A DNA stretch of 39,100 nucleotides from the NCBI GenBank assembly GCA_012839475.1, contig DUNG01000025.1, positions 1 to 39,100 of the forward strand, in the 5' to 3' direction. The notes beneath the pieces were generated by a model. That model saw only the letters and a list, made by a program, of their open reading frames with translations, was not told the DNA's origin and did not search any database. The DNA comes from Petrimonas sp. (lineage in GTDB: Bacteria; Bacteroidota; Bacteroidia; Bacteroidales; Dysgonomonadaceae). The position numbers and the translations under genes were made by a program. This document shows, one piece after another, positions 1 to 39,100 of the stretch (its first letter is position 1; every line of letters begins with the position of its first letter).

Positions 1-117
1 ATAGGGACATTCGTTTAATTCCAATTCAAGAGCATGACTGGTAGGAATATTGGTCTTGCTCTTTTTCTTTTTTTGAAGTTTTAGCTTTTCATTGATGTTT
101 TTCGGGATTTTTCCCCC
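1..117. repeat. Terminal direct repeat of the window, copy 1
   Basis: Bases 1-117 are identical, base for base, to 38984-39100 in the same orientation. The repeat begins one base outside the insertion sequence end, so it consists of the IS left end plus one shared flanking A. An exact overlap at the two ends of a contig can mean a circular molecule, or a linear contig cut at a repeated element by the assembler; the sequence alone cannot decide. Confidence 0.97.
28..75 (+). terminator. Terminator-like hairpin in the IS left end
   Basis: AAGAGCA at 28-34 pairs with TGCTCTT at 57-63, followed on the plus strand by a T-rich run to 75. It faces transcription entering from the left. The same structure recurs in the second copy, where it would back up the terminator of the 31-39 kb operon. 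Confidence 0.5.
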
Positions 118-200
118 GTTGTTCCATAAATGTCAAACAAAAGGTCACGATGGTTCGGAAGAACTGTAAAGTAGCCCTTCTCTCGTGTTTTCGGGTTTTC

Positions 201-1568
201 TCAAGCCGATTGTTTCAGGCTTTTCTTCTCCATTTTCTCGATCATCTTCACGGCGTTGGCCGTGTGGATCCCGAAGAAGATCCAAAGCAGTTCGGTTTCC
301 TGCTTGCGCGCCCTGATATCTATGAGGGAGTAATGCACCTTTTGCGTCCCGAAGCTGCCTTCCATCCTCGTCGCCCGTTCACGGCTTAACACCTTCCTGA
401 GGAGCTCTCGCTCCTTCTCGTCCTTCGCCGCCCTTCCCTTGCGCACGAATGAGGTGTAGATGAGGTTGCGGGTACAAAACCGGCGGTTCTCGTTGGTGGC
501 GTAGATGGCGTCCGCCGCCAATGACTTCACGCGGGTCTTCATCAGCCTTTGATGCAGGAAAACGCTTTGCTTTAGCCGGGTACCCTCGTTGAACGCGTCG
601 AAGGAGACGTGTTCTATAAACGATATGTCGTCTACCATGATGTTATTTGACTTGGCGCCGAACTCGACGTTTTTAGTCTCTTTCCCCCTGACGATGGGGC
701 GGATGTACGGCTTGTCGACGCTCACGATGCGGTTGGATACTTTCTCCCCCTCGAACGCTCGTTCCTGCTGTACCCTGATGGATTCTATCACCGACAAGCG
801 CCTGCGAAAACCGGGGGTCAAGTTCAATCGCTTCCCGTGCTCCTTGAGCAGGGAGTTCATTTGTCCCAGGAGCTTTGCCAGGAGTTGTTTCAGTCGACGC
901 GCGATCGCCTTCTTCCTCGAGCGTTTCACGTTCTTCTTTCGCTTTTTACTGTACGCGAGGTAAGCCTTGCTCACGTCCGCGAACTTGTTGCGGGGACGAC
1001 GAACACCAAGTTCCTTGCAAAAATCAACGATACGAGTATGAAGCCAATGAACGCACTCCCACATCAGCTTCACGTCCGTGGGGTAACGCATGTGGGTCTC
1101 GTAGCAGGTTGCATCGATCATGCACACGTGAAGGTTTTCCAGGTAGGGTTTCCAGTGTTCGGCCAGTACCCGCTGCGCGGCATCGATGTCCAGCAAGTGG
1201 GCTATCTCGACGCGGATGTCGCTCACGATCTTGTAATTGGTCAACGGGGCCGAGGGGTGAACGCTCACGCCGCAAAACAACTGGTAGTGGATGTTGCCGT
1301 TCAGGTGCTCGATGAGTTCGGCGTCAGAGAAGTTGGTGTAGGCTTTCAACAGCATCAAGGCTACCTTTCCCTCGGGGGAAAAGTAGCTTTTGCGCCCGCG
1401 CCTGTTTTCTTTCAACCCGATGCTTTTACAGAAATCGGAGAATGGAAACGCTTGATGGAGTTTGCCCAGCTCGCTGGAGTAGAAACTTTCCCGGTAACTT
1501 TCAAGAATGTCAAATTCCGTGAAACCTAACGTGGGGTGTAATTGAGAAATTTTTTGTACTTTTGCCAT
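201..1568 (-). CDS. DDE transposase of the insertion sequence
   Basis: A 455-residue protein filling the IS. The N-terminal part (about 45-130) looks like the DUF772-type domain of IS5/IS1182-class transposases. The catalytic triad is best read as D152 (in IDATCYE), D353 (in AADAIYA) and E403 (in RMEGSFG), the usual order for a DDE nuclease. Residues 205-235 are very rich in Lys and Arg and may bind DNA. The ATG at 1568 is preceded by a leader that can fold (1584-1590 pairs with 1617-1623), which may limit translation. The frame is intact, so the element may be active. It catalyses cut-and-paste or copy-out movement of the IS; which one is not visible here. Confidence 0.9.
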   Translation of the reverse strand: MAKVQKISQLHPTLGFTEFDILESYRESFYSSELGKLHQAFPFSDFCKSIGLKENRRGRKSYFSPEGKVALMLLKAYTNFSDAELIEHLNGNIHYQLFCGVSVHPSAPLTNYKIVSDIRVEIAHLLDIDAAQRVLAEHWKPYLENLHVCMIDATCYETHMRYPTDVKLMWECVHWLHTRIVDFCKELGVRRPRNKFADVSKAYLAYSKKRKKNVKRSRKKAIARRLKQLLAKLLGQMNSLLKEHGKRLNLTPGFRRRLSVIESIRVQQERAFEGEKVSNRIVSVDKPYIRPIVRGKETKNVEFGAKSNNIMVDDISFIEHVSFDAFNEGTRLKQSVFLHQRLMKTRVKSLAADAIYATNENRRFCTRNLIYTSFVRKGRAAKDEKERELLRKVLSRERATRMEGSFGTQKVHYSLIDIRARKQETELLWIFFGIHTANAVKMIEKMEKKSLKQSA

Positions 1569-1639
1569 ATCCTTGGTGATTGGTTACCCCCGTTTTGAGC
1601 CTCTAACTGCAAATCCGGGGTAATATCCAAAGATACGAA

Positions 1640-1674
1640 AAAGCCAACTATCTCGCAATGATTTAGTTGGCTTT
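1640..1674 (-). terminator. Terminator-like hairpin in the IS right end
   Basis: AAAGCCAACTA at 1640-1650 pairs perfectly with TAGTTGGCTTT at 1664-1674. Read on the minus strand the stem is followed by a T run. It would stop readthrough from the xylan operon, also on the minus strand, from reaching the transposase. Confidence 0.6.
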
Positions 1675-1720
1675 ATTTTGGTGATTACTGAATGTCCCTA
1701 AATTAACCCTCAAGAAGAGC

Positions 1721-1757
1721 AAAGGGGCGCGGAACTTTTTCTGTTCAGCGCCCCTTT
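1721..1757 (-). terminator. Intrinsic terminator of the xylan operon
   Basis: AAAGGGGCGC at 1721-1730 pairs with GCGCCCCTTT at 1748-1757, with an inner GAAC/GTTC extension. It lies about 50 bases after the xylA stop codon and ends 20 bases from the IS. There is no long T run; the call rests on stem strength and position. Confidence 0.65.
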
Positions 1758-1803
1758 GAATGATAACCCCTTGGGCTAAATCCCTTGACTCACAAGGTAA
1801 TCG

Positions 1804-3135
1804 TTAGATATACATGTTGATGATTGCCTCGTAGAGTTCCTGCTTCCCGCTAATCTGCTTGGGTTCGCGACCCAACTTGACCGCGTAGTCGCGGAGATCT
1901 TCGAGCGACAGCTTGCCCTCTTCAAACTCCTTACCCTTGCCACTGTCAAACGAGGCGTAACGATCGGACAACATCTGCAGGTAGGGTGATTTCTCCAGCA
2001 CGTCTGCCGCGATTTCCAAGGCGCGGGCAAACGTGTCCATCCCTGAGATGTGCGCGATGAAGATATCCTCCAGGTCGGTGGAGTTACGACGCGTCTTGGC
2101 ATCGAAGTTGGTGCCTCCGCCCTGTAGCCCTCCGGCGCGAAGGATGATCATCATCGCCTGGGTGAGTTCGTACAGGTCAATGGGGAACTGGTCGGTATCC
2201 CACCCGTTCTGGTAATCACCCCGGTTGGCATCAATCGAACCCAGCATGCCCATGTCGGCGGCGCACTGCAATTCGTGTTCGAACGTGTGCCCGGCCAGGG
2301 TCGCGTGGTTCACCTCGATGTTAATTTTGAAGTCCTTGTCCAACCCGTGGGCCCTGAGGAAGCCGGCAACCGTCTCCACGTCGAAGTCGTACTGGTGCTT
2401 GGTGGGCTCCATTGGCTTGGGCTCGATAAAGAAGGTGCCTTTGAACCCCTTGGAACGCGCGTAATCGCGGGCTTTGCCCAGCATCATCGCCAGGTGCTCT
2501 TTCTCCCGCTTCATATCGGTGTTCAACAGGGACATGTACCCTTCGCGTCCTCCCCAGAAGACGTAGTTTTCACCACCCAGCTCGATGGTCGCGTCGAGCG
2601 CGTTCTTGATTTGGGTGGCAGCGTAGGCAACGCTTTCGAAATTGGGGTTGGTGGCCGCCCCGTTCATGTACCTCTTGTGTCCAAACACGTTGGCCGTCCC
2701 CCAAAGAAGCTTGATACCGGTCTCGGCCATCCGCTCCTTAGCGTACGCCACGATCGCTTTCATGTTGGCTTCGTACTCCTCGATGGAGTTACCCGGATCA
2801 ATCAGGTCCACGTCGTGGAAGCAGTAGTACTCGATGCCTACTTTTTGCATGAACTCGAACCCGGCGTCCAGCTTATACTTGGCGATTTCGAGCGCGGAGG
2901 CGCCTTCCGACCAGGGGAAAGTTTTCGTCCCCGACCCAAACGGGTCTCCTCCATCGGCGCATAGCGTGTGCCAGTAGGCCATTGAGAACTTGAACCAATC
3001 TTTCATCTTGCGTCCGTAGACCACTTTTTCGGGGTCATAGTAGCGGAAAGCTAACGGGTTGCGGCTCTCCTTGCCCTCGAACTTGATCTTCCCGATTTCC
3101 GGGAAAAACTCTTTTCTTTCTTTGTTTTTTGTCAT
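1804..3135 (-). CDS. xylA: Xylose isomerase
   Basis: Converts D-xylose to D-xylulose in the cytoplasm. The 443-residue length and N-terminal extension fit class II enzymes of Bacteroidota. Visible family motifs: CFHDVD with the catalytic His at 107 and Asp at 110, FWGGREGY at 193-200, EPKP with metal ligand E238 and K240, E274, H277 in [13 protein letters not shown], and the metal-binding cluster D302/D307/D313/D315. It is the last gene of the minus-strand operon, 37 bases after xylulokinase, and is followed by a strong hairpin. Xylose released by the GH43 and GH3 enzymes encoded nearby would enter here. Confidence 0.97.
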
Positions 3136-3172
3136 ACTTAAAAATGTTAAAAGGTTATTGATGCATATCGTT

Positions 3173-4654
3173 TTACAAATGTTGTATTAAACGGTTCCAG
3201 CGTTGGTATGCTTGTTGGTATTGCTCCCTCTTCGCGTGGTTCGGCTCCACCACCTCGATCCTCTTAAGTGAACCGAACGCCTCTTCCGGGGAAGCGTAGA
3301 TGTTGGCCCCGATGCCCGCCGCCTTCGCGGCACCGGCCGCGCCGTCGGTATCGTATAGCTCGATCACGGCCCCGCTTGTCGATGCGAGGGTCTCACGGAA
3401 GATGGGACTCAAGAACATATTGGCGTTCCCTGCACGAATCACCTTGATGTCCACCCCCATTTGCTGCATGACCTCCATGCCGTAAACGAAAGAGAAGACA
3501 ATCCCTTCCTGGGCAGCCCGGAGGAGGTCCGGTAGACCGTGAATGTTGAAGTTGATACCATGGAATGAACTTCCCGGGTCTCTGTTCTCAAGTACCCGTT
3601 CCGCCCCGTTCCCGAACGGGATGACCGAGATGCCCCTGGCTCCAATGGGCGATTGGGCGGCGAGCCGGTTCATATCCACGTAACTCATCTCCCCGGGTAC
3701 CATGTTCTTTCGAACCCAGGAGTTCAGGATGCCGGTCCCGTTGATGCAGAGCAGTACACCCAATCGGGTTTGATCGGGTTTATGGTTCACGTGGGCGAAG
3801 AGGTTCACCCGCGATAGCGGGTCATACGCCACCTCATCCAGCACCCCGTATACTACGCCCGACGTGCCGGCGGTAGAGGCGATCTCCCCGGGGTTAAAGA
3901 CGTTCAGTGACACCGCGTTGTTGGGCTGATCACCCGCGCGGTAACTGATTGGCGTTCCCTCTTTTAACCCCACCTCCGCGGCGGCTGCCGCCGATACGGT
4001 ACCTTGAATACCGAACACTGGAACTATGGGGGGGATAAACGAATCCTCGAAACCGAAATAGTCCATCACGTCACGTGATACCTGGTTCTCCTTGAAATCC
4101 CAAAAGATGCCTTCGGATAACCCCTCCACGGTGACCGAGATATCTCCGGTGAGCTTCATAGCGATGTAATCGCCAGGCAGCATGATCTTGTGGATGCGCT
4201 CGTAGAGCTTCGGTTCGTTATCCTTTACCCAAGCCAACTTCGCCGCGGTAAAGTTTCCGGGAGAGTTGAGCAGGCGAGAGAGGGCTCGCTCCTCACCAAT
4301 CGCTTGAAACGCTTTTTCGCCGTACGGCACCGCGCGACTATCGCACCAGATAACGGCAGGGCGTAGAACTTTATGGTTCTCGTCTACCATCACCAGTCCG
4401 TGCATCTGCCATGAGATACCAATCGCTTTAACCTGTTCGGGTTTCGCCCCCGACTGTTGCATCACCGACGCGTGAGCCAGTTTCAGGTTTTCCCACCACA
4501 TGGCCGGGTCTTGCTCGGCCCACCCGGGTTGTTCGGCATGCATTGGCATCTCTGCCTTTGGGAAGTAGTCCGATGCCGCGATTTCCCCGGTTTTTATCTC
4601 GATCAGGGAGGCTTTTACCGACGAGCTCCCAATGTCGTATCCAAGTACATACAT
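3173..4654 (-). CDS. xylB: Xylulokinase (FGGY family)
   Basis: Phosphorylates D-xylulose to D-xylulose-5-phosphate, which enters the pentose phosphate pathway. The 493-residue protein starts with the FGGY ATPase motif ([12 protein letters not shown]), has the substrate-side motif SWQMHGLV at 81-88, and the catalytic-base Asp at 242 in AGDQPNN, with a STAGTSG phosphate-binding stretch after it. Its start is 8 bases after the GH67 stop, and xylA follows after 37 bases, so the two are co-transcribed. FGGY kinases vary in substrate, but pairing with xylose isomerase makes xylulose the clear choice. Confidence 0.95.
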
Positions 4655-4662
4655 GATTCTCT

Positions 4663-6810
4663 TTAGTTATGGTGTTTCAAGTTCAGTCGTATCTGTTTCA
4701 GCTCGTCCAATTCATGAACGGGACGTTCTATATCGTAAGGGATCGGCATCCCCGAGTAGGTTTGAAAGTAGAGGAGGCAGGCGTCTTTCCACCAAACGGC
4801 ATCGCGGGCATGAATTTTGAGTTTCGACTGCACCTGTTTGAAACGGACTTCGTCGACAAATTGTTCTGCACGGTCCCACACCTTCTGGAACTCCCTCACC
4901 TGTTGGACGCCCAGGTCGTACCGGTAACATAGTTCGTCCCAAAGGGTGCGTCCGCTCTTCATCTCGTGATCCCAGGGCACGTGGTGAAACCAGAGGATAA
5001 GCTCTTCTGGGCAGCGGGTAACGTCGTTGAATTGCTCATTTAAGGGGGAGTGATATTGCGAAACGGCATCACTCCCGTTGGTGGTTCGGTCGAATCCGAT
5101 TCCCGTCGTGCTCGCGTTGTGGTAGTAGCGCGGTAGCCAGTCGGCCCTTGCTCCTGGTACATCGCACCAGGGTTCCGGCCCGTAGTGGTGGTCCCACGCG
5201 AAGATATGGTGTAGCCCCAGCGGCATCATGTAGTTCACGGTGGTCTCCCATGACTGGAGCATCATCTCTTTCACGGGAGCGACAAACGATGCCTCTTTCG
5301 TGAAGGTCATCCTGAGCCACTCCTCCGCGATCTGGTCGGCCGTCAACCGGTGGTTCCAGGCCAGCCGCCCGAAAGCGTACCAGTTGGCTTGGGCGAAGTG
5401 ATGACCACACCAGTTGGTATCTTCCCCGATATTGGCCACTCCCGCGATGGCGGTCACCGAACCGGGTGAAAGGGCGGAGAATAGGCTCCCGTCTGTCGTC
5501 TTTGCCACGGTAGAGCCGGGGCCTTGGCAGTAGGTTTCGCTTTCAAAGAACTCCTTCCACTGCGTGGCGAGGAACACGAGGTGGTTTGAGAAGCCAAGGT
5601 ACTCCTGCGTGATTTGCAGCTCGGGCATCAGCAACGTCTGTTCCATCGCCCCGAAGAGCGGGCTAAACGGCTCCCTTGGTTGAAAGTCGACCGGCCCATT
5701 TTTGACCTGAACGATCACGTTGTCGCGGAATGAACCGTCCAGTGGTTTAAATTCTTGATACGCTTGCTTGGCCCGGTCCTCGCGGGTGGGGTTGTAAACA
5801 AATGCGCGCCACATCACCACACCCCCGTGTGGTTTCAAGGCGTCGGCCAGCATGTTGGCCCCGTCGGCGTGGGTACGACCGTAATCCTGAGGTCCGGGTA
5901 ACCCTTCGGAGTTGGCTTTCACCAGGAAACCGCCAAAGTCGGGTATCAACCGGTAAATCTCTTTCACCTTCTCGTTCCACCATTCCTGTACCTCTTTATC
6001 AAGCGGATCGGAATGTTTCAAACCCCCCAGCTCGGCGGGCGATGAGAAGTTGATGGAGAGGTACACCTTGATGTGGTATGGGCGTAGCTCGTTGGCGACT
6101 ACCCGCACCTTCTCCAGGTATTCCGGGGTGAGGATCGAGGGGCTGGCGTTCACGTTGTTCAACACCGTCCCGTTAATCCCGATGGACGCGTTGGCCAGCG
6201 CGTACTCCTTGTACCTCGGGGAGATGATATCAGGCAGCTCATCCCATTTCCAGATGGAGTAGCCGGCGTAGCCCCGCTCCACGGTCCCGTTGAGGTTGTC
6301 CCAGTGGTTTAGCAGCCGAAGGTCGTAAGCGGGTGTCTCCCGGATATTTAGGCGGTCAAGTGGCTCACCCGTCTGTATTAATCGCAGGAGGTGATACGTG
6401 CCGTAGAGTAGCCCAGCCTCTTCGGCCGCGGCTACCACGGTCACCTCTCTGCCCCGGTGCGAGAGCGTTTGGATAAGGTAGCCCTCCCTGCCCAGGCTTT
6501 TAAGCTCCTTGTCGAGGGAAAAAGGGCGCAAGACCCGCTCTCCGAGGGTTCCAAGGATCAGCGTCCCGTTGTCTGTTCGCTTGGTGACGGGCAACGGTTT
6601 ACCAGCCATCGCCGTCCACGCTTCTTGAAATTCCCGCGTGGCGATGGAGGCTTCCCTGCCTTGGATCGAGGTGAACGGGAGCGCTTCATCCGCTTCCAAC
6701 GGTTGAAACCTTAGCCAGAGGCGGCTCCCGTCTTCCGCGGCCACTTGTCCCGGGATTAAGAGCAGGAAGAGGATCGCGTATCGTATGGTCGATCGAATCA
6801 TTCGCATCAT
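4663..6810 (-). CDS. aguA: GH67 alpha-glucuronidase
   Basis: Removes (4-O-methyl-)glucuronic acid from the non-reducing end of xylo-oligosaccharides. The 715-residue protein carries an N-terminal signal peptide (hydrophobic 9-24, ending VAAED), so it acts outside the cytoplasm, most likely in the periplasm. Catalytic positions match GH67 in both motif and spacing: E302 in KANSEGLPGP (acid), D375 in NGPVDFQP and E403 in ITQEYLG (base pair). The 73- and 28-residue spacings equal those of the characterised Cellvibrio enzyme (292, 365, 393). Its ATG overlaps the GH43 stop by 4 bases. The glucuronate it releases is the substrate for UxaC encoded at 26754. Confidence 0.96.
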   Translation of the reverse strand: MMRMIRSTIRYAILFLLLIPGQVAAEDGSRLWLRFQPLEADEALPFTSIQGREASIATREFQEAWTAMAGKPLPVTKRTDNGTLILGTLGERVLRPFSLDKELKSLGREGYLIQTLSHRGREVTVVAAAEEAGLLYGTYHLLRLIQTGEPLDRLNIRETPAYDLRLLNHWDNLNGTVERGYAGYSIWKWDELPDIISPRYKEYALANASIGINGTVLNNVNASPSILTPEYLEKVRVVANELRPYHIKVYLSINFSSPAELGGLKHSDPLDKEVQEWWNEKVKEIYRLIPDFGGFLVKANSEGLPGPQDYGRTHADGANMLADALKPHGGVVMWRAFVYNPTREDRAKQAYQEFKPLDGSFRDNVIVQVKNGPVDFQPREPFSPLFGAMEQTLLMPELQITQEYLGFSNHLVFLATQWKEFFESETYCQGPGSTVAKTTDGSLFSALSPGSVTAIAGVANIGEDTNWCGHHFAQANWYAFGRLAWNHRLTADQIAEEWLRMTFTKEASFVAPVKEMMLQSWETTVNYMMPLGLHHIFAWDHHYGPEPWCDVPGARADWLPRYYHNASTTGIGFDRTTNGSDAVSQYHSPLNEQFNDVTRCPEELILWFHHVPWDHEMKSGRTLWDELCYRYDLGVQQVREFQKVWDRAEQFVDEVRFKQVQSKLKIHARDAVWWKDACLLYFQTYSGMPIPYDIERPVHELDELKQIRLNLKHHN

Positions 6811-7778
6811 CGTCTCGTTCCCTGAATCGTTTTGATGCTCCCGTCGGCCCTATGTTCCAGCTCCACTACCTTCATGCTCCGAAGCCACGTTTTCCCTCCG
6901 GACGGAACGGAGTCGTGGTGGAACAGGTACCATTTGCCCTTGAATTCCACGATGGAGTGGTGGGTAGTCCACCCCACCATGGGGGTAAGGATTACACCCT
7001 GGTAGGTAAAGGGGCCGTAGGGATTGTCACCCGTGGCATAACAGATCAGGTGGGTGTCTCCCGTGGAGTAGGAGAAGTAGTACTTCCCGTTATACATGTG
7101 CATCCAGGAGGCTTCAAAGAAACGACGTTCGGTATCCCCTGCCGTGAGCGGTTTCCCGTTTTCATCCAGGATAACCAGGTCACGTGGTTCCTCGGCGAAC
7201 TCGAGCATATCTTCCCGTAGCCGTGCCACCTTGGGGCATAGGGCCAGTTCATCTCCTTGAGGCAGGATCGCGCACTCTAGCGCTTTGTTGTTCCTGTATC
7301 GTTGTAGCTGCCCTCCCCAGATCCCCCCGAAGTACATGTAATACTCACCGTCCGGATCAGGCCAGATGCAGGGATCCATGCTGTAGCTACCTTTCATGGG
7401 ATTTTCCATGGGGATAAAGGGGCCTTCAGGTTTGTCAGATATGGCCACCCCGATGCGGAATATGTCGTTCTTATCTTTCAGTGGATAGTACATGTAATAC
7501 TTCCCGTGCCGGTAGGCCACATCGTTGTCCCAGAGCTGCCGACCGGCCCATGGTATATCTTCAACCTTGAGTACCACGCCATGATCGGTTACTTTGCCCT
7601 CGATATCATCCATCGAGAACACGTGGTAGTCCTTCATGTTGAAATGATCGCCGTTATCGTTCTCGGGAACCCCGCTTTCCCAGTCGTGCGACGGGTATAT
7701 GTAGAGCCGTCCGTTAAAAACGTGTGCCGATGGGTCGGCCATGTAATCATCTGGAAATAAGTACCTTGCTTCTTTCAT
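6807..7778 (-). CDS. GH43 beta-xylosidase/arabinofuranosidase (probably subfamily 1)
   Basis: A 323-residue single-domain GH43 five-bladed propeller. The base is D15 in MADPSAHVF; a second Asp lies in the SMDPCIWPDPDG stretch (transition-state Asp) and the acid is the Glu of FFEASW. These are the three conserved acids of the family. There is no signal peptide, so unlike GH67 it should work in the cytoplasm on oligosaccharides imported by the symporter encoded just upstream. Its stop overlaps the GH67 start by 4 bases, indicating translational coupling. Family members cleave xylosyl or arabinosyl units; xylo-oligosaccharides are the likely substrate here. Confidence 0.9.
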   Translation of the reverse strand: MKEARYLFPDDYMADPSAHVFNGRLYIYPSHDWESGVPENDNGDHFNMKDYHVFSMDDIEGKVTDHGVVLKVEDIPWAGRQLWDNDVAYRHGKYYMYYPLKDKNDIFRIGVAISDKPEGPFIPMENPMKGSYSMDPCIWPDPDGEYYMYFGGIWGGQLQRYRNNKALECAILPQGDELALCPKVARLREDMLEFAEEPRDLVILDENGKPLTAGDTERRFFEASWMHMYNGKYYFSYSTGDTHLICYATGDNPYGPFTYQGVILTPMVGWTTHHSIVEFKGKWYLFHHDSVPSGGKTWLRSMKVVELEHRADGSIKTIQGTRR

Positions 7779-7797
7779 CTGTTTGCTTTTTATATGT

Positions 7798-9246
7798 TTA
7801 ACGTTCTATTATTTCATTTTCATTGTCATTTGAAGTAGCTGCTTGCCTCGCCTCGATCTCCCGGTTGATTTCGTCAATCACGTCATCCTCCAGCTCATAT
7901 TTCGAAATGATGAACATGGCCAGCATGAGTAACAGGGCGGGTATCACAGCCACCAGCCACAAGATGCCCTGTTCCACGAGCGGCGATTGTGTGGCGGTGC
8001 TTTTCTCATCGAATCCCACGAAGGCCAGCACGAATCCGGGAACTACCCCGCCCAGTGCCATGCCCGCCTTGAAGAAGATGCCCGTGAGCGCGTTCACGAT
8101 GCCCGATATCCTTCGTCCGGTGACGTATTCACCGAAGGAGATCACCTCGGGAACCAGTGCCCACATGTAGCCGGTAGCCACGATTACGCCGGTTGACTTG
8201 ATGAATTGGGCAACGAGTACCAACCACACCTTCGATTTGAGTGCCGGGACCACCGAGACGATGTAGAGCATGGCCATCCCGACGATCGCGATCGACAGGA
8301 AGACGTAGAACATCTGCTTCTTCCCAATGGCTCGCTTGATGGCGGGCACCATTGGCAGGAAGATAAACGCGGGGATGGAACCCAGCGCGGCGAAGTAGGG
8401 CAGCCAATCGGGTGCCTTCACGTTGTATATCATGTAGTAGGATCCCGCGGAGTTGCCGATTGACATCATCGCGAAGGCGGTGATGAAAAAGAAGGCAAGC
8501 ACCCTAAGCGGGCGGTTTCGTACGAACTCCTTCCATAGGTCCGACACCTTAACCTGCTTGGTCTCTTCCTCGTCCATCACCACCCTTTCCTTGGTTTGGG
8601 TGAAGCAGAAGATGAGCAGGGCGAGTCCTGTTAGCGCGTAGATGGTCATGGTAATAAACCACGCGTTCCCCGATTCGAGGGAGTTGATTTTCCCGTCGGG
8701 CGAAAGCGATTTCACGACAATGGGGATACCGTAAGCTACGGCAAGTCCCCCCAGGTTAGCCATGAACATCCGCACGGAGGTGAGCTTGGTGATCTCGTCG
8801 GTGTCCCTCGTGAGCGATGCGTTAAGTGCTCCATAGGGTACGTTTACCAGCGTGTACGACAGCGATAACCCCACGTAGGTAATGTACGCGTAGAGCAGGG
8901 ATCCCGAGAAGCCGGTCCAGAAGCAGAGGATGGCGAAGCCGGTGAGTGGGATACCGCCCAGGATGAGGTAGGCGCGATACTTTCCCAGCTTGGGATGACG
9001 CTTGTCAACGAAGGCACCCACTATGGGGTCCCAGATGACGTCTACCAGTCGCACGATAAGGAACATCACCGCGGCCGTTGCCGGGGGAAGACCATACACG
9101 TTGGTATAAAAGATAAGCAGGTATTGCGCGATTACCTGGTAGATAAGGTTTTGCGCCAGGTCGCCCGAGCCGAACCCTATTCGCTGTACCCAAGAGAGCT
9201 TATAGAAGCCTTTCGATTCGCCGGATAGTTGAGGTTGTAAATTCAT
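7798..9246 (-). CDS. GPH-family sugar:cation symporter (xyloside/uronide type)
   Basis: An inner-membrane carrier of the glycoside-pentoside-hexuronide:cation symporter family, about 482 residues and 12 predicted helices, with the family-type loop RLVDVIWDPIVGAFVDK near the N terminus. The frame stays open up to 9312, but that start would run 38 bases into the upstream acetylesterase gene. The ATG at 9246 gives a normal 28-base gap after an AT-rich leader, and the protein then begins MNLQPQL. Position between the acetylesterase and a signal-less GH43 suggests import of xylo-oligosaccharides, possibly glucuronylated ones. The exact substrate is not readable from sequence. Confidence 0.88.
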   Translation of the reverse strand: MNLQPQLSGESKGFYKLSWVQRIGFGSGDLAQNLIYQVIAQYLLIFYTNVYGLPPATAAVMFLIVRLVDVIWDPIVGAFVDKRHPKLGKYRAYLILGGIPLTGFAILCFWTGFSGSLLYAYITYVGLSLSYTLVNVPYGALNASLTRDTDEITKLTSVRMFMANLGGLAVAYGIPIVVKSLSPDGKINSLESGNAWFITMTIYALTGLALLIFCFTQTKERVVMDEEETKQVKVSDLWKEFVRNRPLRVLAFFFITAFAMMSIGNSAGSYYMIYNVKAPDWLPYFAALGSIPAFIFLPMVPAIKRAIGKKQMFYVFLSIAIVGMAMLYIVSVVPALKSKVWLVLVAQFIKSTGVIVATGYMWALVPEVISFGEYVTGRRISGIVNALTGIFFKAGMALGGVVPGFVLAFVGFDEKSTATQSPLVEQGILWLVAVIPALLLMLAMFIISKYELEDDVIDEINREIEARQAATSNDNENEIIER

Positions 9247-9274
9247 GTAGTTATCATTACTAATTAATTGTTCT

Positions 9275-11263
9275 TTACCGTGTCTGCTCCGGTACCCGTA
9301 GCGTCGCCTCAAAGGGCGAAGCAGGTAGTCCTTGCCGGTTTTTCAGGTTCGCCTTTTCGGGGTTGTTGCCCCAAGCGTACCGAACGCTAACGGGTTCAGG
9401 TACCGAATCGCTCCAGACCACCACCTTGTTGTCTTCTATCGAAGCGTTAGCCCAGTGGTACCTGCCGTCTGCCCCGGCTATCGCGAACCCTTCCAGTTTC
9501 TGAACCGGAAGGAGATCGTTGCTTTTGTCCCCCTCAAACGAGAGGATTAACCGGTCTCCTTCTCCCACGATGGAGTTATGTATTGGCCCGTCGGCAACCG
9601 TTTCACGCTCGCCGTACGCGAGTCGACGTGCCTGCAACGAGAGCCGTCTTCCCACCTCCTTTTTGTCGAGGGGGTGTATATCGTTCCACTCCCCGATATC
9701 GATGGTCACGACCAAACCCGTTCCCGGGGTATCTGCCACAAGCTTTCGTTGGGCCTCCCGTAATTCCGCCCAATCGCTTTCTGACGGGTATGCAGGGTCT
9801 TGCATGAAGTTGGCGAGCTGGACAATCAGGAAAGGCAGGTCGGGCTGGTTCCAGTGGGTCCGCCAATCGTTTATCAGCGCTTTCATCAATCCGTTATACT
9901 CGTTGTACCTCTCCACGTTCGACTCCCCTTGGTACCAAAGTACCCCTTTGAAGGGCACTCGTTTCAAGGGAGATATGATCGCGTTGTATAACCCGGTGGG
10001 TTTGTATTGGAAGAAGGTTTCCCCGGGGAGTGAGGGCATTCTTGCTCCCAGCCTGTACTTCCATCTCCCTTCGAGGTTAATCTCGTAGGGGTTGGCTGGT
10101 TGCTGAAAGCGTATGAGGTAGGGCTTGTCTTCAACGAAGCCCGGGAACCCTGAATGGCTAACCAACCGAACGGCGATGTTGTTCTCACCCTCCTTGAGGA
10201 GTCCCTCGGGAACGGGGTAGATTCGCGGGGGGTACTGGTAGGCGATGGTGCCGACAAAGCGACCGTTGAGGTACACCGAGTCGGCATCCACGATACAGCC
10301 CAATCTTAATAAGGCGGGTTGACCAGCAAGGTGTGGGGGAACGGTGAGTGTTTTTCGAAACCAATGTACCCCGTTGATTGGATTCACCCCATCGCTTCCC
10401 CAGGCTTTATCGAACTGTTCAACCTCTTCCCACTGGCTGTCGTCATATTCCGGTTCGTACCACTTCGCTTTTTGGCTATACCCCTCGTCTCGCTTGTAGA
10501 GGGTGTGGTGCCAGGCTTCGCGGTGCGCTCTATCGAGTCGCTTCACGCTCTCCACCAGCTCGTCGTTCCTCCAAATATCCCGTTCGTTCAAATGGGCGGG
10601 GAAAGGTTTCAGCCCCTCTTCGCTAATCCATGCCTCGGCGGGGGAACCACCCACGCTCGCGTTGATCAAGCCGATTGGCACGCCCGTGGTCTCAAAGAGC
10701 TCCTTCGCGAAGAAGTAGGCCACTGCCGAAAAAGTAAGCGCGCTCTCGGGCGTTGCCTCATGCCAGGCAGCTGGTCGGATCTCATCTCGCGGCCCGTGAA
10801 AGTCGTATGACAGGGGTACCTTCAGGTGGCGAATCATCGGGTTGCTGTAGTTGACCACCTCCTCTCGGAATTTTTCCATAACACGGTTGATAGGCAGCTC
10901 CATATTCGATTGCCCGGAGCATAACCAAAGGTCACCAATCAAGATGTTCCTTACCTCGATTTCGTTGATACGCATGGTATAGGGACCGCCCGCGGGAGTT
11001 GGTGCCAGTTGGATCGTCCATGCTCCCTTTTCGTCGGCATTTACATGGTACCTTTTTCCCAGGAAGTGAATCTCAACCTGCTCCCCGGGGTCCGCGGTTC
11101 CCCATACGGGTATTTCCGTGTCCCGTTGAAGTACCATACCGTCTGCGATCAAGACAGGCAGTTTCACTTTCGCTTCACCGTATCCAACCGTTCCTATTAA
11201 GAACAGGCAAACGAGTACTGTCTTAATCGCGGCTTTCATCTCGCTCTCTCGTTTGTTTCTCAT
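9275..11263 (-). CDS. SGNH-type acetylesterase, sialate O-acetylesterase-like (CE20-like xylan acetylesterase)
   Basis: A 662-residue secreted esterase, first gene of the xylan operon. A signal peptide covers about residues 10-31. The SGNH nucleophile is S119 in CSGQSNMELP, a second block is LWYQGESN at 442-449, and the catalytic D528/H530 lie in DIHPLD. Residues about 270-390 form a beta-rich insert (jelly-roll type) splitting the hydrolase, as in CE20 enzymes. Databases usually call such proteins sialate O-acetylesterase, but with GH67, GH43 and xylose genes the likely job is removing acetyl groups from xylo-oligosaccharides. A second in-frame ATG at 11239 is possible and leaves the signal peptide intact. 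Confidence 0.88.
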   Translation of the reverse strand: MRNKRESEMKAAIKTVLVCLFLIGTVGYGEAKVKLPVLIADGMVLQRDTEIPVWGTADPGEQVEIHFLGKRYHVNADEKGAWTIQLAPTPAGGPYTMRINEIEVRNILIGDLWLCSGQSNMELPINRVMEKFREEVVNYSNPMIRHLKVPLSYDFHGPRDEIRPAAWHEATPESALTFSAVAYFFAKELFETTGVPIGLINASVGGSPAEAWISEEGLKPFPAHLNERDIWRNDELVESVKRLDRAHREAWHHTLYKRDEGYSQKAKWYEPEYDDSQWEEVEQFDKAWGSDGVNPINGVHWFRKTLTVPPHLAGQPALLRLGCIVDADSVYLNGRFVGTIAYQYPPRIYPVPEGLLKEGENNIAVRLVSHSGFPGFVEDKPYLIRFQQPANPYEINLEGRWKYRLGARMPSLPGETFFQYKPTGLYNAIISPLKRVPFKGVLWYQGESNVERYNEYNGLMKALINDWRTHWNQPDLPFLIVQLANFMQDPAYPSESDWAELREAQRKLVADTPGTGLVVTIDIGEWNDIHPLDKKEVGRRLSLQARRLAYGERETVADGPIHNSIVGEGDRLILSFEGDKSNDLLPVQKLEGFAIAGADGRYHWANASIEDNKVVVWSDSVPEPVSVRYAWGNNPEKANLKNRQGLPASPFEATLRVPEQTR

Positions 11264-11355
11264 TTATTGATTTTCTATCTCACCACCCCGGTTTCCCACG
11301 ATGGGTGTGCAGGTGTTTGTCCGCGGTGGATGTAAGAGGTGTTAATCGCTTTTGG

Positions 11356-11369
11356 CTTGTTGTAACAAG
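11356..11369. promoter_or_regulatory. Inverted repeat CTTGTT-N2-AACAAG, candidate operator
   Basis: A 6+6 inverted repeat lies about 20 bases downstream of the predicted start of the xylan operon transcript, where a repressor could block it. It does not resemble the 30780 palindrome, so a different regulator would be involved. Confidence 0.35.
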
Positions 11370-11395
11370 TACAAATAGCGACAACATGTAAAAAC

Positions 11396-11423
11396 CAAAG
11401 TTATACAATATTGTCAAAATCAA
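11396..11423 (-). promoter_or_regulatory. Predicted promoter of the xylan operon
   Basis: On the minus strand TAACTTTG (11396-11403) fits the Bacteroidota -7 box TAnnTTTG, with TTG 17 bases upstream (11421-11423) as a partial -33 box. This predicts a leader of about 125 bases before the acetylesterase ATG at 11263. The 407-base gap 11264-11670 otherwise holds the operator candidate at 11356 and the terminator at 11558. Confidence 0.5.
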
Positions 11424-11557
11424 GGTAAATTATACCGAAAATAAAGTTAAATATGGATCAACAGGTCGTTTTCACTACCGTGTATACCGCATCCCTGGCC
11501 CTATTGTCATAATGAGCGGGAAGCGGGCGATCGTTTTAAGGGAGTGCTCCCATGTTT

Positions 11558-11594
11558 AAAAAGGGACCACTTCGCAATGAAGCGGCCCCTTTTT
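11558..11594 (-). terminator. Intrinsic terminator after exuT
   Basis: AAAAAGGGACCACTTC (11558-11573) pairs with 11579-11594. The two imperfect positions become G-U pairs only on the minus-strand RNA, which also ends in a T run. It lies about 75 bases past the exuT stop. Confidence 0.8.
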
Positions 11595-11670
11595 CATGTT
11601 TTATTGACTTCGTGATTCACACTTCCCTTGTATCTGCCTTAACTGTTTGTACCACGTAAGATCGAGGTGG

Positions 11671-13134
11671 CTACAGGTCGGTGATAAGCTGGTATTTCGG
11701 CACCAGCGTTTTCATGATGCTCCACCCGATAAGGTAAGCGAAAGCGCAGATGCAGAATATGATGAAGTATCCGGCTTCGATGCCCTGGAATCCCATGAAC
11801 GACGTTTGCACCTTGTCCGTGTGGTCGAACAGGATGCCCGAACTTTGATTGATAAGGAAGGAACCCAGTCCACCGGCCATACCGCCGATACCGGTGATGG
11901 TGGCAACCGCGTGTTTCGGGAACATGTCGCTCACCGTGGTAAAGATGTTGGCCGACCACGATTGATGCGCCGCGGCAGCGATACCGATAATAATCACGGG
12001 TATCCATATGGATATTCTGCCCAGTGGCTGTGCGAACAGGATAAGTACCGGGAACATGGCGAAAAAGAGCATGGCCCTCATGCGCCCCTGGTAGGGATCC
12101 ATCTTCTTTTTGTTCATGAAGTAAGCGGGGAAGTAGCCCGCCGCGAAGATGGAGATCATGGATATGAGGTACACCAAGAACACGTGCGGGGCGCTTTGCG
12201 TGGAGTCGAGTCCGTACACCGAGTTCAGGTAAGCGGGTACCCAGAAGAGCAGGAACCACCAAACCCCATCGGTCAGGAACTTGCCAATGGCGAACGACCA
12301 GGTTTGCCTGTATCGAATCGCCTGTAAAAAGGTAACCTTTTTCCCGCTGGTTTCACTGATCTCTTTGCCCATCAGCGTGGCGTCCGCTTCGTCGTCCTGG
12401 TTTATGTACGCCAGTTCCGCCGCGTTCACCCTCTTGCTCTTCTCCGGCTTGTCGTAAATAAACACCCAGAAGCCCATCCAGATGAACCCCAACACGCCAA
12501 TCACGATAAAGGCCATCTCCCAACCCCATGCCTTTGCGATAAAGGGAATGCTTAGCGGGGCCAGCAATGCGCCAACTTGGGCGCCCGAGTTGAAAAGGCT
12601 GGTCGCGTACGCGCGGTCTTTCTTCGGGAAATACTCGGCCGTAGCCTTGATGGCGGCAGGGAAGTTACCCGCTTCTCCGATTGCTAACACCAAGCGGGCG
12701 AACACGAACAGCGTCACGCTCACCGATACCACCAACGAGACATTACCCACGGTACTAATCGCTTCTCGTGCACCCGCGAAACTCGTTGTCCATTCGCCTG
12801 CCACGATGCCCGCCGTTAACAGTCCACAGAAGGCGTGGATAACCGCCCCGAACGACCATACGCCGATGGCCCATAAGTATCCTTTCTTCGTGTCGATCCA
12901 GTCCACGAACTTCCCCGCGAACAACATCGATACTGCGTAGAAGAGCGAGAATGACCCGCTGATGGTCCCGTAATCGCTGTTTGTCCAGTGAAACTCGGGC
13001 GCTATGAAATTGGCCCACGTGAGCGATAACACCTGTCTATCCAGGTAGTTAATGGTTGTTGCCAAAAACAGCATGAGACATATCATCCAGCGGTGATTGG
13101 TCATTTTCGCTTGTCCTTCTTGAAGTTTACCCAT
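11671..13134 (-). CDS. exuT: Hexuronate transporter, MFS anion:cation symporter type
   Basis: A 487-residue major facilitator of the ExuT/GudP type with 12 predicted helices. It shows the N-terminal NYLDRQVLS motif and the RLVLAIGEAGNFPAAIKATAEYF-type helix 4 region typical of hexuronate and sugar-acid carriers. It imports galacturonate or glucuronate across the inner membrane. It is the last gene of the operon with the kduI remnant, kduD, kdgK and eda, 114 bases after the eda stop, and is closed by a strong terminator. Its cargo would feed UxaC (26754) rather than the KDG enzymes next to it, which makes the shared regulation with the uxu genes sensible. Confidence 0.9.
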   Translation of the reverse strand: MGKLQEGQAKMTNHRWMICLMLFLATTINYLDRQVLSLTWANFIAPEFHWTNSDYGTISGSFSLFYAVSMLFAGKFVDWIDTKKGYLWAIGVWSFGAVIHAFCGLLTAGIVAGEWTTSFAGAREAISTVGNVSLVVSVSVTLFVFARLVLAIGEAGNFPAAIKATAEYFPKKDRAYATSLFNSGAQVGALLAPLSIPFIAKAWGWEMAFIVIGVLGFIWMGFWVFIYDKPEKSKRVNAAELAYINQDDEADATLMGKEISETSGKKVTFLQAIRYRQTWSFAIGKFLTDGVWWFLLFWVPAYLNSVYGLDSTQSAPHVFLVYLISMISIFAAGYFPAYFMNKKKMDPYQGRMRAMLFFAMFPVLILFAQPLGRISIWIPVIIIGIAAAAHQSWSANIFTTVSDMFPKHAVATITGIGGMAGGLGSFLINQSSGILFDHTDKVQTSFMGFQGIEAGYFIIFCICAFAYLIGWSIMKTLVPKYQLITDL

Positions 13135-13161
13135 AATTCGTTGTATTTAATATATTTAATT

Positions 13162-13257
13162 GTCTAATGCTAATGAACTATTTCGTTAAGCCAAACGAGC
13201 AGAGGACAAGTTTACTTGGACTATGCCGTGGCGAGAAATAGTCTAATGTTAATGAAC
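13162..13257. repeat. Imperfect direct repeat around the eda stop codon
   Basis: GTCTAATGYTAATGAAC occurs at 13162-13178 and 13241-13257, 79 bases apart and differing at one base. The second copy contains the eda stop codon and its last codons. It may be a leftover of a local duplication. Confidence 0.7.
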
Positions 13258-13923
13258 CCTTATTTTCTTCACGATCGCAAGGCTGTTGCGGCACAGTTGG
13301 GTGATTGTCGACCAATCGCCTTCCTCTATCGCCTTTTTCGGGAATAGGTTTGACCCCATCCCCACGCAGGAGACTCCCGCGTTAAACCACGCCGATAGAT
13401 TCTCTTCGGTAGGTTCTACCCCGCCCGTCACCATGATTTTCGACCACGGCATGGGACCTCTCACGTTCTTCACGAAAGAGGCTCCTCCCACGTTACCCCC
13501 CGGGAATACCTTCACGATCTCGGCGCCCAGCTCTTGGGCCAGGCCGATTTCCGACGGGGTGGCGCATCCCGGCAAGTAAGCTACTTGTCGGCGGTTGCAA
13601 ACCTTGAAGATATCGGGGTTAAGCAGCGGGCCAACCACAAAGTTGGCGCCCAACTGGATGTAATGTGCGGCGGTGGGTGCGTCCACCACGGAGCCCACCC
13701 CCATGATCATCTCCGGGCATGCAGTGTCTGTCCATTTAACCAGTTCCGTGAACACCTCGTGGGCGAAATCGCCCCGGTTGGTGAACTCAAATGCCCTGAT
13801 GCCGCCCTCGTAGCACGCTTTTACCGCCGCTTTCGCGACCTCCACGTCGGGGTGGTAAAAAACCGGGATTATGCCCGTCTCCTCCATGGCCTGGTAGACC
13901 TGGAGCCTTGAAAATTTAGCCAT
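13249..13923 (-). CDS. eda: KDPG/KHG aldolase
   Basis: Cleaves 2-keto-3-deoxy-6-phosphogluconate to pyruvate and glyceraldehyde-3-phosphate (it may also act on 4-hydroxy-2-oxoglutarate). The 224-residue class I aldolase has the Schiff-base lysine K138 in EIVKVFPGG, the catalytic Glu at 46 in AFEFTNRGD and the phosphate-binding MVTGGVEPT. It follows kdgK by 97 bases, the standard kinase-aldolase pair for KDG. The last residues (after IKKIR-type sequence) come from a repeated 17-base motif, so the C terminus may have been altered. Confidence 0.95.
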
Positions 13924-14020
13924 ATTATATGAATTGATTTTCCATTGTTACCGCTATCGGATTACCTTACGAGATGCATTTGTCAATTTTTACAGGAATA
14001 TTCATTGTAGCTTATTGGTG

Positions 14021-15058
14021 TTACCTAATTACCCTTCCCGACCCGTCGCCCTTCATTAGTCGTTCCACCTCGGTTACCGTCACCAGGTTGAAGTCGCCAT
14101 ATACCGTGTGCTTCAAGCAGGAGGCAGCTACCGCGAAGTCGAGCGCTTCCTGGTCGTCTCCCTCGTAGGTAAGCAGCCCGTAGATGAGTCCTGCCATGAA
14201 GGAGTCGCCACCGCCCACCCTATCCACGATATGGGTGATGTCGTATCGCCTGGACTGGTACAGCTTATCGGAATAGAGGCAGCCGCCCCACGTGTTGTGG
14301 TTGGCGTTGATGGAACCCCTCAACGTGATGATTACCTTTTTGGCCTGTGGAAACTGATGCATCAGTTGTCTGCATACCGACACGAACTCGTTCGCGTCTA
14401 TCTTTCCGCCGGTCTGCTCCACTTCGAACCCTTCCGGTTTGATGCCGAACACCTTCTCGGCATCCTCTTCGTTGCCCAGGATCACATCGCACCCGGCGAC
14501 CAGTTGGGGCATCACCTCCGATGCCTTCTTCCCGTACCTCCAGAGGTTCTTCCGGTAGTTCAGGTCGCACGACACGGTTACCCCCATCTCGTTTGCCACC
14601 TCTATCGCTTCGAGGCATGCATCGGCCGCTCCTTGTGATAGGGCGGGGGTGATCCCGGTCCAATGAAACCAGGAGGCCTCTTTAAAGATCTCTCTCCAGT
14701 TGAACATTCCCCGTTGAACCTCTGCGATGGCAGAGTGGGCCCTATCATACACTACTTTAGAGGGGCGTGTTACGGCACCCGTTTCCAGGAAGTAGATGCC
14801 TACGCGCTCTCCTCCCCGGGCGATGTTGCTTGTTCCCACGTTGTACTTCCTCAGCTCCGAGATACACCAGTTGGCAATCTCGTTATTGGGCAAGCGGGTG
14901 ACATATTCCACGGGGATCCCGTAGTTGGCCAGGGAGACCGCCACGTTGGCCTCTCCCCCCCCGAAGGTAGCGTTCAATTGATTCGATTGGATAAACCGGA
15001 GGTACCCGGGTGTGGCAAGGCGCAGCATGATCTCGCCGAATGTTACTACTTTTTTCAT
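14021..15058 (-). CDS. kdgK: 2-Keto-3-deoxygluconate kinase (PfkB family)
   Basis: Phosphorylates KDG to KDPG for the adjacent aldolase. The PfkB fold shows the N-terminal FGGGEANVAVSLANYG block and the C-terminal signature DRVGGGDSFMAG with the catalytic Asp. The frame is open to 15097, but that would overlap kduD by 35 bases. The ATG at 15058, giving MKKVVTFGEIMLRL, leaves a 4-base gap and starts right at the conserved beta strand, so I chose it. It is a paralogue of the kinase encoded at 31863: both share an ISFDLN/SCDLN-type strand and a NEEDxxxxxG motif. Confidence 0.94.
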   Translation of the reverse strand: MKKVVTFGEIMLRLATPGYLRFIQSNQLNATFGGGEANVAVSLANYGIPVEYVTRLPNNEIANWCISELRKYNVGTSNIARGGERVGIYFLETGAVTRPSKVVYDRAHSAIAEVQRGMFNWREIFKEASWFHWTGITPALSQGAADACLEAIEVANEMGVTVSCDLNYRKNLWRYGKKASEVMPQLVAGCDVILGNEEDAEKVFGIKPEGFEVEQTGGKIDANEFVSVCRQLMHQFPQAKKVIITLRGSINANHNTWGGCLYSDKLYQSRRYDITHIVDRVGGGDSFMAGLIYGLLTYEGDDQEALDFAVAASCLKHTVYGDFNLVTVTEVERLMKGDGSGRVIR

Positions 15059-15062
15059 GTTT

Positions 15063-15854
15063 TTACGGTTGTTTGCCGATGTAAGCGAGGATTCCACCGT
15101 CCACGTACAGGATATGGCCGTTCACGAAGTTGGACGCTTCAGATGCGAGGAAGACGATGGGTCCTTTCAGGTCGTTAGGTGTTCCCCAGCGCGCGGCCGG
15201 CGTCTTCGATATGATGAACGAGTCGAACGGGTGAGGTGACCCGTCTGCCTGTTTCTCTCTAAGCGGTGCGGTTTGCGAGGTGGCGATATACCCGGGTCCC
15301 AGCCCGTTGACCTGGATGTTATGTTCGCCCCACTCCGATGCAAGCGTCCGTGTGAGCATCTTGAGGCCCCCTTTCGCTGCCGCGTAAGCGGCAACCGTTT
15401 CACGTCCCAACTCGCTCATCATGGAGCATATGTTGATGATTTTCCCGCTCCCTTTACAGATCATGGAGGGTGCCACTGCCTTCGAAACGATGAAGGGTGC
15501 TACTAGGTCGACGTCAATCACCTCCTCGAACTCCTCCACCTTCATATCCACGGCGGGGATCCGCTTGATGATGCCCGCATTGTTCACGAGGATGTCGATT
15601 ATGCCCATCTCCTTTTCGATGGTGGCGACCATCTCTTGCACCTTCTTCTCGTTCCTCACGTCGCACACGAATCCCCTGGCGTCGATGCCGAGCTTCTTGT
15701 ACGCCTCCAGCCCTCGTTTCATGGAGGGTTCATTGGAGCTGTTGAACGCGATTCTTGCTCCCGCCTCGGCCAAGGCGACGGCCATGGAAAAACCAATACC
15801 GTGGGCCGCCCCGGTCACGAGTGCTATTTTTCCTTTTAATGAAAAAATTGCCAT
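15063..15854 (-). CDS. kduD: 2-Deoxy-D-gluconate 3-dehydrogenase / KduD-type SDR
   Basis: A 263-residue short-chain dehydrogenase. Nucleotide motif TGAAHGIG at 14-21, NNAG at 91-94, and catalytic Y157/K161 in YAAAKGG are present. In pectin and glycosaminoglycan catabolism KduD reduces 3-deoxy-D-glycero-2,5-hexodiulosonate to KDG. Such genes are often labelled gluconate 5-dehydrogenase. It sits between the kduI remnant (7-base gap) and kdgK (4-base gap). With KduI destroyed, its usual substrate would not be made unless another isomerase exists. An alternative role on gluconate/5-ketogluconate is therefore worth keeping open. Confidence 0.88.
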   Translation of the reverse strand: MAIFSLKGKIALVTGAAHGIGFSMAVALAEAGARIAFNSSNEPSMKRGLEAYKKLGIDARGFVCDVRNEKKVQEMVATIEKEMGIIDILVNNAGIIKRIPAVDMKVEEFEEVIDVDLVAPFIVSKAVAPSMICKGSGKIINICSMMSELGRETVAAYAAAKGGLKMLTRTLASEWGEHNIQVNGLGPGYIATSQTAPLREKQADGSPHPFDSFIISKTPAARWGTPNDLKGPIVFLASEASNFVNGHILYVDGGILAYIGKQP

Positions 15855-15861
15855 CTACTCT

Positions 15862-16149
15862 CTATTTTAAGTCGGTGATCTTGAAAAAGTCCTGATCCCC
15901 GTAATCGAGGTTCTCCCCGGCCATTCCCCAAATAAAGGTGTAGTTGCGGTGAGCCGTGGCCGAGTTGAAGTAAAATTTAGCCGGCATGGCTCCACCTACT
16001 ACCAACCGATCGTACATGGAGTAGACCATGTTTACCTCGTCTGCCGTGAACACTTTTTCTATAAGAAAGTCTTGACGTAAGCGGCTCGTGTCATACTTTT
16101 TTACATCCGCGGGATGCGCGGCGTAACGCAACTGGTAATTTGTATTCAT
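15862..16149 (-). pseudogene. kduI: kduI remnant: 5-keto-4-deoxyuronate isomerase with two in-frame internal deletions
   Basis: The 95-codon frame is a patchwork of three KduI pieces. Residues 1-56 match the N terminus (FLIEKVFTADEVNMVYS, then VVGGAMP). Residues 57-70 match the mid-protein AKFYFNSATAHRNY, near residue 125 of the 278-residue E. coli protein. Residues 71-95 match the last 25 residues (TFIWGM-GEN, ending DLK). About 70 and about 115 residues are missing between the pieces. The missing parts contain all zinc ligands (H196, H198, E203, H245 in E. coli). Start, stop, both junctions and the reading frame are clean, so it is probably still translated but cannot isomerise. The junctions fall at 15981/15982 and near 15940-15945, where flanking family sequence shares a Pro and an Asn-Tyr. 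First gene of its operon. Confidence 0.9.
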
Positions 16150-16323
16150 ATACTCCTTTGTTCAAAATTAATTTACCACTGTTCTGTTCGGCGTGTTTAA
16201 CGGGAAAGGGGTATCGGTAAAACCTCCGCACTCGTAGCAGGTAATTTTGCCCTACTCGTTCAACAGAGAACAGGGGCAATAAATACTGTGTTGGTCTATT
16301 TCTCCCGTTCCGTTTGCTGGTGA

Positions 16324-16343
16324 GCCTGTGTACCTGCACAAAA
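16324..16343. promoter_or_regulatory. Candidate LacI-family operator over the kdu promoter
   Basis: GCCTGTGTACCTGCACAAAA matches the perfect palindrome at 30780-30799 at 15 of 20 positions, keeping the TGTGTAC and CACAAAA halves. It starts within the -7 box of the minus-strand promoter, exactly as the 30780 site does relative to its own promoters. Binding by the regulator encoded at 29656 is inferred. Confidence 0.6.
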
Positions 16344-16369
16344 GTATGATTAATTTCAAACGTTTCAAA
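16339..16369 (-). promoter_or_regulatory. Promoter of the kduI-kduD-kdgK-eda-exuT operon
   Basis: Minus strand: TTTG (16366-16369), 19 bases, TACTTTTG (16339-16346), a near-ideal Bacteroidota -33/-7 pair. The transcript would start near 16332, about 180 bases before the kduI ATG. The gap 16150-16550 also holds the operator at 16324 and a GH88 terminator at 16433; I see no gene in it. Confidence 0.7.
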
Positions 16370-16432
16370 ATAAAACGGTGAATATTAGACAAGAGGTTAC
16401 TGGCATTTCACTTCTACTTCCCTGAACATAAA

Positions 16433-16450
16433 AGGGTTATCGCTAACCCT
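16433..16450 (-). terminator. Terminator after the GH88 gene
   Basis: AGGGTTA (16433-16439) and TAACCCT (16444-16450) form a 7-bp stem with a 4-base loop. On the minus strand it is followed by TTTATG. It lies about 100 bases beyond the GH88 stop. Confidence 0.6.
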
Positions 16451-16550
16451 CAGTTGTTTGCTGCTCTTTGCTCACCAAAAAGATGTCGGTTTTACCATCG
16501 CCCTTCGCACCAAAATCGCGGTAACTTACCCATTTCATCAAGCCAACCCG

Positions 16551-17741
16551 TTAATGTCTATCTTCTAAATCCCTTTTACGTTTCAGGGCTTCCAGGAAGT
16601 AGTAATCGGCGTAATTCAACGGGACGTCCACCTCGGAGTTTTGTGGCAAGCTCCCGACGGAGTGCATCAGGATGAAATGGCCATTTTCGCCCAGGGGAGC
16701 AAGAAAATCCGGACCCGAAAGGGTTCGTATGATGGTATCGGCCCATGCCTTGTAGTCCCTCTTGGAAGAGTAGGTCGACAGCTCGTACAAGGCCGATGCC
16801 AGTATTGCACCGGCCGATGCATCGCGGTAGGTGTTCGGTATATCGGGGGTATCGTAATCCCAGTAGGGCACCCCATCCTCGGGGTAATTGGGGTGATTGG
16901 CGATGAAATTGAGCGCTTTCTCTGCCTGCTCCAGGTATTTTTGATCGCCCGTTTCCCGGTAACACATCACGAAACCGTATATCCCCCATGAATGTCCCCG
17001 TGCCCAGGTGCTTTCATCGGCGTACCCCTGGTGGGTGTTCCGGTGTCGTACCGCACCATCTTCCTTGCTGAAATCGACAACATGCCATGTGCCGTAATCG
17101 GGACGGTAATGATGTTTTATGGTGTTGTCGGCATGGGTGATGGCTATGTGGTAAAACGAGGAGTCACCGGAAAGCTTCGTGGCGTTAAACAGCAACTCCA
17201 GGTTCATCATGTTATCGATAATAACCGGACACTCCCAATCTTTCGATGGGTTTGCGTTCCACGACTGAATAACACCTGCCTCCGGGATGTAGCGGGTGGA
17301 GAGCGATTTTGCCGCGTTCACGATTACCTCCTCGTACGGTTTTCCCGTTAAACGGAAGCCGTTCCCATAGCTACAGTAGATCATGAACCCCACGTCGTGG
17401 TTACCGGTGTAGTACTGTATTGTATCTAACGCTTCGGTATATTTCACCGCGTAGGGTATCCACGCCTCTTCGCCGGTTAGCTCGTAGATGTACCATAAAC
17501 TGCCCGGGAAGAATCCGGAGGTCCACTCTTGGGGAGGGATGTACTTCATCTTCCCGTCGATAATGGACTTGGGATTAACTATAGTTGGAGATCCTTCTAT
17601 TTTTTCAATCATCAAGCCATACTGTTGGGCGATAAAGTTGATGGTGTCATCTGCTGCTTGTTCTTGTTTCCCGGCACATGACGTCATCAACCCTATCGAA
17701 AGCAACAAGAGGGTGAGTTGTAGTAGACTCTTCATTTTCAT
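16551..17741 (-). CDS. GH88 unsaturated glucuronyl hydrolase, lipoprotein
   Basis: Releases 4,5-unsaturated uronic acid from oligosaccharides made by polysaccharide lyases, using a hydration mechanism. The 396-residue protein has a signal peptidase II leader (hydrophobic 8-18, then SCAG with C22 as the lipid-bearing Cys), so it is anchored to a membrane facing the periplasm or cell surface. Two conserved GH88 aspartates are visible: D116 in NHDVGF and D176 in IIDNMMN, with an (alpha/alpha)6-type sequence throughout. Its product is normally processed by KduI and KduD. KduI is broken in this same locus, so the fate of the product is unclear. Confidence 0.92.
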   Translation of the reverse strand: MKMKSLLQLTLLLLSIGLMTSCAGKQEQAADDTINFIAQQYGLMIEKIEGSPTIVNPKSIIDGKMKYIPPQEWTSGFFPGSLWYIYELTGEEAWIPYAVKYTEALDTIQYYTGNHDVGFMIYCSYGNGFRLTGKPYEEVIVNAAKSLSTRYIPEAGVIQSWNANPSKDWECPVIIDNMMNLELLFNATKLSGDSSFYHIAITHADNTIKHHYRPDYGTWHVVDFSKEDGAVRHRNTHQGYADESTWARGHSWGIYGFVMCYRETGDQKYLEQAEKALNFIANHPNYPEDGVPYWDYDTPDIPNTYRDASAGAILASALYELSTYSSKRDYKAWADTIIRTLSGPDFLAPLGENGHFILMHSVGSLPQNSEVDVPLNYADYYFLEALKRKRDLEDRH

Positions 17742-17928
17742 TCCTGTTTTTATAAGGTTATTATATATTCTTATTCAGACAATCTTATTTTTATGTTTGT
17801 TTTCCCATTGTCGATGGTCCATGCCGGTATCCTTAGCTCTACACGTTTTAATCCCTTCATCTTAATGGGATGGCTTACGAGACACAAAAAGCAACCAAAA
17901 GTTACACTTATATAACGAACGTAACCGC

Positions 17929-18897
17929 TCAATTACCATAAAGCGTAAACGTGAGGGAGGCGGCACCAATCGTTCCCGCCATGTTCCCCAATTGAGCGGG
18001 TACGATCTCCGTGTTTTTGGCACAATCGCTCATGGCGTAGTGAAAAGCGGCTTTTTTAACCATTTCGATGTAGAAGTCACCCGCCTCCGGCAATCCACCC
18101 CCGATAACGACCCGTTGTGGGCTGAAAACGTTGATAAAACCGGCAATGCCGTGACCCAGGTAATCGCAATGCTGGTTTAGGCACTTCACCGCCAGGGGAT
18201 CCCCTTTTTTGTACTGCTCCACGATATATCTTCCGGTAACCTCCTCCTGAGCGGTTTTCACGTCCCCCGTGGTTCCCATCTCCCGCGAGGCCTGTTCAGC
18301 AATAAACGTTCGAACAAGGGCGGCGGTAGAGGCGTACGCTTCCAAGCACCCCACGGAGCCGCACGCGCAGTCTATACCATTTGCGATAAAGGGGACATGC
18401 CCCAGCTCAGTGCCTCTATTGGCGTACCCGTTGAAGAGTTTTCCGTCAATAATCACCGCCCCGCCTATACCGGTCCCCACGGTGACGAAAACGATGTTGC
18501 GATAATTTCTCCCGGCACCAAACATGGTTTCGCCTAGGCCCATGGCGTTGGCGTCGTTTGCCAGGGTGGTGGCGAGTTTTGTTTCCGATTCAACGCGTTG
18601 GGCCAGGTGAATATTCTCCCACCCTTGAATGTTTTCCGCCCCGCCCAGCACGATCCGGTTCGTCTCGTCAATAATTCCCGGGGTGCCAATACCGACTCCT
18701 TTCAGGGTTGTCTCTTTTCTCGAGCCCGAAAATTCCCGCACATCGCTAATACACTTCAGCAGCTGCTGAATCACGGCCTCGGCGGAGATATCGGCCAAAG
18801 AGGGGCGGGTACCTTGATACAATACTTTTCCTTCGCGGTTAACCAAGGCGTACTTAATGGAGGTTCCGCCCAAGTCAAGTCCAATTGATGCTTCCAT
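17929..18897 (-). CDS. ROK-family sugar kinase (glucokinase-like)
   Basis: A 322-residue kinase starting at the ATG at 18897 (the longer frame begins with TTG and lacks support). The ATP motif GLDLGGTSIKYAL is at the N terminus. The ROK zinc motif is complete: His of GHVPF followed by CACGSVGC. Activation through the NDANAMGLGE and VGTGIGGAVI strands is as in glucokinases. There is no helix-turn-helix, so it is an enzyme, not a repressor. Substrates could be glucose, mannose or an N-acetylhexosamine; sequence does not settle it. GH88 follows after 187 bases on the same strand and may be co-transcribed. Confidence 0.85.
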   Translation of the reverse strand: MEASIGLDLGGTSIKYALVNREGKVLYQGTRPSLADISAEAVIQQLLKCISDVREFSGSRKETTLKGVGIGTPGIIDETNRIVLGGAENIQGWENIHLAQRVESETKLATTLANDANAMGLGETMFGAGRNYRNIVFVTVGTGIGGAVIIDGKLFNGYANRGTELGHVPFIANGIDCACGSVGCLEAYASTAALVRTFIAEQASREMGTTGDVKTAQEEVTGRYIVEQYKKGDPLAVKCLNQHCDYLGHGIAGFINVFSPQRVVIGGGLPEAGDFYIEMVKKAAFHYAMSDCAKNTEIVPAQLGNMAGTIGAASLTFTLYGN

Positions 18898-18981
18898 GCG
18901 TCGTTTTTTTACAAACAAAAATAGGTAAATAGTTTTAGAAATAAAACAGTTTTATATCCGCTGTTTATTTCTTTAAATTAC

Positions 18982-18989
18982 TATATTTG
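18982..18989 (+). promoter_or_regulatory. Possible -7 box for the aldo/keto reductase operon
   Basis: TATATTTG fits TAnnTTTG on the plus strand in the divergent gap 18898-19191. No convincing -33 box is at the right distance. The opposite strand has TATTTTTG at 18916-18923, very near the ROK start. Nothing else stands out in this gap. Confidence 0.35.
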
Positions 18990-19191
18990 TAGGACATTGG
19001 CTGTTTTATGATGTCGATTGGTCGATACGCGTACGGTGATTTGATGCAGCAGACCTCAAAACGGTGTGGATAAAGGTGGCCATGAAACATGCAACTTGAA
19101 GGATAACAGTATGATTATTAGCATCAAGAATGATACTGGCCGAAGGGAAGTAGTTTTAGTGTAAAGTAAATTGAACATAATATCGAAAAAT

Positions 19192-20580
19192 ATGGAAGCG
19201 AAAAACCCGTTTAACCAGCGTAAAATTACCCGAAGGAAAGCGTTAAAGTACATGGGCTTGGGTGCCGCGCTCATCCCGGCGAGCTGGTACTTAGGAGGGT
19301 GCTCCGGCCGGACGAAGATGGATTGGGCGGATATAAAGCCGGACACAGAAAACGTGCCTGTCGGCAAGATGACCTACACCACCCTGTCTAAAACGGGTGA
19401 TAGGATATCCCTGCTCGGTTATGGAACGATGCGTTTTCCCACCGTGGAGCGCGAAACGCCGGAGGGCGTGCGGAGCTTTATCGACGAGGAGAAGACAGAA
19501 GAGTTAATCGATTATGCCATGGCTCACGGGATCAACTACTTCGATTCGGCATGGATGTACCACCAGGGCGAATCGGAAACCGTAACCGGTAAAATGCTGA
19601 AAAAATACCCGAGGGATAGTTTTTTTGTGGCGACGAAAATGCCGGGGAGCGTCAGGTCGAGGGAAGATGCCATCGCTACTTACCATAAGCAGTTAGAGAA
19701 GATGCAGGTCGATTATTTCGACTATTACCATTTGCACAGTCTGTCGAACGACCAGACGTACGAACGCATCTACAAGGAGTGGGGTGTACTCGATTTTCTC
19801 TTGAACGAGAAAAAGGAGGGGCGCATCCGCAACCTCGGCTTTTCGTTTCACGGGAATCAGGCGCTTTTTGACAAGTTGCTCGCGGAGCCGGTCGAGTGGG
19901 ATTTCGTGATGATCCAGATGAATTACCTCGATTGGCAACACGCCCGCTTACCTGCCAGCTATATGTACAACGAGCTGGAAAAGAAAAATATCCCCGTTAT
20001 GATCATGGAGCCGCTCTTAGGGGGGCGATTGGCGAGAGTGAGTCGCAACGTGATGGAGATGATGGCGGAGGAGCGGCCGAACGATACCCCCGCGCGTTGG
20101 GCGTTTCGTTTCGTAGCTTCCCACCCGCAGGTGATGGTCGTGTTGAGCGGGATGACGTTGATGGATCACTTGAAGGAAAACATCAAAACCTATTCGCCCC
20201 TTGAGCCGATGACGGAAAAGGAGAAAGAGATCCTTCAAAAGGCCGCCGATATTATCTCCACCTACCAAATCATTTCCTGTACCGATTGCAAGTATTGCGT
20301 GCCTTGCCCGTACGGGGTTGATATTCCCGGGATATTTTTGTATTTCAACAAGGCCACGTACGATAGCAACGTCCCGAACCTTGACGGGCCACGCGACGCG
20401 GAATTCAGGAGGGCTTCTCGTGCTTTTTTGGTCGATTACGACCGAGCCATTCCCGAGCTGGAGCAGGCCAATCACTGCATCAATTGTGGTGAGTGCATAC
20501 CAACGTGCCCTCAACGGATAAGGATTCCTTCGGAATTACTCAGAATAGATAATCTTGTTCAACAACTAAAAGCACGGTAA
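19192..20580 (+). CDS. Tat-exported aldo/keto reductase with C-terminal ferredoxin domain
   Basis: About 462 residues from the ATG at 19192; an upstream TTG at 19171 is in frame but unlikely. The leader has a twin-arginine motif (TRRKALKYM) and a hydrophobic stretch ending YLGGC, a possible lipobox, so the folded protein is exported by Tat and perhaps lipidated. The AKR barrel shows the catalytic set: Asp and Tyr in YFDSAWMYH, Lys in FVATKMPG and His in YYHLHS. The C terminus has two Cys clusters, CTDCKYCVPCP and CINCGECIPTCP, typical of 4Fe-4S binding. Four bases separate it from a membrane polyferredoxin, so the pair probably moves electrons between a periplasmic carbonyl/alcohol reaction and the membrane. 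The substrate is unknown. Confidence 0.85.
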   Translation: MEAKNPFNQRKITRRKALKYMGLGAALIPASWYLGGCSGRTKMDWADIKPDTENVPVGKMTYTTLSKTGDRISLLGYGTMRFPTVERETPEGVRSFIDEEKTEELIDYAMAHGINYFDSAWMYHQGESETVTGKMLKKYPRDSFFVATKMPGSVRSREDAIATYHKQLEKMQVDYFDYYHLHSLSNDQTYERIYKEWGVLDFLLNEKKEGRIRNLGFSFHGNQALFDKLLAEPVEWDFVMIQMNYLDWQHARLPASYMYNELEKKNIPVMIMEPLLGGRLARVSRNVMEMMAEERPNDTPARWAFRFVASHPQVMVVLSGMTLMDHLKENIKTYSPLEPMTEKEKEILQKAADIISTYQIISCTDCKYCVPCPYGVDIPGIFLYFNKATYDSNVPNLDGPRDAEFRRASRAFLVDYDRAIPELEQANHCINCGECIPTCPQRIRIPSELLRIDNLVQQLKAR

Positions 20581-20584
20581 TATC

Positions 20585-22249
20585 ATGTTAAAAAAAATAA
20601 GGGTCGCCCTTGCCGTTATTTTCGGGCTACTTATCACGATGCTGTTCCTGGATATTTCTGGGGTTTTGCACCGTTACTTCGCCTTCGCGGCTAAATTGCA
20701 ATTTGTTCCCGCCCTGCTCGCGTTGAACGTGGTGGTGCTTATCGTGCTGGTGGTTCTGACGCTTCTTTTCGGGCGGGTATATTGTTCCGTTATCTGTCCT
20801 ACCGGGATTTACCAGGATGTGGTGGCCTTTTTCGCGCGGCGGTTAAAGCCCAAAAAGAGACGCCGCTATCGCTACTCGAAGCCGAAAACTCTGTTGCGAT
20901 GGGTTGTGTTGGCCCTGTTCGTTGTCGGGGTAATCGCCGGGGTTGCCGTTATCCCCGCGTTACTGGATCCCTACTCCCTGTACGGTCGCATGGTTACCGA
21001 GTTGTTGACTCCCCTTTACAGCGGGGTGAATAACCTGTTGGTGAAAGCGTTAGGTGATGGGAACTACACGTTCGTGGAAGCCGATGTATGGATGAAGAGC
21101 GGTATCAGTTTCGCGTTGGCCCTCTTAACGTTGCTCGTTATCGGCTATTTGGCATGGCGTAATGGACGTACCTATTGCAACACGATCTGTCCCGTGGGCA
21201 CCCTGTTGGGCTATTTGAGCAAGCTCTCCTTCCTGAAAATTCAAATCGACCCTTCCTCCTGTATCCAATGCGGACGATGCGTGCGCGCTTGCAAAGCATC
21301 ATGTATTGATGTTAAAAACCATGCCATTGACTATTCCCGTTGCGTCTCCTGCTTTAACTGCATCGACACCTGTAGTGAAAACGGTATCGCTTATACAGTG
21401 AGTTGGGCTAAGAAGCGTGTGGCGACCCAAACAGTGAGCGAGGGGCTGGAAGATGCAGGGGGTAAAACAGTGCAAAAAGTCGCAGAGAAGGTATCGGCGC
21501 AAGATGTGGAAGAAACCGCGGGTAAAGAAGTAAGCAAAGAGATGGCGCAGGGAGTAGAGAAAGGAGGGAGTTCCCGAAGGCAGTTTATCACAACGTCGCT
21601 GCTCATCGCGGGAACCGCCGCCGAATTGAGGGCTCAAAGTAACAGGCGCAGCATGATCAAGTACCCGGCGGTCAGGAAAGATCGGTTCAACCGGTTGAAA
21701 CCGATTACACCCCCCGGGTCGGTTAGCCGCGAGCACCTGAACGACGCGTGCACCGCTTGCTTGCTTTGCGTGGCGAAATGTCCCGAGAAGATCATTCGCC
21801 CATCGGTAAACGAGTACGGTTGGGAGTTCGTCATGCAGCCTACCCTCTCTTTCGAGAAGGGGTATTGCCGGACCGACTGCACCATCTGCTCCGATGTGTG
21901 TCCAACCGATGCGATCAAAGAGCTCACGAAAGCGAACAAAACCAAAACGGCGATAGGTCACGCGGTACACATACGCGAGAACTGCGTGGTGGTGAGAGAC
22001 GACGTGAACTGCGATGCCTGCTGGCGCATCTGCCCTACCGGTGCCATCACCCGCGAGTACCGGGATGACGGAACACCCTACGTTCCACCGGCAAATAACC
22101 CGAACGCCAGCACGGTTAACCTGCGCCTGGTCCCTGTAATCGACAAAGATAAGTGTATCGGCTGTGGTGCGTGCGAGTATATTTGCGCGGCCCGGCCATT
22201 AGCCGCGATACACGTGGAGGGCTACGCTACCCACCGGCTGCTTACCTGA
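20585..22249 (+). CDS. Membrane polyferredoxin, NapH-like part fused to a NapG-like part with an internal Tat motif
   Basis: A 554-residue protein. Residues 1-215 hold about four transmembrane helices (near 5-25, 42-65, 105-127, 172-190) and NapH/CcoG-type motifs CSVICPTG (67-74) and CNTICPVG (198-205). Ferredoxin clusters follow at 226-240 and 253-263. Residues 270-328 form a hydrophilic Lys/Glu/Val-rich linker. Then comes SSRRQFITTSLLIAGTAAE (329-347), a textbook twin-arginine signal in the middle of the protein, followed by at least four more Cys clusters (389-400, 428-440, 476-483, 524-534). This looks like NapH and NapG joined in one chain, with the second ferredoxin domain exported. Partner of the preceding Tat-exported reductase. 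Confidence 0.85.
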   Translation: MLKKIRVALAVIFGLLITMLFLDISGVLHRYFAFAAKLQFVPALLALNVVVLIVLVVLTLLFGRVYCSVICPTGIYQDVVAFFARRLKPKKRRRYRYSKPKTLLRWVVLALFVVGVIAGVAVIPALLDPYSLYGRMVTELLTPLYSGVNNLLVKALGDGNYTFVEADVWMKSGISFALALLTLLVIGYLAWRNGRTYCNTICPVGTLLGYLSKLSFLKIQIDPSSCIQCGRCVRACKASCIDVKNHAIDYSRCVSCFNCIDTCSENGIAYTVSWAKKRVATQTVSEGLEDAGGKTVQKVAEKVSAQDVEETAGKEVSKEMAQGVEKGGSSRRQFITTSLLIAGTAAELRAQSNRRSMIKYPAVRKDRFNRLKPITPPGSVSREHLNDACTACLLCVAKCPEKIIRPSVNEYGWEFVMQPTLSFEKGYCRTDCTICSDVCPTDAIKELTKANKTKTAIGHAVHIRENCVVVRDDVNCDACWRICPTGAITREYRDDGTPYVPPANNPNASTVNLRLVPVIDKDKCIGCGACEYICAARPLAAIHVEGYATHRLLT

Positions 22250-22287
22250 GAGCCGATGGGTAACACCCCCGCTTTAAACTTTTAGGT

Positions 22288-24921
22288 TTATTCAAGCGAT
22301 ACCGCGATTTTTATCAGCTCACTCTCTTTGGAGTTGCCCCCTACGAGGAGTTCAAAATCGCCGGGATAGACCCCTACCGATTCGGTATCGGGGTTCCACC
22401 ACTCAAATTGGTCACCTCCCAATTCAAAAGTAACCGGTTGGGTTTCGCCCGAAGGAATGAAAACCCTTCGGAAGGCGCGCAGTGTTTTGCTGGGTCCATC
22501 TTTATCGCCCCGCTTGCGCAGGTAAACCTGGATGACCTCTTCCCCATCCATTGCCCCTTTGTTGGTTACCGGGACGGTTAGGTTGACCGTTTCGCCTGCT
22601 GTAACCTTGTCGCGGTCAACCGTTGGATGCCCGTACTCGAATGAGGTGTAGCTCAAGCCATACCCGAAGGGGAAGAGCGGTTCAGCCTCCATGTAACGGT
22701 AGGTGCGGCCTGCCATATCGTACTCCTCGAAGTCGGGAAGTTGCGACAGATTCCGGTAAAAGGTTACCGGCAATCTGCCCGCCGGGTTGTAGTCGCCAAA
22801 CAGCACTTCGGCCACGGCCGTACCTCCCGCCTGCCCGGGGTACCACGCCTGCAAAATGGCTTCGCATATCTCCACTTCAGGCTCCAGCCCGATGGGTGAG
22901 CCGGAGCAGTTAACAAACACCACCTTCTTGCCCGCTTCGTGTAACGCTTTAATGAACGCGCGCTGCACTTCTGGCAGCTCGATATCGGTGCGGTCGCCCC
23001 CCCTAAACCCGGGCAGGTTCACGCCCATCTCTTCGCCCTCCAGGGTAGGGGAGATACCCCCCACGAACAGAACCACATCGGCATCTTGTACCTTCGCGAT
23101 GGATTTTGCCATGTCGATATCCTCTTTGAACCCGAAATCGAAGTTAAGTTCCGCGTCGCCCCGGGTGTAATTGAAGTTTATCTGGATATCGTACGGTTTC
23201 CCTGCCTCCACCTGCATCGTGTGCGTCATCTTTCGGGTACCGTGTTGGGTATTAATCCTCCTTACCTCTTCGTTATTGACAAGCAGGGTCACCATTCCGT
23301 TCACGTAGAAATCAAACACCACCTCGCCCGATTTAACCGGGGTAAAGAGCGAGGAATAGGTGGCCGTGAAGTTGGTAAGGTTCACGCCCGGCGCGAAGAC
23401 AGTAGCGCCCATGGTGCAGAAATTAAAGGGCGTGACTATCCGTGTAACGACGTCGGGCTCACCGTCACGCTCCATATTATTCCAGTACTTCGCGCTAAAT
23501 CCCCTTGCCCCATCTGAGGTACATTGGTTAAACGCGCTCTGCATCAGGGTGGTACTTACCCATTCGCATCCCTGTTCGTAAATTAACCGGTCGTTCTCGC
23601 CCAGCGCGGCACGTATCCCTTCCAGTATGGTGATGGTTCGGGGGGGAGTCCCGTTGTAATTGCCCCACTGCATCACCGAGTCGTTGGCGTTGGGTCCCAT
23701 AACGGCAACGGTTAGTCCTCCCCGCTTTAACGGGAGGGTGTTGTTTTTATTCATCAGCAAGGTCATCGACTTCCTGGCCATATCCAGCGCGATTTGATCG
23801 TGTTGTTTCGATGCCACTACCGAGTAGGGGATTTGGCTCCATGATACATCCTTTTGGTTATCCATCTCCCCTAACCGGAAACGAGCCAGTAGCAACCGTC
23901 TAACGGATACGTCAAGTTCCCCTTCACTGATGTAGCCATTTTTAACGCTTTCGATGAGTGCCCTGTAGCTGGAGCCACAATCCAGGTCGGTCCCTCTCTG
24001 CACGGCTGCTGCCGAAGCCGAAGCCGCATCGGGATGGGTTCCATGCGCGTTGACACCGTAAAAGTCGCGGATCGCACCGCAATCGGCCACGATCACCCCT
24101 TTAAATCCCCAATCTCCCCTTAAAATATCAATTAACAGCTCGTCGCTACCGCAGCAGGGTTTTCCCTCGAACCGGTTGTACGCGCACATCACCTCTTGCA
24201 CGCCCCCTTGCTGAACCAACGCCTTGAAGGCCGGGAGGTAGGTCTCGTGGAGGTCACGGGGGTTAATCTCGTTCGCGTCGAACGAGTGTCTATTCCATTC
24301 GGGTCCGGAGTGTACCGCGAAATGTTTGGCACACGCGTGTAGCTTATCGTATTTGTCACCCGCGGGACCTTGAAGTCCTTTTACCGCCGCGACGCCCATC
24401 AGGCTTGTCAGGTACGGGTCTTCCCCGTAGGTTTCTATTCCCCTGCCCCAGCGCGGGTCACGAAAAATATTGATAGTGGGCGTCCACATGGTCAACCCCT
24501 GGTAACGGCCACGTTCTCCCTGGGAGAGGTAATGGGTATGTTTAGCCCGGGCTTCGTCTGATACCGCGTTGAACATCTCGAAAACGGCGTTATTGTCAAA
24601 CGTGGCTCCTAACCCGATAGGTTGCGGGAAAACAGTTGCCAAACCAGAACGGGCCACGCCATGTAGCGCCTCGTTCCACCAATTATAGGGTTTGATGCCC
24701 AATCGTTCTACCGGTTGAGAGACATCCATCATCAACCCCACCTTTTCCTCCAGGGTTAGGCGGCTTAGCAGGTCATCTACCCGCTGTTCAAAACTCAGCG
24801 ATGCATCCTTGTAGGGCTCACCCGCTGTTAACGATAGGTTCACGAGTGAAAGCATCAGCACGATGATGAGTCCCGCGATTGACTTTCTCCTGCTACCATT
24901 TTTTTTCATTGTCTGTGTCAT
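22288..24921 (-). CDS. GH3 beta-xylosidase/beta-glucosidase with PA14 insert
   Basis: An 877-residue secreted exo-glycosidase. A signal peptide (hydrophobic 16-32) directs it to the periplasm. The N-terminal GH3 barrel has RDPRWGRGIETYGEDPYL and the KHF motif at 199-201; the nucleophile is D280 in GVIVADCGAI. The second sheet domain is interrupted at about 470-615 by a PA14-like beta domain (GFSAKYWNN onwards), and a fibronectin type III-like domain ends the protein. The architecture and the VADCGAI variant fit the xylosidase branch of GH3, consistent with xylan debris as substrate; glucosidase activity is possible. A second in-frame Met at residue 5 is an equally good start. It ends 38 bases from the convergent polyferredoxin gene. 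Confidence 0.9.
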   Translation of the reverse strand: MTQTMKKNGSRRKSIAGLIIVLMLSLVNLSLTAGEPYKDASLSFEQRVDDLLSRLTLEEKVGLMMDVSQPVERLGIKPYNWWNEALHGVARSGLATVFPQPIGLGATFDNNAVFEMFNAVSDEARAKHTHYLSQGERGRYQGLTMWTPTINIFRDPRWGRGIETYGEDPYLTSLMGVAAVKGLQGPAGDKYDKLHACAKHFAVHSGPEWNRHSFDANEINPRDLHETYLPAFKALVQQGGVQEVMCAYNRFEGKPCCGSDELLIDILRGDWGFKGVIVADCGAIRDFYGVNAHGTHPDAASASAAAVQRGTDLDCGSSYRALIESVKNGYISEGELDVSVRRLLLARFRLGEMDNQKDVSWSQIPYSVVASKQHDQIALDMARKSMTLLMNKNNTLPLKRGGLTVAVMGPNANDSVMQWGNYNGTPPRTITILEGIRAALGENDRLIYEQGCEWVSTTLMQSAFNQCTSDGARGFSAKYWNNMERDGEPDVVTRIVTPFNFCTMGATVFAPGVNLTNFTATYSSLFTPVKSGEVVFDFYVNGMVTLLVNNEEVRRINTQHGTRKMTHTMQVEAGKPYDIQINFNYTRGDAELNFDFGFKEDIDMAKSIAKVQDADVVLFVGGISPTLEGEEMGVNLPGFRGGDRTDIELPEVQRAFIKALHEAGKKVVFVNCSGSPIGLEPEVEICEAILQAWYPGQAGGTAVAEVLFGDYNPAGRLPVTFYRNLSQLPDFEEYDMAGRTYRYMEAEPLFPFGYGLSYTSFEYGHPTVDRDKVTAGETVNLTVPVTNKGAMDGEEVIQVYLRKRGDKDGPSKTLRAFRRVFIPSGETQPVTFELGGDQFEWWNPDTESVGVYPGDFELLVGGNSKESELIKIAVSLE

Positions 24922-24962
24922 ACGATTATTTTATTTTTACATTATGCTGTATGCAACCTTTG

Positions 24963-24979
24963 GTGTTTGAAACAAACAC
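24963..24979. promoter_or_regulatory. Inverted repeat GTGTTTG-N3-CAAACAC upstream of the GH3 gene
   Basis: A perfect 7+7 inverted repeat with three central bases lies about 45 bases before the GH3 start. It could bind a dimeric regulator. No clear -7/-33 pair accompanies it. Confidence 0.35.
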
Positions 24980-25070
24980 TCCCAAGGAAGCTTAACGACT
25001 GTCTTAAACAGATTGGCTTTAACCTGCTTTTCCTCTCTGCATCGATATGCACGATCAGCGAGAAGGGGGG

Positions 25071-26444
25071 TTATGTTGGTTTTTTCTCCATGGGCTTGAT
25101 CGTGCTCAAGTCGCCGATCATCACCGGTTGCCCCGAAGCGATGCTTTTCCTGGCAGCAATGCCTATCAGGCAGGCCAATGCCCCATCCCTTACCCCTGCC
25201 ATCTGCTTGAGCGGATCGGGGGTGTTCGGGATAAATATCTGGTCCTTCAGGAGCTTATCACCGCCCCCATGTCCCGATCCCTGTGGGATCTGTATATATT
25301 CTCTTCTCCCGAAGTTCTTGAAGACGACGATCTCATCGTAGTTCGCGTCGGAGGTGGGTCTGGACTCCTGTATCCAGGCATCCATACGCCCTTTGGTCCC
25401 GTTGAACGCGATGCGGTATCCCTCGTAGGGGGAGTAGGCGGTGAGCGAGTAAGAGACCTGCACGCCGTTCTTGTACTTGATGGTCGCGGCCATCTTGTCA
25501 TAGATGTTCACGTCGTTCCGGAACACGCAGCCGTCGCGGTGGTAACCGTCGTACTTCTCGTTGTCCACGTACAGGCGGATGAGGCGTTCGTTCGCGGTGA
25601 TATCGAAGTAGAAGTTGCACTTTCTCGTGTGGGGGCAGTTCCTGCAGTTGGTGGCCCTGAAGGGTCCGTTTTTCCCGTAAAACTCCAGGTCGCCCAGCGC
25701 GTAGACCGATTCGGGGTCGCTCTCTATCCACCAGTTGAGCAGGTCGAAGTGGTGGCTAGCCTTGTGTACCCACAGCGATCCCCCCTTTTCCACGAGCCGG
25801 TGCCAGCGGCGGAAGTAGTCTGCCCCGTGTGACGTGTCGAGGTACCAGTGGAAGTCTACCGAGGTGATCTCGCCAATCTCGCCCGACCGGAGGATCTCCC
25901 ACATCTTTGCCCGGTGGGGGGAGTAGCGGTAGTTAAAGGTGACGCGGCACTTTTTGCCGGTCCTTTTTTCGGCGTCAATGATGCGTTGAATTTTTTTCTC
26001 GTCAATCGCCATCGGTTTTTCACAGATAATATCTGCTCCCATCTCCATCCCCTTCTCGATAAAAAGGTCATGCGTATCATCATCGCTGGTCACGATAAGG
26101 ACCTCCGGCTTCGTCTCGCGCATCATCTCGTCGAAGTCGGTAAAGGTGGGACAGTCGGCGCCGATTATCTCCTTACCCACGGCCAACCGTCCGGGATTGT
26201 GATCGCACAGCCCTACGAACTGTACATGGTCGGGGTAATCCCTGAGCAGATCGCTCCCCCACATTGCCACGCCTCTCACGCCCGTGCCAACCAGGGCTAT
26301 TCTCATCTTATCGCCGTTCTCGCGCGCGATGGTTCTACTGTTTGCAAGGATCCTCGAGTGTGGATCCAGAACGGTTGTCCCCGCGATCGCCCCTGAGACC
26401 GCTAAGAACGCTCTTCTCGACATCCTGTTTTCCCCGTTTTTCAT
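25071..26444 (-). CDS. Tat-exported Gfo/Idh/MocA-family oxidoreductase
   Basis: A 457-residue NAD(P)-type sugar oxidoreductase. The leader RMSRRAFLAVSGAIAG is a twin-arginine signal, implying export with cofactor already bound. The dinucleotide motif VGTGVRGVAMWG lies near 52-63, and EKPMAID is the conserved catalytic-lysine segment. A Cys-rich insert, CRNCPHTRKC, may bind a metal. It lies in front of the GH3 gene (149-base gap, same strand). Exported members of this family in Bacteroidota act on sugar hydroxyls, or transiently oxidise glycosides during cleavage; which applies here is unknown. Confidence 0.85.
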   Translation of the reverse strand: MKNGENRMSRRAFLAVSGAIAGTTVLDPHSRILANSRTIARENGDKMRIALVGTGVRGVAMWGSDLLRDYPDHVQFVGLCDHNPGRLAVGKEIIGADCPTFTDFDEMMRETKPEVLIVTSDDDTHDLFIEKGMEMGADIICEKPMAIDEKKIQRIIDAEKRTGKKCRVTFNYRYSPHRAKMWEILRSGEIGEITSVDFHWYLDTSHGADYFRRWHRLVEKGGSLWVHKASHHFDLLNWWIESDPESVYALGDLEFYGKNGPFRATNCRNCPHTRKCNFYFDITANERLIRLYVDNEKYDGYHRDGCVFRNDVNIYDKMAATIKYKNGVQVSYSLTAYSPYEGYRIAFNGTKGRMDAWIQESRPTSDANYDEIVVFKNFGRREYIQIPQGSGHGGGDKLLKDQIFIPNTPDPLKQMAGVRDGALACLIGIAARKSIASGQPVMIGDLSTIKPMEKKPT

Positions 26445-26478
26445 GTTGCTGTTTCTTTAGTTGTTTGAGTGTTAGTTG

Positions 26479-26509
26479 CAAAAATAAAAATAAAAGCGGA
26501 AATGGCAAC
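26479..26509 (-). promoter_or_regulatory. Possible promoter of the Gfo/Idh gene
   Basis: Minus strand: TATTTTTG (26479-26486) fits the -7 box; GTTG (26506-26509) at 19 bases is a partial -33 match. The start codon is 35 bases downstream. The divergent gap 26445-26753 holds this, the uxaC -7 box and no gene. Confidence 0.4.
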
Positions 26510-26676
26510 GCTTTATCACCTAAATATCTCTTTGTGTAGAGTCGTGGATACTACTAAGAAGTGCAAATGATTCGAAGCTTTCAAGCCAAGAAGATGAAAA
26601 ACACTCGGGGAGCGCCGTTGGCAAGGTGACGCGAAAATTAAACCACCTGGTCGCGGTTCAACTAAACTAAAATGAG

Positions 26677-26684
26677 TAACTTTG
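26677..26684 (+). promoter_or_regulatory. Possible -7 box of uxaC
   Basis: TAACTTTG fits TAnnTTTG, giving a leader of about 63 bases before the uxaC ATG. The -33 region (GTTC near 26655) is poor. No good copy of the 30780 palindrome is present, so control of uxaC may differ. Confidence 0.4.
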
Positions 26685-26753
26685 GCAGCACACCGTTTTT
26701 AGATCACCGTATTATAGCATCAGTTTAGATGATCAACTTTAATTACCAACAAT

Positions 26754-28160
26754 ATGAGGAGTTTTATACACGATGACTTTTTGCTACAGACAGACGCCGC
26801 GAGACAGCTCTACCATGAGCACGCGGCGAAACAGCCCATCATCGATTACCACTGCCATTTGGATCCCGAGTACATCGCGCGGGATCACTCGTTTGATAAC
26901 CTGGGACAAATATGGCTGGAGGGTGACCACTACAAGTGGCGCGCGATGCGAACCAACGGGATCGCGGAGGAGTACTGTACCGGTAAGGAGACTACCGACT
27001 GGGAGAAGTTCGAAAAGTGGGCGGCGACGGTACCTTACACCATGCGGAACCCGCTGTACCACTGGACGCACCTGGAACTGAAGCGCGCGTTCGGGGTTGA
27101 TAAGCTGCTGAACCCATCCACCGCGAAGGAGATTTACGATGAATGCACCACGAAGCTCCGCACGCCGGAGTACTCGGCCCGCGGGCTGATGAAAAAGTTC
27201 CGGGTGGAGGTGGTTTGTACGACCGATGACCCGATTGACAGCCTACAGCATCACATCGCGCTCAAGGAGGAGGGATTCGAGATAAAGGTGCTGCCCACCT
27301 GGCGACCTGATAAGGCGATGGCGGTGGAAGATCCCGCGGCGTACCGCGCCTACGTGGAGAAGCTGTCGGCGGCTTCCGGGGTGACCATCAGTCGGTTCAG
27401 CGACCTGATCGAGGCGCTACGCGTGCGGCACGACTTCTTTGCGAGCGTGGGGTGTAAGCTGTCTGACCACGGCATCGAGGAGTTTTACGCCGAACCGTAC
27501 ACCCAAGCCGAGATCGACAGGATCTTCGACAAGGTATTTGGCGGGAACGAGCTCTCGAAGGAGGAGGTCCTGAAATTCAAGTCGGCCATGCTGCATGAGG
27601 GTGCCGTGATGGATTGGGAGAAAGGGTGGACGCAACAGTTTCACTACGGCGCCATCCGGAACAACAACACCCGCCTGTTTAACCGGGTGGGCCCCGATAC
27701 GGGGTTCGACTCGATTGGTGATTTCAGCGTGGCGAAGGCGATGAGCCGCTTTTTCGACCAGCTCGATAAGGAAAACAAACTGACCAAGACCATTATCTAC
27801 AACTTGAACCCCAAGGATAACGACATGGTGGCCACCATGATCGGCAACTTCCAGGATGGTTCCGTTGCCGGGAAGATGCAGTTCGGCTCGGGGTGGTGGT
27901 TCCTGGACCAAAAGACCGGGATGGAGGCGCAGATGAACTCCCTCTCCAACCTGGGACTCCTGAGTCGCTTCGTGGGCATGCTCACCGATTCGCGCAGCTT
28001 CCTCTCTTACCCTCGCCACGAGTACTTCCGCCGGATATTGTGTAACCTCGTGGGGAACGATGTGGAGCAAGGACTTCTCCCCGCGTCGGAGATGCCTTTC
28101 CTGGGTGAGATGGTCGAGAATATATCGTATAAAAACGCGAAGCGATATTTTGATTTTTAA
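26754..28160 (+). CDS. uxaC: Glucuronate/galacturonate isomerase (uronate isomerase)
   Basis: Converts D-glucuronate to D-fructuronate and D-galacturonate to D-tagaturonate in the cytoplasm. The 468-residue protein is of normal length. The amidohydrolase-fold metal motif is HCHLDP with H33 and H35, followed by the conserved KWRAMRTNGI loop and TTDDP. The end, FLGEMVENISYKNAKRYFDF, is the usual UxaC C terminus. It starts the plus-strand uronate module; uxaE follows after 118 bases containing a hairpin. GH67 (encoded at 4663) and the ExuT transporter would supply its substrate. Confidence 0.97.
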   Translation: MRSFIHDDFLLQTDAARQLYHEHAAKQPIIDYHCHLDPEYIARDHSFDNLGQIWLEGDHYKWRAMRTNGIAEEYCTGKETTDWEKFEKWAATVPYTMRNPLYHWTHLELKRAFGVDKLLNPSTAKEIYDECTTKLRTPEYSARGLMKKFRVEVVCTTDDPIDSLQHHIALKEEGFEIKVLPTWRPDKAMAVEDPAAYRAYVEKLSAASGVTISRFSDLIEALRVRHDFFASVGCKLSDHGIEEFYAEPYTQAEIDRIFDKVFGGNELSKEEVLKFKSAMLHEGAVMDWEKGWTQQFHYGAIRNNNTRLFNRVGPDTGFDSIGDFSVAKAMSRFFDQLDKENKLTKTIIYNLNPKDNDMVATMIGNFQDGSVAGKMQFGSGWWFLDQKTGMEAQMNSLSNLGLLSRFVGMLTDSRSFLSYPRHEYFRRILCNLVGNDVEQGLLPASEMPFLGEMVENISYKNAKRYFDF

Positions 28161-28190
28161 CTATTTAAAGGCTGAAAACATGTAAACTAT

Positions 28191-28259
28191 CTCAACTTTG
28201 ACATGCTGTTTTTTACTTTTTGCTTTTAAGTCAAAAATTCGGAACAGCTGAAAGTTGAG
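28191..28259 (+). promoter_or_regulatory. Hairpin between uxaC and uxaE
   Basis: CTCAACTTT (28191-28199) pairs with AAAGTTGAG (28251-28259), and CTGTT (28206-28210) with AACAG (28243-28247) inside it. The stem ends 19 bases before the uxaE ATG and has no T run, so it may set the uxaC:uxaE ratio by stability or translation control. Confidence 0.5.
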
Positions 28260-28278
28260 TAAACTAACCATAGGAACA

Positions 28279-29526
28279 ATGAAATTAGGAAAGTACAGCA
28301 TCGGTGTAGGTGACCGCTTCACCTACCAGGGAGAAGCCCAGTTGAGGGCCATCATGAAAGCGAATGAAAAGGGGGTGGATATTGTACCCGTTTGGAACAA
28401 ATCGAACCGTGAACATATTTACGTGGGCACCAAGCCCATGGATACGCGGGTGGAGGCGGACAATGCGGTGAAAGCGTTGAACTACCAGGGAGCCTACTTC
28501 GTGGATGCCGACCATATCAACCTGGACACGGTGAGCAGTTACGTGGAGTCGTCCGATTTTTTCACGCTCGACGTGGCCTCGTTTATCGGTAAGGAGAGTA
28601 GCCCGGAAAAGGTGGAGGCGTTCGTCGCCTCCTGCCAGAACTATACTGGTTACCTGCAGATCCCCGGTATCCTTGAGCCGCTGCGCATATCGGATCAGTT
28701 GCTACGGCGTGTAGCGGGTAAGTTTTTGGCGGCCATCGACCATGCCGCGGAGATCTACGCTTACCTGAAGAGCGAGAAGGGCGAGGGGAATTTTATCACG
28801 GAGGTGTCGATGGATGAGGTGGAGTCGCCCCAGACCCCGGTGGAGTTGCTCTTTATCTTGAAGATGTTGGCCGACAAGAAGGTACCCGCGCAGACCATAG
28901 CGCCCAAGTTCACCGGTCGGTTCAACAAGGGGGTCGATTACGTGGGTGATCTCGACCGGTTCGCCAGGGAGTTCGAGGAGGACCTGTTGGTTATCGACTT
29001 CGCGGTGAAGGAGTTCGGGCTGCCCAAGGAGCTTAAACTCAGCGTCCATTCCGGAAGCGATAAGTTCTCTATATACCCGATCATCGCGGAGGCCATCGCT
29101 AAGCACGGCAAGGGGATTCACCTCAAGACGGCTGGTACAACGTGGCTCGAAGAGGTCATCGGCTTGGCGATGGCTGGCGGCGAAGGGCTCGCGCTGGCGA
29201 AGAGAATCTACGAGCGCTCCTTTACCCGGCGGGAAGTGTTGTGTGCTCCCTACGCTGATGTAATCGATATCGACGAATCGAAGCTGCCCCCGGTGGCTGA
29301 GGTCAATGGGTGGAGCGGCGATAAGTTTGCCAACACGCTCCGGCATATCCCGGGACATCCCGACTACAACCCCAACTTCCGGCAGTTGATTCACGTGGCC
29401 TACGCGGTGGCGGCCGAGATGGGCAGTGAATATACCGACCTCCTGGTGAAACATGCCGACGTGGTGGGTTCTTGCGTAGAGGAGAACATTTACGACAGGC
29501 ACCTGAAACGGTTGTTTAACCTGTAA
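28279..29526 (+). CDS. uxaE: Tagaturonate epimerase
   Basis: Interconverts D-tagaturonate and D-fructuronate, joining galacturonate to the glucuronate route without UxaB/UxaA. UxaE was defined in Thermotoga; the long conserved SVHSGSDKFSIYP segment and the N-terminal KLGKYSIGVGDRF fit that family. I place the start at the ATG at 28279 (MKLGKYS), preceded by ATAGGAACA; the frame runs up to a TTG at 28255 that lies inside a hairpin and lacks support. The protein is 415 residues. A terminator follows directly. No altronate genes (uxaA, uxaB) are present, in line with epimerisation being the galacturonate route here. Confidence 0.9.
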   Translation: MKLGKYSIGVGDRFTYQGEAQLRAIMKANEKGVDIVPVWNKSNREHIYVGTKPMDTRVEADNAVKALNYQGAYFVDADHINLDTVSSYVESSDFFTLDVASFIGKESSPEKVEAFVASCQNYTGYLQIPGILEPLRISDQLLRRVAGKFLAAIDHAAEIYAYLKSEKGEGNFITEVSMDEVESPQTPVELLFILKMLADKKVPAQTIAPKFTGRFNKGVDYVGDLDRFAREFEEDLLVIDFAVKEFGLPKELKLSVHSGSDKFSIYPIIAEAIAKHGKGIHLKTAGTTWLEEVIGLAMAGGEGLALAKRIYERSFTRREVLCAPYADVIDIDESKLPPVAEVNGWSGDKFANTLRHIPGHPDYNPNFRQLIHVAYAVAAEMGSEYTDLLVKHADVVGSCVEENIYDRHLKRLFNL

Positions 29527-29540
29527 ACATGGTGTTGCTT

Positions 29541-29582
29541 AAACCTGCCGTATACCAAACGGGACGTACGGTGGGTTTTTTG
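29541..29582 (+). terminator. Intrinsic terminator after uxaE
   Basis: AAACCTGCCGTA (29541-29552) pairs with TACGGTGGGTTT (29567-29578), 12 bp with two G-U pairs, then a T run to 29581. It lies 15 bases after the uxaE stop. Confidence 0.85.
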
Positions 29583-29655
29583 TTGCGGATCGATGCGTGA
29601 TCGGAATGCATGGATCGAGTCGCGTGGCAAATGGCGTACGGGGGATCAGCCTTAA

Positions 29656-30723
29656 TTAGATGATGTTGTTAAACCGCTTGTAGAACCCGATGTTTTCTCG
29701 CGTAAGGATGTCGAGTTGGACGTAGTTCTCCCGCTTGACCGGTTTCTTGAATATAAGGTGTTCCAGCATGGTTTTCATCGCGTGGAACCCCTGATGTTCA
29801 GGCTCCTGTCCAATAAGGTAGTCGATCTGTCCTCTCTTTAGTGCCTCTACGTTAGGAGTGGTGAGGTCTAAACAGACCATTTTAACATCCTCGATGTGGT
29901 TGTTATAGAGGTAATTGGCCACGTAGTTACCCCGTGAGTTCATCACCACGACACCCGGGATGTCGTGGTGGTCAGTGAAAAACCGGGAAAGGTAAGCCTC
30001 GTTGTTTTCCGGCTCGTCCACCGAAAAGGGGATTCGCAATACCTGGTACGCGGATTTCAGCTTGGACAGATAATCCATGAAGCCCTTTTTACGCTGGATG
30101 GTGGAGTTTGCACTCCGATTGCCTACCCGAACGGCTTGCAGGATACCGATCTTGGAGTCGGCGGGGATAAGCGAGGTGATCAACTTGGCCATTAGGGTTC
30201 CGCACATGTAGTGATCCGACGAAAAAAAGGCGAGTGGGGAGGCACCCTCGTTGTTCGAATCCACGAATATGTAGGGGATCTCCCTCTCATCCATTATCTC
30301 GCACAAAGCGTTGGTCTCGTCGTGAAAGGTGGGACCTATGATCAAGGCATCCATCTCCGTCTCGGCGATTTGCCGGAACACCTCCTTGCAGGAGAAGAGG
30401 TCGTACTGGTTGTAGGTAAGTACCTCGATCGTTAACTTGAGGTTCGCGTACGCCTCTTTCGCGTGATGAATGCCCTGGTGAATGCTCTCCCAATACTCCC
30501 CGGGGGAGACGCTGGGCGTTGTGATCAAGATCTTGTACGTTCGCTTCAGCGAGAGTGCTGAAATGTGGATGTTTGGCTTGTAGTCTACCTTTTCAAGTAC
30601 CGCCTCTACCGCTTTGCGCGCTTTAGGCGAAACGTTGCCACGATTATGTAAGACACGATCCACCGTACCGGCAGAAACACCGGCCAGCCGTGCGATATCT
30701 TTGATACGGATTTTTTTTTGCAT
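29656..30723 (-). CDS. LacI-family transcriptional regulator
   Basis: A 355-residue DNA-binding protein. Residues 5-55 form the LacI helix-turn-helix and hinge (IKDIARLAGVSAGTVDRVLHNRG, then KPNIHISALSLKR). The rest is a periplasmic-binding-protein-like sensor (GPTFHDE, FSSDHYMCGTLMA, DLTTPNVEALKRGQIDYLIGQEP). It is transcribed away from uxuB. The 237-base gap contains a perfect 20-bp palindrome with a central CG, as is usual for LacI operators, so it probably controls itself and the uxuB operon. A related site lies at the kdu promoter. The inducer is likely a hexuronate or aldonate, inferred from the neighbours. Confidence 0.92.
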   Translation of the reverse strand: MQKKIRIKDIARLAGVSAGTVDRVLHNRGNVSPKARKAVEAVLEKVDYKPNIHISALSLKRTYKILITTPSVSPGEYWESIHQGIHHAKEAYANLKLTIEVLTYNQYDLFSCKEVFRQIAETEMDALIIGPTFHDETNALCEIMDEREIPYIFVDSNNEGASPLAFFSSDHYMCGTLMAKLITSLIPADSKIGILQAVRVGNRSANSTIQRKKGFMDYLSKLKSAYQVLRIPFSVDEPENNEAYLSRFFTDHHDIPGVVVMNSRGNYVANYLYNNHIEDVKMVCLDLTTPNVEALKRGQIDYLIGQEPEHQGFHAMKTMLEHLIFKKPVKRENYVQLDILTRENIGFYKRFNNII

Positions 30724-30754
30724 AACCTGCTAATGAAAAAGTATCGCCATTTCT

Positions 30755-30784
30755 TTTGCGCGATGCATTATTTTTGTATTTTTG
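30755..30784 (+). promoter_or_regulatory. Promoter of the uxuB operon
   Basis: TTTG (30755-30758), 18 bases, TATTTTTG (30777-30784). The -7 box runs into the palindrome at 30780. The leader to uxuB is about 170 bases and includes a small hairpin (AACTGTGT 30872-30879 with ACACGGTT 30887-30894). Confidence 0.7.
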
Positions 30785-30799
30785 TGTACGTACACAAAA
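30780..30799. promoter_or_regulatory. Perfect 20-bp palindromic operator
   Basis: TTTTGTGTACGTACACAAAA is its own reverse complement. It has the central CG expected of LacI-family operators and lies between the LacI gene and uxuB. Both outward promoters have their -7 boxes overlapping its edges, so bound repressor would silence both. Confidence 0.85.
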
Positions 30800-30802
30800 G
30801 TA
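30795..30802 (-). promoter_or_regulatory. -7 box of the LacI-family regulator gene
   Basis: Minus-strand TACTTTTG mirrors the plus-strand -7 box across the palindrome and is identical to the -7 box of the kdu operon. No clear TTTG stands at -33. The leader to the regulator ATG would be about 65 bases. Confidence 0.55.
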
Positions 30803-30960
30803 GGACTATTTTTTGAAAATAAAAATAATTCGCGTGATTTACTACCGCGCCACGAGGAGTTATTTAGTGCCAACTGTGTGTGAATGACACGGTTTTAGAG
30901 ATGTAAACGCGGCCACCCATATTATAGCGACCATTATAACGATCTAAAATAATAAAGAGT

Positions 30961-31773
30961 ATGTATACATTGTTTGATATCCATGACAAGGTGATTGTCA
31001 TTACCGGGGGAACCGGGGTGTTGGGCACGTCGATGGTAGAGTACCTGGCGGCTCACGGTGCGAAAGTGGCGGTGCTTGCCAGAAATATTGAGAAAGGGAA
31101 CCGGCTGATCGATAAGGTAAAGGCTGATGGGGGGGACGCGATCTTCCTGCAGACCGACGTGACCAATGAGGAGGTGCTGCAACAGAACGCCGACGCGATC
31201 GCGAAGCGCTACGGGCGCATCGACGTGTTGATCAACGGTGCGGGGGGGAATATGCCGGGAGCCACCATCGGCCCGGACAGCACCATCTTCGACCTGAAGG
31301 CGGACGATTTCCGGAAGGTGGTAGACCTGAACCTGATGGGTACCGTGTTGCCCACCCTTGCTTTTGCTAAGCAGATGATGCAAGAGAAAAAGGGCAATAT
31401 CGTCAATATCTCATCGGCCTCGGCGCTTCGACCGCTTACCCGCGTGGCCGGTTACGGTGCGGCGAAGGCGGCGGTGACCAACTTCACCAAGTACATGGCC
31501 GGCGAGATGGCCATCAAGTTCGGCGAAGGGTTCCGCGTGAACGCGCTCTGCCCCGGCTTCTTTATCACCGAGCAGAACCGAACCCTGTTGACCAACCCCG
31601 ACGGCTCCTACTCCGATCGCGGGAAGAGCATCATCGCGCACACCCCCTTCCGCCGCTTCGGCGTGCCCGAAGACCTGCTGGGAACGCTCCACTACCTGGT
31701 GAGCGACGCGTCGAAGTTCGTGACGGGAACGGTAGCCATCGTGGATGGGGGGTTCGACGCCTTTAGTATTTAA
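30961..31773 (+). CDS. uxuB: D-mannonate oxidoreductase (fructuronate reductase), SDR type
   Basis: Probably reduces D-fructuronate to D-mannonate with NAD(P)H. The 270-residue short-chain dehydrogenase has ITGGTGVLG at 14-22, NGAGG at 92-96 and catalytic Y165/K169 in GYGAAKAAV after the SSAS segment. The SDR type of UxuB is known from Bacillus (YjmF) and Thermotoga, and differs from the long-chain enzyme of E. coli. First gene of the plus-strand operon behind the LacI operator. The product would normally go to mannonate dehydratase UxuA, which is not in this window. Confidence 0.82.
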   Translation: MYTLFDIHDKVIVITGGTGVLGTSMVEYLAAHGAKVAVLARNIEKGNRLIDKVKADGGDAIFLQTDVTNEEVLQQNADAIAKRYGRIDVLINGAGGNMPGATIGPDSTIFDLKADDFRKVVDLNLMGTVLPTLAFAKQMMQEKKGNIVNISSASALRPLTRVAGYGAAKAAVTNFTKYMAGEMAIKFGEGFRVNALCPGFFITEQNRTLLTNPDGSYSDRGKSIIAHTPFRRFGVPEDLLGTLHYLVSDASKFVTGTVAIVDGGFDAFSI

Positions 31774-31862
31774 CGTGGTATCGATGGGGTTCAACGACCA
31801 ACTACGAATCGAAAACAATCAACAAGCATTATATTAATATAGAGTAAATCATAACAACACCT

Positions 31863-32942
31863 ATGTCGTTAACGTTAAGAAAAAAGTTCAAATATGCCCT
31901 GGTGGTACCCACCAGCATGGGGGTACGCATTACCCCCGCCAATGGGCTGCCGGCTTACAGCACCAACCTGTTCGAGATGCATGCGACCAGCGCGGAGACC
32001 AACGTGGCCAGCATCTCCTCCTACCTGGGTCTGCCAGTGAAGGCGCTGACCGCCTTCGTGAAGGGGAGCCCCGTGGCCGATTTCATCAAGTCGGATCTAA
32101 GGGCGCGGAACATCGAGTATGAAGGGCCGGAGGTACCGCAAGGGGGTCCCTGGGGCTACCGCCACCAGTTCAATATCGCCGATAGCGGCTTCGGGCTGCG
32201 GGGGCCGCGGGTGCATAACGACCGGGCGGGTGAAGTGGGACGCACGTTGAGCGTGAAGGACTTTGATCTTGATAGGCTTTTTGGGAAGGAGGGTGTACAG
32301 ATCGTGCACCTCTCCGGGCTGATTGCCGCCCTGTCGCCCGAGACGAGCCAGTTTTGCTTAGAGGTGGCCCGCTTCGCGAAGCGGCACGGCACCCTCATCT
32401 CGTTCGACCTGAACCACCGGGCTACCTTCTGGAAAGGGCGCGAGGAGGAGTTGCATGCCGCGTTCACCGAGATCGCCTCGTTATCGGATATCCTGATTGG
32501 CAACGAGGAGGATTACCAACTCTGCCTCGGGGTCAAAGGGCCGGAAGCCGGGGGAGAGAATATCGAGGAGACCATCGATGCCTTCAAGGGGATGATCATG
32601 AACGCGAAGAAAGCGTTCCCGAACGTCACGGTGTTCGCCAACACGCTCCGGGAGGTAATTAGCGCGAATGAGCACCTGTGGGGAGCCATCGTCTATGAGA
32701 ACGGCAACTGGCACGAGGCACCGCTGCGGACGATCAAGGTGATGGACCGCATTGGCGGGGGCGATGGGTTCGTCGGGGGGTTGCTGTACAGCATCCTGAC
32801 CGGTATGGAGCCCGAGAAGTGGGTGCGGTTCGCGTGGGCGAGCGGCGCTCTGGCAACCACCTTCCTGACCGATTACGCGCAGCCGGCCGACGAGGCGATG
32901 ATCTGGAGCATCTGGGAGGGGAACGCCCGGGTTAAGAGGTAA
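31863..32942 (+). CDS. PfkB-family sugar-acid kinase, candidate gluconate kinase
   Basis: A 359-residue ribokinase-fold kinase with C-terminal signature DRIGGGDGFVGG (295-306) and catalytic base D301. The N-terminal substrate block (ATSAETNVASISSYLG) is diverged from that of most PfkB kinases. It is a paralogue of KdgK encoded at 14021: similar length, FDLNHR versus CDLNYR, and IGNEEDYQLCLG versus LGNEEDAEKVFG. That argues for a sugar-acid substrate. Since KdgK is already present and gnd follows, D-gluconate to 6-phosphogluconate is the most economical reaction; KDG or a 2-ketogluconate are alternatives. It lies 89 bases after uxuB. Confidence 0.8.
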   Translation: MSLTLRKKFKYALVVPTSMGVRITPANGLPAYSTNLFEMHATSAETNVASISSYLGLPVKALTAFVKGSPVADFIKSDLRARNIEYEGPEVPQGGPWGYRHQFNIADSGFGLRGPRVHNDRAGEVGRTLSVKDFDLDRLFGKEGVQIVHLSGLIAALSPETSQFCLEVARFAKRHGTLISFDLNHRATFWKGREEELHAAFTEIASLSDILIGNEEDYQLCLGVKGPEAGGENIEETIDAFKGMIMNAKKAFPNVTVFANTLREVISANEHLWGAIVYENGNWHEAPLRTIKVMDRIGGGDGFVGGLLYSILTGMEPEKWVRFAWASGALATTFLTDYAQPADEAMIWSIWEGNARVKR

Positions 32943-32980
32943 ATTACAATATAATTGAATTTTCGCATATTATTAACTCT

Positions 32981-33215
32981 ATGAGCTTTCAGGGCAAAGA
33001 CCTCGTAAACTTTCGTGGGAACACATCCTGCGAAGATCGCGTTAAAAAAGAAAAGCTGTTTGAGCGTATGCGAGTTATTTTTCTTTTAGCGATCAAGCAG
33101 TAGATGGGTCACGAAATTTACGCCAGTCGAGCCTGAAAGCTATTAATTTTCTTAGGAGCGAGAGCAGAACCAAGTATGCTTGAGTTTTGCCGAGAGACGA
33201 CAGAAAAGGCAATAA
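32981..33215 (+). ncRNA. Candidate structured leader RNA upstream of gnd
   Basis: The 320-base gap 32943-33262 can fold on the plus strand. AGCTTTCAGG (32984-32993) pairs perfectly with CCTGAAAGCT (33132-33141). Inside, GATCGC (33035-33040) pairs with GCGATC (33089-33094) and continues into an A-rich/T-rich stem. Downstream are CAAG-TATG-CTTG (33171-33182) and TTGCC/GGCAA (33187-33212). The last stem ends about 50 bases before the gnd ATG. A 40-codon frame (32981-33103) also spans the 5' part but is judged fortuitous or a leader peptide. I do not recognise an Rfam family. Confidence 0.4.
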
Positions 33216-33262
33216 GTTGAAACAGTTACAAGCGAAAGTTAAGTAATATAAAAAATAGTAGC

Positions 33263-34717
33263 ATGAAGCAAAAAGCAGATATTGGATTGATCGGGTTGGC
33301 CGTGATGGGCGAGAACCTGGTACTCAACATGGAGAGCAAAGGGTATACCGTGGCCGTCTATAACCGCACCGTATCCAAGGTACACAACTTTATCAACGGG
33401 CGGGGTAAAGGGAAGAATTTCATCGGCGCCGACTCGCTGGAGGAGCTGGTGAGCGCCATCAAGCGGCCCCGCAAGGTGATGATGCTGGTGAAAGCGGGCA
33501 AACCGGTAGATGACTTTATCGAGCGGCTAATCCCCCTGCTGGAGCCGGGCGACATCATCATCGACGGTGGCAACAGCCACTTCCCGGATACTATCAGAAG
33601 GACGGCGTACGTGGAGAGCAAGGGCTTGCTCTACGTGGGGACGGGTGTCTCCGGTGGTGAGGAGGGAGCCCTCCTGGGCCCCTCCATGATGCCGGGCGGC
33701 TCCCCCGACGCGTGGCCCCACGTCAAGGAGATATTCCAGGCCGTGTCGGCCAAGGTAGACGATGGCTCCCCCTGTTGCGACTGGGTGGGCGAGAACGGGG
33801 CGGGTCACTTCGTGAAGATGGTCCATAACGGCATCGAGTACGGCGATATGCAGATCATCAACGAGGCGTATCACCTGATGAAGGAGCTGCTGGGGATGGA
33901 TGCATTCGAGCAGCACGAGGTGTTCAAGCGGTGGAACAAGGGGGTGCTGGACTCCTACCTGATCGAGATCACGGCCGATATCCTGGCTTACAAGGATGAG
34001 GATGGAAGTCCGCTCGTGGAGAAGATCCTGGATACGGCGGGACAGAAGGGAACCGGGAAGTGGACGGCCGTCACGGCGCTCGACCTGGGTATACCGCTCA
34101 CGCTGATCGGTGAATCGGTCTTCTCGCGCTGCCTCTCGGCACAGAAAGATTTACGGGTTAAAGCCTCGAAAGCGATCAAGGTGGCGAAGAAACCCTTCGA
34201 AGGCGATAAGCAACAGTTTATCGACGACCTGGAGAAGGCGCTATACGCGGCTAAGATCATCTCCTATGCGCAGGGGTACGACCTGATGATGGAGGCGGCC
34301 AAAGAGTACAACTGGAACCTCAACTACGGGGGGATCGCACTGATGTGGCGAGGCGGTTGCATTATCCGCTCTCGCTTCCTGGGCGATATCAAAAACGCGT
34401 TCGATAAGAACCCCTCGCTGGAGAACCTGCTGCTCGACCCCTTCTTCAAGGAGGAGGTATTGTCGGCCCAAGAGAGCTGGCGCAGGGTATGTGCCACTGC
34501 GTTGATGCACGGCGTACCGGTCCCGGCCCTCACCGCGGCCTTGACCTACTTCGACGGGTTCCGCAATGAGCGGCTGCCGGCTAACCTGCTGCAGGCACAG
34601 AGGGACTACTTCGGCGCGCATATGTATGAGCGGGTGGATGCCCCCCGCGGGGAGTATTTTCACACCGACTGGACGGGGCGGGGTGGTAGTACGGCATCGA
34701 CCATGTACGACGTTTAA
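33263..34717 (+). CDS. gnd: 6-Phosphogluconate dehydrogenase, decarboxylating
   Basis: Oxidises 6-phospho-D-gluconate to ribulose-5-phosphate and CO2. The 484-residue protein is of the long (E. coli-like) type. The dinucleotide motif is GLIGLAVMGENLVLNM, and NRT after the second strand (residues 34-36) favours NADP. The substrate motif is GVSGGEEGALLGPSMMPGG, and catalytic K185 and N189 are in GHFVKMVHNGIEYGDMQ, with E192 matching the E. coli acid. It is not next to zwf or pgl, as usual for the oxidative pentose phosphate pathway, but inside a uronate operon and three bases before a LarA-family gene. That indicates 6-phosphogluconate is made here from an aldonate. Confidence 0.97.
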   Translation: MKQKADIGLIGLAVMGENLVLNMESKGYTVAVYNRTVSKVHNFINGRGKGKNFIGADSLEELVSAIKRPRKVMMLVKAGKPVDDFIERLIPLLEPGDIIIDGGNSHFPDTIRRTAYVESKGLLYVGTGVSGGEEGALLGPSMMPGGSPDAWPHVKEIFQAVSAKVDDGSPCCDWVGENGAGHFVKMVHNGIEYGDMQIINEAYHLMKELLGMDAFEQHEVFKRWNKGVLDSYLIEITADILAYKDEDGSPLVEKILDTAGQKGTGKWTAVTALDLGIPLTLIGESVFSRCLSAQKDLRVKASKAIKVAKKPFEGDKQQFIDDLEKALYAAKIISYAQGYDLMMEAAKEYNWNLNYGGIALMWRGGCIIRSRFLGDIKNAFDKNPSLENLLLDPFFKEEVLSAQESWRRVCATALMHGVPVPALTAALTYFDGFRNERLPANLLQAQRDYFGAHMYERVDAPRGEYFHTDWTGRGGSTASTMYDV

Positions 34718-34720
34718 GGC

Positions 34721-36004
34721 ATGATCTATTACGAGAAAGGCTCACCGGGTACCAGCTTGTCGCACGCGGATCTGCAGCAAGGACTACAGGAAGCGTTGGA
34801 CAAGCTGGGGGAAAGGCGTAAGGTACTTGCCATACCACCCGATTACACCCGCCTGCCGAGCCGGGCGGGAGAACTTACCGAGATGGCATGGAAGTACTTT
34901 GGCGATCGTCTCACCGACGTGCTGCCGGCATTGGGTACGCACACCCCCATGACCGATGAGCAGATCAGTCATATGTTCGGGAAACTTCCCGCGTCGCTCA
35001 TACGGGAACACGACTGGAGGAACGACGTCATCACGTTGGGAGAGGTGCCGGCGAGTTACGTGAGGGAGGTGAGCGATGGGGACGTCGACTTCCCTTGGCC
35101 GGCGCAGGTAAACAGGTTACTGGTGGAAGGGGGGTTCGACCTGATCCTCTCGATCGGGCAGGTGGTACCTCACGAGGTGGTGGGGATGGCCAACTACAAC
35201 AAGAATATCCTCGTGGGGACCGGCGGTAGCGAGGGGATCAACAAGAGCCATTACATCGGTGCCGTGTACGGCATGGAGCGGATGATGGGTCGTTCCGATA
35301 CGCCCGTCCGCCGCGTATTTAACTACGCTACCGAGAAGTTCCTGCACGAGCTGCCTATCCTCTACGTCCTTACCGTGGTGGGCGTAAACGAGGAGGGAAG
35401 GCAACAGACCTACGGGCTGTTCGTGGGAGATGACCTTGAGGTGTTCGAGCGGGCAGCCAAACTTTCGTTGGAGGTGAACTTCGTGATGGTGGAGCGGCCG
35501 CTGAAAAAGACGCTGGTATGGCTCGACCCCACCGAGTTCAAGAGCACCTGGCTGGGTAACAAGTCGATCTACCGCACGCGGATGGCGATTGCCGATGGGG
35601 GCGAGCTGATCGTGCTGGCGCCTGCGCTAAAAGAGTTCGGTGAGGATAAAGAGATTGATCACCTTATCCGAAAGTACGGCTACCACGGTACACCGGCTAC
35701 ACTGAAGGCCGTCGCGGAGAACCAAGACCTCCGGGAGAACCTTAGTGCGGCTGCCCACCTGATTCACGGCTCGTCGGAGGGTCGGTTTACCGTGACCTAC
35801 TGCCCGGGGAAGGGGAGCGAGAACCTCACCCGGGAGGAGATCGAGAGCGTGGGGTTCCAATGGGGCGACTACGATGAGGTGATGAGTAGGTACGACCTAT
35901 CAAAGCTGAAAGAGGGGTTCAACCAGCTCCCCGATGGGGAAGAGATCTACTACATATCGAGCCCGGCCCTTGGCCTGTGGGCGCATAGGGATCGGTTCGA
36001 GTAG
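34721..36004 (+). CDS. LarA-family nickel-dependent 2-hydroxyacid epimerase, candidate D-mannonate/D-gluconate 2-epimerase
   Basis: A 427-residue LarA (DUF2088) protein. The signature residues of Lactiplantibacillus plantarum LarA are all found: D41 and R44 in PPDYTRLPS (LarA D72, R75), H74 in GTHTP (H108), H151 in PHEVVG (H174), K161 in NKNILVG (K184, which carries the nickel-pincer nucleotide) and H177 in KSHYIG (H200, nickel ligand). The 10- and 16-residue spacings between the last three are identical to LarA. It should therefore epimerise a 2-hydroxyacid at C2 by hydride transfer. The LarA superfamily is known to include a D-gluconate 2-epimerase. Placement three bases after gnd, in an operon with uxuB and a sugar-acid kinase, points to mannonate -> gluconate. 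The cofactor genes larB, larC and larE are not in the window. Confidence 0.82.
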   Translation: MIYYEKGSPGTSLSHADLQQGLQEALDKLGERRKVLAIPPDYTRLPSRAGELTEMAWKYFGDRLTDVLPALGTHTPMTDEQISHMFGKLPASLIREHDWRNDVITLGEVPASYVREVSDGDVDFPWPAQVNRLLVEGGFDLILSIGQVVPHEVVGMANYNKNILVGTGGSEGINKSHYIGAVYGMERMMGRSDTPVRRVFNYATEKFLHELPILYVLTVVGVNEEGRQQTYGLFVGDDLEVFERAAKLSLEVNFVMVERPLKKTLVWLDPTEFKSTWLGNKSIYRTRMAIADGGELIVLAPALKEFGEDKEIDHLIRKYGYHGTPATLKAVAENQDLRENLSAAAHLIHGSSEGRFTVTYCPGKGSENLTREEIESVGFQWGDYDEVMSRYDLSKLKEGFNQLPDGEEIYYISSPALGLWAHRDRFE

Positions 36005-36030
36005 CTTACACGAAGAGGCAACGTTTAAAA

Positions 36031-37473
36031 ATGAACATAAATCAAAACAACATGACAACAAGAAGAGAATTTATTAAAACCGCGACCTTAGCATCAGCAG
36101 GGCTCGCGATGGGCGGTATCACCACACGAACCAATGCCGCGAGTTACAGCCGCATCGTGGGTGCTAACCAAAAGGTGAACTTGGCGGTCATCGGGATTGG
36201 TAATCGTGGATGGGATATCATTAACGACTTTGATAGGACGGGGTTGGCCAACGTGGTGGCGCTGTGCGACGTGGACTTGGGTGCCCAGCACACCAGGAAT
36301 GCGCTGAACAAGTTTCCGAACGCCAAGCGTTTCAAGGATTTCCGGGAGATGTTCGACAAGATAGGTAACGAGTTCGAGGCGGTGGCGATCGCGACACCCG
36401 ACTTCGCCCACTTCCCGGCCACCATGATGTCGATCGTCGAGGGGAAGCATGTCTTCGTGGAAAAACCATTGACAAGAACGTTTCACGAGTCGGAGCTCCT
36501 GCTCAAAGCCGTCGCCAAGTACCCCAACGTGGTGACCCAGATGGGTAACCAGGGGCACTCCGAGGCCAACTACTTCCAGTTTAAAGCGTGGAAAGAGGCG
36601 GGGATCATCAAGGACGTGACGGCCGTGACCGCGCACATGAACAACCCGCGCCGCTGGCACGGCTGGGACCCCTCCATCACTCGTTTCCCGGCTGCCGAAC
36701 CTATTCCGGAGACGCTGGACTGGGACGTCTGGCTGATGGCCCAACGCCACCACGATTACAACAAAGATTTTCATAACGGCCAATGGCGTTGCTGGTATGA
36801 CTTCGGGATGGGTGCCTTGGGCGATTGGGGGGCGCACATCATCGATACGGTGCACGAGTTCCTTGACCTGGGACTACCGGAAGAGGTTACACCCCTGTTA
36901 TTAAAAGACCATAACGACTACTTCTTCCCCATGTCGAGCACGATCGAGTTCAAGTTCCCCGCAAGGGGTGATATGCCCCCGCTGACGATTACCTGGTATG
37001 ACGGCCTGGATAACATCCCCGCCGTCCCGGAAGGGTATGGCGTATCGGAACTCGATCCCAACATCCCACCGGTGGCTGGCGGGAAGATCCAACCGGCTAA
37101 GCTGAACCCCGGGAAGGAGATCTACAGCAAGGAGCTTACGTTCAAGGGCGGATCGCATGGTAGCACGCTGAGTATCATCCCCGACGAGAAGGCGAAGGAG
37201 ATGGAGAAGCACCTGCCGGAAGTACCCCCAAGTCCCTCCAACCATTATGCTAACTTCCTGTTGGCCTGCCTGGGTAAGGAGAAGACCCGCTCACCGTTCG
37301 AGATTTCTGCCCCGCTAAGCCAGGTGTTCTGTCTTGGCGTGGCTGCCCAGCGACTCAATCGCAAGATCGTGTTCGATCGTGAAACGAAGCGGGTGACGAA
37401 TGACGCGTTCGCGGACGCGTACCTAACCGGTGAGCCGCCAAGGAAAGGTTGGGAGGACTTTTACGTGATTTAA
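36031..37473 (+). CDS. Tat-exported Gfo/Idh/MocA-family oxidoreductase
   Basis: A 480-residue oxidoreductase with twin-arginine leader (TTRREFIKTATLASAGLAMGG). The nucleotide motif is VIGIGNRGWD, and VEKPLTRTF holds the conserved lysine. Aromatic-rich segments (RRWHGWDPS, QWRCWYDFGMGALGDWGAHIIDT) are typical of the large Bacteroidota branch of this family. It lies 26 bases after the LarA-family gene and 89 before a tandem-DUF1080 lipoprotein. Exported Gfo/Idh enzymes paired with DUF1080 proteins have been linked to glycoside cleavage through 3-keto intermediates, so a role in the periplasm on uronosyl or xylosyl substrates is plausible. A second ATG at 36052, just before TTRREF, could be the true start. 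Confidence 0.87.
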   Translation: MNINQNNMTTRREFIKTATLASAGLAMGGITTRTNAASYSRIVGANQKVNLAVIGIGNRGWDIINDFDRTGLANVVALCDVDLGAQHTRNALNKFPNAKRFKDFREMFDKIGNEFEAVAIATPDFAHFPATMMSIVEGKHVFVEKPLTRTFHESELLLKAVAKYPNVVTQMGNQGHSEANYFQFKAWKEAGIIKDVTAVTAHMNNPRRWHGWDPSITRFPAAEPIPETLDWDVWLMAQRHHDYNKDFHNGQWRCWYDFGMGALGDWGAHIIDTVHEFLDLGLPEEVTPLLLKDHNDYFFPMSSTIEFKFPARGDMPPLTITWYDGLDNIPAVPEGYGVSELDPNIPPVAGGKIQPAKLNPGKEIYSKELTFKGGSHGSTLSIIPDEKAKEMEKHLPEVPPSPSNHYANFLLACLGKEKTRSPFEISAPLSQVFCLGVAAQRLNRKIVFDRETKRVTNDAFADAYLTGEPPRKGWEDFYVI

Positions 37474-37562
37474 TGGCCTTCGTCTAAGAAGTGAGTAGAA
37501 GGGAAATAGGTGAAAAAACTAATTAATAGAGAACAAACAAAGAAAACAAAAAAGGAGTAATA

Positions 37563-38921
37563 ATGAAGAAAATAGCTTTTTTAGCAACCACATGTATGTT
37601 CGTCTTGGCCTCCTGTTCGCAGGGACCCAAGTGGCAGGAGCTGTTCAACGGGAAAGACCTTCAGGGATGGGAAAAGCTGAATGGCACGGCCGAGTACAAA
37701 GTGGAAGACAACACCATCATCGGCATTTCCGCAATGAACACGCCCAACACGTTCCTGGCTACCACGGAAGAGTACGGTGATTTTATCCTGGAGTTCGACT
37801 TTAAAGTGGACGATGGGTTGAACTCGGGGGTTCAGTTTAGGAGCTTGAGCATGGACGAGTATCAGAACGGACGCGTGCATGGGTATCAATTCGAGATCGA
37901 CCCGTCGGATCGAGCTTGGACGGGAGGCGTCTACGACGAAGCGCGTAGGGGCTGGTTATATCCCTTAACCTACAATCCAGAGGGGCAAGCCGCCTTTAAA
38001 AACGGCGAGTGGAACAGTGCCCGCATTGAAGCGATCGGCAGCTCCATCCGTACATGGGTCAACGGGATACCATGTACCGATCTGTTGGACAACACTACCT
38101 CTACTGGCTTTATCGCCCTGCAGGTGCACTCTATCAGGAACGAGGAGTTGGTCGGCAAGACGGTCTCCTGGCGTAATATACGAATACTCACCGAGGATCT
38201 TGACATCTACCGGACCCCAGACAACCCTGAGGTGAAACAATTGAACACGATTGCCAACACCATCTCCGAGCGCGAGGCCGCGGAAGGGTGGGAGCTGCTC
38301 TGGGATGGTGAAACCACGGAAGGATGGCGAGGTGCCCGGCTCGATGGTTTTCCCGAGATCGGGTGGTCCATCGAAAACGGCATCCTCAAGGTGCACAAGA
38401 GCGATGGTGGGGAATCCACCAACGGTGGCGATATCGTTACCACGAAGCCCTACAAGAACTTCATGCTGAAAGTCGATTTCCGGATAACCGAAGGCGCCAA
38501 CAGTGGTATCAAGTACTTCGTGGATACTGACCTGAACAAGGAGGGTACAGGGTCGGCTATTGGCTGCGAGTTTCAGATTCTGGACGACCAGAATCACCCC
38601 GACGCCAATATGGGTAAAGATGGAAACCGGACGCTCGGCTCGCTTTACGACTTGATTGCGGCACCGACAGACAAGCCTTTCCGTCGAGGGTTCTTTAACA
38701 CGGCCCAGGTCGTGGTGCAAGGGAACCACGTAGAGCACTGGCTGAACGGGATTAAAATCGTGGAATACGAGCGCAATACCGACGAGTGGAACAAGCTAGT
38801 GCAGACCAGCAAGTACAAAAATTGGCCCAACTTCGGAAACGCCGAAGAGGGGTTGATCTTGCTGCAAGACCACGGCGATGAGGTGTGGTTCCAGAATATC
38901 AAGATCAAAGTGCTGGAGTAA
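37563..38921 (+). CDS. Lipoprotein with two DUF1080 domains (3-keto-glycoside hydrolase/lyase-like)
   Basis: A 452-residue protein with a lipoprotein leader (FVLASCS, Cys at 18). Two DUF1080 jelly-roll domains follow: about 24-210, beginning [15 protein letters not shown], and about 243-451, beginning [15 protein letters not shown]. Each shows the family pattern of GD/KNF-xLxxDFxxxxGxNSGxxF and a later GxxExQI/YQFEI strand. DUF1080 proteins from Bacteroides act on 3-keto-glycosides formed by Gfo/Idh oxidoreductases, which matches its neighbour. Two fused domains suggest either two specificities or one catalytic and one binding domain. It is the last gene of the operon, 30 bases before the terminator. 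Confidence 0.88.
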
Positions 38922-38951
38922 CCCGTCGTTGAGTTAAACAGGCAATAGAGG

Positions 38952-38978
38952 GGGGCCGTCTCGTTTTGAGACGGCCCC
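38952..38978 (+). terminator. Intrinsic terminator of the uxuB operon
   Basis: GGGGCCGTCTC (38952-38962) and GAGACGGCCCC (38968-38978) form a perfect 11-bp stem with loop GTTTT, followed by TTTCT. The second IS copy starts 7 bases later. Confidence 0.93.
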
Positions 38979-38984
38979 TTTCTA

Positions 38985-39100
38985 TAGGGACATTCGTTTA
39001 ATTCCAATTCAAGAGCATGACTGGTAGGAATATTGGTCTTGCTCTTTTTCTTTTTTTGAAGTTTTAGCTTTTCATTGATGTTTTTCGGGATTTTTCCCCC
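38985..39100 (-). mobile_element. Second IS copy, left end only (cut by the window end)
   Basis: Begins with the same terminal repeat TAGGGACATTC and is identical to the first copy for all 116 visible bases, in the same orientation. The transposase gene would lie beyond the window. Flank sequence before it is CCCCTTTCTA. Confidence 0.95.

Follow-up and report, generated by a model that had tools for sequence, protein, structure and literature searches.

A route from mannonate through gluconate to 6-phosphogluconate was proposed for Thermotoga maritima by Rodionova in 2012, as related in papers that cite that work (PMC3750489, PMC6978723, PMC7583248), and the epimerase step catalysed by GntE2 was assayed in 2020, according to the account of this enzyme in PMC7583248. 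In the portion of PMC3750489 that concerns it, the UxaR-regulated galacturonate locus of T. maritima is given as gnd-uxaR-uxaE-uxaD-gntE-gntK, and the organism is reported not to grow on gluconate, glucuronate or galacturonate, which we count against the explanation preferred below. In Lactobacillus suebicus, as treated in the relevant passages of PMC6978723, mannonate also leaves the isomerase pathway, as proposed here, and reaches Gnd as 6-phosphogluconate, but the kinase acts first and no genes are assigned to either step. A literature search that covered main texts, with Rodionova 2012 represented by citing papers, found no Bacteroidota version of the route.

The locus described here lies in a stretch of 39,100 nucleotides (the window) from a bacterium related to Proteiniphilum. 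The gene set named in a preliminary description of this DNA, namely uxaC, uxaE, lacI, uxuB, a PfkB kinase, gnd and a LarA homologue, is present, with profile matches (Table 1); an NCBIfam profile search gave no match for uxaE. The same window encodes a GH67 alpha-glucuronidase. As that description had stated, 3 bases separate gnd from the LarA gene; the single operon that it drew from uxuB to the LarA gene is a presumed one, with 320 bases between pfkB and gnd. The LacI operator that it mentioned corresponds to a perfect 20-bp palindrome in the lacI/uxuB gap, a candidate operator for which shuffles give a mean expectation of 0.01. The 14-base core of this palindrome recurs in 8 of 184 loci, equivalent to six stretches because two pairs overlap; in L061 and L065, whose operon proteins are the most similar to those of the window, it again sits in the lacI/uxuB gap. 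The two genes downstream of the LarA gene are conserved neighbours: a Gfo/Idh/MocA homologue (at least 60% identity) occurs near the group-18 LarA gene (LarA18) in 27 of 36 loci from the source organism's family, and the DUF1080 gene is kept in 28 of the 36.

Table 1. Features of the hexuronate locus and of the KdgK-like/Eda cluster in the window.
Feature	Position	Strand	Support or location
uxaC, glucuronate/galacturonate isomerase	26754..28160	+	PF02614 676 bits, NF002794 666 bits
uxaE, tagaturonate/fructuronate epimerase-like	28255..29526	+	PF16257 184 bits, profile positions 77-468 of 475
LacI-family regulator, divergent from uxuB	29656..30723	-	PF00356, PF13407
Candidate operator, perfect 20-bp palindrome TTTTGTGTACGTACACAAAA	30780..30799		between lacI and uxuB
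uxuB, SDR D-mannonate oxidoreductase (fructuronate -> mannonate)	30961..31773	+	NF006132 372 bits vs cut-off 281
PfkB-family kinase, proposed gluconate (or mannonate) kinase	31863..32942	+	PF00294
gnd, long-type decarboxylating 6-phosphogluconate dehydrogenase	33263..34717	+	TIGR00873 748 bits
LarA homologue, group 18, proposed D-mannonate/D-gluconate 2-epimerase	34721..36004	+	NF052594, residues, fold
Gfo/Idh/MocA oxidoreductase, conserved downstream neighbour	36031..37473	+	PF01408
3-keto-disaccharide hydrolase (DUF1080), conserved downstream neighbour	37563..38921	+	PF06439 309 bits
KdgK-like PfkB, better KDG kinase candidate	14021..15097	-	kinase half of NF041633, 508 bits
Eda, KDPG aldolase	13249..13923	-	NF005499 366 bits

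Co-location of uxaE, a mannonate oxidoreductase, a LarA-type epimerase, a kinase and gnd is common to this locus and that of T. maritima. The parts differ: the window has a LarA of group 18, a PfkB kinase and a LacI-family regulator, whereas T. maritima has group 20, GntK and a GntR-family regulator. We take GntK to belong to the FGGY family. An FGGY kinase gene of the window (3173-4654) adjoins xylA; this, too, is counted against the preferred explanation. Compared with the canonical hexuronate isomerase route (UxaC, UxuB, UxuA, KdgK, Eda), UxaC and UxuB are shared, but the window's operon is without uxuA, and the KdgK-like kinase and Eda are encoded in another cluster of the window. T. maritima has a canonical kdgA-kdgK-uxuB-uxuA operon besides its galacturonate locus, as described in part of PMC3750489, just as canonical genes occur in the window's genome. 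In sections of PMC7583248 and PMC6978723, mannonate is proposed to join the pentose phosphate pathway of that organism in the same way.

We consider it likely that the operon encodes a branch of hexuronate catabolism leading into the pentose phosphate pool via mannonate, gluconate and 6-phosphogluconate. From genes, families, residues, predicted fold and conservation, we infer its substrates, the order of epimerase and kinase, its regulation and its cofactor. Glucuronate, which is a constituent sugar acid of plant xylan and is perhaps released by the GH67 enzyme, or galacturonate would be isomerised by UxaC; UxaE would convert tagaturonate to fructuronate, which UxuB would reduce to D-mannonate. 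LarA18 would then invert C2 to yield D-gluconate, with hydride transfer through a tethered cofactor of the nickel-pincer type, the operon PfkB would phosphorylate D-gluconate to 6-phosphogluconate, and Gnd would decarboxylate the latter to ribulose-5-phosphate. This chemistry, put forward in the preliminary description, is the best supported because of the conserved neighbourhood, the lack of a zwf match, the many relatives with no uxuA match and a hexonate-epimerase signature; that description erred in presenting the route as possibly new, and it assumed a nickel cofactor whose known maker genes were not found here, in a genome that does contain uxuA.

The LarA homologue scores 662.6 bits against NF052594 (LarA group 18, "putative hexonate epimerase"; cut-off 500), placing it in that group. 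Hand alignment via 4nar matches its D41, R44, H74, H151, K161, H177 and K281, invariant in 12/12 rows of alignment A1 and 30/30 rows of A2, to LarA D72, R75, H108, H174, K184, H200 and K298; judged from this alignment, the catalytic and NPN-binding residues of LarA are retained. The same procedure puts E152, V153, A345 and H346 at LarA positions F175, F176, W358 and T359. These residues, again present in all 12 and all 30 rows, constitute the E,V,A,H signature given for GntEs in the corresponding part of PMC11770544. Among solved structures, the sequence of the LarA homologue matches 4nar, T. maritima GntE2, best (136 bits), and 4nar is also the first structural match (TM 0.81) of the AlphaFold model (pLDDT 91.2). 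We propose that LarA18 would interconvert D-mannonate and D-gluconate. Section 8 of PMC7583248 advances hexonate epimerisation by group 18 as a hypothesis, and our literature search found no assay of a group-18 enzyme.

Group 18 shows no variation at R285, R287, R355 and H349, and by hand alignment the first two lie opposite K and Q of GntE2, so the group-18 substrate may differ. A phosphate site formed by these residues is conceivable and would suit a pathway in which PfkB is a mannonate kinase and LarA18 a 6-phosphomannonate 2-epimerase, the order of steps being that of Lactobacillus suebicus, whose extracts phosphorylate mannonate and then epimerise it (PMC6978723, in its passages on these extracts). 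The kinase at LarA18 loci, moreover, is not always a PfkB (L128 and L159 have a PFK), which fits this order. The E,V,A,H signature, however, belongs to enzymes assayed on free mannonate or gluconate, according to the pertinent parts of PMC7583248 and PMC11770544, and we judge phosphorylation before epimerisation unlikely.

For the operon kinase, the earlier label 'KdgK-like' was loose. Its identity to the KdgK-like PfkB of the window is 27%, compared with 66-75% to the corresponding kinases of L117, L125 and L160. Against the kinase half of NF041633, the KdgK-like PfkB scores 508 bits and the operon PfkB 164, the cut-off of this fusion model being 700, above even the 508; the nearest solved chains of the operon PfkB are KDG-kinase-like. 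Because the better KdgK candidate and Eda, encoded by adjoining genes, lie elsewhere in the window, the operon PfkB probably phosphorylates gluconate or mannonate. A role as KDG kinase is made unlikely by this separate pair, in the window and at other LarA18 loci: a KdgK-like kinase in L117 and Eda in L121 are confirmed by model, those in L123 and L125 are assigned by cluster membership only, and the Eda cluster is represented in 12 loci.

We surveyed 101 genomes of the source organism's family, 55 of them with LarA18 (the status of unlisted genomes follows by subtraction). Long-type gnd is present in all 55, in 52 over the cut-off and in three as pieces at contig edges; of the 46 genomes without LarA18, 6 have it, with a 143-residue piece in G069 in addition. 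The gnd of the operon is the single gnd match in the window's genome, where the genome search found no zwf. A long gnd with no zwf match occurs in 9 of the 101 genomes, all nine with LarA18 and the window's genome included; five are at least 90% complete, and one (G086) is counted by a piece only. The other 46 LarA18 genomes have zwf, so gnd can serve the normal oxidative branch in most relatives.

In every one of the 36 main-clade family loci read, gnd adjoins LarA18. Within 6 kb of LarA18 on the same strand, the family loci contain gnd (36/36), uxuB (34/36) and PfkB (34/36). The same test on 70 named loci found gnd in 48, uxuB (at least 40%) in 51, PfkB (at least 60%) in 36 and uxuA in 8. 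These 70 are the 75 named loci with a LarA18 frame, 8 of which include uxuA, minus L087, L088, L089, L095 and L098, whose contigs were already counted in the family; L139, L140, L156, L162 and L165 were left out because the gene caller had missed the LarA18 frame. Comparative genomics of this kind favours the proposed route.

The preliminary description reported uxuA as missing, which holds for the locus and operon but not for the genome: a whole-genome search, ruling out its absence, found a full-length copy, the only uxuA match, on another contig (C19:11335-12513) beside a second uxuB. Eda likewise has a single match (PF01081). By these matches the genome possesses a second, canonical branch (uxuA, KdgK-like kinase and Eda), and the bypass is therefore not obligatory here. 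Among the 35 LarA18 genomes that are at least 90% complete, 13 have no uxuA match, and 7 of those 13, including the one-contig G049 and G050, have no Eda match either. The negative association between LarA18 and uxuA (p 0.008 across the 101 genomes, but 0.17 across the 66 that are at least 90% complete) takes no account of relatedness. Neither do the p-values for Eda, which was rejected as a marker of the bypass, its association with LarA18 being nil (p 1.0 and 0.55).

The canonical genes would also suit an ordinary mixture, in which the canonical route carries the flux, gnd acts in the usual pentose phosphate pathway and LarA handles a different sugar acid in a side reaction. The zwf genes of most relatives agree with this, as does the suggestion, in the part of PMC7583248 on group 19, that the native substrate of that group may be other than mannonate. 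The missing zwf match in the window's genome, the constant adjacency of gnd and LarA18, and the near-complete genomes short of uxuA, or of both uxuA and Eda, argue against such a mixture, which we regard as distinctly improbable.

The proposed epimerisation raises the question of how a LarA enzyme functions in a cell without LarB, LarE and LarC. T. maritima has LarC (by profile search) and a characterised LarE (PMC9283937, in its treatment of that protein), neither of which was found in the window's genome (G000). All three proteins, expected companions rather than part of a strict definition, are below the cut-off there and in 52 of the 55 LarA18 genomes, of which four consist of a single contig; over the cut-off in the 101 family genomes are 0 LarC, 3 LarE and 3 LarB. 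Mere divergence of LarC was ruled out: PF01969 detects short LarC-like frames in two Carboxylicivirga records and one Marinilabiliaceae record (E 1.8e-24 to 3.1e-23) and none in the 101 family genomes, where a similar frame should have been seen. The neighbours identified (Gfo/Idh, DUF1080, PdxB-like, HAD, PFK) give no pointer to cofactor synthesis. The literature search, again of main texts, found no LarA without maker genes. Loss of NPN use, or of activity altogether, by LarA18 where the makers are missing would account for their absence, but is highly improbable given invariant cofactor-tethering, nickel-ligand and catalytic residues, unlike decay, and a gene kept beside gnd. The epimerase that we propose may depend on an imported cofactor, on one synthesised in an unknown way or on a different one. 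More specifically, though tentatively, we suggest that dozens of Bacteroidota in which no LarB, LarE or LarC was found obtain the cofactor from an undiscovered biosynthesis or from the community, and that in this clade LarA18 is paired with a new PfkB gluconate/mannonate kinase.

New here are the Bacteroidota version of an already proposed route, its different kinase and the puzzle of LarB, LarE and LarC scoring below the cut-off. If true, the proposal would widen the route's range from Thermotoga, for which it was put forward, and one Lactobacillus, in which a variant was shown, to many Bacteroidota along with some Planctomycetota and Ignavibacteria. It would then also provide LarA group 18 with a function, add a new kinase activity to the PfkB family and account for the retention of gnd where zwf is not found. 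Near LarA18, cofactor genes were recognised in three genomes only, where larE and larB accompany a diverged LarA18. One of these, G040, has the diverged gene with larE and larB in its operon, and behind gnd it retains 65 residues of the usual LarA18, with 77% identity to the protein of the window.

The window, contig C35 of a 3.39-Mb genome in 61 contigs that is 99.49% complete, spans 39.1 kb and carries uxaC, uxaE and a divergently transcribed lacI, followed on the plus strand by uxuB, a PfkB kinase gene, gnd and a larA homologue. As the preliminary description stated, gnd and the larA gene are separated by 3 bases; because 320 bases lie between pfkB and gnd, however, the single operon it described is putative rather than observed. 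The gap between lacI and uxuB contains a perfect palindrome. Its core recurs at loci L058 and L082, between larA18 (the group 18 larA gene) and a second uxuB 3' of it, so that further uronate genes may be under a single regulator there. A xylose isomerase with an adjoining FGGY kinase, a GH67 alpha-glucuronidase and a GH88-like enzyme in the window fit glucuronoxylan use. An IS5-like transposase adjoins the xylose genes.

The LarA homologue scored 662.6 bits (cut-off 500) against NCBIfam NF052594, "nickel-dependent putative hexonate epimerase". The model is evidently named after group 18 of Desguin 2020 (PMC7583248), whose section 8 puts forward as a hypothesis, without an assay, that this group shares with groups 19 and 20 a hexonate substrate. 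The catalytic and nickel-pincer nucleotide (NPN)-binding residues are invariant in 12/12 family rows and, in a wider alignment, in 30/30 rows. The window protein also has the gluconate-epimerase signature stated by PMC11770544, as E152, V153, A345 and H346. Its nearest solved sequence, 4nar (136 bits), named GntE2 in PMC7583248, is also the nearest solved fold to its predicted model (TM 0.81; pLDDT 91.2). A hexonate substrate is putative, as sequence alone cannot tell it.

Gene content, conservation, residues and predicted fold are demonstrated; we infer every reaction, the reaction order, the regulation and the cofactor of a route in which glucuronate would pass through fructuronate, mannonate, gluconate and 6-phosphogluconate to ribulose-5-phosphate and CO2. 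The preliminary description took this route to be possibly new, but the same passage from mannonate through gluconate to 6-phosphogluconate was proposed for T. maritima (Rodionova 2012), the epimerase step was assayed with GntE2 (PMC7583248), and a kinase-first variant was demonstrated in L. suebicus extracts (PMC6978723). Flux through the T. maritima route remains a proposal, because PMC3750489 describes no growth of this organism on gluconate, glucuronate or galacturonate. The window system differs from that of T. maritima, and is new, in its LarA group, the family of its kinase, its regulator and its host group; searches also found none of the known cofactor makers. The route itself had already been proposed.

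The preliminary description gave uxuA as missing, which holds for this locus only: the genome has uxuA on contig C19, outside the window's contig, together with DUF6807 and Gfo/Idh genes and another uxuB that is 45% identical. The window also holds KdgK-like and Eda genes (table). The LarA branch thus coexists in this genome with the canonical branch (uxuA, KdgK-like, Eda), an arrangement shared with T. maritima (PMC3750489), and is not obligatory in the window's organism. The genome has a single gnd, and a genome search gave no zwf match to go with it.

In some loci a second, KdgK-like PfkB and Eda adjoin the larA18 genes, which makes it improbable that the PfkB next to larA18 serves as the KDG kinase. 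KDG-kinase-like proteins are, however, the closest solved relatives of the operon PfkB, which leaves a KDG role conceivable. Two loci, L128 and L159, have a PFK-family (PRK14072-like) and a HAD-family protein where others have PfkB.

LarA18 occurred in 55 of 101 family genomes, all 55 with long-type gnd (52 over the model cut-off and three contig-edge pieces, in G043, G044 and G086). Among the 46 genomes without LarA18, six had long-type gnd, G069 of the remainder had a 143-residue piece, and 29 had a shorter gnd. These are counts of related genomes, those without a listed match being assigned by subtraction. The uxuA gene was found in 60/101 genomes and in 26 of the 55 with LarA18, the window's genome included (29 without). 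In tests that ignore kinship, uxuA was significantly rarer with LarA18 across all 101 genomes (p 0.008), a difference that lost significance (p 0.17) when the set was restricted to the 66 genomes with at least 90% completeness. Thirteen of 35 LarA18 genomes at least 90% complete showed no uxuA, and seven of these also no Eda (G040, G042, G049, G050, G061, G082 and G098), G049 and G050 being single contigs. Eda showed no association with LarA18 in the survey; like the lost significance for uxuA, this counts against our reading. Nine genomes, of which five reach at least 90% completeness, have long gnd (a piece in G086) but no zwf match, and every one of the nine has LarA18; zwf was found in 89/101 genomes, and its presence in 46/55 LarA18 genomes argues against the route.

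We read 39 family stretches that carry LarA18, drawn from 38 of the 55 genomes; the LarA18 is of the main clade in 36 and diverged in three. Within 6 kb and on the same strand as main-clade larA18 were gnd (36 of 36 loci), uxuB (34), PfkB (34) and DUF1080 (28); a close Gfo/Idh homologue was found in 27. A Gfo/Idh oxidoreductase and a 3-keto-disaccharide hydrolase follow the operon in the window and in most family loci read. From the best 80 named-organism loci among the matches listed, a LarA18 frame was called in 75; once five contigs already in the family count were set aside, 70 remained, some cut by contig ends, with gnd in 48, uxuB (at least 40% identical) in 51, PfkB (at least 60%) in 36 and uxuA in eight. 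Among the taxa of the named loci are Prolixibacteraceae, Paludibacter, Chitinophagaceae, Ignavibacteria, Planctomycetota, Verrucomicrobia and Acidobacteria. Some have only part of the gene set; at L161 (Acidobacteria), gnd, uxuB, PfkB and uxuA neighbours were not recognised in the locus. A cluster of proteins ~377 residues long, with two members that pass the PdxB model, occurs in 33 named loci (e.g. L114 and L132) and no family locus read; in 30 its gene shares a strand with larA18 and gnd and lies between the two.

The diverged LarA18 of G040, G084 and G053 (45-47% identical) is followed by larE and larB. In G040 (L047, contig C46) these three genes sit within the uronate operon, replacing the usual larA18, of which a 65-residue remnant persists after gnd (77% identical to the window LarA18, 36% to the diverged copy). 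Since the replacing copy brings NPN-maker genes, this is good evidence that the epimerase step is an NPN step.

LarC (PF01969) was found in 0/101 family genomes, even the three with larE and larB; LarE (TIGR00268) and LarB (NF033503) exceeded their cut-offs only in those same three. Below cut-off, nearly every genome gave paralogue-like scores (among the matches listed, LarE at most 42 bits and LarB at most 60). Of 14 control genomes, six were positive for LarC, including T. maritima and C. glutamicum, and five and six exceeded the cut-off for LarE and LarB, respectively. Hence 52/55 LarA18 genomes, including the one-contig G041, G049, G050 and G054, had no match over cut-off to any of the three. 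PMC11796402 describes genomes with NPN makers but without LarA; in the literature consulted, in part, we found no report of the reverse. LarC was found in 21 of 50 genomes reached via 50 of the best 80 named loci, a sample leaving out loci taken for family members or short contigs; three of the 21 have a short form. These short LarC-like frames (262-271 aa), from two Carboxylicivirga genomes and one Marinilabiliaceae genome, match the LarC1 model only, and that of L179 adjoins diverged LarB and LarE.

Coordinates of features in the window and in the loci read around LarA18
Feature	Location	Coordinates	Strand
IS5-like transposase adjoining xylose genes	window	201-1568	
Eda gene	window	13249-13923	
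KdgK-like gene	window	14021-15097	
LarA homologue	window	34721-36004	+
Gfo/Idh oxidoreductase and 3-keto-disaccharide hydrolase	window	36031-38921	
Diverged larA18, larE and larB	L047 (G040:C46)	7253-11927	
Palindrome core	L058	10640-10653	
Palindrome core	L082	8811-8824	
PFK-family and HAD-family proteins	L128	6960-9994	
PFK-family and HAD-family proteins	L159	7534-9904	
~377-residue protein	L114	11463-12590	
~377-residue protein	L132	11281-12423	
Short LarC-like frame	L177	8975-9772	
Short LarC-like frame	L178	9071-9859	
Short LarC-like frame with adjoining genes	L179	8873-11219
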